Positions 1 through 64,000 of a stretch of DNA of 64,000 nucleotides are shown in pieces (the stretch's first letter is position 1; each line of letters begins with the position of its first letter). A program made the position numbers and the translations under genes. Where the stretch lies: the NCBI GenBank assembly GCA_947172415.1, contig OX359200.1, positions 6,264,501-6,328,500 of the forward strand, read 5' to 3'. The notes below the pieces were generated by a model, which ran no database searches, had not been told where the DNA came from, and worked only from the letters and a program-made list of their open reading frames with translations. This DNA is from Chondrosia reniformis. Lineage: Eukaryota; Porifera; Demospongiae; Chondrillida; Chondrillidae.

Positions 1-310
1 TGGGGCAAAACTAAAGAGCCTTGGATGAGGCATGTATTGTTAAATTGAGCATAAATGTTCATCTTTAGGCTTATACATAGATTATGCATATATAGTATAT
101 GCAGCTTCTAAACACTTGATCATAAATAACAGTTCTACAATTTATGAATACTCAATTTGATTATCAAATTACAGGTAATTATAATCATTCTCAAATGTCA
201 TGAAGAGGTAAAACATGAAAGAAACAATTGTTGTGTTGTATATCATGTTAGTATATAAGCCTATACTATTTAGTATATAAACCTATAGTATGTAAACCTA
301 TTCTATTTAG

Positions 311-3300
311 TGGAGGGACCATTGGTTGCAGTGTGTCCATGTATTACCTCATCCTGAACAAGTGCTTGAAGGTACGTATATAGGAATATGAATATTTTAT
401 GTTATTTCCCAATATGGTAACACTGATGATGATGTTTTAGAGTATTTCACAAAACTCTTACTCAGTGCATCAATTTGAATTATACATATATAGTTTCAAT
501 ATTTAAGTAATGCTCCAATTTGAATACCTAACGTCAGTACATAATATTTAACTTTTTAGGTGACATATTGAATATAAAATTGTTTTTCGATGAATACAAT
601 GTTTGGTTTGATGTAGCTAGGAATGAAAGGTTGGTATTTAGTAATGGACATGTATATATATAACAGTATATACAGTACAAATTACATGTATACATGTAGG
701 TATGTACATAGTACGAACCTCAAACTGGAGGAAAAATAATCTATATTTTTAACATTAAATTTATTATACTATGTATATCTTTTGAGTGACACATCTTTTT
801 GAGTATCTAAAGACCAAGTTGGTTTATTTTCTTCTAAATCGGACATTTCGACCCTGAGGGTCTTCTTCAGTGACTGATGGACTGTCTGCTTCTTTTATAG
901 AAGGCACTCAAAAAGACTTGAGATATGCCACTCAGAAGATAAGTCTGACGCAGTTACATAGAAGGAATCCGTATCATCTAAAGTATTATAGTATTTAATT
1001 TTACACTGCACATGTATACGTACGTACGTATGTGTGTGTGTGTGTATGTTATATACATGTGCAGATTGTCACGGCAAGGTCTTCCTAGGGTAGGCAGGCC
1101 AATTTGTACATGTGGAGCTCACATGGTGTGGAACCGTGTGAGACTGAGCATGCTCAATGAGCCAGAAAGGAACAGCAGACTATACACTGCTCTTCAGCAG
1201 ATCCTCCAACATCCATCTGACCCCAAGACATTCTTATCTCAATCTCATAAGGAGATGTCTGTGATCCCAAATAAAGTGTTGGTGTTAAGTGATGGCAGTT
1301 TGCTGTCTCTGATGGCAAGGTCTCTAGGAGCTGAGAAGGTTCAATTAATATATTATGGAGTGGAAATTTATGCACTTATTTAATACAACATGTTATTCTA
1401 GGTAACTGCTATTGAGGGTGTTAGCCTCTCAGCAAGGACATTGAATGAGGTCTGTATTTATGGCAGTGTTATACATATAGGTCTTTGTGAGTCTTTTTAT
1501 ATAACAGTGCATGTCTAAGAATTAATATAAAACATTTTTTAAATACGTATATGTTGTATTGTGAACTTCAAGCAGATTCAGCAACTACTTGTATGTACTT
1601 GTGTGTTTTTGTTTATCATCCTAGCCTTTGCACGGCTCATTGCAATTAACTCCCTTTTTCATGCTTGTATGTAGTAAGGTCATCTTATGTATGTGGATAT
1701 TAGACTACGTATATGCTTTATGTAGTTAATCCAGGAGAATGGTTGTGGTCAAGAGATATCAGTTATACAGAAATCAGCAACCCATCTTTCAAAAGAGGAT
1801 GTCCATGATGAAAAGGTACATAATAGTCAACCATATCAAATATGAAAGCATATCTTAACTCATCCAAGAGTATCCTAGATTATCCTAGAGTATACTAGAG
1901 TATACATACTATTTCCCTAGAGTATCCTATTAGTATTAAATGTTTATACTATATATTATACACAATGTCTTATTAATGATTAGTTTATTAATTCGTACAC
2001 ATGCTACATCTTATTTTGTGTACGTATATTTAGTTTAACATAGTCATTGGAGAGCCATTCTTCCACTCAAGTCTTCTTCCCTGGCACAATCTAACTTTTT
2101 GGTATGCTCTCTCACAAGCGAGGGAGAGTGGTATTGTCAGTGATGATGCACATATCATGCCAATTGAAGCTGAACTCAATGGAATCCTAGGTAAATATGT
2201 ATGTATGCCTTAAGATATGCATGCCATTCACTATGTACGTATGTGTTATAATCAATATCTTCTTTGATTATGGAAGGCCCTTCCTCCGGCAATATGTGTG
2301 TAATTTATGTATAGCTATACATATATGTAATATGTTGACTTAGTACATTTCAAAGATCTCCATAAGATCAAATTACCAGTAGGGAAAGTTGAAGGCTTTG
2401 ATTTGTCCTATTTCGATGATGCAAGAGATATTGTAAGTTGCAAAATACTCTCTCTAATCAGTTGATCATGAGCTTACTTTTCTTGATGTTATAGCCCTTG
2501 GAAGCTGCTCCTATGGTTACAGTTACCATGGATACTAATGTAGAACCCCACCCACTTTGGGAATATCCATGCACTGCAAAAAGTAAAATATTTAAACTGT
2601 TGAGTTTTGATTTTAGAAAGAATGTGAAGAATTTGCAAGATTTGTCTACTCATGGCAGAGTGGAATATACTAAAGAACGGTGTGTATATGCCTAATACTT
2701 AAAATATACTATATCTAAAGATATTGCTCAATAAATGGTATTCACAATTCAGAAATTTCATAATGCTCTACTTTTTTTATACATCTTATTTTATGACATT
2801 AAATTAGTGCCTATCTTTAATAGAGGAATAAATTATTCACTATTTCTTGCAGAGATGTTCATGCTGTTGTTCTGTGGATGGATTATCAGCTGACAGATCA
2901 ACAGTGGCTCAGACTACAGGGACCTGTTGAAGTACGTATACTTGTGTTGTATGGACTCCTAATTATTGATGTGATATATTATACATTATATGTATTCTGT
3001 GTCCATATGTATATACGTATCTACGGTATTTGTATAAACATGTATAGTATATTATGTATGATGTGGGAATGTATACATGCTGGTCAGATTCAGTGTAATA
3101 TTATGATTTTGATTCTTCTTTCTGTTCCTGTCAGCCTCCTGTAGTTGGTGAGAAGATAACATGGAGTCAGTCCTGCAGGCAGTCTGTCGTCTTTCTTCCT
3201 TTTGGTCAGAAATCTGCATTTCAGAACTTCATGATCAGTTCAAACCAGTCATCTGCTCTTCTACACTTTTCTGCAAATTTTATTACATCAAAGGGACATA

Positions 3301-3326
3301 TGATCATGACATTTGAAATTAAGTAA
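311..3326 (+). CDS. PRMT7: PRMT7 arginine methyltransferase, C-terminal half (5' end outside window)
   Basis: Ten exons can be joined in phase: 311-371, 560-629, 1065-1338, 1402-1449, 1735-1815, 2034-2190, 2344-2432, 2495-2679, 2853-2931 and 3135-3326 (stop TAA). The product is the second methyltransferase-like module of PRMT7, which monomethylates arginine using S-adenosylmethionine. Family-typical strings seen in order are RDHWLQCV, VLVLSDGSLLSLMARSLGAE, IGEPFF followed by LLPWHNLTFWYA, EPHPLWEYPC and VLWMDYQLT; these match animal PRMT7 as I know it. The acceptor at 2033 (exon starts FNIVIGEPFF) is chosen over the nearer AG at 2043 because only it keeps phase and matches family spacing. Introns are 60-440 bp. 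The N-terminal catalytic module lies upstream of the window. No lesion was seen. Confidence 0.93.
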
Positions 3327-3898
3327 CTAGCAAAGCAATCCCATTTTAGTATAAAAGGAAACATACGTACACTATTTAACGATGCAATTAATTTATACAT
3401 TAAGGTGTCTACAGAGAGGTTATACGTAATAGATAGAGTATAACTGTACAAGGAATCTGAATGCAGAATGAATTTCTACTATATATCATGAATGGCATTA
3501 TAATGTATGTCTGAGCCAACATTTAATTACCATGCATGCACCCAAAAGCAGTCATTTATAACTCAACTTGGTCATTGACAAATTTCACTGAAATTGTATA
3601 CGTACAATGCATGGGAATCCTATACATAAAGCATTACAATAGATTTTCAGCTTCACTTGATTGTTTCATAGTATAAAAGGAAATTTTTAAGTCTAATCTA
3701 TACAACATATGTACGCATATAAAATTTAATAATGGTTCAGAAGTTATTTACCACTACATCATGTAAAATATACATACTGCAAGGTTGATATATATGTCTA
3801 CTTATATATCAAAACATACATATATACAAATGTGCATGCTAGGCCTAAGTTTCTCTAGGAAGTTTTTAGCAGCTATATAGACTCCTGAATTTGCAATC
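3327..3898. other. Convergent intergenic gap between PRMT7 and four-TM gene 1
   Basis: This 570 bp AT-rich stretch separates the stop codon of PRMT7 (+) from the stop codon of the minus-strand four-TM gene. It should hold both 3' UTRs. I see no further coding signal in it. Confidence 0.5.
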
Positions 3899-6443
3899 TC
3901 AATTTTTGTCCTTATTTTCTTTGAAGATATAACCCAAAACCAGAGAAGTTAAAGCTCCACCCTACGTAAATAGAAAGGTATCATTTCACAGGCACAAGGA
4001 AAAAAACTGGGAAGTAGCAAATTTGGTATCGAATGATGTCTTTACTTTTTAAGGATTTTAAGATAGTCTTCTTCAGTGCATGAGATTGTCTTTAGAGAAT
4101 GTCAAACTATATATACGTATATCAACACTTACATGCAGTGCAATTTACATCATATATAACATATATTATCTAAGGATTCAAACAAGAAAGACGTCATGAT
4201 CACAGATGAAGAATGGAATTCCCAGAAACAGCTGTCTGGCCCAGTGGAGCAGAGGAAGAAAGAGAAGACTCTTGTATCCTCATCCAAAGCTCTCACCAGG
4301 TTTTGTTCCCTATAGGCCTTTTAATTTATTGCAGAATAGGCATATCAGGTAGAAAATGGTGCACAGGCCATTGTAGAATGTATGGCACTCTATATACACT
4401 ATTACATCAAAAGATACTATTAGATGCTACCAATCATGATCAGCAGATTGACTTACTAAAAATATGAGTTCAATTATGCCACCAGCAATTACTACATCAT
4501 TGTAGGGAGGAAACTTTGAATGATCATCAGGTTTTTTATCTTTCCGGAGTACAAATCTATTTGATGTAAGATTATGAATCACTGCTCCAGCACCAACAAC
4601 AACAAAAATAGATAGGATATATATCTAATTATAGTAATTAAGGAAGACAATATACGTACGTACATATATTATATTTAAAGTATCATATAGCTATAGGATA
4701 ATGATAAACAAGTGATATATATTCACTGTATTATATAAGCTGGGGAATAGATTCCAAATTATATCAAATGTATGTATATTGTACCATAAATGTGGAAATT
4801 AATGCGTACCTAAAAAATTAATGCTATTTAAAAATGCTAAATGAAGGGTATAAAATGCTAGTGCTATCCACTGCATGTTTACTGTGCAAAATTGGCTACA
4901 TAACAGGGCGACCATTTTTCAATAACTGGGTTTCCTTAACATCTAGATACCAAAACGCATACGCTCTCACTCTATATAGTTGGCTTTTAATGATATTCGG
5001 GCCATAGGTTTCTATCCGACCATCCCGTTTCATATGTTTCATTTTTTGTTTGTTTTGTAGACCATACTCGTGACCTTGCAGAAGTTTAATTGAATTTTAT
5101 GAATACTTTTTAATAAATGAGTTCGAAAGGAGACATGCAAAGTTCGGATTATTATAAGATTACTGTGTTAATTTGTTTTTTTACATCAAGTATTCATAAG
5201 TATTTATACATATAAAAGATAGATTATCCATAAGCATTACAGAATTTATGTTTACAGAAATTTTATGTCACGTTACCAGGGCAACCGGGTGATATCTGGG
5301 GTGTTACAAACTTTATATTTCACACTTGAACTAGAGATAAATGTTATATCACCAGTAGGCCTACTAATGTTTATTTCTCATCACCTTTACAATTGATTCA
5401 AGTCATATGTGATATATATTAATTATACCACACTCAAGTGTGAAGCTAAGTGATATCCTCCCTCAACCTTCGGTCTTTGGCAGATATCACTTATGCATCA
5501 CACTTGAGTGTGATGCATAAGTGTGACTACTACATACAATACATGCATTGAAATGTAATTATGATTTATATGTCATTGGAATATATATATTATAGATATA
5601 AGGATACAATAGCACCAAGTATAGCATGCACCACTCTCATCTTGCTCAACACCATCTGTAGCACAGCAGCTACAATCAGCAAAATGATGAGGATTGGAGA
5701 TATCACTGCTGTGAAGTAGTATGGAACTGAAAGAAGACCCGCTGGGGATATAAAACCACTGGAGGATAAAAGCAATATTGAACCTGATATATAGTGTATT
5801 TTCAAGTAAAAAGCATTAATACTTTAAATTGACATACTCATTGGTATATAATAGAGGTATCTTGCTGATAACTTGAATTACATCATTAGATAAATCAATA
5901 TTAATATTAACATTACATGCATATCATCACTTTGTTAATTAAATCACAAAATGTTTAATTATTTTAAAGAATTCATCATTGGGGAATGAAATAAAAAAAT
6001 AAAGAAAAACTGCCTTGAAGTTTCTATCAGATTATGGTTTATTAGTTAATTCAATTAAAATTAATGCTTCAAGCCTATATTACTGCATGTATACAACTTA
6101 CAAATATATATATTAAAAAACTTACAGTTCTATGTTGATTTTGTTTCTAATATCGTCTATCCGAGCTTCACTACCATACCCAAAAGCTCCAGTAAATATT
6201 ATCCATCCAATTGCAGCTAATGCAGTACACACAATTGTTACCTATAACATGCATATGACCATATGTATAATCCAAGTATGATGCTCAATGATATACATAT
6301 ACACAAAAATATAGTTATACTCCCAGGACCCCCTGGTAGACCAGCATGTCAAAAATCAAGATTTATCTATCTATCTATAATGCATGCCACAAGTCTATAT
6401 ATGTGGTGCTTACAATTGGAAATATCTTTCCTACAACTGACAT
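3899..6443 (-). CDS. Four-transmembrane protein of unknown family, paralog 1
   Basis: Five minus-strand exons join in phase: 6443-6414 (MSVVGKIFPI), 6241-6126, 5758-5608, 4624-4457 and 3961-3899 (ends KENKDKN, stop TGA), giving 175 aa. Four hydrophobic segments are visible: TM1 IVCTALAAIGWIIFTGAF, TM2 from TAVISPILIILLIVAAVLQM, TM3 spanning the exon 3/4 junction into FVVVGAGAV, and TM4 from GGIIELIF across into GGALTSLVLGYIF. A basic/acidic loop (RKDKKPDD) lies between TM3 and TM4. Exon order, phases and lengths match the second copy at 27230-29968, and that agreement is the main evidence that it is a gene. The exon 3 donor is GTATCC in both paralogs, which is unusual but shared. The topology resembles small tetraspan families, but I cannot assign one. 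Confidence 0.78.
4170..4335 (+). repeat. Dispersed repeat family R1, copy
   Basis: Contains the family signature: a segment near GAATTCCCAGAAACAGCTGT, then TCTGGCCCAGTGGAG, CTCTTGTATCCTCATCCAA, and the end block TTCCCTATAGGCCTTTT. The same blocks in the same order recur at least ten more times in this window in both orientations. Its only ORF is incidental. Likely a short non-autonomous transposon or SINE-like element inside four-TM gene 1. Confidence 0.8.
5272..5525. repeat. Palindrome-rich MITE-like insert with an X-box-like motif
   Basis: Lies in an intron of the four-TM gene. It starts at an RFX X-box-like inverted repeat GTTACCAGGGCAAC (5272-5285), carries repeated CACACTTGA strings, and ends in a near-perfect palindrome at 5488-5523 with 17-base arms and a 2-base centre. 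Probably a small inverted-repeat transposon; its boundaries are approximate. Confidence 0.5.
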
Positions 6444-6939
6444 GATGGAGTCGTTCTCTTAAGATATTACTTCTACTGCTGTATTTATAGAACACTCCTT
6501 CCTTACAAACAAGGTTATGTGATATGTAGTCACTTGTTCTATATATACACTGCCCACACCTCCTAAAGCATACATCAATTTCATATTTCAATGTATAAAT
6601 ACAGTGCATACATAAAATATAATATATTTCTATATGACTAAGTAGTGAATAATTTATATAATGTTGTACCCTGAGACATCAGTAAATACATATTTGTGGC
6701 TGCATGTGGGTGTGGGAGTCGGTTAGAGGTATAATTCATGGGCACACTGCTAGCAGTACCTTTAGGAACAATTACCTATATAATGTTTGTATACCTGCAT
6801 GCTTTATGTATAATCTATAATAATTGTGACGGAGCTTTGACTGTTCTAAGTAGGATCAGCTGGCTAAAGAACTACATGTTTGTGTGAAGTGAACTTCAGA
6901 GAGTGGCATGACAGTGATCTACATGATGTATAGAACCTG

Positions 6940-8115
6940 ATAAATTATAAGCTTTTGTGAATCTGTCTCAGTGAGTGCAGGCAGGAGCTGATATATAAGG
7001 ACTGGTAAGGGTGATAGATTAGGCAGTCACACTGCATATAGTGTCTACCTAAGACCTTTAGAAGTCATATAATCATGTGCACAAGAAGTTATATACAGGG
7101 ACTATCTCAACACTGAATGTACAGTACATGGTCTTCATATGTGTATATCATAGTCGGTCTTCCCTTCATATATTGCATGACCAACTCAAATCTGCAGCTA
7201 AATAGATAATTATCTAATATTAGACTATAAGTCTGGTGCAGTTAGAAGAAACCCTTATCATCTAATATTAGGCTGTACTTGACTATATAGACCTAAGAAT
7301 GTGAACAATCTACACACTGAAAATGATCAGTTTACTTTTAGACTAAATCAGCTTCACATAATATAATGCATGCTTGGAGATACGTAATGTAAAATTAAAG
7401 AATGTGATTCAATTAGTTAACAGACCCACCCACACTGATTACCAATAACATGTTTATTAATCAACTGCAGTCATACAAACTGTTAAACTGTTCAATTATA
7501 AGGACATAGAGGAGATTACATATACTTTATAAGTTCACATGCACACACTATAACGGTGCCAAGCAGTACGCATATCAGATTGTCTGCTGCTATATATGTA
7601 GATTACACACAACATAAATTATAAGCTTCTGTGAATCTGTCTTAGTGAGTGTAGCTGGTATATAGGGACTGGTAAGGATGATAGATTAGGCAGTCACACT
7701 GGCCAACTAGAGTGTCAACTAACACCTTTAGAAGTCATATAATCATGAAGTACTAAACTAACAAGGACTATCTCACTACTGAATACACAATGCATGGTCT
7801 TCACTTATTATAGTATTATAGCCATATAATCATAAAGAAACTAAATCTTCACATATTATAGTGGAACCTCCTGTCTAAGAGACCACTATTGCATGACCAA
7901 TTAAGGTGACCTCAATTCTGCAGATAATTATCTAATATTAGGCTATACTTGACTATACCTATAGAATGTGACCAATTTACACACTGAAAATGATCAGTTT
8001 ACTTTTAGACATAATGTAATGCTTAGAAGTAGAATATTATAATTGGGTTAAAGAAAATGGATTCAATTAGTTAACCCACATGTCTATCAATCAACTGCAG
8101 TTGTATAAACTATAC
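6940..8115. repeat. Direct duplication of a ~0.5 kb noncoding block
   Basis: The block at about 6943-7500 recurs diverged at about 7613-8115. Shared landmarks include ATAAATTATAAGCTT, GATAGATTAGGCAGTCACAC, TAGAAGTCATATAATCATG, AAAATGATCAGTTTACTTTT and ATCAACTGCAGT. The offset is about 670 bp. The 7225-7275 part also matches repeat pieces seen near 945-985 and 57443-57490 (CAGTTAGAAG followed by TATCATCTAA). No ORF of note. Confidence 0.65.
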
Positions 8116-8183
8116 TTTACTCAAATGGATAATTGCAAGCCAGCTTAGATGCAACTTTGTTCTGGAAATATTGCTAAGTAGCT

Positions 8184-8197
8184 GTTGCCATGGAAAC
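8184..8197. promoter_or_regulatory. RFX X-box-like motif
   Basis: GTTGCCATGGAAAC matches the imperfect inverted repeat bound by RFX-family factors, which often control ciliary genes in animals. No transcription start is established nearby, so its target is unknown. Confidence 0.35.
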
Positions 8198-8199
8198 CT

Positions 8200-9529
8200 C
8201 ACTAAATAATTGAATAAGTAGGAGGAAATGAAGCAGGCTACAGCAAAATCTATATACTTATGCATATTACATACATTCATTTGGCAACTTAATTATGCTA
8301 TTCTCAATGTTAATCTAACAGCTATTATCATTTACTACATCTTGCTCAAAGGGATTGTACAGTTTCATATTCAAATGGTGAGGCAAACTGATCTATAGGA
8401 TACAGAGAGCCTGGTAAGCATGTACTACACCTAGCTCTCCCCAACTGTGTGTAGCTAGAAGTTACTAGTTACTAGGGACTGCTAGAGATGCTAAATCTGG
8501 TGGTCCCATTGGACCAATGTAGTCAAGGTCCTTTACTCACTGCTGATTCCATGCAAATTTTCCTTGATCCAATACTTTCTTTTCCCACCTGAATGGGTTA
8601 AGCCAATAACTTTAATAATCCCCTACCACTTAGTCCTTCTTCTTTCTTAATTGGACATGTTGCTAGGTAATTGACATTTGATTTCCATGACAATTCTTCT
8701 GAAAGTAAATGAATATACAAATAAAGTAAACTACACAATAAGTAATACACGTGTGTAATCAAATATATAGTTTGTGTAAATTGTGCTTGAAGTTCAATTA
8801 ACACTATGAACAGTCTCACAAGTAAGTATACGGTAAAGATGCTGATTAATATGCAAATCATAACATTGAAAATCATGCAAAAGAAAAACAAACATTATGG
8901 ACTTCATTTAAAGTGGCTATATAGTTTGTCTGATTCTCTAGACAAGATAACCTACCAATCACTGTAGTTTAGGGCACGTGAATCCACAAACTATAGCTAG
9001 GCAAATAAGCGCTTCAGTAGCAACGGCCATTTTGGATTGAGCAATAGAACAATTGAGTTGAACATGAACAATAGGAGACGTTATAATTAATCAATAGTTT
9101 ATAGCCTGTATATATCTCTCGAGTCTGCATGTAAGCATCCAGTAGTACAGAAGGTACAAAATAGCTATACGTACGTGCACATAATACATAATAAAGACAT
9201 GCACGAAACTAACTTCATATAGAATTGATAATTATGCAACCTGTGGTTTTTGTTAACAACTACATTTGTATATATCCGATGTCCTGTGCTGTGCATGTAT
9301 GAAACAATTGCAAGCCGATTGACATCAATTCATGCGCTCGCAAGGGCTTGTGCAAATATGTTTAAAATAAATGATTACTGCTGAAGCAATTAGAGGTTCA
9401 TTAAGATATTGATAGTTTTCTATTTCTATTCATGGGGTCACTGGGCTGCTTTGATTTGCTTGGTTGAATAGCCACGCATGCATGTTTCGAATCTTAACTC
9501 AATAACAATAACAACTTACTGAATAGGCC
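8200..9529. other. Gene-poor AT-rich stretch, possible promoter near 9.03 kb
   Basis: No convincing exon was seen. A minus-strand 97-aa hydrophobic ORF (8598-8891) looks like AT-rich chance. Around 9005-9060 there is an isolated GC-richer patch with GGCCATTTTGG, YY1-like when read on the minus strand, preceded by a CACGTG E-box at 8974-8980. This could be a promoter, perhaps for a 5' non-coding exon of the gene at 11326. That link is inference. Confidence 0.3.
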
Positions 9530-10485
9530 GGGTTATGTTCTGCATGTTTTCTATTGTTCTTGAACATGACATCGAAAACAATAAACAAAATTTTGCTACC
9601 ACGATTTTCCGCCAAGTTCACGATGTTTCCCGCCGACAATTTCTAATAAATAGTCGAGGAAATTTTCGGTCTTTGGCCTCCGGGCTATCAACTCTGGAGG
9701 TCTACTTTGGTGTGGATCGATGCGCCAACCGTGGTAGGAGCACGACCATGGTACCATGCGACAAAGGGTCATCGGTGTTCGTATAGTGGGGTGGTCTCTC
9801 TACCTATGGGCTAGTGCCTGGAGATGTATCTCACTATTAATCCTGCTTGTGTGTTAAATTGGCACTTGCGGATTCTCACTATACGACCCGTACCTGGAGG
9901 AGCGTGGGTCCAGTGCCACTACGTAGTCGGTCAGGAACCCCTGTTGTAGGCTGCAGCTTCAGGTTGGTTTGGAAGGCATTTGCATTTGGATTTGTATATT
10001 CAGTTTTCGTATTCATGCATCAATGCAGTATTTCATTGCATATCATGTATTTTCAATTCTTTTCTTATAGTTCATTGAACTGATGGGTCCCTACTCTAAA
10101 GCGCCTGACCGATCCCAATGAGCTAAAGTCTGTGTACAGTGTTCCCAAGCTACGTTGTGTGCACATGATGATTCTCATTGGTGGGAGTTTGTGGTCCGCC
10201 AGGGTCGGGCTTGTTTCTGCTCGTAGCGTGTAGAGCAAGACTAGTAACTGGTCAGAGGTCGGTCAGGTACGCCGGATCGCTCCCGTGCAACTTCTCTTAC
10301 GACGCAAGTAGTGGAAGTGTCAAACAGAGTTGAGAAACCGGAGGCCTTTTGGGGCACGAAGTACTTCTACCTCCACGTGGTGTGCCCTGGGATCACCTTT
10401 ACACTCAGTAAAGTGATGCGAAACGAAGTACTGCAGCACCGTTCCAGTAACGCTCAAAAGGACAACCATGAAGAACTTGTTTAAG
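9530..10485. other. GC-richer island of unknown function
   Basis: About 950 bp with clearly higher GC and CpG content than the flanks, and no long ORF on either strand (the largest are 83 and 78 aa on +). Internal structure: CGTATAGTG (9779) has its reverse complement CACTATACG at 9877. TCGGTCAGG occurs near 9928 and 10258, with its inverted form CCTGACCGA near 10106. CGAAGTACT occurs near 10358 and 10424. It could be a structured non-coding RNA, a decayed retro-copy or a lncRNA locus. I recognise no known RNA family. Confidence 0.4.
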
Positions 10486-11325
10486 AACTACATTGTTTGA
10501 ACTATTATTTTATTTTTTTAATTTGTACATTTAGATATATTTCTATATTTCAGAATTATCAAACTGAAATGAGCATTGTGCAGTGATTATTATACAATTC
10601 TAATTGGCGATAATAAATTCATATTGAGATGGTATAATAAGAAGCTAACCCAGCTCATCACAAATGTAAGCATTCAGTATACTCTTGTAAATTATCGTAT
10701 AACAAGTATTACGTGTAAAAAAGAAAAAGAAAAAGAAAATACACAAAAAAACGAAAAAGAAAAAAAGAAAACAATTCAAAGAAAGTAAAAGAAAAAGAAA
10801 AAAAAAAGAAAAAATGGCCACGAAAAAGAAGATAATACACATTTCAGATTGCTGTGCTACATATACGAATCACCATTCCATTAAAAGTGGTTTGACAGCC
10901 ATTTACATCAATCAATATTTCTTGGCATTCTCCTTCAGAATTGACTGAGAAGAGTAATATCTTTTCCATGCATGTGAAGTTTCTGGTTCCTTTGTAGAGT
11001 GCATTAACTGAGAGGCAGTGATATCAGACAAGGTTCAAGACAATGTTTGGTCTTCCTTTTATTTCATAGCAAAGTGGCAGTGTTTTGTCAGGAGATAATA
11101 GTACAGAGTGATGTATTAAAATGAAGGTTCATACACATTATTCACTTAATATTCCCTTCCATTATAATGAAAACATTATGTAATTCACTTTCATTTGCAA
11201 TTACCTGCATTAGGTTTGAAGGGAACTCTGACTGTATATAATATGAAATTAAACTCTAAGTCAGCAATAATATGTGTTAAAGTGATTAAGTTAAACTTAA
11301 GTTTGTCATTAAAGTTTCAGGAAAA
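10486..11325. other. Spacer and probable 5' region of the 390-aa gene
   Basis: AT-rich. It holds a purine tract (10719-10840) made of A-runs punctuated by G. Just before the ATG at 11326 is a good splice acceptor (AAAGTTTCAG ending at 11320), so the start codon probably lies a few bases into a second exon, with a non-coding first exon upstream. Confidence 0.4.
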
Positions 11326-12498
11326 ATGTCTTGTGAATCATTTAAAGAACAGCCAAGTCTAGATTCAGAGTTTGATCTATTGCCCTTGGCTAAGAAACCC
11401 CGAAAGAGAATCTCTGTGTTTTACGAATCGGTACATTCTTTTCCCTCAAATTCTACGGTAGTCCCTATCCCTCAACAATGTGAAGAAGACACTCAAGAGA
11501 TCAGTAATATGATTCCTACGGACTATGGCCAATCTAATTTTTCCATACCTGATCACAAAGAGGAGAACTATGATTGCTGTGATGAGCTAATTGCTGTTGC
11601 TGATGAATTTATGCCCGCCATAGAAAGTATTCCTGCCACAGTCGGTAAAGTTGTACCTTGTAGAGCACTTAAGTCCCTTAAGCATAAAGAGATTGTAATG
11701 AAGATGAGGTTGCTTAGGCACTCTTCTGTTGTGAAAGCAATTCAAGCTGCAGAAAAAATAATGTTGAGCCCTGACAAAGGTTGGCCATTAGATCTGAAGA
11801 TAGCCGCACTTCAATCTCTTGTTCCTTCCACCATTGAAGGAGTGAAGATCTTGGAGTACTGTCTAAAGCAATGTGACAAGCCTGAATGCGAAAATCCAAT
11901 CATTCTTAAATGTAGACTTCATTGCAAATTGATGTGGGCACACTCGTGCTGCAGTAAAGAGGAGTGTGAAAAGCATACAATTGCAGCTTTATCAGTAAGT
12001 GAACAGGTTGGACAAGATATCGGTCCACTCGTAACAGAAGAGTACTATGCACAACTGAAGCAAAGAAAAATGAACCTTCCAATTACAGAAAACTCAGAAG
12101 ATCAGCACTTGGTTAGAGAAATAGAAAAACATTACCTTAAGATCCTTAAAAGTGATGTGCCTTCGTGGATGGAGTTTTTCAAGGTGACCGCAATGAGACA
12201 CTTGGCACTCTTAAAGATGACGGAAGCTGTGTCATATCATAAAGTACAATTGCACCTGAAGGCTACAGCTTGCTTTGAAACTGGTAGCTATTTGATAAAA
12301 AGGTTGGAAGAAATGGAAGAACTAACAGAATTGGATAATGGATATATAGAATGCATCAAGTCCCTTCAATATCACATACAAGGAGATCAAAGCATGGCAA
12401 GACAATTCCAGCACCAGTGCATTGATCGACTGAACCAATGTGGCCGCCATGTGTCCTTTGTCACTAAACTGTTTGATCACTGCACTTCAATGAATTAA
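11326..12498 (+). CDS. 390-aa protein of unknown family
   Basis: A single uninterrupted frame with even amino-acid composition and coding-like codon use. The ATG lies five bases after a TTTCAG acceptor. Residues 23-28 (KKPRKR) look like a nuclear localisation signal. Residues 1-110 are rich in polar residues and probably disordered. From about residue 110 to the end the sequence is helical, with repeated amphipathic stretches and several Cys (e.g. CLKQCDKPEC, CCSKEECEKH), perhaps an alpha-solenoid/TPR-like fold. No catalytic motif was seen and I do not recognise the family. Its last ~160 codons are duplicated, broken, at 26597-27077. It sits directly left of the Death-PNP array. Confidence 0.75.
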   Translation: MSCESFKEQPSLDSEFDLLPLAKKPRKRISVFYESVHSFPSNSTVVPIPQQCEEDTQEISNMIPTDYGQSNFSIPDHKEENYDCCDELIAVADEFMPAIESIPATVGKVVPCRALKSLKHKEIVMKMRLLRHSSVVKAIQAAEKIMLSPDKGWPLDLKIAALQSLVPSTIEGVKILEYCLKQCDKPECENPIILKCRLHCKLMWAHSCCSKEECEKHTIAALSVSEQVGQDIGPLVTEEYYAQLKQRKMNLPITENSEDQHLVREIEKHYLKILKSDVPSWMEFFKVTAMRHLALLKMTEAVSYHKVQLHLKATACFETGSYLIKRLEEMEELTELDNGYIECIKSLQYHIQGDQSMARQFQHQCIDRLNQCGRHVSFVTKLFDHCTSMN

Positions 12499-12644
12499 TT
12501 GCAGAATCAACTAATTTAAGATGGACTTACAGCAACTAAAACATAATATATTAACTAAATTATATGCTCTAAGAGTATGAATGCTAGACCTATTATAAGT
12601 TGTAATTTAAAGGATCCAGAGCTGCTTGTTGATGTCTGCCATTC

Positions 12645-12700
12645 TCATCAGTATATATCTGCTACAGACCAGAGAAATTAGGGCTCCACCCTATTAAATA
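12645..12700 (-). pseudogene. Remnant of a four-TM gene last exon
   Basis: On the minus strand an acceptor-like TTTAATAG precedes a frame beginning GGALISLV, nearly identical to the start of the last exon of four-TM gene 2 (27304-27230, GGALISLILGYIF). The downstream part is lost, so it no longer encodes the TM4 tail. It belongs to the duplicated flank 12013-12897 / 26597-27490. Confidence 0.6.
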
Positions 12701-13059
12701 AGAAGTGTAATTATAAATGTTTCAGACATTAAATTGCATGGTGAATAGCAAATCTGCTATATTAATTTATTTTGAATGGTTCATCTTTGAACATTTCAAT
12801 TTGAACATTATTTTAAAGATACAATATTATGTAGAATGACAACCTTATTGGCATTCAAAGGTGAACCATTCCTGATCATTTGATAAATTCAACACATGTA
12901 TATATATTATAGTTTAACCAACAATTACAACTATTATATTTACACATAGCAGAAAGCATATTTCTTGTAAATTTCAGATAGACAGCAATTCATGTAAATA
13001 TCCTCGAGCACGGAGAGGGTTCCCTTCGATGACTTTTAACGAAGCCATGGATATACTAG

Positions 13060-13937
13060 AAGTAGGGATTGATGCGCCCAAACATAGAGGTGATGTGTAT
13101 AGTTAAGTTTCAGTATGCCACTTCTGCAATGTTAGCCTTACCATATGATCACTTTCTTGTTTCGTTACTTTTTCTAGATGTGCCAATCACTGTTATAGTG
13201 CCATCCCTACTTTTAACTTCATTTTTAAATGTTTTTATTTAACTTGTATTGCCCCTTTTTTCTTGTTAATATTTGTTTTGAAAGTTTTCTTGGCGAAAAC
13301 TCGAAATAAAGTAGCAGAATAGACGATATAATAGAGAGCTCTAAATTAAAAAAATGGCGTCCGAAAAGATCTCAAATTCGTAAAGTATGTTTTCTACCGT
13401 TCTTTAACATTCGGTTTAGGATATTAAAGGGTCCATAATCGTTAAGAATACGACTGTATATAGGCCCTGCAAAGCGACTAAGAAATTCGATCGCGGGTGG
13501 CGGCAGTACCACAAATATTACTAACTCGAGTTACTTATTTTATATACAGAGATTTTGAAACTTCATTAAAAAATGGCGTTCGAAGAGGCCTTAAATTTGG
13601 CACTTTCAAAAGTAACACGCTTCGAATGGAGCGCGTTGAAATCTAGGGTAGCCTATTCCCTAGTTCGGAAACATTCATGACGATTTAGTATTTGTATGTA
13701 CCTTCGTAAGTTAGCGCTAGCTCATTTGAAAAAATAAGAAAAAAATGAGGAATTTCAGAATTTGACCTATTTCGGGTTTACCACTTTGCGAAGGTTGTAG
13801 AGCATCGAAACATGTTTGGTGTTTAGAAAAGCATGCAAAAACGGCTGCAAACACTGGAATGCAACCGAAAATCCCATCGTTGTTGATTTATGAGGTGTTA
13901 ATTGATAATACATTGAATAGGGCGGCCATCCCTACTT
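13060..13937 (+). mobile_element. Inverted-repeat element T1, copy A (878 bp)
   Basis: Bounded by the 10-base perfect terminal inverted repeat AAGTAGGGAT (13060-13069) and ATCCCTACTT (13928-13937). No transposase ORF, so non-autonomous (MITE-like). Internal landmarks are GCGCCCAAACATAG, GTTTCAGTATGCCACTT, CACTGTTATAGTGCCATCCC and TAACTCGAGTTACTTATTTT. Further whole or partial copies are at 19554-20433, 19014-19360 (-), 25677-26596 (-) and two fold-back derivatives at 16360-17000 and 22730-23407. They punctuate both Death-PNP units. Confidence 0.75.
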
Positions 13938-14570
13938 AGATAGTACTACTGTATTCTCTGATAAATGAATTACATCATGTATACATGCAATAGTGTGAAC
14001 TTTTGATATAATTAAAAAATATGCTCAGAAGTGGTGGTAAACATTTGAGTTGTCAACAAAGTCTGTATCAGGAACTTTCTCTTTGATCTTCTGTTTAGAT
14101 GTGAGTACTTTGGTTCACAATGTTGAATAAATCATTTCTTTTTGATGTGCCATCAAACTCAAGCAACTCCACAGATCTACATCATACATAGATCTATACT
14201 TATAATATATGGAGGCTCATCAGTGGGTGATCATGAACTGCTATAATAACAGTTTTTTGAAAACCCTTATACTTTCAATCTGCCCCAATTAAATAAAAAG
14301 TTGTGGTTTTGGCTCCTTCTTAAGTTCCACTAAAACTGACTTAGCCTATTGTCTACTAGCTTTAAGTAGATAATTTACCAACTTTAGTCCATCAAATGTT
14401 GCATAGTTAAATATAGCACATGCAATAATAACTTTCAAAACAGAGAATATATTTCTATAAAAAATAATGCATTCTGAAAAATGCACACCAAAATTAGAGC
14501 ACACATGAACTTAATCAAGTAGCTATACTCAGCCCAGCATTACACAGAATTGATGGCGTTAATTGATACC

Positions 14571-14743
14571 TCCGCGTGGCCGATTGCATATGGTTATGCG
14601 GCGTGCGTGGTAAATTCTCCGCGGCCGATTGCATAATGCAGCGTGGTAAATTTGGAGGCGTGGCTGTAACGCGTGATGTTTCTATATATAGTTTATGCTT
14701 CATATAAGGTAAATGGACATTTTTTCGGCCACCCCTTGGAGAT
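14571..14743 (+). promoter_or_regulatory. Probable promoter of Death-PNP gene 1
   Basis: A CpG-richer patch in an AT-rich setting. It has two spaced repeats of GGCCGATTGCATA (14579, 14633 region) and of CGTGGTAAATT, then a TATA-like TCTATATATA at 14681-14690, 54 bases before the ATG at 14744. The same arrangement precedes the second copy at 20960-21132. Confidence 0.5.
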
Positions 14744-17700
14744 ATGGCTGAAGTAAGAGTGGGAGAAGTTGATTTATCATTGCAGGAAACCGATTTCCCA
14801 GTCAATCCAAATCAGTTAGGTCAGGACATTAGGATATAGCTACCTACTTATCACTTTGAGTTGCGTATATAGCTACATGCTGATTGTCGATCCCTCACCT
14901 ATCGAATCAAATAACTGCTTATACAGGTTATCATTATATAGCAGTTCTTGAAAATGTGCATGTGATCATACACTATCTATGAACACATGTAACATATATG
15001 GTAGTCTATGGTGTAGCTAATCATTTATCAATCTATATCACCTGGGAGGAAGGTGTCTATATGTACAAGCTAAATAGAAATTTACAATAAATTTTAGCTC
15101 TTGCTCATCTTCCATATCTTAGAAAATTCCACCGAAACAAGCAAAAAAATCTCAATTGAAGTGCTTCTAGATTACATACCAGAATTCAGCCATAAATGGA
15201 ATACCTTGGGTATAAAACTTGGGCAAGACATTCTGGTTCAGCAAATAACAGGCCGACAAGAAAGCGATGAAGACAAGTGTATTAAAGTTGTCACAGCTTG
15301 GATTGGATCAGGCGAATCAGTGACTTGGCAAAATCTTTTGGAGAGTCTAGTTTCTCCTGCTGTGAGAATGGGATCCGTTGCAAATAAAATTGCAAAGGTT
15401 AGTACTAGGCTGCCATGTATCATTCAAGATATATATACAGTAAACCTTGTATTTGTAAACGCAAAGTTCGAATCAGTGACTACCTTAATACCTTATATTA
15501 AATAAGGTTTAACTGATTTATAAGATTGTGTAGTCTGCATGTAGGAAGTATAGTCCATATTTCTTTAAGGGAGTCTATCAAGGTATGGACTGGAGTAGAA
15601 GTTTCATGTGTTTACTGCCTTTATGGGTCGAATGTCTTCATCACTAAGATATAAGGGAATTGTCCCGGATTAACCTTCTCTCCATATATAGCTTTATCCA
15701 TTGGTCCCACTATAGACAGTGCTGCTTGTTTACAAACATCAAATGCAAAACAGAGGCCCTTTCAGACTTTTTATCCACTGAAAAAGTCTGAAAGAGTCTT
15801 CCAGTCCTTTAGCAATAGATTATCTATACTACATATAGAATAACATTTGTTATCATAATACCATGGGTCTTATATATGTTTACGTAAGTATTATTGTATT
15901 AGTTTGTCAAGTAAATGCTATATTAGTTCTATTAATAGACTATTAAAGATTGACCTCCAAGATAGGGACAACATCTCTACATAGGACAACATGACATATC
16001 CAAACGTGTCCATTACTCAGAGATTCCACTGTTTTCTGTTACAATTCAGATAATGATTTATATTATATACTTCCATAGAGATATAATTTGAAAGAAATTT
16101 TGGCATCTATCAACCGATCAAATTCATCCTCTAATAGAAAAATTGTAAATCCCACATCTTTAAGTGAAAAAGGTTAGTAATTTTAGAAATGAAGCCTGTG
16201 TGAAACAAGCAATTACTGGTCAACAAAGCCAGAATATACCTTTCACTAGTGCTCTGTCAAGGTTCAAGTTTGCTGGGGCACAAGGTGTCCCACGAGTTTT
16301 TTAAACTTGAACTACTTGTTTAATTAAACTTTAAATAAAATATATATATATTTATATATGTATATAAATAAGTAACTCGAGTTAGAAATGTTTGTGGTAT
16401 TGCCGCCCCCGCGATCGAATTACTTAGTCGCTTTGCAGGGCCTATATATAGTCGTATTCTTAACGATTATGGACCCTTTAATATCCTAAACCGAATGTTA
16501 AAGAACGGTAGAAAACTTACTTGACAAATTTGGGATCTTTTCGTACGCCATTTTTTAATTTAGAGCTCTCGTTCTATTCGAGTTTTCGCCAAGAAAACTT
16601 TCAAAACAGTGTTAATAAGAAAAATGGGGCAATACAAGTTAAATAAAAACATTCAAAAATGAAGTTAAAAGTAGGGATGGCACTATAACAGTGATTGGTA
16701 CATCTAGAAAAAGTAACGAAACAAGAAAGTGATCATATGGTAAGGCTAACATTGCAGAAGTGGCATACTGAAACTTAACTATACACATCACTTCTATGTT
16801 TGGGCGCATCGATCCCTATAGTTCTAGTGTATATCCATGATGCACCCAAACATAGAAGTGATGTGTTTCTGTATGCCACTTCTGCAATGTTAGCCTTACC
16901 ATATGATCACTTTCTTGTTTCGTTACTTTATCTAGATGTGCCAATCACTGTTATAGTGCCATCCCTACTTTTAACTTCATTTTTGAATATTTTTATTTAA
17001 CTTGTACACTCTTGAATATTGAACAATATTTATTTGACACCCTTAGTTCTGAGTTGTTAGTATTGCATGCAGGTGCATAAACAGTGATTGACAAAGTATA
17101 TGTAATAGTTATACAATGGCACTTTGCAGTGTATGGGTTATATATATATATGTACGTACATGCACAAGACCCGAGGGTGAGTGCATGTATAATCGATACA
17201 CCGCAAAGTGACATTGTATAACTGTCATACACTCCACCCCTAGGCTTTTTGGCATTTACTGAATTATCGGCGGGATATCGCATTGTATAACTATAATAAG
17301 AGGCCAAAGTGCCTCTTATTATAGTTATACAACAGTTGTTGAATATAATTTGCCTTGGTTACCCCAGCAACGGAGTGTATATGTGATATAATGTATAATG
17401 CAATGTACATACATATTGATATTTATATACATTTATCTTTCATCTTCTGTATAATATCCAGCTATGTCATGCCAGCCATCAGAACATAATGATATCAAGT
17501 TTATATTAATGACCGCCAACCCTACAGAGCAAGCTACTGTGCGTCACTTCTTGGGGTCATCCTCTATAGAGCCAAACAATACAATATTCCGATATACCTA
17601 CAAGACTGATCCTATCTTGCGTAATGCCAATGTTGAGCCTATCAAAGATGAAGGAGATTATGATACCTTCTCCATTAGTGGTCACAGAGGAATTCATGTC

Positions 17701-18351
17701 AGATGTGGGGAGATTGGTAGTGGTGGTAAAATAGGGTCTCTTGTCACTACAGCAAACATCTTGAAGAAGACCATAAAAGAAGAATGGCCTTTGCAAATCA
17801 TCTTCTGTGTTGGGTGCTGCGGTTGCAGTTCTAACAATGCCGACCTCCGTGGGTATGTATTGCTGACCAGACACCTTGAAGATTATAATCGAGGGAAAAT
17901 GCTACAAGATAAATTGCATCGAGTGCCAGAACCATACGACATGAATGAAACCTGGAAGATGTATATGGAAGATAAAGCTATCACTTGTCCAAATGAAGCA
18001 GCTTATAAATATAATGAGATTAAATATGAAAATGCAGACGCCATTCTTTCTGGAGACTTTGTGGTGAAAGACAAAACCCAAGCAGAGGAAATTCGAGGCA
18101 AGAGAGAATGTGTTGGAATTGAAATGGAAGGAAAAGGCATTGCAGAAGCTGTCACTATATTCCCTTCTGGTAGCTTCCTTGTTGTTAAAGGTGTGTCTGA
18201 CTACGCTGGTTCAGATAAGTCAGAGAAAGCAAAGGCCAACTGGTTTGGAAAGGACACTGAATCACCCGTTTCTGATGATGAGAGGCAAATGATAGCAACC
18301 ATTCAAGCTACAGCTTTAGTTTGCCGTACCATTGCTATTAAGATGCAATGA
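14744..18351 (+). CDS. Death domain-nucleoside phosphorylase fusion, copy 1
   Basis: Proposed exons: 14744-14819 (starts MAEVRVGEVDLSL), 14927-14955 (tentative), 15098-15397, 16079-16172 and 17462-18351. All join in phase to a predicted 462-aa protein. Residues ~36-135 look like a Death-fold domain (WNTLGIKLGQ, then CIKVVTAWIGSGESVTWQNL and a conserved helix ending IANKIAK or similar), a protein-interaction module of apoptosis and innate immunity. Residues ~136-166 are a Ser/Asn linker. Residues ~167-462 are PNP_UDP/MTAN-like: LMTANPTEQATV at the N-terminal strand, a VGCCGCSS glycine loop, EMEGKGIAEA (Glu387/Glu389) as ribose-binding motif, and VKGVSDYA with the putative catalytic Asp413. The family cleaves nucleosides or adenosyl-type substrates; the substrate here is unknown. 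The exon 1 donor (GTCAGG) is weak. Likely a cytoplasmic signalling or effector protein. Confidence 0.75.
16360..17000. mobile_element. Fold-back derivative of element T1 in the Death-PNP 1 intron
   Basis: An inverted part-copy of T1 (from AAGTAACTCGAGTTA to TTTGGGCGCATCGATCCC) is followed, after a short TAGTTCTAGTGTATATCC centre, by a direct part-copy (GCACCCAAACATAG to TTTTTATTTAACTTGTA). The two arms can pair over about 150 bp. It lies in the last intron, upstream of the PNP exon. The 201-base ORF inside the right arm is incidental. Confidence 0.6.
17085..17390. mobile_element. Palindromic MITE pair upstream of the PNP exon
   Basis: Two nested inverted repeats. In the first, TTATACAATGGCACTTTGC faces GCAAAGTGACATTGTATAA. 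The second is flanked by TATACACTCC and GGAGTGTATA and has a long central hairpin around AAGAGGC/GCCTCTT (17291-17333). It includes an X-box-like GTTACCCCAGCAAC at 17358-17371. A related element is at 58299-58484. Confidence 0.65.
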
Positions 18352-18587
18352 AATTACCATTTTCTAGCTAATTTACTCTAGAGACAGAAGATGGATAGAC
18401 ATTTATATTAGTTAAAGTTACTGTAGTGACAGATCAAACCTGTTTACATATATGCAATTATATATTCATGATTGCTGTAAAAGTTTAATAAAGAATATAT
18501 AATGTACGTATGCAAAATTAATGTATAACGCTGAATATACTATATATTATGACAAAATTAATAAGTTTTAATGCACACAATTCAGTT

Positions 18588-18884
18588 TTAATATTGCATC
18601 CTGCCTTGATATTTCTTAAAGATCCCTTGCTCAACCTCTAATTCACTCCTCAACATCTTCAATTCTGTATCATTTATCATCAAAATATGGTTCATTTTAA
18701 CTGATCGAAATGCTTGACAAAAGTATATGAGATCTAGACTTTCGTTATGGAAATCGAATTTTGAATGCGGCCATAACTTACACATGTGGTTACTGTAGTA
18801 ATTCTGTGAGATGACATCTTTAGCTTTGCTGTTGATGTTACCAATACACATTGGTATGAAAGTTGATTTATTAGATTCTTGCAT
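18588..18884 (-). CDS. Small convergent ORF of unknown function, copy 1 (98 aa)
   Basis: A minus-strand frame running MQESNKSTF... to ...KKYQGRMQY, with a mixed charged and hydrophobic composition that reads like protein (e.g. NHILMINDTELKMLRSELEV). It is convergent with Death-PNP 1, about 240 bp past its stop. The second unit has a longer version (25137-25514) with mostly amino-acid-changing differences, but there the first ATG is ATA. No known domain was recognised. It might be a lone exon or a transposon fragment. Confidence 0.4.
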   Translation of the reverse strand: MQESNKSTFIPMCIGNINSKAKDVISQNYYSNHMCKLWPHSKFDFHNESLDLIYFCQAFRSVKMNHILMINDTELKMLRSELEVEQGIFKKYQGRMQY

Positions 18885-19013
18885 CTTTCATTCCCCTATA
18901 CAGAATACAAAGGAGAATTATATAGTGTTACGTTGCTATAATAGAATGTGAGCATATTGAGTCAGCAACACTTATTGAAATCAGAGTAATCAGAGAGTAC
19001 GGCAGTACTCTCT

Positions 19014-19360
19014 AAGTAGTGATGGCCGAAAAAAAACATGGCCGCCCTATTCATATTATCAATTAACACCTCATAAATCAACAACGATGGGATTTTCGGT
19101 TGCATTCGAGTGTTTGCAGTCGTTTTTGCATGCTTTTCTAAACGCCAAAACATGTTTCGATGCTCTACTACCTTCGCAAAGTGGTGAAACCGAAATAGGC
19201 CAAATTATGAAATTCATCATTTTTTCTTCTTTTTTCAAATGAGCTAGCGCCAACATGCGAACTTACCTACAAACAAGGGTGTTGTATGATTCATGCATAT
19301 ATAGCTAATGCTTCACTGTGTAACATCCCTTTCTTGTTTCTGTGCTTTTTCCCTACTTCT
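19014..19360 (-). mobile_element. Element T1, truncated inverted copy C
   Basis: Starts at AAGTAGTGAT (19014) in inverted orientation and matches T1 to about 19265. It then switches to ~85 bp of unrelated sequence before a terminal CCCTACTT-like end near 19358. An internally deleted or rearranged derivative at the unit 1/unit 2 boundary. Confidence 0.55.
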
Positions 19361-19553
19361 AGTATATCCATGATGCACCCAAACATAGAAGTGATATATA
19401 TTATAGTTTAACCAACAATTGCAACTATTATATTTACACATAGCAGAAAGCATATTTCTTGTAAATTTCAGATAGACAGCAATTCATGTAAATATCCTCG
19501 AGCACGGAGAGGGTTCCCTATGATGACTTCTAACGAAGCCATGGATATACTAG

Positions 19554-20433
19554 AAGTAGGGATCGATGCGCCCAAACATAGAAGTGATGTGTATAGTTAA
19601 GTTTCAGTATGCCACTTTTGCAATGTTAGCCTTACCATATGATCACTTTCTTGCTTCGTTACTTTATCTAGATGTGCCAATCACTGTTATAGTGCCATCC
19701 CTACTTTTAACTTCATTTTTGAATGTTTTTATTTAACTAGTATTGTCCCTTTTTTCTTGTTAATATTTGTTTTGAAAGTTTTCTTGGCGAAAACTCGAAA
19801 TAAAGTAGCAGAATAGACGATATAATAGAGAGCTCTAAGATCCCAAATTTGTTAAGTATGTTTTCTACCGTTCTTTAACATTCCGTTTAGGATATTAAAG
19901 GGTCCATAATCGTTAAGAATACGACTGTATATAGGCCCTGCAAAGCGACTAAGAAATTCGATCGCGGTTGGCGGCAGTACCACAAATATTTCTAACTCGA
20001 GTTACTTATTTTATATACAGAGAATTTGAAACTTCATTAAAAAATGGCGTTCGAAGAAGCCCTAAATTTGGCACTTTCAAAAGTAACACGCTTCGAATGG
20101 AGCGCGTTGAAATCTAGGGTAGCCTATTCCCTAGTTCGGAAACATTCATGACGATTTAGTATTTGTATGTACCTGCGTAAGTTCGCATGTTAGCGCTAGC
20201 TCATTTGAAAAAAGAAGAAAAAAATGAGGAATTTCAGAATTTGACCTATTTCGGGTTTACCACTTTGCGAAGGTTGTAAAGCATCAAAACAAATTTGGTG
20301 TTTAGAAAAGCATGCAAAAACGGCTGCAAACACTCGAATGCAACCGAAAATCCCATCGTTGTTGATTTATGAGGTGTTAATTGATAATACATTGAATAGG
20401 GCGGCCATGTTTTTTTTTCGGCCATCACTACTT
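19554..20433 (+). mobile_element. Element T1, copy B (880 bp)
   Basis: Termini AAGTAGGGAT (19554-19563) and ATCACTACTT (20424-20433). Its left flank (19393-19553) is nearly identical to the left flank of copy A (12898-13059), showing that the flank was duplicated with the unit. No transposase ORF. Confidence 0.75.
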
Positions 20434-20959
20434 AGAGAGTACTACTGTATTTGATCTTCTGTTTAGATGTGACATCTTCTGTCATTTTGTGAGTACTCTG
20501 GTTCACAATGTTGAATAAATCATTTCTTTTTGATGTGCCATCAAACTCAAGCAACTCCACAGATCTACATCATACATAGATCTATACTTATAATATATGG
20601 AGGCTCATCAGTGGGTGATCATGAACTGCTATAATAACAGTTTTTTGAAAACCCTTATACTTTCAATCTGCCCCAATTAAATAAAAAGTTGTGGTTTTGG
20701 TTCCTTCTTAAGTTCCACTAAAACTGACTTAGCCTATTGTCTACTAGCTTTAAGTAGATAATTTACCAACTCTAGTCCATCAAATGTTGCATAGTTAAAT
20801 ATGGCACATGCAGTAATAACTTTCAAAACAGAGAATATATTTGTATAAAAATTAATGCATTCTGAAAAATGCACACCAAAATTAGAGCACACATGAACTT
20901 AATCAAGTAGCTATACTCAGCCCAGCATTACACAGAATTGATGGCGTTAATTGATACCC

Positions 20960-21132
20960 TCCGCGTGGCCGATTGCATATGGTTATGCAGCGTGCGTGGT
21001 AAATTCTCCGCGGCCGATTGCATAATGCAGCGTGGTAAATTTGGAGGCGTGGCTGTAACGCGTGATGTTTCTATATATAGTTTATGCTTCATATAAGGTA
21101 AATGGACATTTTTTCGGCCACCCCTTGGAGAT
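20960..21132 (+). promoter_or_regulatory. Probable promoter of Death-PNP gene 2
   Basis: Same doubled GCCGATTGCATA and GTGGTAAATT repeats and TATA-like TCTATATATA (21070-21079) as in copy 1, with only one or two base differences. Conserved spacing to the ATG at 21133. Confidence 0.5.
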
Positions 21133-24100
21133 ATGGCTGAAGTAAGAGTGGGAGAAGTTGATTTATCATTGCAGGAAACCGATTTCCCAGTCAATCCAAA
21201 TCAGTTAGGTCAGGACATTAGGATATAGCTACCTACTTATCACTTTGAGTTGCGTATATAGCTACATGCTGATTGTCGATCCCTCACCTATCGAATCAAA
21301 TAACTGCTTATACAGGTTATCATTATATAGCAGTTCTTGAAAATGTGCATGTGATCATACACTATCTATGAACACATGTAACATATATGGTAGTCTATGG
21401 TGTAGCTAATCATTTATCAATCTATATCACCTGGGAGGAAGGTGTCTATATGTACAAGCTAAATAGAAATTTACAATAAATTTTAGCTCTTGCTCATCTT
21501 CCATATCTTAGAAAATTCCACCGAAACAAGCAAAAAAATCTCAATTGAAGTACTTATAGATTACATACCAGAATTCAGCCATAAATGGAATACCTTGGGT
21601 ATAACACTTGGGCAAAACAGACTGGTTCAGCAAATAACAGGCCGACAAGAAAGCGCTGATGCCAAGTGTATTAAAGTTGTCACAGCTTGGATTGGATCAG
21701 GCGAATCAGTGACTTGGAAAAAGCTTTTGAAGAGTCTAGTTTCTCCTGCTGTGAGAATGGGATCCGTTGCAAATAAAATTGCAAAGGTTAGTACTAGGCT
21801 GCCATGTATCATTCAAGATATATATACAGTAAACCTTGTATTTGTAAACACAAAGTTCGAATCAGTGACTACCTTAATACCTTATATTAAATAAGGTTTA
21901 ACTGATTTATAAGATTGTGTAGTCTGCATGTAGGAAGTATAGTCCATATTTCTTTAAGGGAGTCTATCAAGGTATGGACTGGAGTAGAAGTTTCATGTGT
22001 TTACTGCCTTTATGGGTCGAATGTCTTCATCACTAAGATATAAGGGAATTGTCCTGAATTAACCTTCTCTCCATATATAGCTTTATCCATTGGTCCCACT
22101 ATAGACAGTGCTGCTTGTTTACAAACATCAAATGCAAAACAGAGGCCCTTTCAGACTTTTTATCCACTGAAAAAGTCTGAAAGAGTCTTCCAGTCCTTTA
22201 GCAATAGATTATCTATACTACATATAGAATAACATTTGTTATCATAATACCATGGGTCTTATATATGTTTACGTAAGTATTATTGTATTAGTTTGTCAAG
22301 TAAATGCTATATTAGTTCTATTAATAGACTATTAAAGATTGACCTCCAAGATAGGGACAACATCTCTACATAGGACAACATGACATATCCAAACGTGTCC
22401 ATTACTCAGAGATTCCACTGTTTTCTGTTACAATTCAGATAATGATTTATATTATATACTTCCATAGAGATATAATTTGAAAGAAATTTTGGCATCTATC
22501 AACCCACCAAGTCCATCCTCTAATAGAAAAATTGTAAATCCCACATCTTTAAGTGAAAAAGGTTAGTAATTTTAGAAATGAAGCCTGTGTGAAACAAGCA
22601 GTTACTGGTCAACAAAGCCAGAATATACCTTTCACTAGTGCTCTGTCAAGGTTCAAGTTTGCTGGGGCACAAGGTGTCCCACGAGTTTTTTAAACTTGAA
22701 CTACTTGTTTAATTAAACTTTAAATAAAATATATATATATTTATATATGTATATAAATAAGTAACTCGAGTTAGAAATGTTTGTGGTATTGCCGCCCCCA
22801 CGATCGAATTACTTAGTCGCTTTGCAGGGCCTATATATGTAGTCGTATTCTTAACGATTATGGACCCTTTAATATCCTAAACCGAATGTTAAAGAACGGT
22901 AGAAAACTTACTGGGATCTTTTCGTACGCCATTTTTTAATTTAGAGCTCTCGATCTATTCTGCTACTTTATTTCGAGTTTTTACCAAGAAAACTTTCAAA
23001 ACAGTGTTAATAAGAAAAATGGGACAATACAAGTTAAATAAAAACATTCAAAAGTGAAGTTAAAAGTAGGGATGGCACTATAACAGTGATTGGCACATCT
23101 AGAATTAGTAATGAAACAAGAAAGTGATCATATGGTAAGGCTAACATTGCAGAAGTGGCATACTGAAACTTAACTATACACATCACTTTTATGTTTGGGC
23201 GCATCGATCCCTATAATTCTAGTGTATATCCATGATGCGCCCAAACATAGAAGTGATGTGTATAGTTAAGTTTCAGTATGCCACTTCTGCAATGTTAGCC
23301 TTACCATATGATCACTTTTTTGTTTCGTTACTTTATCTAGATGTGCTAATCACTGTTATAGTGCCATCCCTACTTTTAACTTCATTTTTGAATATTTTTA
23401 TTTAACTTGTACACTCTTGAATATTGAACAATATTTATTTGACACCCTTAGTTCTGAGTTGTTAGTATTGCATGCAGGTGCATAAACAGTGATTGACAAA
23501 TTTAAAGTATATGTAATAGTTATACAATGGCACTTTGCAGTGTATGGGTTATATATATATATGTACGTACATGCACAAGACCCGAGGGTGAGTGCATGTA
23601 TAATCGATACACCGCAAAGTGACATTGTATAACTGTCATACACTCCACCCCTAGGATTTTTGGCATTTACTGAATTATCGGCGGGATATCGCCTTGTATA
23701 ACTATAATAAGAGGCCAAAGTGCCTCTTATTATAGTTATACAACAGTTGTTGAATATAATTTGCCTTGGTTACCCCAGCAACGGAGTGTATATGTGATAT
23801 AATGTATAATGCAATGTACATACATATTGATATTTATACATTTATCTTTCATCTTCTGTATAATATCCAGCTATGCCATGCCAGCCATCAGAACATAATG
23901 ATATCAAGTTTATATTAATGACCGCCAACCCTACAGAGCAAGCTACTGTGCGTCACTTCTTGGGGTCATCCTCTATAAAGCCAAGTGATACAATATTCCA
24001 ATATACCTACAAGACTGATCCTATCTTGCGTAATGCCAATGTTGAGCCTATCAAAGATGAAGGAGATTATGATACCTTCTCCATTAATGGTCACAGAGGA

Positions 24101-24756
24101 ATTCATGTCAGATGTGGGGAGATTGGTAGTGGTGGTAAAATAGGGTCTCTTGTCACTACAGCAAACATCTTGAAGATCGCCAGACAAAAAAATGGCCTTT
24201 GCAAATGGTCTTCTGTGTTGGGTGCTGCGGTTGCAGTTCTAACAATGCCGACCTCCGTGGGTATGTATTGCTGACCAGAAAACTTGAAGATTATAATCGA
24301 GGGAAAATGCTACAAGATAAATTGCATCGAGTGCCAGAACCATACGACATGAATGAAACCTGGAAGAAGTATATGGAAGAGAAAGCTATCACTTGTCCAG
24401 ATGAAGCAGCTAAATATAATGAGATTAAATATGAAAATGCAGATGCCATTCTTTCTGGAGACTTTGTGGTGAAAGACAAAACCCAAGCAGAGGAAATTCG
24501 AGGCAAGAGAGAATGTGTTGGAATTGAAATGGAAGGAAAAGGCATTGCAGAAGCTTTCACTATATTCCCTACTGGTAGCTTCCTTGTTGTTAAAGGTGTG
24601 TCTGACTACGCTGGTTCAGATAAGTCAGAGCAAGCAAAGGCCAACTGGTTTGGAACGGGCACTAAATCACCCGTTTCTGATGATGAGAGGCAAATGATAG
24701 CAACCGTTCAAGCTACAGCTTTAGTTTGCCGTACCATTGCTAATAAGATGTATTGA
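21133..24756 (+). CDS. Death domain-nucleoside phosphorylase fusion, copy 2 (frameshifted as assembled)
   Basis: Exons by correspondence with copy 1: 21133-21208, 21316-21344 (tentative), 21487-21786, 22468-22561 and 23871-24756, all at a constant offset of 6389 up to the linker exon. The Death exon and the linker exon are open. In the PNP exon the frame shifts near 24177-24190, where copy 2 is one base shorter beside an A-run. The second half is open from 24199 to the TGA at 24754-24756 and keeps EMEGKGIAEA and VKGVSDYA. One codon (Tyr) is also missing in frame near 24407. Differences from copy 1 are mostly amino-acid-changing. Either a recently broken copy or an intact gene with a homopolymer miscall. 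Confidence 0.65.
22730..23407. mobile_element. Fold-back derivative of element T1 in the Death-PNP 2 intron
   Basis: Counterpart of the 16360-17000 fold-back, with small indels: it lacks about 12 bases after AAAACTTACT and retains a longer TCTGCTACTTTATTTCGAG stretch. It was therefore present before the tandem duplication. Confidence 0.6.
23495..23795. mobile_element. Palindromic MITE pair, second-unit copy
   Basis: Same nested hairpins as 17085-17390, including the AAGAGGC/GCCTCTT stem and the X-box-like GTTACCCCAGCAAC, immediately before the PNP exon of copy 2. Confidence 0.65.
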
Positions 24757-25136
24757 AATTACCATTTTCTAACTAATTTACTCTAGAGACAGAAGATGGA
24801 TAGACATTTATATTAGTTAAAGTTACTGTAGTGACAGATCAAACCTGTTTACATATATGCAATTATATATTCATGATTGCTGTATAAGTTTAATAAAGGA
24901 TATATAATGTACGTATGCAAAATTAATATATATATATATAACGCTGAATATACTATGTATATATTATGACAAAGTTAATAAGTTTTAATGCACACAATTC
25001 AGTTTTAATATTGCATCCAGCCTCAATCAGGCTGGGGTTTTGCAGTCCTTCAGAAATGAGAAGCCTTCAGGTGGTCGCTCTTTTGTAGGCTGACAGCCAT
25101 GGTAAATTTGAAAAATTTGCTCCCTTTGAAGAGTTA

Positions 25137-25514
25137 TCATGCATACAGCATACATGATATAGTATGAGGAGAGTAGTTGAGCAGTAGGTTTTGGAGATTT
25201 ATATTACATTCGATCCAGTTGTACCTATTTCTTGAATAGAAGTAAATGCTCCTTTCTTCTATATTTTTTTGATATTTCTTAAAGATCCCTTGCTCAACCT
25301 CTAATTCACTCCTCAACATCTTCAATTCTGTATCATTTATCATCAAAATATGGTTCATTTTAACTGATCGAAATGCTTGACAAAAGTATACGAGATCTAG
25401 ACTTTCGTTATGGAAATCGAATTTTGAATGCGGCCATAACTTACAGATGTGATTACTGTAGTAATTCTGTGAGATGACATCTTTAGCTTTGTTGTTGATG
25501 TTACTAATACACAT
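25137..25514 (-). CDS. Small convergent ORF of unknown function, copy 2 (125 aa)
   Basis: Homologous to the minus ORF at 18588-18884, but its C-terminal part continues through about 245 bp that are absent from copy 1 (roughly 25019-25265), adding a segment starting NIEERSIYFYSRNRYNWIE. The ATG used in copy 1 is ATA here, so initiation would have to be at the internal Met of MCISN. This copy may show the original length, with copy 1 deleted. No domain recognised. Confidence 0.4.
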   Translation of the reverse strand: MCISNINNKAKDVISQNYYSNHICKLWPHSKFDFHNESLDLVYFCQAFRSVKMNHILMINDTELKMLRSELEVEQGIFKKYQKNIEERSIYFYSRNRYNWIECNINLQNLLLNYSPHTISCMLYA

Positions 25515-25676
25515 TGGTATGAAAGTTGATTTATTAGATTCTTGTATCTTTAATTCCCCTATACAGAATACAAAGGAGAATTATATAGTGTTACGTTGCT
25601 ATAATAGAATGTGAGCATATTGAGTCAGCAACACTTATTGAAATCAGAGTAATCAGAGAGTACGGCAGTACTCTCT

Positions 25677-26596
25677 AAGTAGTGATGGCCGAAAAAAAAA
25701 CATGGCCGCCCTATTCAATGTATTATCAATTAACACCTCATAAATCAACAACGATGGGATTTTCGGTTGCATTCGAGTGTTTGCAGTCGCTTTTGCATGC
25801 TTTTCTAAACGCCAAAACATGTTTCGATGCTCTACAACCTTCGCAAAGTGGTGAAACCGAAATAGGCCAAATTCTGAAATTCCTCATTTCTTCTTTTTTC
25901 AAATGAGCTAGCGTTAACATACGAACTTACGCAGGTACATACAAATACTAAATCGTCATGAATGTTTCCGAACTAGGGAATAGGCTACCCTAGATTTCAA
26001 CGCGCTCCATCCGAAGCGTGTTACTTTTGAAAGTTCCAAATTTAGGGCCTCTTTGAACGCCATTTTTTTAATTAAGTTTCAAATTCTCTGTATATAAAAT
26101 AAGTAACTCGAGTTAGAAATATTTGTGGTACTGCCGCCAACCGCGATCGAATTTCTTAGTCGCTTTGCAGGGCCTATATACAGTCGTATTCTTAACGATT
26201 ATGGACCCTTTAATATCCTAAAATGAATGTTAAAGAACGGTAGTCTAGAAAACTTACTTGACAAATTTGGGATCTTTTCGGACGCCATTTTTTTAATTTA
26301 GAGCTTTCTATTATATCGTCTATTCTGCTACTTTATTTCGAGTTTTCGCCAAGAAAACTTTCAAAACAAATATTAACAAGAAAAAAGGGGCAATACAAGT
26401 TAAATAAAAACATTCAAAAATGAAGTTAAAAGTAGGGATGGCACTATAACAGTGATTGGCACATCTAGAATTAGTAATGAAACAAGAAAGTGATCATATG
26501 GTAAGGCTAACATTGCAGAAGTGGCATACTGAAACTTAACTATACACATCACTTCTATGTTTGGGCGCATCATGGATATACTAGAAGTAGGGATTG
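25677..26596 (-). mobile_element. Element T1, inverted copy D
   Basis: Inverted T1 from AAGTAGTGAT (25677) to GGGCGCATC near 26570. It is then joined to ATGGATATACTAGAAGTAGGGAT, the left flank and terminus seen beside copies A and B. The broken copy of the 390-aa gene begins immediately after, so this element marks a rearrangement breakpoint. Confidence 0.65.
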
Positions 26597-27077
26597 ACAA
26601 GATATTGGTCCACTCATAACAGAAGAGTACTATGCACAACTGAAGCAAAGAAAAATGAACCTTCCAATTACAGAAAACTCAGAAGATCAGCACTTGGTTA
26701 GAGAAATAGAAAAACATTACCTTAAGATCCTTAAAAGTGATGTGCCTTCGTGGATGGAGTTTTTCAAGGTGACCGCAATGAGACATTTGGCACTCTTAAA
26801 GATGACAGAAGCTGTGTCATATCATAAAGCACAATTGCACCTGAAGGTTACAGCTTGCTTTGAAACTGGTAACTATTTGATAAAAAGGTTGGAAGAAATG
26901 GAAGAGCCTCACAGAATTGGATAATGGATATATAGAATGCATCAAGTCCCTTCAATATCACGTACAAGGAGATCAAAGCATGGCAAGACAATTCCAGCAC
27001 CAGTGCATTGATCGACTGAACCAATGTGGTCGCCATGTGTCCTTTGTCACTAAACTGTTTGATCTCTGCACTTAAAT
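26597..27077 (+). pseudogene. 5'-truncated, frameshifted copy of the 390-aa gene
   Basis: Matches 12013-12498 (C-terminal ~160 codons) at high identity. It starts abruptly at the end of element T1 copy D with no promoter or upstream exon. A one-base insertion at about 26905 (AGAGCCTCACAG against AGAACTAACAG) breaks the frame after RLEEMEE. The remaining frame ends at a TAA created near 27074. Confidence 0.8.
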
Positions 27078-27229
27078 GAATTAATTGCAGAATCAACTAA
27101 TTTATAAGATGGACTTACAGCAACTAAAACATAATATATTAACTAAATTATTCACTCTAAGAGTATGAATGCTAGACCTATTATAAGTTGTAATTTAAAG
27201 GAGCTGCTTGTTGATGTCTGCCATTCTCA

Positions 27230-29968
27230 TCAGTGTATAGCTGTATATGATCCTTCCTTTTCAACAAAGATATAACCCAAAATCAGAGAAATTAGGGCTC
27301 CACCCTAAAAAGTGTAATTTTAAATGTTTCAGGCATTAAATTGGTCAATAAATCTGCTATTAATTATAATTTCCTTTGAATGGTTCATCTTCAATACAAA
27401 TTTTAATGATGCAATGTGATGTAGAATTAATGTTTCAACCTTGATGGCATTTTTAGTTGTAACAGTACATACTTCGATCAAAGGTGAACCATTCATATAT
27501 ATGATTATTTTGGCATAGTAGAAAACACAAAAATCTATAATATTCTGTTAAATATGTAGTTGCTTAATATATAGTGTCAATAAACTTAAGTAGTTTGTAC
27601 ATTGCATTTGTATACAGCACACATGCACACACACATATGCAAAACATTTAAAAAATGATCATGAAGTTAGAAGTAGGGATGCAATATATAGTGACTGACA
27701 CATCTGGAAAAAGTATTGAAACAATTGCAAGACAGTGATCATTTGGTAAGGCTAACCATGCAGAAGTGACATACTGAAATTTACTCATACATATTGGGCA
27801 CATCATCCCCAGTTCATGATGTGCCCAAGCATAGAAGTGATGTGTAGTACTATCGTACTCTCTGATATACGTATGTATCAAGCATTTCATTACAAGACTC
27901 TAGATCTACGTATATAATACTGTATATACGTATATACATACATTAATGTCAGTTGACAATAAATAGGTGCTATATATGTATAATAACTTTATATATGCAC
28001 AATTAGACACAATTTAAGACTTACTAAAAATAGGAGTTCACATATGCAGCCTCCAAATGCTGCAATAAGGTAGTCAGGAATTTCAAGTGTTTCTCTAGTA
28101 AATTGATTGATATATGAAAAGTACACTGAAAGGTTTACAGCCACTGCTCCAGCACCAACAAAAACACACATAGACAGGAACATTATCTATTTAGTAATTT
28201 AGTCAAGGATACAGCACATGTACGTATTATATATATGTACTATACCAATGTACAGCACTTTTAATAAATTTATATATACGTACAGTATTTGGGGACTGAA
28301 ATTTACATAAATTATATACTTATTATGTCCTTACTTTGCAATTAAGGTTAATTCTACATGAGTGCTAATAAATTTACATAGACAACCTGGGAAGATGCCT
28401 GGAAAAGCAAGACTAAAGGAGGACCATACCGTGCAACATGTTTTATGTGGAGTCAAGGGACAGTACTAATACAACTCAAAAATGGCAGATCACATTACTT
28501 GAGAGGACAACTGTATATAATATAAAAATTTGGCTGCAAACATTCACTTTGGCTAGTAAAGTTCGCCTGGTAATAGTTTAAGCATATATACTTATGTTTG
28601 TCTCTATCTAGCCACAAAAATCAGGATACAATAGTACCAAGTACAGCATGCACCACTCTCATCTTGCTCAACACCATCTGTAGCCCAGCAGCTACAATCA
28701 GCAAAATGATGAGGATTGGAGATATCACTGCTGTGAAGTAGAATGAAACTGAAGGAAGGCCCTCATTTGGTAACCTAAATCAGAATTATGATTATGGTAA
28801 TAATGAACGAGAATAAGTTATATACAAAAAATGTAATTAACAATAATGTGCTCCAAATGTGATTGAAACAGACAGTAGACAAACAGGCTCTAAAAATCAC
28901 ACATTGATACAAATACAGTATATTATGTTTTGTCGTATTATATTGAGATGAATACAGAATACACATACGTACTGTATGTACATATATATCATATAAAATT
29001 ATAAGTCATGTACTTTATAAAACACAAAAGAAACGTGCCAGATTCAAACACTATATACGTATATATACATCATTGTGCAGTAGCAGTCACTTCCTTTGTC
29101 ATATATACGTATATAGTTAGCCACTCATATAGGCTTTAAATACTTAAACCTATATATACATATATACAATACAACCTATACTGTATGTAATTTGTAATTT
29201 GCCTGTCTTAACAGTATAAATAACTTACAGTTGGAATTCTTCTGTATTATTTTTCGTAAATCCTCCAGTAAATACTACCCATCCAATTCCGGAAAGTACA
29301 GCACACACAATTGCTACCTACGTATATAAAGTAAACATGTGTAGTGAACTCTTAATGACACTTCATAAATTAATAGCAGTCATATTCTTAGTTTGGCTGG
29401 CATGAAAAAACATGGCTGCCTAGTCACCAATAATAACTGCACATAGATGTATACTAATTCAAACATGTATGAGATACAAATCACTATGTTCTACATATAG
29501 AAGAATATGTTTTTTGAGACAAGGCAAGTACACTTTAAGGAAGCCATTTCTCTGATAAATTTCCAAAAACTCTACATGCAGTAGTGCGCCTTTCACAAGA
29601 TTAAATAGAACACAAGGAAAACCAGATCTGGGACTCCATTAACTGTCAAATCTTTAAGTAACTGAGCATAAGTTAAATAGTTTGACATGTTTCTAATGCT
29701 TGGAATATATACCCACATACTGATACAGCAACACCTAGCTGGCTGCAAATAGCAATTGCAATTTTAGAATCCTTTTTAATACAGCAGAAATGTTATTAAA
29801 AATACCTCAGATACAAATGAGCACATGTACGTATGTATATAGAATATTGTAAGTAATTATATAAAATTTTGACTCTAGCTACATATAAAATAATTTAGAT
29901 TAAGAGTCTAATAACATTACTATACATTCTCTTACTATTGAAAATATTCTCTCCAATGACATATGCAT
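27230..29968 (-). CDS. Four-transmembrane protein of unknown family, paralog 2
   Basis: Five exons in phase: 29968-29936 (MHMSLERIFSI, or start at the second Met, 29962), 29317-29229, 28774-28630, 28186-28025 and 27304-27230 (ends GYIFVEKEGSYTAIH, TGA). The product is about 168 aa with four hydrophobic segments. The TM2 exon shares a run of identical residues with paralog 1 (FTAVISPILIILLIVAA, VLSKMRVVHA). The TM3-TM4 loop differs strongly (FSYINQFTRETLEIPDYL against a charged loop in paralog 1). It has the same GTATCC donor after exon 3 and the same intron phases as paralog 1. Function unknown; probably a membrane protein of a lineage-expanded tetraspan family. Confidence 0.78.
27655..27845. 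mobile_element. Diverged fragment related to element T1
   Basis: Contains GAAGTAGGGAT, AAGTGACATACTGAAATTTA and ATGATGTGCCCAAGCATAGAAGTGATGTG, recognisable but older than copies A-D, inside an intron of four-TM gene 2. It shows the family was active in the locus before the tandem array formed. Confidence 0.5.
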
Positions 29969-30331
29969 ATTATTACTTCTTCTATACTGAACTGAACTGA
30001 GTCTTCGAAATTTGTTTTACTCTGAGATGTATATAGTCACTGGCCCATCCCATATATATATATACATACATAGCAGTACACATGATAAATTTATCGTTGT
30101 ATATCATGTGTATTATATTTATTACTGTATCTCATGTGTACATATGCCATCAAATTCATCTTAATGTACCTAATCATAAAGGTTTATATACATATAAGTG
30201 GTCATGGCACAAACCTCTTTGGCATGAAACCTATTTGAAACTTCCTGAACAGCCAGGTTTCAAAGTATGTGCTAATAGATTAATTTCATGGGTTTCAAGT
30301 TTTTCACTTAATTTTATTGAATTCACATTAC

Positions 30332-31481
30332 TCAGGATTCAGTGTGGCTCATACATATGTATATACTTTCATATCCTTTGCAAGGAAGGTCAATTAATGC
30401 GGCTTTACAGTACAAAGTTACAATTATGACTCCAATTGCAAGAAACGGACCTAGAAACAGAATGGGCACATTATCATAAAGTTAAGGGCATATATAAAAC
30501 TCATTTTAAAGTAAGGAATTTCTTATTTCAGTCTCCATTTGGTAGAAAATGGAGGCCAAAGTCTGCCTAAAATAAAAAACCTACGTATATAGCTATAAGA
30601 AATTTATATTGAACTGTGTTAAATGTGTATATGGTATTGGTAAAATTTTCAAATGCATGGTCAAGTCATGGTGAAGCCAACATATGGTACATGCAGATGC
30701 AAACGTCTGGCGAAATTTTGATTAATTTAAATTGCTAAATAATTAAAGATATATATGTATATACAGATCAGTTTAATTCAATCATACGTACTTATGCAAT
30801 AAACATACATTTTAGTCATAATAAAAATGTACAAGTTCCATGGTAAAGCTTTGCTGTACTGTACTTCTTTTACCAGTTGTACGTCAGGATGAACAGGGCT
30901 ATACGTATGTCTGTTTGTGTACGTACGTATGTACATACTATAGCTACACATATGGCCTCTATATAGCTACACATGATCTAAAAAGATATATACATACACA
31001 GATGTATATGTACACTGTCTCAGGATTACTAAAAAATTGGCAAAATAAACCAGTTTGTAATTGAAAAGGTAGATTTGAGAGTATTTTTACATTTCCTCTA
31101 CTTGAGATAAGAAAGACCTTGTGCAAGTGTACAAATCCTCTACTCCTCCAACTTACACACCTACACTGTATTAAACAGATTATACATACATATAACTACA
31201 TGTAATTATAATACAAATGGACTTAAATTGATTTTGCCCATTTGGAGTGATGAGTGGGCGTGACAACATACAAATAGTGCTTTGGACTATTCCTACGTAT
31301 ATACATACCATATGATTGCACAATGTTCCATGTACTGTTCATATTAATGAATAGCAGGGGATCCAGGATATGATGCAATTGATAAGAAAGGACCCTAAGC
31401 TAATTCCCAAGCCCCATCCTACTCCACCTCCAGGGGATAGGGACCAGTAAGCACAGTGATATATCCATGCAACTAAAACCG
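30332..31481 (-). CDS. Minus-strand membrane-type exons (possible 3' end of the gene starting at 45447)
   Basis: Two exon-like frames. One at 31481-31339 follows a TTTTGTAG acceptor and reads VLVAWIYHCAYWSLS then a Gly-rich GGGVGWG; its donor is unresolved. The other at 30450-30332 follows a TTTCTAG acceptor, reads PFLAIGVIIVTLYCKAALID and ends ...SHTES with TGA. Both begin in phase 1 (two bases completing a codon), matching the exon at 43211-43381. Together these would give a four-TM protein, but linking them needs a 12 kb intron. They may instead be a separate small gene. Confidence 0.4.
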
Positions 31482-31744
31482 CTACAAAAGGAAAAAAGAA
31501 AAAAGAAGAAAATGAAGACTAATTATAATTGTTAAATACGTAGGCTGTGAAAACATCCCATACTGTGATACATTTGCACCTCTTAAGCATAAAGATCTTA
31601 GTCTTTTCACAGATATGAATTTCCCTATGAATACGGTGTGATCTTCATATTGAGAGCAGTAACTGATTAATGTACACATACAGTAATTTTTATACATTTA
31701 GACTATTTAACAAATACAGGTCCTAAAGTATATCTTGTCTGACC

Positions 31745-32515
31745 AGTAGTTCCAACCACACCCCCAACCTTCAAACCAGTGTTCCAACCACACCCCCAAC
31801 CTTCAAACCAGTGTTCCAACCACACCCCCAACCTTCAAACCAGTGTTCCAACCACACCCCCAACCTTCAAACCAGTGTTCCAACCACACCCCCAACCTTC
31901 AAACCAGTGTTCCAACCACACCCCCAACCTTCAAACCAGTGTTCCAACCACACCCCCAACCTTCAAACCAGTGTTCCAACCACACCCCCAACCTTCAAAC
32001 CAGTGTTCCAACCACACCCCCAACCTTCAAACCAGTGTTCCAACCACACCCCCAACCTTCAAACCAGTGTTCCAACCACACCCCCAACCTTCAAACCAGT
32101 GTTCCAACCACACCCCCAACCTTCAAACCAGTGTTCCAACCACACCCCCAACCTTCAAACCAGTGTTCCAACCACACCCCCAACCTTCAAACCAGTGTTC
32201 CAACCACACCCCCAACCTTCAAACCAGTGTTCCAACCACACCCCCAACCTTCAAACCAGTGTTCCAACCACACCCCCAACCTTCAAACCAGTGTTCTAAC
32301 CACACCCCCAACCTTCAAACCAGTGCTCCAACCACACCCCCACCCTTCAAACCAGTGTTCCAACCACACCCCCACCCTTCAAACCAGTGTTCCAACCACA
32401 CCCCCAACCTTCAAACCAGTGTTCTAACCACACCCCCAACCTTCAAACCAGTGCTCCAACCACACCCCCACCCTTCAAACCAGTGTTCCAACCACACCCC
32501 CTCTACCCCTTTAAG
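31745..32515 (+). repeat. 32-bp minisatellite, about 24 units
   Basis: Unit CAAACCAGTGTTCCAACC followed by ACACCCCCAACCTT, almost perfect for the first ~17 units, with point variants (CCAACC to CCACCC, GTTCC to GCTCC or GTTCT) at the 3' end. Because 32 is not a multiple of three and the unit has no stop, all three forward frames stay open and give the same 32-aa cycle. The 253-aa ORF is therefore explained by the repeat, not by a gene. Confidence 0.95.
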
Positions 32516-32844
32516 CATGCCTACATTCCATTCCCTTTGAAAATACACTTCTTTACTAGACATGTGCAGAAAAGCCATAATTAGAGAACTCCTGGGTTTA
32601 CTTAGCCAAAAGAGATACACTAAAGAAAACTCAGTCACCAAAAATAAAGAAACATGCAAACATCTCAATCAACTGTAGCATTCCATTAATATATTAATAA
32701 TGTATTGTACATACATACCTACACTGTATATGGAATAAATATCATACTCATTAAATCACTGCATAACTCAGGTTAAAACTTCCTTTTATGGTAAATGCTA
32801 TACAAACACAAAAGCCACAAGCCACTTTTACAGTATAGAATATA

Positions 32845-33095
32845 CATATACGTATGTACAATGTACGTATATATGTATGTACAATGTACGTATATACGTA
32901 TGTACAATGTACGTATACGTATGTACAATGTACGTATACGTATGTACAATGTACGTATATATGTATGTACAATGTACGTATATATGTATGTACAATGTAC
33001 GTATATATGTATGTACAATGTACGTATACGTATGTACAATGTACGTATATATGTATGTACAATGTACGTATACGTATGTACAATGTACGTAATAT
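32845..33095. repeat. TACGTA-rich palindromic minisatellite
   Basis: About eleven units of GTATGTACAATGTACGTATA type, 23-29 bp, self-complementary (TACGTA and TGTACAATGTACA cores). Reads as overlapping ORFs on both strands that are repeat artefacts. Likely to form cruciforms or slip during assembly. Confidence 0.9.
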
Positions 33096-33109
33096 GCTTA
33101 TTATTCATA

Positions 33110-34165
33110 CGTATGTACTTTACACTAGAAGGAAACAGCCAATTAAGAAAAATAGGAACTTTGTCTTTACAACATCACACATAAGACACATACATAGTGG
33201 AAAACTTCCTAATATGAACATCAAGAGTCTTAAAGTAGGTACACCAAATAAGGCAATAATTATACAATATAAACGTAAGGAATGTGACACATGATTGCCA
33301 ATTTAGGATGCTCTCAAGCTAATAAAAAGGGTAACATCTCTTTATATAAATTTTTAATTTGAAATCACTGTTAATATTGACATTTTCACATACATATACT
33401 ACTTATTTCCTATTAAGTGTAAATTGTATTTATATATATACCTACACTAATACTCAGTGTACCATAAAATTAATATTATGAGGTCAAAGTTCAGCACTTC
33501 AACAGAGAGAGACATATAAAGTGTAGTTTTGGGTGACTGACAAATAAGTATAAATAAATCTTTTCAAAGGTTAAACAGTTTCTTTGAAGGCTAGCTAAAA
33601 CGTTAATTATTTTCATCTACGTAGCATCAAATATCACTTTCAGCTTTGAATTCTAGGGCTTGCATTAATAACACCCCATAATCTTCTGCTGTGATTATGT
33701 AGATTATCTGAAAGAAAAAGATTGGACCTATAGCATAAAATATATTCATGGGTACTCAATTACATCACAAATGCAAACAGGCGTCTCAAAACAGTGGCAG
33801 TGATTAACAGATGAGCATATACCCACATGTTTCTTCCTCTTCCTCTTCCTTTAGGGAAGTAAAATCTTGTAAAAATAATTTTCCACTTAAATACAGGTTA
33901 CCTTTTAACTGAGGAAATACCATATGCTCACTTGCTATACTTGTTAACAAGCATGCAGGAGCCCTAAAGGTGAATAGTTGTGGTCACTCTAATCAGTTTA
34001 CTAGATTCACCTTGAGGTGTTTCAGGTGTTTATTATCTTTGTAACATTGGGGGAACTAGGTCATTGAGTTATCTGACCAATCAGAGTACAAGAACAAGGC
34101 ATGACAAGCAAAAGGTCAAATCTGGGAAATTACAGGATTTGCCAAACATTTGTCTAAACCATCTA
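33110..34165. other. AT-rich stretch without recognised genes
   Basis: No exon-like frame with good splice signals was seen on either strand. It holds scattered TACGTA strings and a CTTCCTCTTCCTC tract near 33835. Confidence 0.4.
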
Positions 34166-34169
34166 TCTC

Positions 34170-34340
34170 ATTCCAAGGTCACTGAAGGTTGTAATTCCCA
34201 GATACAGCTGTCTGGCCAAGTGGAGGAGAAGAGTAGTACATGCAGTATAGAAAGAGAAAACTCTTGTATCCTCATATCCAAGGCTCTCACTAGGTTTAGT
34301 TCCCTATAGGCCTCTACTGTAGATTGGATGTAGTATGCAG
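34170..34340 (+). repeat. Dispersed repeat family R1, copy
   Basis: AATTCCCAGATACAGCTGTC, CTCTTGTATCCTCATATCC, CTAGGTTTAGTTCCCTATAG and the trailing ATTGGATGTAGTATGCAG block identify it. An inverted partner fragment is at 35340-35410. Confidence 0.8.
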
Positions 34341-35324
34341 GAAAATGGTGTTTTAGATTATTCATAGCTTTATAATGAGGTAGTTACATATTGAGAACAG
34401 AAAATATTGCTTTATATTAATATTATGCACTTGGAATGGCAGTTACCTGATATAATCCCTGGTTGTGCTAATTATAACAAGATCTTCCATTTTACTGAAA
34501 CATCTGCTTTTAAAGTATTTCGTTGTAATAAGATTCTACTGTGGATTCCTATCAAATGTATACATAATGTGTGTATCTGTATCATATAATACTCCTAGTA
34601 TCATTATCTCAATTAGAATATTATATTGATTACTGATGAGAGAACAATCGCTTTGTAGAGGAAAGTCAATGGGAAAAGTAATTTAACCCCTAGGTCTAAT
34701 ATCACTTTAATTAATGAAAGTTGAAATTCTCCCTTTAGTGAATTACCAGAGTGAGATAAGAAAAGCTTAATCCTAGCAATTAAGTGGATTTCTTTCATCA
34801 AAGCGCACCAAATGATTGTCAATTAAATAGGACAAAATACTTGATTCAATATGTTAATAATTTTGCTTTTAACAGTAACTCCTTATACTGAAGAAATCAG
34901 AATAGGTTAAAGACTGTCATTGAAGGAAAATGCTTCCATGAGATCTGGATCATCAAACTTGTCTGATAGCCTTCCTTTCCACTTCTAAGGTTCATTAGTC
35001 TAGCTTTGTTTCAGGTGCCAAGAAACTAATACCACATCCCACTACACAAAGTAAGGTAGGCTCGCTTCTATTGGACACCATATACAGATGTATAAACACA
35101 TTCAAAAAGTAGGATATATAAAACAGCTGACTAGGTATGTGATACCTACGTACGTACATGAACAATCTAAAACAGCACCTTTCAACATGCTACATCTACT
35201 TTAGTGAGACTATATAGGAATTTCCATACTCAAGAATTATAACACGTACACTATTCAACTGAAACCAAATTCTTTTAATTTACAGACGTTTCGATAATCA
35301 TACAATTACAGTACCATCTTCAGT

Positions 35325-35415
35325 GTAATATGACACAAACAAGGAGAGTAAAAGGCCTATAGGGAACTAAACCTAGTGGGAGCTTTGGATGAGGAAACAA
35401 ATTCTCCTTCTTCTT
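35325..35415 (-). repeat. Dispersed repeat family R1, inverted fragment
   Basis: TAAAAGGCCTATAGGGAACT and GAGCTTTGGATGAGG are the reverse complement of the R1 end block. Upstream (35284-35330) the strings GACGTTTCGAT and CATCTTCAGTGT may be part of the same element. Confidence 0.75.
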
Positions 35416-35419
35416 CTCT

Positions 35420-38400
35420 GTCGTGTGATATATACAATTGTATACATATTGTACAATGTCTACTGTATTATCACTAATATCAGCCCTGGGCTTGTATTTT
35501 TCATACCCCTCTGAACCCAGGCTTTTATTGGAGACTGGGCTTTTATTTTTTCAACCCTTCCAATCATATTGGTAAATCAACTTTGTTGGGACAATTTCCA
35601 CATAAACTATGTACGTATAGAGTATGTATAGAGAGCAGCATGTTTGATAAGTATGAATATCATACGTAAGTACTTTAGTAGTGTGTCAGTGGGCTTATAT
35701 TGGAGACTGGGCTTCTATTTTTTCAATAACTCGTAAGGGTGGGCTTCTATTGTAGACAAGCTTGTATTGGAGACCTTGGCTTATATTAGAGATAATACGG
35801 TATATTAGAGATAATACAGTATATTAGAGATAATAGGGTATTTTCGGTATATATACGTAGTCTCCTACATAAGCAGGTCAACAGGTTACAGATGTGCAGT
35901 TACATAATGACAGATGCAATTAATGTACTCCCCAGCTGCATAAACAAACAGGAGGCCCACACCCAATAGCCCTGATACCACTAAGTACTAATGTCTCCCT
36001 ATTACTGCATACACTAGCCTGCTAAATGCTAAGTGTTCGTACTCAGAAGCCCTCCCTTGAGACATCATCCACCTGTAACAGACTGAGAGGGCGGGGCCAG
36101 ACAGAGGGGGCGGGCCAGGCTACGACCCCATACTGGCTGACGAAGGAGCTGACATAAAGTTATCATTATTACAGCTTACCAAAGTACACATTAAATATCG
36201 CCATAGGACATAATGAATACAATTATATAGAAATGAATATCATTACTTTATCAGCATAAAGATCTGAATTATTGTCAACTTGAGACATTAGACTTTAGAC
36301 ATTAATATATATACAATATATATATATATATACAAACAAAGAAGGTACCTATATGATATGATCAAAATAAATATATGGGGACCCTTGTTGCTATGGATAC
36401 TATTGCTAGGGACATAGAGTTCCTAAACTACCACTACTGATCAGGAAAAGGTTTAGTACGACAAGAGGTGAAAGGTGAGCTAATCCTTAGTGACCTGACA
36501 AATGGAACTAAACCAGTAGGAAACTATCTCAACTGCGTGGGCGATGAATAGCAGTGTGAATGGATGAGATAATACGTCATAAAAAGCATGTTAATTTTCA
36601 AACTCATTCAACCAAGCCGTTTTCCATATACAGTAGCTCTTCCAACACCAGCTTTTAAGGTAAACTGGCATGAGTCTCATTCCATCCCATTTCATATCTA
36701 TCTCTTTCAAAAAGGAAGGGTGAAACCCAACCCTTTATGCCACAAGGAAGGCCACAATTTAAACAAACTACCATTCAGTACCAAGTATAAGTCCTTGACT
36801 ACTCTGCTCTTATTGGCTAGATGTAGGTATTCAAGCTACAGTAAAGTGATACTGCTGATAGAATTATAGGTATTTGTTATCTATTACAGGGAACATGCTT
36901 CTACCAAAATGATACTGATACCGTTGATTGAATAATAAGTATTTGCTATCCATTACAGTGAGCATGCCTATACTAATGATTCTTCATCATATAATTAGTA
37001 CTTTGATACCACTTGGAAGGAATAGAAAAACAGATAGCTTTACATTTACCTTGATTGACTTGCTCAAGAAAGCAGCCAAAAGAATCACAGTTTAAGGAGC
37101 TACACAAGTTTCTAGTCCTACAGTACGTAACTAATTAGGGGAAAGTTCCCCCATATATAGGATCACATTAACAAGCATATCAGAAGTATCAAGTATTCAC
37201 ATGAGGAGAGCAGTACATATTACAAAATTTTAAGAACTATATATGGCAGTTGTTGGACAATTAAGTTTTACAGGAACAACACAAAATGAATTCCACAAAA
37301 TGCGAACATAACACATTATAAATTAAATACTGTCACTTGATCATGACACAAATATTTGACAGATATAAAACTCCTTAACAGGTGGAAATGACTTCCAGAA
37401 CCTGCATACTTTGAGTTCTTATTTAAATGCTCAAACTGGGAGTGTCTTATGAGAGGAATCTAATGATTTCAGTCATTTTCAGGATATGATAGAATGATAC
37501 GTATGTTACATGAGTAATACGTACATACGCATGTATGTAGTATGTAATAGATATATAGCTTTCTTTCTTACTCAAACGCCCAAAAAACACTTTATCCTCC
37601 TATTTGCCAACTAATGAAATTTCAAATTAATAATTATATAGATTCCTGTTGTACGTATGATGGACCCTTAACAGAATCTTGTCAGTGACCTGTAAACCCA
37701 CCATTGCATGGTTGGGTATTATTTACTGATCAATGTTAGCATGAATTTTAGCATAGAAATCAATAAATGTCATAATGATTATTATTAATATTAGTATTAT
37801 TTACTAAATAAATGTACAAATGTGGACATGCCTTATATGTACTGTACATGGATCTCTTGGTATTGATAAACTGACCATATATGTACTTCAGTGTAAAAAT
37901 ATTAATTCAGCACATTTATCAATAATACGCTGAATAAATAGGATCCTCTATTCAACTATCACAATATGCCAATATACGTATAATTCAAATTAGGAAAGCG
38001 CTGTTTTCCTGAAATTAAAGACTGAACCCATATAGCGGATTTAAAAAAAACCTTTTCTACTTCAAGATTAATACACCTACGTAGTTTTACTATTAAGATC
38101 AACATCTTTTCAGCTCCTTTCACTTTTTTCTATTGAATCTTGAGAGATGGGTACATATGTAGCATGTCAGTGAGCAAGTCTAGAATGATTGTCTCTTACA
38201 AATTTAATCAAAAGCTACCAGATCCTGTGTCATACGTATGTGTAAGAAATAGGCTGTCCAATCCAATCCAATAAATTCAGTTTTTCATTAATCACAAAAT
38301 ACGTACAAGAGCAAACAATTACTAGCTACGTATACTAAAGACTAACAAAGGAGACATACGTATATGTGTACGTATGTACATATATCAATATCAATATCAA

Positions 38401-38540
38401 TATCATGATTAGAGTGCACCACACCAACAGGTGCTAGGACATTACAAAAGTCCAATGTAGCACTAAAAAATGACAATAAATATAAATAATATATATAATA
38501 TAGTTTGTATATATTAGGACTTAGAGCCAACAAGAAGACA
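35420..38540. other. Repeat-rich spacer without recognised genes
   Basis: Contains GGCTTTTATTGGAGACTGGG-type repeats (35500-35770), TATTAGAGATAATA triplets (35785-35840), a GC-rich GGCGGGGCCAG patch at 36090-36125 and TA microsatellites. The + ORF at 36588-36869 has no start context or homology I recognise. No supported exon. Confidence 0.4.
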
Positions 38541-38544
38541 AAGA

Positions 38545-38665
38545 CTCCCAGGGTCACTGATGAAGGTTGAAATTCTCAGAAACAGCTGTCTGTCCCAGTG
38601 GAGAAAGGAAGAAAAGAAGCCTCACTGTATCCTCATCCAAAGCTCTATAGGTTTGCCCCAAGTCA
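38545..38665 (+). repeat. Dispersed repeat family R1, copy
   Basis: Shows CAGGGTCACTGATGAAGG, CAGAAACAGCTGTCTGTCCC and TGTATCCTCATCCAAAGCTC. The 3' end block is degraded. Confidence 0.75.
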
Positions 38666-39010
38666 TTAGTCATAGTTTTCTTAGCTTCGTAGGCATGACA
38701 ACCATATTTTTGGAATATGGTATTTTAGATAATTCATGTACGTACATACATGTATATGCAGTACATATAGCATATTCCACATCTCAACTTTAATATGTAA
38801 ATAACATGTTCTAAGCATTGTAATCATATGTACTCACAACTGATTAGCTTCTTCTTAAGGAAAAATGTGATGACTTGGCAAAAGAAACCATTTCTAAAAC
38901 AAACAGAACCCTGAGGTACTAATTCTACTACACTGTTTGTACATCTGTTTATAGAGAAACATTCAAGTACATAGCGATTAATAACATCATAAAGGCTCAT
39001 TGCTACAAAA

Positions 39011-39165
39011 TAAATATTAGACTGTGTGAACTTTCGAGTGATAACGTAGCAGGAATTAATGAACGATAACTTCGTGGTCGAGACGTTCTGTATTGATATT
39101 GATACTGTCATCGTTCATTAATTTTGCTACATTATCGTTCGAAAGATCGCACAGTCTAATATTTA
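39011..39165. mobile_element. 155-bp palindromic MITE
   Basis: The termini TAAATATTAGACTGTG and CACAGTCTAATATTTA are perfect inverted repeats. The similarity extends about 60 bases inward (GAACTTTCGAGTGATAACGTA against the ATTATCGTTCGAAAG side; ATTAATGAACGAT against ATCGTTCATTAAT). No coding capacity. Confidence 0.85.
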
Positions 39166-39414
39166 AGTACATTTGTACGTATCTGCTTAAATCTGGTGCC
39201 AGACTCTTAATGGATTTCATGTGACTCAAACTACAGTAGGGCCCAGAGGAGAGGAGAAAGAGAAAGATAATACATCATCAACCAGATATCATATGCATTT
39301 TAACCATAGACTGGAAAGTTTAGATAATATTTGAATCCATGCACTCCCACACCAATGGATATGTACACAGATCTAGGAAATGGCGATTTAGAGAGAATTC
39401 TGATCATATTACCG

Positions 39415-39625
39415 TATAGCCGGAAATATTGGCGGGGCATTTATTTTGGCAAATTGGTGATTTTCACATGAATCGCCAAATTATGATCCGCCAATATTAT
39501 TGTATCATAGTGACGTAATCCATTGTGACGTAATCCATTGTGATGTAATCCATTGTGACATGGTAAGCATCAAAATTTAAATCAGTCCAAAATCGCCAAA
39601 TATTCTTCCCGCCAATATACTACCA
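39415..39625. mobile_element. MITE-like element with E2F-like ends and CRE-like repeats
   Basis: AATATTGGCGGGG near the left end and CCCGCCAATATAC near the right end form inverted repeats that look like E2F sites. The centre holds an ~18-bp tandem repeat CATTGTGACGTAATC with TGACGTAA (CREB/ATF-like) three to four times (39509-39560), plus AATCGCCAAA on both sides. Confidence 0.6.
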
Positions 39626-40452
39626 CTTCTTTATCCACAAATGTATTCTATTAATCAAATAATTGAATGAAGCTATACAGATACTGAATAGAGCAGTACA
39701 AGCTTATCACATTCACACCAATCAGTTACATCCATTGATGACATTGACTGGATGTGTGCTATGCATAAACAGTACATATGAGACACCACTCCTATGCATT
39801 CACTGTAAGATGAACAAAATTACATTATACAACTGCTTAATGTTCAGGTTGTCCACTTCTCTCTCTTCTTTGGGCTTAGCTTAGTCTAAATGCATCCTAT
39901 TGAACATCCTTACTGAGTAAGGAGAGATGTTGTAAAAATAGAGGTAGTGTATAGGAGAGGAAGGCAATTAGGGTTCTATTGATATCAGACATCTGAAGAA
40001 TTTGCTACGAATATTTCACAAAAAGCTCAGATGTTAAAAGGAATTTAACTACGTACGTATGCAAGTCACTCTCTAAGAAGATTGACTTCATTTAAAGTAC
40101 ATACATACGTACATATATACGTAAACAAGCAAATAAAAAGATATTTTCACTTGCAGATGCTTGAAATTCCTCACAATGGAAGACATCTGTTACTACATGT
40201 GGCTCATTAAGTATGGAATGGAATACGTATTTAAGACCATTTCAGAAACATACACAGTAGGTCAGTGTACTACAGAGCATTAGGAATAAAGGAAACACAA
40301 TTGGCAAATAAAATATGAAAGTTGACGCTGACCGTGGATATAACTATTTTTACGCATAAGCAGCAATCATGACTATCCACATTCGTACATACTGTAATAG
40401 CCGTTACACAGACATCCGTGCTTTTCTGTTACGTTAACATTAAATGTTGTCT

Positions 40453-40848
40453 TACTACGTGCACATTAATGTAAGGTTCTCTGTGATAATGTTAGATCTA
40501 ATTGGCAAGATGAGGGTGTACTACGTTCACATTAATGTTAGGTTCTCTGTGATAATGTTAGATCTAATTGACAAGATGAGGGTGTACTACGTTCACATTA
40601 ATGTTAGGTTCTCTGTGATAATGTTAGATCTAATTGGCAAGATGAGGGTGTACTACGTGCACATTAATGTTAGGTTCTCTGTCATAATGTTAGATCTAAT
40701 TGACAAGATGAGGGTGTACTACGTTCACATTAATGTAAGGTTCTCTGTGATAATGTTAGATCTAATTGACAAGATGAGGGTGTACTACGTGCACATTAAT
40801 GTTAGGTTCTCTGTGATAATGTTAGATCTAATTGACAAGATGAGGGTG
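40453..40848 (+). repeat. 66-bp minisatellite, six units, open in frame
   Basis: Unit starts TACTACGTTCACATTAATG and ends GACAAGATGAGGGTG. Six units vary at a few sites (GTTC/GTGC, GGCAAG/GACAAG). Since 66 is divisible by three, one frame stays open (22-aa unit beginning YYVHINVRFSVIMLDLI) for 135 codons before TAA at 40849. No promoter or splice evidence for expression. Confidence 0.9.
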
Positions 40849-41179
40849 TAAAGGTCGGTCATGTGGTCCGCTGAAAATTACGAAATGCCACAAACATTTA
40901 AAGGTAAGATGAGCCTAGTTTCAAATTCCCTCTCTCTTAGCTCTCTGTGTGTATGTGAGTGGAGATCCCTCACTGTCTCAAGATTTTAGATATGCATTAT
41001 TGCAAACCCACAAATTGTGTGCCTATGTGTGCAATTGTAAACATATACACTGTGACCTGTACTAATCATCAGGGTATCACAAACTTTACAAAAGGCATAA
41101 CAAGGTTGTGGTTACTAATTATCAGGTCACTTAGACCATGCATTACCTACCTACCTGTCAAAGAAAGAAAGAAAGAAGA

Positions 41180-41530
41180 AAAGATCACTTCAGAAAGAAG
41201 AAGAGAAGATCAACTCTTGATCAGAAAGAAGAAGAGAAGACCACCTCTTGATCAGAAAGAAGAAAAGAAGATCAACTCTTGATCAGAAAGAAGAAAAGAA
41301 GATCAACTCTTGATCAGAAAGAAGAAAAGAAGATCAACTCTTGATCAGAAAGAAGAAGAGAAGATCAACTCTTGATCAGAAAGAAGAAAAGAAGATCAAC
41401 TCTTGATCAGAAAGAAGAAGAGAAGGTCAACTCTTGATCAGAAAGAAGAAAAGAAGATCAACTCTTGATCGGAAAGAAGAAAAGAAGATCAACTCTTGAT
41501 CAGAAAGAAGAAGAGAAGGTCACCTCTCGA
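41180..41530 (+). repeat. ~31-bp purine-rich minisatellite
   Basis: About eleven units of GATCAACTCTTGATCAGAAA plus GAAGAAAAGAA or GAAGAAGAGAA. Each unit contains a short palindrome (GATCAACTCTTGATC). No gene. Confidence 0.9.
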
Positions 41531-41892
41531 TCAGAGGGAGAAGACTTTGTGCATAATGCTTGTTTATTGTAGGAACGGTGACAATTAAGAAGACAAATTA
41601 GTGTCCTTTGATCCTTGAAAGGGATGACACGATTGGAACAACTGTTTTTAAAATTAACTATTGGACAAGAAACTAGCGGCAGACAAAGGTCCCTAATCAT
41701 CAAACACTATATAGCATTATAAGAGCAGCATAACTTGGGGATAGTTCACAGTTTATGATTATGCAAATATGATACATAATTACCTATGCATACAAATCAT
41801 ACTAATTATAGAGTATAAGAATTTTTGCTAACTGCGTCAAGCTTATCTTTTAGATGGGTCATATTTTTATTTTGACAATAAAATAAATAATA

Positions 41893-42081
41893 ATGTATGT
41901 GAATGATGAGGCATTTGAGCAATGTGAAGTACCATCACAAGGACGTACTATCTACAACAGGAAGAATGAGAGCGTGACAGGAAGAACTGAGCTTAGTACT
42001 GTAATGATATACATCCTGTATAAGAATTTATTTATAATCTCCCTGATTATCTTATTCATTCGGTACATTCCAAGAAAATAA
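41893..42081 (+). CDS. Possible small C-terminally membrane-anchored protein (62 aa)
   Basis: A frame beginning MYVNDEAFEQCEVPSQGR, with a polar, protein-like first 37 residues and a strongly hydrophobic end (NLFIISLIILFIRYIPRK), as in tail-anchored proteins. It follows an AT-rich leader and lies on the opposite strand inside the proposed long intron of the 45447 gene. No homolog recognised. It could be chance or a last exon. Confidence 0.25.
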   Translation: MYVNDEAFEQCEVPSQGRTIYNRKNESVTGRTELSTVMIYILYKNLFIISLIILFIRYIPRK

Positions 42082-42119
42082 TTTAGCATACATATAACAA
42101 CTTCCCTTTAAACTTCAAT

Positions 42120-42225
42120 ATTGGCCTGATGGAGCAGAATAATAAAGATAAGACTCTTGTATCCTCATCCAAAACTCTCACTAGGTTTAGTTCCCTATAG
42201 CCCTTTTATTGTAGATTGGATGTAC
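42120..42225 (+). repeat. Dispersed repeat family R1, 3' part
   Basis: Carries CTCTTGTATCCTCATCCAAA, TCACTAGGTTTAGTTCCCTA and ATTGTAGATTGGATGTA. The 5' half is reduced. Confidence 0.8.
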
Positions 42226-42365
42226 AGTGAATGATATTCAGAAATAATTTCCCATGCTTGCAGTAGCAATCTGCCTACCAGTGATTGCAAAGCTTGGCAG
42301 AGAGCATGTACTTATGTGCTTTAATATATCATATATATATGGATAATCACTGAAACTAGCTAGTA

Positions 42366-42465
42366 AGAGACCTTTTTGGGCTGGTAAGAGACCTCTTTAG
42401 TAAGAGACCTTTTTGGACTGGTAAGAGACCTCTTTGGGCTGGTAAGAGACCTCTTTAGTATTGCT
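42366..42465. repeat. Short tandem repeat
   Basis: Five units of CTGGTAAGAGACCTCTTT and AGTAAGAGACCTTTTTGGG type. The minus-strand ORF over it is repeat-derived. Confidence 0.85.
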
Positions 42466-43210
42466 GCCACAACAAAAAGATGTTTACATTTAAAATCTTT
42501 AAAAGCCTGTATAAACAATATACAGTCATCGCCAATAACTGATTGCTTATCTGACAAACTAAAATGAATAAAACCAAGACCTTGACACTAGGAAAATCTC
42601 AGCCTGGCAATATGATCATGATTACATAACTACTTGTGATTGGATTTTAGCCATGAAAGGTGCTACCTTCAGAAGTACAGAGGTTCTTGTAGGAATTTAG
42701 GAGGAAATAGATCAGAGAATAACAGACAGGCTGGGGAAGAGACAGAAAAGAGTTTCATGAACCATATGAGCTCATACACTGACTTTCCTGTTACAAGAAC
42801 TGACAACCAAAGTAATTACATAAGCTATAATTAAAGGGCATTGAGGCCTAAGTCCAGCACAAATAGACATTTTATCTTGTAAGAGCATGCAACTGTATCC
42901 TAATGCATCGCGACACTGTCTTTTGATGGAACAGATATACATTTTAGGATTAAATAGTTAAACTATGCTTCTGGACACGGTACATAAACAAACTCTGGAC
43001 ACATCTGGATAAACAAACAATTAGTGCTTTAATGTACATATATGTACATATACGTACATATACCTACCTAGAGTTGTAACACCTGCATGGTTTCACAAAG
43101 GAATTATAATGCATTTATATAGATAAGTGATCAGAAAAGTGATACAGAGTTGACAGATGATGCTCTAATATTGCTTCTCTATTTGATAAAACTTTCTCTG
43201 CATTACTCAC

Positions 43211-43381
43211 CTGTAATTAGGTCCAAAAATATAAACTTAAATATTCCATATAGCAAGAGTAAGCCACAATAAGCAATTCCAATCGTCTTATTCCTTTTTG
43301 TAGTCACAGCCACTATTCCAGCAAATATGGCCATTATTAAATCTGCGGCCAAACTCCATATTACAATATGGGAGAATATAC
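43211..43381 (-). CDS. Membrane-type exon (two TM segments) of a minus-strand gene
   Basis: Clean acceptor (TATGTATGCAG) and donor (ACAG/GTGAGT) flank 171 bases, phase 1 in and phase 1 out. The exon encodes two hydrophobic helices, IVIWSLAADLIMAIFAGIVA and IGIAYCGLLLLYGIFKFIF, separated by the basic loop TTKRNKT. The topology resembles the TM2-TM3 exons of the four-TM paralogs. Probably part of the gene whose first exons lie at 45447-45086; an intermediate exon may exist near 43900 (QDQCCPPCWDVV). Confidence 0.6.
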
Positions 43382-43449
43382 CTGCATACATATGAACAAT
43401 AGGTACGTATAATAATCTAACATTATATTACATGCTACATCTACTTATG

Positions 43450-43625
43450 AGTAAAGGCCTATAGGGAACTAAACCTAGTGAGAGCTTTGGATGAAGATAC
43501 AAGAGTTTTTCCTTTCATTTCTCTTCTTCTCCACTGGGCCGGACAGCTGTTTCTGGTACCTCCACCCTTCATCAGTGACCCCGGGAATCTTTGTCTTCTT
43601 CTTAATCTTTGTTTCTTGGCTCATA
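43450..43625 (-). repeat. Dispersed repeat family R1, inverted copy
   Basis: Reverse complement of the family: AAAGGCCTATAGGGAACTAA, AGTGAGAGCTTTGGATGA, CCGGACAGCTGTTTCTGG and TTCATCAGTGACCC in order. One of the more complete copies. Confidence 0.85.
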
Positions 43626-44593
43626 TTAAAATAAGTTATTCATTCATATCGTAGATAGTTACTTAATGTGTACATATGTATAAAAGGGGCAGCATAGTAA
43701 ACCTAATGTGTCAAAGTGTAAAGTGAGGTACATATTGAATACAATGCAGTGCAAATATTAACTATATTGTGTAAACACTACACTGTATATGCTTATATAT
43801 AGATAACAGCTTTTTATAAATTTACAAATTTCATTTACAAATGATTGTTATTGACACTAGAGAGGTGGTTTTACTTGAATGAGTACCACATCCCAACATG
43901 GAGGACAACACTGGTCTTGACCTACAAAGCATTATGAAAAGATTTGTTTCCATCCATTCAATTGTGATTAAACATTATCTTTTGAATAATTTCTCTTTTG
44001 ATTTTTTGAGCGTCTAAAAACACAGTTGGTGTTGATTGAGACATTGAGAATCTTCTTCACCGACAACCAGCTTGACAATAATACAAAAGGACTTGGCTAT
44101 CGGCGGATTCTAGCAATGTGATTCATACTGCCAGTCACCACACCTCTGCTGATATACACTGGTAATAGTATACAATGAAGAGACTGTAGAACTACATCAA
44201 GTACATGAAATGGCTGGCTTGCCTATGCGCTATCAAACTAAATGCTATATAGGCTCTTTAATCCTACACTGGTACTAACTGAAACATTAGCAATTACAAC
44301 TTATCAAGCGCACTAAAAAATGACTTTATCATTATGAGAGTTATTCTGGCTTGCTAGACCCTCCCTAAACAAGCACTGAGTGTAGGGACCTACTACATGA
44401 GAGTAGGACCCTTGTAAAAGTAGTACTAATTGGACAATAACCTCTTCATTAAAGGCAAATCTGGTTCAACATTTTAACCTTGTAAACTGATATTCAAATT
44501 GTATATTATTGTTTATGAGCACATTAATTGTCTGAAGTATAGCAAGGTCATCACATGTGTCCAGACATTATTAAGAGGAAAAACATAAAAGAA

Positions 44594-44664
44594 GCAATTG
44601 CTGGGAAATTAACCCAGAACAGCTGGTTTTGACCATCAGTGCTCTGCCACTGAGCTACAACTGC
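44594..44664 (-). ncRNA. tRNA-like sequence (pseudo-tRNA or SINE head)
   Basis: On the minus strand it folds as a 71-nt cloverleaf: acceptor GCAGTTG/CAATTGC, D-arm GCTCAGTGGCAGAGC, T-arm CTGGG/CCCAG. The anticodon stem has an A-C mismatch, the position before the anticodon (TCA) is G instead of T, and the T-loop lacks the TTC motif. It is therefore probably a tRNA-derived repeat, not a working tRNA. A similar A-box sequence is at 63011 on +. Confidence 0.5.
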
Positions 44665-44670
44665 CACCAC

Positions 44671-44945
44671 AATGCCCCAAGCATGCATCTTCTTACATGC
44701 ATAAGGTATATACAACTACCACCGCAATGCCCCAAGCATGCATCTTCTTGCATGCATAAGGTATATACAACTACCACCGCAATGCCCCAAGCATGCATCT
44801 TCTTACATGCATAAGGTATATACAACTACCACCGCAATGCCCCAAGCATGCATCTTCTTACATGCATAAGGTATATACAACTACCACCGCAATGCCCCAA
44901 GCATGCATCTTCTTACATGCATAAGGTATATACAACTATGACCAA
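44671..44945 (+). repeat. 55-bp minisatellite, five units
   Basis: Unit AATGCCCCAAGCATGCATCT followed by TCTTACATGCATAAGGTATA and TACAACTACCACCGC. Units start at 44671, 44726, 44781, 44836 and 44891. It directly abuts the tRNA-like sequence, so it may have grown from the body of a SINE. Confidence 0.9.
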
Positions 44946-45085
44946 CATCTTGTTATTATTCAATTTGCAGCCAAGTAACTCTCAACAAACAAGTGTTGTT
45001 TATCAAACACAGTCAGCTCCAACTCTACACTCCATTGGACATGCATCGATCTTCACCAAACTATTGAATAGTACTACAGTTATAC

Positions 45086-45447
45086 ATGACTAATCCACAT
45101 ATCTATACTATCACACCAATAGACGTGTTGACATATAGATGAATACAAATCACGAGCCACGACAGTCATGTCAGGTAGCGAACGTGAACCAGCAGTTACA
45201 GGTATGCAGTTTATAGACGAGTGCTGATCACAAGGGCCACACACCAATCTGTCGCAACGACTGCTAATCACTAAATAAAGTAAACCAATTAGAGTCCTAT
45301 TGACTGGAATGAATCCCAGAGATGACGATAATGCCAGTTACGTGTTAAAACGCCGAGAAGCCAAAAGACATTTTGACCATGCAAGATCTATAACCTTTAA
45401 AACTTACTCGTAAATGTTGAAGCATCTTCATGAAAGTTTAAATCCAT
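45086..45447 (-). CDS. 5' exons of a minus-strand membrane-protein gene
   Basis: Exon 1 (45447-45408) starts MDLNFHEDASTFT with a good GTAAGT donor in phase 1. Exon 2 begins at 45270 after TTTATTTAG in the matching phase and reads ISSRCDRLVCGPCDQHSSIN to about 45086 (3' boundary uncertain; GTATAG or GTATAA donors). Cys-rich and CpG-containing, so clearly coding-like. Downstream membrane exons at 43211-43381 and possibly 31481 and 30450 fit its phase. The start lies 227 bp from the oppositely oriented Cas gene start. Family not recognised. Confidence 0.55.
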
Positions 45448-45674
45448 GATATTTCCCTTATTTACAGATAAAACCTTTCTTGTTTGAAGGAAGGGGTGCC
45501 GTACGTACAAATATCTGGCAAACGCTCAGTCCTCGGAGGCCATTTAAGTCACATGACCTAGGCGTGACTGATAGCTATAAAGACGCGTACTGTACAAGCA
45601 AAGTTTCAGTTGATTCTAGCTAGTGATAAGATTCAGATTGTTATAGTGCATTGTGTCATCTCGTACTTAAGAAG
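45448..45674. promoter_or_regulatory. Bidirectional promoter between the minus-strand gene and the Cas gene
   Basis: Only 227 bp between the two divergent start codons. It contains GTCACATGAC (an E-box/M-box palindrome, 45550-45559), a GGCGTGAC site, and TATAAAG at about 45576-45582, about 95 bases before the Cas ATG. Confidence 0.5.
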
Positions 45675-47725
45675 ATGTCTGCAGAGGTAATTATATTATT
45701 AGCTTCACTTGTTTGCTAATTGTTTAACGTTAAAGATGTGGTTTCTCATATTACTACTCGTTGATTCTCTTAATTTGTGCAATTTTATTAGCCTAACTTA
45801 TTTTATTCGTTCAGGTTTGTGTCGCCAAAGCGCGCTACTCCAACATTGCTGAATCCAAAGACGAATTATCCTTCAGGCAAGGAGATATCATTTCTGTACT
45901 TCAGAAGGAGACAGGAATGGACGATTGGTGGCTTTGCCAAGCTGCCGGACGCGTGGGTCTAGTACCTGCAAACTATCTTTTAGAGGTGCAACCGATCCCG
46001 GCAGTTCTAGCTGAAGATAGTATCGATGGAGTAGAAGAACATATTTACGACCATATTCCCGCCGAAAAGAATGATATTCTAGAACGTCGCCACAGTGATA
46101 ACCTCTCTCCCTTCCATCGCAAAGAAGGCGAGGGTCTATATGACGTGCCGCGTAGAAACTTGAGCAGCAGTGCTTTGGGCCTGAACGCCATAACACTTGC
46201 GGGTAACCGCAGCCAATCGCCCACCCTCCAGGACCCATTATATGATCGTCCCCGAGCTTACAGCAGTGACCAGACGGAACCGCTGTACGACTACCCGAAG
46301 AGCAACGCGCCTATCTACCAAGTTCCTCCCACTACTTTGCTACAGAACGGTATATACGACGTTCCCAGGTCGAACGCGCCTTCCCGTTCCTTGGACGACG
46401 GGTATTCTAGTCCGAAAAGAGAGTCCGTCCTCCCTCTAAGTATAGACATGATGACTGTAGAGGACGCCGGGAGGAGAATGAACCAGCTGAACGAAGAAAT
46501 GAACCGCTCCTGGGAAGAGCTAGTGGAGAGTGTGTATAACGCTAGATGGGATGGTACCTTTCGAGAGCTGACGGCCGCGAGAACAGTAGCGGCTACACAG
46601 TCATTTGACGCTCATTTAAACGCATTCCAGGAATTTGTTAAAGGTTGCATAAATGTTCTCTCACAAACCAAAGAAGATGCGCCTCGCAGAAAGTTTAGTG
46701 ATCATTTCTCCAAGTTACACGAATCGCGTGTTGATTTCCTTGACAAGTTGGGCTTCATTCAGGATGGAAGTGGAGACATTCAAAGTTCAGCTCAATCTCT
46801 TATTTCCCATGGCCTCTCAATGCTTCAGACAATCAGGGAGCTAGACATCCTTATAAGGGCATTCAGGTCTCTCATTTTCAAGAAATCTGCGACAGAGAAT
46901 GAAAATTCAAGATCAGCTGGATATGCCTCAGCTTCATTAGATGTAAGGCATTTGAGACGCAGGCCAACTGATGCCCTCCCGCCCACACCTGATTCCACCA
47001 CTTCTGAACATGACATGCAAAAGAATTTGGAAAAGGTGAAGAATTTCTCCAAAATTATAACAACACCACAGGGATTGAGTAACTTGAAGTCAAATGACAA
47101 CAGACTTAAACACCAATCTGAATCTTGGGGTAGCCAGGAGAACCTTTTAACCACCTCTCCCACACATGGCATCTACGTGTCACCTCCTTCAGGCATCAAC
47201 CCTTACAGTCCCTTCTCCAGTTCTTCTCCTGCCAGCCCAGTTTCAGACACTGATTCATCATGTCTGACACCCACAGATGTCCAAACAGTGCAGTCATACA
47301 CTAGAGAATTTGTCTCAAACCTCCCTAAACTAATCAGATCTGTCCAGAAGCTGAGGGGTTGTGTTGAAGCCACCAAGTCTCAAGCACTCAAGAGGTCATC
47401 TAGAGGATCTGAGGGAGAAGACCAAACAAGGAGCCAGATTGTTAGTGCAAGCGGTGATGTCATACAAGTTGGTCATTGTATTGTTATCCAAGCTGATGCT
47501 GTTTTCAAAAAGATTGAAAATGAAGCAGCAAGACATGCTGTTACTACTGCCAGCAATGGTATCTCCATCTCCCTTAGACAGCTTGGGGAAGATTCTAAGG
47601 CAGCCATTTTGCAATATCCTAACCTAGCTGCCATTGATCGAGTGGGAGATGGTGTCGAAAATGTTAGAACCTCAACTGTAGCACTTGGAAAGTTACTGAA
47701 GGAACTAACAATTAGTGCACATTAA
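45675..47725 (+). CDS. Cas-family docking protein (p130Cas/BCAR1-NEDD9-like)
   Basis: Two exons: 45675-45686 (MSAE) and 45815-47725, in phase, 640 aa. Residues ~5-62 are an SH3 domain (ARYSN, ELSF, DDWWLC, GLVPANYL). A substrate region follows with YxxP motifs at Tyr113 (YDVP), 147 (YDRP), 162 (YDYP), 172 (YQVP) and 185 (YDVP), plus a YDHIP at 82, which when phosphorylated recruit Crk/Nck SH2 domains. Residues ~215-340 form a helical bundle like the Cas serine-rich domain, then a Ser/Pro-rich stretch, then a C-terminal FAT-like helical domain (~490-640). The protein works at integrin adhesions with FAK and Src. Oddities: only five YxxP sites, far fewer than vertebrate p130Cas, and no evident YDYVHL Src-binding motif before the C-terminal domain. 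Confidence 0.92.
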
Positions 47726-48063
47726 CTTATTATTATTGTAACTTTTTTGTGTAAAATTTTATTCCTCTGAATTTTTTGTGTTAAATTTCTTTTGTACCCC
47801 CAAAAGTCCACTTTTTACAACACCACTATTTGCTACACATTGTAATAAGATATTCCTTTGTTGGTTAATATTCTTTAATTGACTGGCAACTCGTCGACCA
47901 ATGAGAATGATCCATGTGGAAGAATGCATTACGGATCGCTGACTAGTCCGCCTATCTTGATGGGCTCTATGGGGATTCACCCATTAAGGTCATTGTCTTA
48001 TTCGCCATACGTAGGTAGCTTTGACGATCTGAACTATCCTCTTTACGAACTAGACCGTACATA

Positions 48064-51000
48064 ATGATCCACGGAGTAGCGTTTACAGTGCTAATATACA
48101 GTTTATGTTTACCAGATGTGGCGTTCGGCAAGAAGGTCCTTGTGAAGAAGGTACCAAAGCCCCCTATTGATGCAGAAAAGTCTTTAATTTGGGGCCCTGG
48201 AATCAAAAATTTCGTAAATCTCCCCGTAAACTATGTTTACATTCAAGCCGTTCACCCAAACGGATCAAAGTGAGTGTTTGATTTATGAGTTGTATGGAAA
48301 AGTCATAACAGGAAGATTATCACTTGGCACTATTTCAATTCAAGCCTCTAGGAAAGGAGATTGCAATTAATAGTCAATGGCCATGCTTTATTGAATGTAC
48401 ATCATTTGTATGTACACACTGCAATATAGATAGCCATAATAAAGACATGTATCAATACATACAATATCAATATTGTTATACAATTGGATAAACATGAATG
48501 GATGTACTATATAATATAAATATTGCAGAACTTAGACACTAATAACCACTTAAGTTAGAGATGTCTCTTTCTGAAGTACATTTCCAGAGAAAGATAGATT
48601 TGTACTTTGTGACACTTCCATACTTTATGGATGTTCTCACCTGTATGTAATCCATGCTGTATTATATTGTAATCCTGTTAAAATACAGTAGAAACCTTAT
48701 GGTCAATGATGCAATAGGAATGTTACACAAACTTGTAGTGATGTAACCTCCCATTGTAGATTGAGTTTTAGAAGAGTAAAACCCATAAATTGGGCCATTG
48801 ATATAGATCAGTCATCCATCCATTAGTGAGTACCTGCCTTACTGGGCACTTAGTTTAACCTCAAATATGAATGACATTGTGAGTCCATTTGACCAAAGTA
48901 TTTGTTCATTTATAAAGCATTCTATATAAATGTACTTAAATTACAAGATTCTCATGTAACTTTCACCTGGTGGATGAACAGTTAAGGAATATACCATTAT
49001 AACTCTATTACAAACCTATATCAACCTACGTACGTATATCAACCTACATATATCAACCTATACAAACCTATATCAACCTATATCAACCTACGTATATCAA
49101 CCTACATATATCAACCTATACAACCTATATCAACCTATACAAACCTATATCAACCTATACAACCTATATCAACCTATACAAACCTATATCAACCTATACA
49201 AACCTATATCAACCTATACAAACCTATATCAACCTATACAAACGTAGTTTAAAGAATGGAGTCAGGTTGTATGAATAATTCCATCCTCCGATAGAGAAAT
49301 CAAATCAGACCAATCTCTTGCACAGATGGACAATCAGGCATGCCAGGTTTAATCAAATTCTGCCACTGGAGAGGCTTTCCCTATACTTGACTTATGAAGC
49401 CTTGTGATAGGACATGGTTTGTGTGAATGTGAATGACATCATTCTTGTCACATAGCAGCGTAGTCATCATGAGAAACTGACATCTACCAATCTACCAGAT
49501 GTTGCCAATGGCAACCACTTAAAGGCTAGGGAATGGGAGCTACGTAGGTGGAATGGAATATTGAGCAGAAACATCATCTGGTAATAGGCGACAGTATAGC
49601 ATCATCTGGTAATAGGCGACAATATAGCATTGAGCAATGTCCAACAAAATAGATATACTCTGTCATATTCAATAGAAATAATTGTTAGTATATTTTACTT
49701 ATTTAACCTTCCTCATTAATGCCATCACTGGGTCCTCACTAATGGACTGGTCTTTCCCTATGTATAAGCCCACCTTTCCCTATGTATAAGCCCACCTTTC
49801 CCTATGTATAAGCCCACCTTTCCCTATGTATAAGCCCACCTTTCCCTATGTATAAGCCCACCTTTCCCAGTGCCTCTAGCTATAGCCTCTAATCAACATG
49901 TCTTAGTTGAGTATTTTAATAAATAGTTGTATCTAGGAAACAATTAACCTCTTCCAATTGGATAAGAGGCTCTTCCTGCTCTATCCACACAGCTTTACAA
50001 CACATCCTGGTCAGAAGACTTTGAAAGTATTTGTTGATCAAGGGGAGGAAGATATCATGAAGGTCAAGGATGATTTTAATTATGTGGGAGATGGTAAGTA
50101 CCTCTATCGGTTCAGGCTTCACAACTCATACGAAGCAATGGCCCTGACAGTTCAGACAAAGAAAAATGGAACGTTTGTTGCTGATTCTCCATATATGGTT
50201 GATTTTGCACTGTCTGACAACTGTAACTGTCCAAGGCCCTTTGATGAGTGGGCAAAGACGATGCAGTGCTCAGAGGTTGAGCCCCAAGTAGGTCAAGAGA
50301 AATTATTACAGTTTCTATGTCATATCTTCCATAAAATACGTACATATATAATTTCTGTACAACTGGCCCAAGAAGAGAACGAGAAGGATAAAACTCTTGT
50401 ATCATTATCCAAAGCTCTCACTAGGTTTAGTTCCCTATAGGCCTTTTACTCTAAAGTAGATGTAGCATGCAAGAAAAATGGTATATATACATATTAGAGT
50501 ATCATAGATAAAAGATTTCATTTTTAAGGCAAGCTCCATATATTAACTAATAATCTTAGTTTTATTGTATTAACTGATTTGTTGGTTCAATGTGTGACAT
50601 CACTTGTTTTTCTGGCTACACAATGAAGCCATTCTAAAGAGAGTATATTGAATTACTATCTGCGTCAGAATACCATGTACTGCCAATCAATCACATGTAC
50701 TGCCACCTGGAGACATGTTTATGACATATCATTCCCACCTCTACATACATACATGGTACGTACGTACATTATGTGAATGAATAATTAAAATTTAATTGGT
50801 ACACCTTTGTGAATGGCTATAAGGTATGCAACTGTTTGTGTAAGTATGTATATACGTATGTGTAGCAATATTTGTGGGTATATTCTAATACATAAAGTAT
50901 GTCTATAGACTACGTCCTGCATGACCAGTTTTACAATATACAATACATAGGAGGTTCTGAAAGCTTTTGGAGGAGTTAATCGCTAGCTTGTCTACCTCCA

Positions 51001-54000
51001 TCTAAAAATGAGTGACAGACTGAGCCTATTCTGACTAGCTTACCAGTGGTGGATTTAGGGGGAGGAGTTCTGGGTGCTGAAGTACCCCCTCTAAGAGTTT
51101 GACTTTGTGTTAGCCATATTCTTTCTGAGGGAGCTTACCCCAAATTTAAGTTTCTGTTACAACTTAGCGCCTCCCTTTATGAATTTCTAGATTCACCTCT
51201 TCTCTTCCTCACCCTACAAACTAGCTTAGATATTAAATTTTACATATCAGAAATCTTTTATAAAAGGATATATTGTAATTTAGGAAGATTTTATAGTTAA
51301 GACAACAATAGTGAAGAGATTTTCCTTGTTTTAATGATCCACATGATGGCTGGCACTGTAAACAGGTACATCCCTATCTAAATTGGCAGGACTACGTATC
51401 TGCTAAACACGCCTTGTTTATTTGGCTGCCTTGTTAATACACACACATTACAATGTTGATAAGTTGATGTTCTGAATCTCAGTATTACCAATATTCAGTA
51501 GTAAGTACAGAATAGCTGTACCTACTGTATATGAGAAAAGGGGGTTTATTGCACTAAGCATATACAAAGGCCATATAATGTAATAGCTCCCTGCAATTAT
51601 TTCTATCGAACCCTATATATGTATATATGTATCTCAGCTGTAAGTAATGAGATTAATATACAGTATTTTGATTAGGAGATGTGGCCATACATTAGACTGA
51701 GTGTCTGTTTGGGGATAATACTATTAGTATGGAATGTCTTATAGATCACCACTGCTGTAGTTAGGCAATTGTTTCACGTATCATTCAGATTGGATATATG
51801 GACACATGGGAGGAGATGGAACTTATAATACTGATATCACTGAGTCACTTTGAATGATGTCATGAAACAAATGATGGATTTCCTTATTGTACTGTGTCTT
51901 CTGATATTCTTTTTATGGCCAATATATATTTGGGTTTTGTATAACTTGTATTAATTTAATAAGCTTCATATTTTAATGCTCCAAAGTATTGTATTTACTT
52001 TCTGTTTATACGTCTGCTAATTGGATGTATTATATATAATATAAACAAGATATTTGATTGTTTATCAACCAAGTGGAACTAGATATATTATATTATATTA
52101 TAGTAGTATGTACATTCTTGAAATCTTATTGGAAGTGGTAGCATACTTAGAGCATTCATAGATAAAATTTGAACACTTGCCGCATTTTTAAGGTTGATTC
52201 CTGTTCCATTGTACTCCTGTATTTACATGGTTACCTGGTCTTCCTGTGTGGATTCCACAAGCTTCATATAAATGACATCATCTCCAAGTGACAATTATTA
52301 GAATGTTTTAAAATGACTAATGTAATTGTACTTTTGAATATTTTTATATGTGTCAATGGATAAATGGACTTTTAGTCTATATTCTCCTTACTCTACAGCA
52401 CATGCAACTCTTGGCTGAAGGGAGTCAAGTGAAATGATTTAATTGATTGTCTGGTAATCCTATTTGTGGTCTGTACTGAATGGTGTGGCTAACTATATCA
52501 GAAAAGACCCCAAATGTATTTATGTATATTAATTCTGTAACACCAGCACTTGTCTTAGTACTATATACAATATGTGTGTACATTTCTTTTCTACATCCTC
52601 CAGGCTATAGGCGTCAGAGATTTTCATCAGCAATAAATTATACGTAATTGCTGACTAAGGACATTGTCCAATCACTGATTCAAATATATATATCTTAACA
52701 TAACATACTCTATTTCATGTACGCATAGTACAGTATGTAGAGTACTACTTTAGAGCTTTGGATGAGAATATATATACACATTTTATTTATATTATTTTTT
52801 GGCTACTGACACGTATGTTGTATTATGCCAAGTCTGTGTATACGAGTTTGACAGTAAAAATCCCAATGAAAATTGAAAGTTTAAAATTGATTTCATTTCA
52901 GATAATACATACAGTTTATATATGGACAGAAAAACAATTGCTAACATGTGCGTACCTTGTCATATGATCTATTTACTCTTTCATCAGTCCAAAGTTGAAT
53001 TAATATGCTGTCTTTCCTAAAGTTAAAAGTTACACAACTTATGCATGTGTGTATATTAGACTTTGAATGAGTTATTACTGTTAGAAGTAATATGATTCTC
53101 TTATATAGTAAACTGTATATTTACTTATGTAAGATCATTGTTTTGCAGATTGAAGAAGATTTGAAAATGTTTCCAAAGATAGATCTGGAGGATTTCCGAT
53201 CAAATGTCTTTAAGAAGCATAAAAGATCCAGTCTGGTTCATTACACAATCATGAAGAACAAGGTGAGTACAGACCTTACAAATTTATAGGCAACCAATGT
53301 CATAAGAATATGTACATATGTACGTATGTGTGTACGTACTGTATTAACGTTAATACTTCAGATGAACTAATTTGCTAAAATAATATTTAAGGTAAGTTAT
53401 TCAGTTCTAAATATGAATATATCAGCTTTTAAATAAAAGTTCACATGTAGTTGAGAGCATATTTGATAATTCTATAAGGCGTGGATCTCATTAAGAGGCT
53501 ACTTTCTCAACCTATACCTATTTAAGAAGTCTCTCAAATTGGTATAGCTTCATTTGATATAATTAATATGAGAAAGTTCGTCTTCTTCTTTGGGCAGAGA
53601 CCAGCAGCTGTTGCTAGACACTCTGATATGCCATATAGTGTCCAATCAGCTATTCAGAATTTATGATACATTAATCTGAATCTGTTGCTAATGTGCTGTG
53701 ATTCCTCTGGGGGATAAAATCAATGCAGACATGTGTTGCTTATAGGTAGCTCATGGTGTACACAATGTACTGCTGAATCATCAGGGAATCATAGTAATTT
53801 ATCTGTGAGGTAGTTACTGCAACGGAACCATCCTGTTTTCCTATATATGTGGGTTATGTACCACATGTACACATGACAAGAGCTAGTTCAATTTATTGGT
53901 TGCATCATTTTTTAGTATGTTAAATCTTTTATCCTTTGATCCTTCGTCTACAACCCTTTCTCCTTCTCTTAGTTCTCATCCCTCCTCCCTCCCCCTCCTC

Positions 54001-57000
54001 CCTCCATCCTCCTCCCTCCACCCTCCTCCCCCCCTCCTCCCTCCATCCTCCTCCCTCCACCCTCCTCCCCCCTCCTCCCTCCACCCTCCTCCCTCCCCTC
54101 CTCCCTCCATCCTCCACCCTCCCCCTCCACCCTTCCCCTCCCCCTCCTCCCTCTTTCCATCTTTTGCTTCACCTATTCCACCATTCCTAAGCCAAGATGC
54201 CTCTTTAATGCCTGTTTATTCATTCTTAAGACAGAGATCAAAAGAAGTTAATGGTTTTGTAGAACCAGTTCATTGCAAACTAAAATCTAAAGGTTTCTGT
54301 TGTTCATCAAAAGGGATATTATGTCTTGACTACATAAATGGTCAATGCATCTAATTATACAACCATTTGTTTATATGTTATGAAAATGGAATGCATTCCA
54401 GCCTAAAATCACTTAAGAAACAAAATGGAGGAATCCTATTCTATTCATATATGTGACCAGCAGTACATCAGCACTATAATCCTGATGATTAAAAATATGT
54501 ACACTTCAAGGAAGTAATGTTGTAAACCTCTCCAAGAGAATATATATGTAGGAGAAGATCCTCAGTAATGACTCCCCTACAGTATATATATGTATAGTGA
54601 TATTTCTACTGAACACTATATATATATTTTGCTTTTATATAGTAATATTAATAATAATTATATATAAATGTACAAACTGGTATCTCCTGTGGTCCTTTGT
54701 AACGCTTTCTAAATGGGTAATTATAGTAACAGTAAAAATTACAATGTATAATGTAACACACCTAAGCCATATCAAGGTCTATGTGTATGTATACATATAT
54801 AAGGATTCAAATAAGAACTTCCAGAAAGACTTCCAGGGGTCACTGATGATGTGTAGTATTCCAAGAAACAGAGAGTATACTCTTGAATCCTCAAATCTCT
54901 CACTAGGTTATGTACAGAATAGATATTTGTGGGAGATGGTATCTTAGATAGCTCATTTAAAGTATTGCTTCTGTATATTGTACAAGACACAAATTATTAC
55001 CTATCTTGTTGACAAATGTGTTTTCTATTTATAATTTAAGATTTACATGAGAACCAGTTCCCAACCATTTCCTTATTCAACAATACATACAAAACCTTAT
55101 TAAGCTGAAGTTACTCAAATATAGTCATCCTTAGGTTAGCTTAATAACCCGATTTGTCCTCCTTGAATAGTTATTGAGATCTTAATAAAGCAGTAGGATG
55201 GCCTGGTAATGTGATTAGTTATGCGTTCAATACTCACTTGTCAGAATGCTTTAATTCAGAATTCTTAATTTTATATTATAATTATACTCTGTACCTAATT
55301 ATGTATAATCTACACTATGCTTCTTCTCTACTGTATGTATGTATGTCAGATTTGTATTGTACATTTTATACATATGGCACAGCTGAGAATAAGAAGAAAA
55401 CTCTTGTATCTTCATCCAAAGCTCTCACTACGTAGGTTTAGTTCCCTGTAGGCCTTTTACTCTAATGTAAATGTAAATGTAGCGTGTTTTAGATTATTCA
55501 TGTACTGTACACATTCATGTTCAAATGTACGTATATACTATATAGAGAGTTGAAGAGTCTTATGACTTACGTATATAGTGTTACTTTAGAGTATTAGATG
55601 ATATCTCTATCTTTATTCTCTGTATGTAATTATGTAAACAGCTTGATAATTAATGAAGTACATCCTCAAACATAGTCTGACCTATTGGCCCTGTTTTACT
55701 GGTTGATGAAGGAAGTTACGCCATTATCTCATGCGTCAGACAATATTAATACTTGTAAGGCATTTCTGTTAGGACAGTACCTTAATAATTAGTATCTATT
55801 ATTATTATGATTGTAGATTCATTGAATAGTTCCGGTAGCTAAGCACTTTCATAACAACCATGTATGTGTGCTTTTCCATAGGAGATTGAAATGATACACT
55901 GAAAACTTCCTTTATAGTAGTAGTTCTCTCAGATAATAAATATATACTCCCCATTTAAGGTCTCCATTCTAAGGATGCAAAATATAAGGTCTTCATTCTA
56001 AGGATGCAAAATATAAGGTCTCCATTCTAAGGATGCAAAATATAAGGTCTCCATTCTAAGGATGCAAAATATAAGGTCTCCATTCTAAGGCTGTAAAAAA
56101 ATATCAAGGTGCACATCACATTCAAAGAATGTTTAGAATATCTCATTATCTATAAATTTTGTGTTACAAGATATTCTATGGGTTCAATTTTGGCTTCTGT
56201 TACTGAAGATAACATATTTGTTATCTAGTTTCACTCAGTCTACATATTTATGTATTGTATATTTGAAGAGCAATGACATACTTACTAGAGATTAATTAGA
56301 CTTCGTAAGTAATTGTCACAGGAAAATATAGAATACGAGAATGTGCTCAATTACTAGTTTAACTGCATCAGATTCTAGACAATGTACTTCAGAAGTATTC
56401 ATTTATAATAATTTGATAACTTTGAGGTCTGTACTTACAGAGTGTGTGGGTTGGTAGATTGATGGGGCAGCAAGGGATTATCACATCCTAGGAAGGACTG
56501 GGTCTTGATCAACTACCTGTCTCAGTAATAGATAGTGTGATTTCAATGTCAGTTTGTTATGACTCCTAATGTATGTATCATGGCCAAGGACTCACAAAGT
56601 TAAAGATTCGATCCCAGGGTCACTGATGAAGGGTTGAATTCCCAGAAACAGCTGTCTGGCCCAGTAGAGAAGAAGGAGAAGGAGAAGACTCTTGTATCCT
56701 CATTCAAAACTCTCACTAGGTTTAGTTCCCTATAGGCCTTTTACCTGTAAGTAGATGTAGCAGGTAAGAAAAATGGTGTGCATGTAACAGGAACGTTGTT
56801 TGGTATAACAAAGTAAAGACATCATATTTGTCATTTGCAGTACACTTTGAAGTCTGGTTGTTTAATGTACGTATGTATAATACACATGTTCTACCTTTGG
56901 GGTTCAATGACTGCATTTCTAGTACACATGTCCAGTGATCCATGCAGGCTCAAAGAGTGAATTTGCTACATTAAGTAATAGTTTATGTGTATAGTATAAA

Positions 57001-60000
57001 TTCTATCATATCCAGTGAAATTCCTTCAAATTTTTAGTAGTAATTAAATTGTCTGTAAAAAGGACTAGAGCAACTACCCCCAGATGTTACTACATTCACA
57101 GACATTATGTACTGTTTATTTTAAACCTAAGGACAAAGTAAACAGGACTAAAGGGAGCTTCTGTTTAATATCACAGGTTGAATTATCAAAAACATTATCT
57201 CGTTCTACCTATAAATAAAACACATACGCAAACATTTTCATGAGTATACACACAAACTATAATCTCTTTCTACCTTTCCTTCTCCAATGGGCATGCTGTT
57301 TATTAGTGGCCCGGGGGTCTTTACTTGGTCCCTTGAAACGCTTCCAGAATTTGCAGCAATAGCCGGACAAAACATATTATATACAGATGCAGCATCTTTC
57401 TACATCTTTAGACGCTCAAAAAGTAAAAGATGCTCAATCTAAAAGATAAGTTTGATGCAGTTAGAAGGAATTCTTTTTTTATTATATAGGCTGTTTTTGT
57501 ACTTTAATTTGTGTATATCTACCTTAATATGTACGTATGTGCATTCGATCACTGATTGATTAACAATTATTGCATCATGTACCTATCCAAGTACTATATA
57601 TTTGTTAGATGATAAAGATTTCTTCTAACTGCGCCAAACTTATGTCTTTAAGATGGTTCATCTTTGACCTTTGAGCAACTAGAGACTTTCAAAAGACTAA
57701 AGATGAACCACCTCAAAGATATGCTATGTATTTAATCATGGGGTATTATTGGATGACTATGTAAGTCATGTTATATTACAGGTTGCATATATAAGAAGCT
57801 TTGAAGGGGTTAGAAGATGTTACAGCTTAAGTTATATATACCTCAACTTATATTAAGTACTTCCTCAAGATCTGAAGAGTACATAATCTAATTGACTGAA
57901 GGACAGCTGTTTCTATGGAGATCCATTTTTCTGTGGAATGCATTTTGGGAAACCATTTATGTAATACCAAATGGTTGGTATGTGTGGAATGTCTGAGGTA
58001 AAGAGGATTGTCTGCAGAGCTATTTGAGTGCTAATTGGAAGGGTGCCTCAACCAATGGGCTTCCTTTCAACTTGCTAAATCAGCATTTTGTTTTCTAACA
58101 GCAGACCCTTTGTATGGTATTAAAATAAGTGTAAAATAGTACTATATACATATTAGTTTCCATTCATGATATAAATATGTACAGTACTTACTATTTATGA
58201 ACTTAAGCTATACAAATTACAGCAAATTTCAACACCTCATGAATAATAATTATTCTCCAATACCAGCACAAAGTCCAATTCTGTATGTCTATATATTATA
58301 TACACTCCGTTGCTGGGGCAACCAAGGCGAATAATGTTCCACAACCGTTGTATAACTATAATAAGAGGCACTTTGGCCTCTTATTATAGTTATACAATGC
58401 AATATCCCTCTGATAACTCAGTAAACGCCTATAAGCTTGCATTATCTAGCAAAAATGCAAGAAAAGCCTAGGGGCGGAGTGTATAACGTTACATACGTAT
58501 ATATCTAAAACACCATTTTCATGTGTATATTTTCCTAAGTAACTAAGTACATACAAGGGAACATAAAAATAGACATAGACCAAAACATTATTTTCCTTCT
58601 GACTTAATTATTAGGGAAAAGCCTTTAGAGATTTAGATGAGGATCCCATTTCTTTTTGACTTTCTTGTTTTTTCCACTGAGCCAGATCATTACATATTTT
58701 ACTGAATTCCATCCTACATTAGTGATTGTTCAGGTCTTTGTCTTCGTGGAATGCCATATATACATTCCTTTACAATCTTGTACACAATATGCATTTACAC
58801 ATATTATGTTAAATTGCACAAGACCAATTTGACTTTGGAATGCTAAACTATTTTGACAGTCTATGTGTGTTCGTGATTGATGTACGTACTGTATATGTAC
58901 TACCCAATTAGGTGTATCTCTAAAGTGGGAGTATTAAGTACAATTGGTATGAGAATGGAAATTAAGACTGTAATATCTGTTACATGTACGTACGTACATA
59001 CATGTGTATAAATGAAATGGAGATTTCCATTTTTCAATGTCCTGAATGAGTTGAAATATTTGTTACATGTACGTACGTACGTACATACGTGGAGATTTCT
59101 ATTTTTCAATGTCCTGAATGAGTTGAAATATTTGTTACATGTACGTACATACATACGTGGAGATTTCTATTTTTCAATGTCCTGAATGAGTTGAAATATT
59201 TGTTACATGTATGTATATGGATGCATGTGATCATCTTATATATACATACATATAAGCCAATGTAATACAAAATAGACAGGTTCCTAAATTGAAATTGATA
59301 ATTTCTTAAGTAGAGTGAAGCATTTCTATTGTTTTATCTACTGCCTTATGTTTGGATAGAACCTATGACTAACTGTCTTCAGATATGTCAATATGTATAT
59401 GTAATAGGATGGTTGTAATTTCAACAATACCTTTAGAGTAAACTGCCTTTGGTCTAGCTGTACACACAAGCCATAGATGTGACAGTCTTATGTAAGATCA
59501 TGGCCAGTTATCTTGCTCAAACATAAAGGTGAGACCAGGGGGAATGATATAATATTTGAGGTCTGCAGCTCTAGGCAGCTTTATGTAAACACTAACTCTT
59601 CAGCTACATTTGAAATAATTCTTATTTATGAGATGGTATATGAATACTCTATATAATATCATAATCTATGGTTATCATCCCTATGAACCTGGGAAACATA
59701 AAGGAGGATACACTAAAACACAATTTTCTGACTAATTACATAGGGCAAACCTATAGAACTGGATGAGGATACAAGAGTCTTATTATTATTATTATTATTC
59801 TGCACCAGGCCAGACAGTTGTTTCTGGGTATTCCACCCTTTGCCATGTGCTGTAACTTATTTGTGAGCTTAACACTATATACTGCTTAACAGAGAGTGTT
59901 TTGCTTAACAAACAGAAGCCTACAATCAACAATTTTCAACTTTTTCATTTGTCAAGTATTGGACGGTGACTCAATAATCTATCTTCTAAATATGGTAAAC

Positions 60001-63000
60001 ATTATGCTTACAAAATTATCATAATTTATTAGAAATTAAGCTGGGAGAAGTATTAACTATGACTTATTGTTCTGTTCTACATACGTACATGTACGTACGT
60101 AAGTAAGTACCTTTTAATGTGTAGATATCATTAAATCATTACCATTAATTGTTATAATTGTTTATCATAATAACCTGGATCCACTGTGAGTTTCAAGTTT
60201 TGTAATTACGTACATGTGTAATAATAGGGAAACCAGTCTGCCTAGTTTACTGTTGTATGACAACAATATGTTCACCATCTGGTTGCCTAGGTTACTGTTG
60301 TATGACAACAATATGTTTACCATCTGGTTGCCTAGGTTACTACTGTATGACAACAATATGTTTACCATCTGGTTGCCTAGGTTATGATGGCAATATGTTT
60401 ACCATCTGGTAAACTGTACTGTTCAAACCTATATCATTACTATAATCATGACTTAATCCTGCACTGATCATGCTTCAGCCACTAATTGAGAAGATCTCTA
60501 AATCATATCACACTATAGTGTTTTTAATTACTAGCAGGTGGTAGCCATTCAGTCTGGTGTAGGGCTGCTAATCTATGGTTATGCAATACTGTAAAATCAC
60601 TCATGTCAGCACACAAGTGATTTATTTAAAAAGGTATTTTTAAAGTTAATGCATCCATATTTCCATGCTATGAATTAATTAAGCAGTCTGGAATATGGCT
60701 TAATTTACAATTTTATAGCAGTGACACCAGCTATTATAGATTTGTTCTGTACTCAATTTTATGCAAATTTCCATGTGAATGGCTATATAGAACTTTCAAA
60801 GGATTTTCAAATGAAAGTTGTGGTATAGACCTTACGTACTCTAGACGCTCCCAAAGATGAACCTTTACAAAGATAAGAAACTTTAAAAGAAGAGAAGGTA
60901 AAGATATCTGGTGGGTGGAAGTGTCTGGTGAGGAAAAGATTTTGGTGGAACTAGAAACTATGTGGAAACATGATTTTTGGAAAATTGAGAGGGTGTACAG
61001 TCAGCCTAGATTGAGACCCTGTGCAGTTAGAGGAAGCAAACAAGCATGAATGAGACTACGTTTATGTATCTATGAGGGGTTTTACTACATTGAAGGGCAT
61101 GCAAGGGAGTGTATATATACATAACTCCTTATGATGTATTATTGCATAGTGCTACATGGGGCCAAGTAGCCCTAGTGTGCATGTCACACGGTGCACTTAA
61201 ATCAATAAATAATAATAATAATAATAATAATATGTATATGCACAAGATACTGCATGCATCTTCAGTCCTTCAGCAACCTGATAAAAGGGTCCCATCCAGT
61301 TCCAGTTCCTTAGTCTTAATATGTCTGGTAGGTCAGACATACGGACATACGTCAGACACTTGTTGAAAGAGATGTAATAAGTGACCCTGATTCTTAGATG
61401 TGTTCTAAAAGAATGTTTATTATTATATTAATTCATTTTCTAAATTACCAAACCTTTACAAATGTCCTTACTGCTATCAAAAGCCTTGAATACTTGAAGC
61501 AACAGTTACATATGTAATTCTCAAAGTTTATACATAAAGGGATTGAGAGACAAGTACAAGAAATAGTACCTGTGAACCCCATCCAGGAATGTTGGTTTTA
61601 TTAAACATAAATACTCTGAAATGAAACACAGTAATGTTCCAATCCTTCCTCTTGCATAATGGCTATAGTAATCCTCATTTTGGTTGCATGGCAATGATTC
61701 AATTGATCAGAAGGGATGACCATTGCTTAATCAGTTGAGTATTATTACTGAATGGGAGGTCATTCTAAAAGATTACTGCTTCATCCAAACAAGTGGACAA
61801 GAACCAAAACCAAAATGAGACTTCTGAAATGTGACTCTTCCTTACAGATCCACAATTAGGTACTGGGAATATACGTACGTACTTAGACCGCAAAGCATTG
61901 GAAAATATTTTGTTCTTTTTCTCTAAGTGGTTAGATAGCTGTTTCTGATCTTTTTATCCTTTATCAGAGGCATTGGAATTGCATTTCAATCTTTTTCACC
62001 TAAAAGTACCACGTACGTATATGGTAAAATGCATGGCTCATTTTTTGAAAATATTGTAAATCAAGATTATTCTCAACCGTAATAGCCATGCACTGAAGTG
62101 GGGACAGATGTATATGTTAACTTTGATTTTCACTTATTTGGAGAAGACCTGAAAATGCCAACTCTAGCTGATATTCAGTAACTATCAATCACAGGAGGTC
62201 AATCCTTTGAAGACTAACCCATGCAATTCAGTGGTAGTACTTCTTCCAGTTTGAATGAGAAGTGTAAAAGGAAGTGATGTCAGAAGAAAGTCAAATAGGT
62301 ATTGTCACAGATCAGAAGAGTTGACAATTCATCAACTTTCCACTGATTTGTTAACCTTATACATATTCACTTGTCTCTTCCTGTCCAATTTATAACAATT
62401 ATTCTTGCATTAAACTGTTAACTTTACACCCGTACACATGAACGACACATAAGAAACACACCTTCTGAGCAGGTTATCTACATACTGTATATGTCAGAGA
62501 TTCTTAAATCAGTGTGCTCTGTGTATACGAGCTCTACGCATTTCATAATCAAAAGGATTTAGTAGAATGTAGCATGTATTCACAGTAGTGCATACGTAAA
62601 TCTTGAATATCTTACCCCTGGCATGCTAACTTTTGTGTTTACTTAAATTTTATTGCTTCTCTATGCAATAACAAATACTTGTGGTTCTCTTTCTATGGGT
62701 TTTCCTGAAGTCCTTGACTGATATTTTGATTCTGGAATGAACCCATCCAAACCATAGTCTGTTGAATTGTAGTGTCTTCATTATTTGCTGCATTGAATTA
62801 TGGTCAATGTTTAATTTAAATTCTATTGAAATACATATATATGCACATTCATATTGTACTGCAGTGTATGTTGACAGATGTGTATGTTGACAGATGTGGA
62901 TGTTGTTGTTGTTTGGAAATTGCTCAAAATATTCAAAAGATTTTCCATCTAAAGAAAAGACATGTAAAATAGTAAATCATACCACCAGGTCACTTGTAGG

Positions 63001-63278
63001 CATTGCTGAGACAATTGTATCTCAGTGGCAGAGCACTGCAGTTGGCCACCCATGGTTTCCTGGGTGATGGTTATACTGTACTTTCCTTTTGTTTTTCACT
63101 CTACTGAAATGAAAGCCATGAATTAACAGCTATGTTTGATTGCATATTATAATACTGTGTGCATGGATTTTTATGCTATTGTTGTTCCGTTTCCTTGCAG
63201 CTCTTTCGCAGGACAGTTGGACAAATGGCAGATTTCAAGGAGTTTAGCGATGAGATGCTACTTTCTGTTCTACGAAAG
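48064..63278 (+). CDS. POGLUT2/3-like: POGLUT2/3 (KDELC-type) protein O-glucosyltransferase, 5' exons
   Basis: Exons 48064-48269, 49993-50287, 53149-53262 and 63201-63278 join in phase; the gene continues past the window. The N-terminus is a signal peptide (MIHGVAFTVLIYSLCLPD, cleaved near AFG). A filamin-type Ig domain follows (SLIWGPGIKNF, YVYIQAVHPNGS, YRFRLHNSYEA, ADSPYMVDF), then CNCPRPFDEWAKTMQC, FPKIDLEDFR, VHYTIMKNK and FKEFSDEMLLSVLRK, the start of the CAP10/GT90 domain. Each block lines up with vertebrate KDELC1/2 as I know them. The enzyme acts in the ER, glucosylating EGF repeats (e.g. Notch). The exon 1/2 junction makes an N-glycosylation site (NFT). The catalytic core and ER retention signal are downstream. 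Introns 1-3 are 1.7, 2.9 and 9.9 kb. The start is only 338 bp after the Cas stop. Confidence 0.92.
49020..49245 (+). repeat. ~20-bp minisatellite in POGLUT intron 1
   Basis: Units of CTATATCAACCTATACAAAC type, more regular toward the 3' end. Early units are interrupted by TACGTATATC. No gene. Confidence 0.9.
49745..49870 (+). repeat. 22-bp minisatellite
   Basis: Five to six units of TTTCCCTATGTATAAGCCCA CC, nearly perfect, 120 bp before POGLUT exon 2. Confidence 0.9.
50365..50475 (+). repeat. Dispersed repeat family R1, 3' part
   Basis: Starts within 90 bases of the exon 2 donor of POGLUT2/3. Shows ACTCTTGTATCATTATCCAA, TCACTAGGTTTAGTTCCCTA, TAGGCCTTTTACTC and GATGTAGCATGCAAG. Confidence 0.8.
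53975..54160 (+). repeat. Pure pyrimidine tract (CCTCCCTCCA-type)
   Basis: About 185 bp almost wholly C/T on the + strand with irregular CTCCTCCCTCCATC units; A occurs only sparingly. The 152-aa forward ORF and the Gly/Arg-rich reverse ORFs are artefacts. The mirror-like purine/pyrimidine composition could allow triplex formation. Confidence 0.9.
54800..54965 (+). repeat. Dispersed repeat family R1, diverged copy
   Basis: AAGGATTCAAATAAGAA at the left resembles the left end of the 4170 copy. GGGGTCACTGATGATG, TTCCAAGAAACAG and TCTCACTAGGTTATGT follow. Confidence 0.7.
55385..55495 (+). repeat. Dispersed repeat family R1, 3' part
   Basis: Carries AACTCTTGTATCTTCATCCA, GGTTTAGTTCCCTGTAGGCC, TTTTACTCTAATGTAAATGT and AGCGTG. 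Confidence 0.75.
55955..56095 (+). repeat. 29-bp minisatellite, five units
   Basis: Unit GGTCTCCATTCTAAGGATGC plus AAAATATAA, almost perfect. The last unit ends GGCTGTAAAAAA. Confidence 0.9.
56600..56780 (+). repeat. Dispersed repeat family R1, near-complete copy
   Basis: The best forward copy: AAAGATTCGATCCCAGGGTC, ACTGATGAAGGGTTGAATTC, CAGAAACAGCTGTCTGGCCC, GACTCTTGTATCCTCATTCA, CTAGGTTTAGTTCCCTATAG and AGATGTAGCAGGTAAG. It can serve as the family reference within the window. Confidence 0.85.
58299..58484. mobile_element. Palindromic MITE (TATACACTCCG ends)
   Basis: Ends TATACACTCC and GGAGTGTATA. Its central hairpin (around AAGAGGCACTTTGGCCTCTT, with AACTATAATA arms) is shared with 17213-17390 and 23630-23795, here in the opposite orientation. 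Includes the X-box-like GTTGCTGGGGCAAC at 58309-58322. Confidence 0.75.
58610..58755 (-). repeat. Dispersed repeat family R1, inverted diverged copy
   Basis: AAAAGCCTTTAGAG, TTAGATGAGGATCC, CACTGAGCCAGATCATTAC and TTGTCTTCGTGG follow the reverse-complement order of the family with many changes. Confidence 0.6.
59015..59215. repeat. ~68-75-bp minisatellite, three units
   Basis: Unit GGAGATTTCTATTTTTCAAT, GTCCTGAATGAGTTGAAATA, TTTGTTACATGTACGTACGT. The TACGTA part varies in length between units. The minus-strand 84-aa ORF is repeat-derived. Confidence 0.9.
59740..59850 (-). repeat. Dispersed repeat family R1, inverted copy with (ATT)n
   Basis: TGGATGAGGATACAAGAGTC, then an ATTATT microsatellite, then GGCCAGACAGTTGTTTCTGG and TATTCCACCCTTTG. 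Confidence 0.75.
60240..60415. repeat. ~60-bp minisatellite, three to four units
   Basis: Unit GGTTGCCTAGGTTACTGTTG, TATGACAACAATATGTTTAC, CATCT. The minus-strand ORF over it is repeat-derived. Contains GTTGCCTAGGTTAC, a rough inverted repeat resembling an X-box. Confidence 0.85.
61195..61235 (+). repeat. (AAT)n tail, possible retroelement 3' end
   Basis: CACTTAAATCAATAAATAAT is followed by seven AAT units. The preceding GTGCATGTCACACGGTGCAC resembles 3' ends of invertebrate non-LTR elements that end in short AT-rich repeats. No ORF remains. Confidence 0.45.
61880..61990 (-). repeat. Dispersed repeat family R1, degraded inverted copy
   Basis: TTTTCTCTAAGTGGTTAGA, TAGCTGTTTCTGATC and CCTTTATCAGAGGC keep the order of the reverse-complement family core. 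Confidence 0.5.
63011..63075 (+). ncRNA. tRNA-like sequence, probably a SINE head
   Basis: ACAATTGTATCTCAGTGGCA with GAGCACTGCAGTTGG resembles the 5' half of a tRNA (A-box), followed by CATGGTTTCCTGGGTGATGG as a decayed T-arm region. Related to the minus-strand tRNA-like sequence at 44594-44664. Confidence 0.4.
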
Positions 63279-63544
63279 GTAACAGACTGTCTTTTTGTAT
63301 GTGTGCATCTACAGTGTGCACCTGTATGTGTTATTGCATGTGCTCTTTCATAATTACATACTGTTTGTGACTGTATTGCTTCCTCAAGCAGAATTGCTGA
63401 AATGCTGAGGTATTGTGCAATACCCCTAAAAAGTTACATAATGACTGGCAAAGCCTTATCTTTTTATTCTAATGTCCTCCAAACACTCACAGGTCACATG
63501 TGTACAGCTGTTTCATGTTGACTTCTTGGACAGACTTCAGTAAT

Positions 63545-63912
63545 GTCAATATATATTTATTTATTTATTTGTCATTTATTAAAGTGACACATACACATAA
63601 AAAAGAGCACAAGGCCAAGCAGGGACCCATGAGTCACTATATATGTCTATTAAATATTACAGTTGTGAGTTTATAATCTGGCTTGATCAGGAACATATTG
63701 CATGTATACATGTAGACATTGGAATTCTTCATCTTCTAAATCAGTGAAGTTTCTTTTCGAATCATGTGATCCTCATCATACTGTATCTTCTTCTCCCTGT
63801 ACAAGCAATCCATGCATGGCATCCCATAGCATATATATATTTATAGTGACTCGTGGCCCCAACTTGGCCTTGTGCTGTTTTGCAGGTGTCACTTTAATAA
63901 ATATATTATTAA
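63545..63912. mobile_element. Inverted-repeat element at window end
   Basis: TTTATTAAAGTGACAC and GTGTCACTTTAATAAA face each other. The arms continue with AGCACAAGGCCAAG against CTTGGCCTTGTGCT and GAGTCACTATA against TATAGTGACTC. The arms are ~60 bp and the element is about 365 bp. The 76-aa ORF inside is incidental. Confidence 0.8.
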
Positions 63913-64000
63913 TATTATTATTATTTATATAACCAGACTTGTATTAGAAATTGATTTAATGTGGCTGTACTATACCCATCCACACTATTCAACTGGGGGA

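Follow-up and report, generated by a model that had tools for sequence, protein, structure and literature searches.

The locus considered here, lying in a window of 64,000 nucleotides from the sponge Chondrosia reniformis, raises the question of whether an animal gene joins a Death domain directly to an enzyme of the nucleoside phosphorylase (PNP) fold, and what such a protein would do. In a preliminary description, Death, linker and PNP/MTAN-like exons were predicted to be spliced into one protein of some 462 residues, present twice, that would serve as a minimal, recruitable immune effector lacking a central NTPase. The features of the locus are as follows.

14100..18606, unstranded: tandem duplication unit, copy 1; 96.9% identical to 20488-25023 by self-comparison
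14744..14819, + strand: putative first coding exon, copy 1 (ATG to a weak-looking donor); phase-compatible, poorly supported
14927..14955, + strand: putative 29-nt exon, copy 1; required for phase in the preliminary model, poorly supported
15098..15397, + strand: Death-domain exon, copy 1 (100 aa); from family membership (PF00531 E = 0.027 alone)
16079..16172, + strand: linker exon, copy 1 (31 aa); phase 0 in, phase 1 out
16359..17006, unstranded: interspersed repeat in the intron 5' of the PNP exon, copy 1; from self-comparison
17462..18351, + strand: PNP/MTAN-fold exon and stop, copy 1 (295 aa from ATG 17464); from PADLOC PDC-M60C (7.5e-12), paralogue alignment and AlphaFold model
20488..25023, unstranded: tandem duplication unit, copy 2; self-comparison match to the copy 1 unit
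21133..21208, + strand: putative first exon, copy 2; identical to copy 1
21316..21344, + strand: putative 29-nt exon, copy 2; identical to copy 1
21487..21786, + strand: Death-domain exon, copy 2; protein 90% identical to copy 1
22468..22561, + strand: linker exon, copy 2; from copy comparison
23871..24756, + strand: PNP exon, copy 2, frame broken; one-base deletion near 24182, 5' open frame ending at 24274

As had been predicted, the exons of copy 1 join in frame to encode 462 residues. For the two 5' exons, agreement of phase is the one point in favor, while their donors look weak. The stretch 14600-15097 found no further match genome-wide beyond the two tandem copies and, together with the adjoining introns, shows zero differences between these. 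The interspersed repeat is palindromic at 16633-17006, and its edge marks where DNA common to the C8 paralogues begins, with the C8 alignments starting at 17019 and 17007. Two genes are seen at the level of DNA, but copy 2 was not confirmed as encoding a working protein, the base missing near 24182 falling in a run of A and being present in copy 1 and both C8 paralogues. Likewise, the EMEG and VSDYA motifs said to be kept are found in copy 1, whereas the assembled PNP frame of copy 2 ends before both. As such, the preliminary observations were borne out for copy 1 and in part for copy 2.

The PNP exon and its nearest families

By alignment and structural modeling, the C-terminal exon is a PNP/MTAN-fold domain with a nucleosidase-type active site. 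Scored against PNP_UDP_1 (PF01048), the exon reached 16.1 bits, under the curated 25.1, but the superfamily fold is present in the AlphaFold model, which matched nucleosidases upon VIA-align structure comparison, with all solved-structure matches being MTAN-type. In an alignment of 18 paralogues, copy 1 keeps the acids E22, E220, E222 and D246, among which E22 takes the place of the phosphate-binding Arg, E222 would bind ribose and D246 would be catalytic, an arrangement assigned by alignment to the nucleosidase branch. The corresponding triad of MTAN is E12, E174 and D197, mutants of E12 and D197 being named in PDB titles. E22 is found in 13/13 paralogues (13 of the 22 were aligned) and 10/10 bacterial relatives, the equivalent residue being E in MTAN, R in DeoD and P in AMN. 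D246 is shared by all 26 aligned sequences, while E222 is lost in one paralogue (L025).

The best family match of the copy 1 PNP protein was PADLOC PDC-M60C, a bacterial anti-phage PNP effector (7.5e-12, 42.8 bits). Comparison of profiles gave E-values of 5.7e-12 for a PNP-caspase and 5.5e-9 for a REC-PNP protein (two of ten bacterial relatives compared), vs. 4.9e-6 for E. coli MTAN, 0.003 for DeoD and 0.016 for AMP nucleosidase. Because the bacterial relatives were retrieved with a profile of the window PNP family and a pattern containing EMEG, their likeness is partly selected. In the three paralogues scanned, the PDC-M60C match was weaker or mixed; in L009, the MTAN model scored higher (18.5 vs. 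13.8 bits), and in L015 both tied. A tree grouped the animal PNPs (99/98) but carries a long-branch warning and fails to place the housekeeping enzymes; no origin was drawn from it. Searching plasmid and phage collections with the PNP protein (tblastn) returned no match.

It is quite improbable that the domain is instead an ordinary MTA/SAH-type nucleosidase or phosphorylase of metabolism. The fold and the solved structures matched would suit such an enzyme, as would the match to the NCBIfam MTAN equivalog NF004079 (E = 5.6e-6), yet that match amounts to 26.0 bits, well below the equivalog cut-off of 169, and the window protein matches defence effectors better. Moreover, K252, found in 13/13 paralogues and 8/10 bacterial defence-type relatives, is seen in 0/3 E. 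coli enzymes, and PNP_UDP_1 genes scoring better are found elsewhere in the genome (C6:8053624 and C12:232494). With the window PNP nearest to bacterial defence effectors and retaining a nucleosidase-type active site, the reading of an immune effector gains weight.

Divergence of exons and introns

Coding sequence has changed several times faster between the two copies than have the intervening introns. Differences number 48/1284 positions in the three exons (Death, linker and PNP) and 6/1571 in the introns (Fisher p = 1.9e-11), an intron count that leaves out the repeat at 16359-17006 and the flanks; with these, non-exon sites total 36/3106. In a neighboring duplicated ORF considered as control, 13/488 coding and 5/157 non-coding positions differ. 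Among 39 changed codons, 37 are non-synonymous (pN 0.040 vs. pS 0.013; Fisher p = 0.040, binomial p = 0.010). The Death exon contributes 12/300 differences, with 10/11 changed codons being non-synonymous; most of these alter charge, with a counted net of +7 from copy 1 to copy 2. The linker exon contributes 4/94 (4/4 non-synonymous), its flanking introns differing at 3/681 and 1/186 positions. No PNP change affects a catalytic position. Exons outpacing introns have a precedent in snake-venom genes.

Such a contrast could also arise in the absence of positive selection, were introns homogenized by gene conversion or exons exchanged with paralogues, a possibility to be taken seriously even if we lean against it. 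The changes are clustered, copy 2 agrees with the paralogue C8a at 23/36 columns where the PNP exons differ, and synonymous sites are marginally raised above introns (p = 0.047). By contrast, nearly all changed codons (37/39) are non-synonymous, and the Death exon has no close donor in the assembly, the next-closest beyond the tandem copies being 41% identical. Across the family, exon divergence exceeded that of the alignable flank in 8/11 informative paralogue pairs, which are not independent, and did not in the remaining 3/11. Read as divergence confined to exons, the pattern is indicative of an arms race or of contact specialization, and provides a list of residues to be tested.

The Death exon and its pairing with PNP exons

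Taken alone, the copy 1 Death exon scored 15.0 bits against PF00531, below the curated score of 22.6, but it belongs to a family of 58 homologous exons in the genome, of which 13 overlap PF00531 matches and some exceed the curated score (e.g., L033, 26.5 bits; L035, 27.4 bits). Profile matches in the PDB were headed by the Death domains of FADD and RIPK1, at weak values (0.049-0.27), and a two-sequence AlphaFold model was all helical at a pLDDT of 38.7, too low for use.

The genome contains at least 22 PNP exons of the window type, one of them behind an unrelated Death exon. A same-strand Death exon lies within 5 kb 5' of five of these, as opposed to 0/22 on the opposite strand; 17/22 thus have no detected Death exon within that distance (16/22 when a weak one on C1 is counted). 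Since, in addition, 7/22 have same-strand Death exons on the 3' side, the pairing may partly reflect general clustering. A shared mRNA for the C7 PNP exons and the Death exons on their 3' side was rejected, as the PNP frame stops ahead of the latter. Also rejected was the C10 PNP as the tail of an EGF/Ig receptor; Ig/EGF exons lie 5' in L021 and none were seen in L022.

That the locus comprises two separate genes, one encoding a Death-only protein and the other a stand-alone PNP nucleosidase starting at ATG 17464, is unlikely. This ATG lies at the very start of the PNP exon, and translation from it could yield a protein lacking Death; an in-frame ATG directly follows the acceptor in the window and C8 copies, and most PNP exons were not preceded by a detected Death exon. 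Most PNP exons, however, have no ATG at the acceptor, and in 16 of the 21 inspected by eye a preceding exon must supply one base to the acceptor, the other five being ambiguous. The linker, moreover, has the end phase that the PNP exon requires, and its evolution resembles that of its two neighbors, Death and PNP. Finally, in the C1 PNP gene a consistent phase-1 chain runs from Death through a second exon to PNP, using sites chosen among several candidates. Given phase, family membership, the fast evolution of exactly these exons and the 5/22 vs. 0/22 count, there is good support for copy 1 as a Death-PNP gene that lacks a central NTPase; the earlier interpretation thus stands in part, with copy 2 being frame-broken.

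The 101 NACHT exons listed (of at least as many in the genome) are all more than 10 kb away from every one of the 22 PNP exons, and the Death type of the window reaches only 32-37% identity with its three NACHT-linked relatives (3/58). By contrast, the Death exon of the C1 PNP gene shares 76-91% protein identity with those of nine NACHT-linked genes. These nine (9/22) have a NACHT exon within 7 kb on the 3' side, with none being found on the 5' side or the opposite strand. With one Death-NACHT gene, the C1 gene shares the Death exon and the following intron at 87-97% DNA identity. That the Death exon of one PNP gene is nearly that of NACHT genes lends circumstantial support to recruitability via Death.

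Known systems and a possible mechanism

Related architectures are already in print. Like Detocs-type effectors, the window gene has a PNP-fold effector domain, PDC-M60C being its nearest family match. Rousset and co-workers are said to have described bacterial immune ATP nucleosidases, including the Detocs PNP effector, in Cell in 2023. The Detocs set of kinase, receiver and receiver-effector genes was not found among the window ORFs scanned, where a Death exon rather than a receiver lies upstream; one bacterial relative occupies the third position in a PDC-M60A-B-C operon and carries a receiver domain. In bacterial PNP effectors the switch is a fused module, be it a receiver domain, a STAND NTPase, a caspase or another, whereas in the window gene it would be the Death domain. 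MTAN shares with the window PNP the fold and, by alignment, three catalytic acids; the window PNP differs in its score, a C-rich GCCGC motif, K252 and insertions.

In an eLife 2021 paper, Amphimedon (sponge) proteins with Death-like, TRADD-N and PNPase domains are described (PMC8195603). As in the window gene, the Death-fold is N-terminal and the PNPase C-terminal, there as one of several variable tails in a lineage-specific expansion; those proteins are defined by the intervening TRADD-N, whereas the window gene model has a 31-aa linker exon alone at that place. Pfam detected no TRADD-N in the window ORFs scanned, all of these outside the introns. The same paper describes bacterial PNPase-bDLD3 fusions, also joining PNP to a Death-like domain, but there C-terminal and bacterial rather than N-terminal and animal; one such fusion was found here (L051), adjoining helicase genes that match PADLOC PDC-S37. 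Eukaryotic PNP domains in immune-like proteins are reported in a PLoS Biology 2024 paper (PMC11249213), and fungal NLRs that carry PNP_UDP at the N-terminus in PMC12881547. The latter are likewise eukaryotic PNP immune effectors but have PNP fused to the NTPase receptor, unlike the NACHT-distant window gene. Searches of the open-access literature turned up no description of a protein joining Death directly to PNP, although one may be in print.

Taken as a whole, the explanation offered, on which we are evenly divided, is that the tandem pair, one gene intact and one frame-broken as assembled, represents an immune executor free of an NTPase. Through its N-terminal Death domain the executor would join Death assemblies that sensors nucleate, these sensors plausibly being the Death-NACHT receptors encoded in the same genome. 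The C-terminal domain, a nucleosidase of the kind that bacterial anti-phage effectors employ, would upon clustering release the base of an adenine nucleotide (ATP, dATP or a related one), and this cleavage would lead to shutdown or death of the cell. In this scheme, we infer that one mRNA spans both domains, that the enzyme hydrolyzes its substrate and that this is ATP, that NACHT receptors recruit the protein and that cell death is the outcome. It is doubtful that the PNP acts instead by producing a signal, in the form of a base-free nucleotide, and not by depletion of a pool. Release of second messengers by PNPase domains of bacterial conflict systems is predicted in PMC7159879, but the characterized Detocs effector depletes ATP (PMC11249213).

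As one kind of PNP tail is seen on unrelated Death heads, and one kind of Death head on tails of both NACHT and PNP type, the heads may be interchangeable. More speculatively, and rather unlikely as a complete account, a bacterial one-protein STAND-PNP receptor could have been taken apart into unlinked NACHT sensors and PNP executors with interchangeable Death heads, reshuffled by intron recombination; fast diversifying selection on the executor's three exons (Death, linker and PNP) would then keep matched heads exclusive to one another. With nearly the same Death exon in one PNP gene and in nine genes that are NACHT-linked, the genome permits direct tests. If the executor reading is true, an animal would deploy an ATP-destroying effector of a bacterial kind, unfused to its sensor and summoned by Death-Death contacts.

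Gene model and PNP domain

Joining of the five exons that the preliminary description had implied for a Death/PNP fusion gene was considered in copy 1, where the splice phases indeed yielded an in-frame protein of 462 residues. The Death, linker and PNP exons of this model are secure; the two small 5' exons are putative, being predicted from phase. In a whole-genome search, the sequence of these 5' exons was found solely in the two tandem copies, between which the 5' exons and their introns show no differences. As for the gene being present twice, copy 2 keeps the splice sites of copy 1, but its PNP frame is broken as assembled, stopping at 24274 because one base is absent near 24182. That base is retained in both paralogues on contig C8; the break may be real, or the assembly may have dropped a base within a run of A. 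The gene pair, direct and inverted copies of an interspersed repeat around and inside it, and other elements of the window are as follows.

11290-12498: 402-residue ORF without a Pfam match
12900-13929: repeat copy
14744-18351: copy 1 (putative 5' exons 14744-14819 and 14927-14955; Death 15098-15397; linker 16079-16172; PNP 17462-18351)
16359-17006: repeat copy
19394-20408: repeat copy
21133-24756: copy 2
22748-23411: repeat copy
25667-26571: repeat copy
26598-26924: partial duplicate of the 402-residue ORF, on the other side of the pair, with an inserted base and early stop
31742-32501: tandem array of ~32-base units, several frames open
44593-44664, minus strand: tRNA gene, scoring over the Rfam gathering threshold
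45797-47725: SH3 and CAS_C gene (p130Cas-like; Pfam)

The window (G000:C12:6264501-6328500) has a GC content of 35%; its introns and its SH3 and CAS_C gene indicate that the DNA comes from an animal, perhaps a sponge. Across the host genome (117 Mb, 15 contigs), a search for the PNP exon gave 25 matches, counted as 22 exons once two split matches had been merged and one 31-residue fragment dropped. In an alignment of 18 paralogues, E22, E220 and D246 (copy 1 PNP numbering) were invariant, and E222 was retained in all except L025 (G000:C1:3269032-3272880; PNP exon 1501-2349). In that locus, EQGS replaces EMEG, such that the ribose-binding Glu is gone, and a Death exon lies ~0.7 kb 3' of the PNP stop (PF00531 0.00032, below cut-off). 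Because E22 matches the Glu of E. coli MTAN at a position where DeoD has Arg and AMN has Pro in the alignment, the active site is, by alignment, of the hydrolase rather than the phosphorylase type. The PNP/MTAN-like nature of the exon was borne out by an AlphaFold model (12-row alignment; pLDDT 64, pTM 0.72) that matches MTAN-type nucleosidases in 50 of the 50 PDB entries listed.

The top family match of the window PNP protein was PADLOC PDC-M60C (42.8 bits, E=7.5e-12), with NCBIfam MTAN scoring 26.0 bits and the 'Effector, PN-superfamily' model, which we take to be CBASS-type, giving 2.2e-5. In three scanned paralogues, preference for PDC-M60C over MTAN is mixed (19.8 vs 16.4 bits in L024, 18.5 vs 18.2 in L015 and 13.8 vs 18.5 in L009).

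Bacterial relatives and the Death exon

Across 84,980 species (one genome per species), ten bacterial relatives were found, all matching the defence 'Effector' model and nine matching PDC-M60C. Six carry an extra domain in the same frame (NB-ARC in two; bDLD3, caspase, receiver and a sub-threshold STAND-like NTPase in one each), and PNP alone was seen in four. A PNP-bDLD3 gene of the cyanobacterium Richelia (L051, 5458-7140) immediately follows helicase/nuclease genes matching PADLOC PDC-S37. At another locus, L055, the order PDC-M60A, PDC-M60B (receiver) and PDC-M60C (receiver-PNP) is intact, in agreement with the three-gene Detocs description in PMC11249213; PDC-M60 would correspond to Detocs. 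In profile comparisons, the window PNP family matched two of the ten relatives at E values of 5.7e-12 and 5.5e-9, and E. coli MTAN, DeoD and AMP nucleosidase at 4.9e-6, 0.003 and 0.016, respectively, the nearness of the bacterial proteins being partly selected because the search profile came from the window family.

On its own, the exon earlier described as Death-fold falls below the Pfam cut-off, but 13 of its 58 homologous exons in the host genome (56 apart from the two window copies) overlap PF00531 matches. Six of nine aligned family members reached PF00531 E<=0.05 (best 2.5e-7), and the family profile aligned with a clear Death exon on C8 at E=3.9e-10. Against solved structures, the top matches, FADD (0.049) and RIPK1 (0.071), were weak; judged by name, Death proteins account for between 10 and 12 of the 17 matches listed. 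The host genome contains at least 142 Pfam Death exons; the same search was negative in all 14 prokaryotes used as controls. NACHT exons number at least 101, a lower bound since just part of the candidates was scored.

Pairing and reuse of modules

Pairing was counted between the union of 187 Death exons and the 22 PNP exons. A same-strand Death exon lies within 5 kb 5' of five PNP exons (six counting a weaker exon on C1), with none of the 22 having one on the opposite strand. With the window excluded, 3/20 are so paired, where ~0.004 is expected per exon; P=6.8e-5 on the assumption of independence, which does not hold for the two C12 cases. On the 3' side, 7/22 PNP exons likewise have a Death exon on the same strand, in one case copy 2's own, and clustering of Death genes therefore contributes to the pairing. 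Elsewhere, EGF and Ig-like exons precede one PNP exon on C10 (L021, L043), none being found in the locus of a second C10 copy, L022, and three similar ORFs precede a C7 PNP exon (L041, G000:C7:603100-606500), the scanned one matching DUF4476 (7.2e-6).

The C8 gene and the window have DNA in common (~90%) from 17019 onward, comprising the PNP exon and ~440 bases of intron and starting at the edge of the repeat that ends at 17006. The C8 Death exon, 3.6 kb upstream (PF00531 1.2e-10), encodes protein just 30% identical to that of the window Death exon. On C1, a Death-like exon (PF00531 just 0.065) lies 3.7 kb 5' of the PNP exon. Nine of its 22 relatives, 76-91% identical to it, have a NACHT exon less than 7 kb 3' (none 5' or on the opposite strand). 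With one of these nine, L060, it shares identical phase-1 edges and DNA identity of 87% over the exon and surroundings and 97% deeper in the intron, a likeness that stops before the next exon of the C1 PNP gene. A phase-1 chain from Death through a second exon to PNP is possible, with sites picked among candidates; the second exon, for which a Pfam scan gave no match, looks CARD-like by eye. Alternatively, the Death-like exon may belong to a broken NACHT gene and simply lie upstream of a separate PNP gene. For the window Death exon, a NACHT exon lies 3' of just 3/58 relatives (32-37% identity; controls 0). Judged from these sequences, Death and PNP modules appear to be reshuffled.

Divergence of the copies and proposed mechanism

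Copies 1 and 2 differ at 12/300 sites in the Death exon, 4/94 in the linker and 32/886 in the PNP exon, as compared to 0/107, 0/142, 3/681, 1/186 and 2/453 in introns; elsewhere, differences number 16/638 in the repeat element, 8/644 and 6/255 in the flanks and 0/105 in the 5' exons. The Death, linker and PNP exons combined (48/1284) thus diverge more than the introns, repeat left out (6/1571; Fisher p=1.9e-11), all non-exon sites giving 36/3106. Changes are non-synonymous in 37 of 39 altered codons (indel-adjacent codons excluded), with pN=0.040 and pS=0.013 by site counts. Selection is the preferred explanation, with homogenisation of the introns a live alternative; synonymous sites differ marginally more than introns (p=0.047), and the contrast is absent from the neighbouring duplicated ORF (coding 13/488, non-coding 5/157). 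Of 15 PNP paralogue pairs, two are identical and two lack an alignable flank; exon exceeds flank divergence in eight of the 11 informative, non-independent pairs, the exceptions being L009/L018, L009/L020 and L010/L012. Values of dN/dS range from ~0.55 (L015/L019) to 3.6 (L012/L017).

PMC8195603 reports proteins of the sponge Amphimedon with Death-like, TRADD-N and PNPase domains, as well as bacterial PNPase-bDLD3 fusions, and PMC11249213 reports eukaryotic PNP domains in immune-like proteins and conversion by the Detocs effector of ATP to adenine and ribose 5'-triphosphate. A direct Death-PNP protein was not found in the literature searched, the main 2023 paper lying outside that search; relative to the related Amphimedon and bacterial architectures, the protein here is a variant. 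The proposed mechanism builds on what the sequence shows, namely the domains and their splice phase, the residues of the active site, family membership, the pattern of selection and module reuse. With the Death, linker and PNP exons presumably on one mRNA, the protein would assemble through its Death domain and, by analogy with the Detocs effector, may hydrolyse ATP or dATP, leading to cell shutdown. In the boldest step, resting on the C1 case, NACHT receptors would recruit it.
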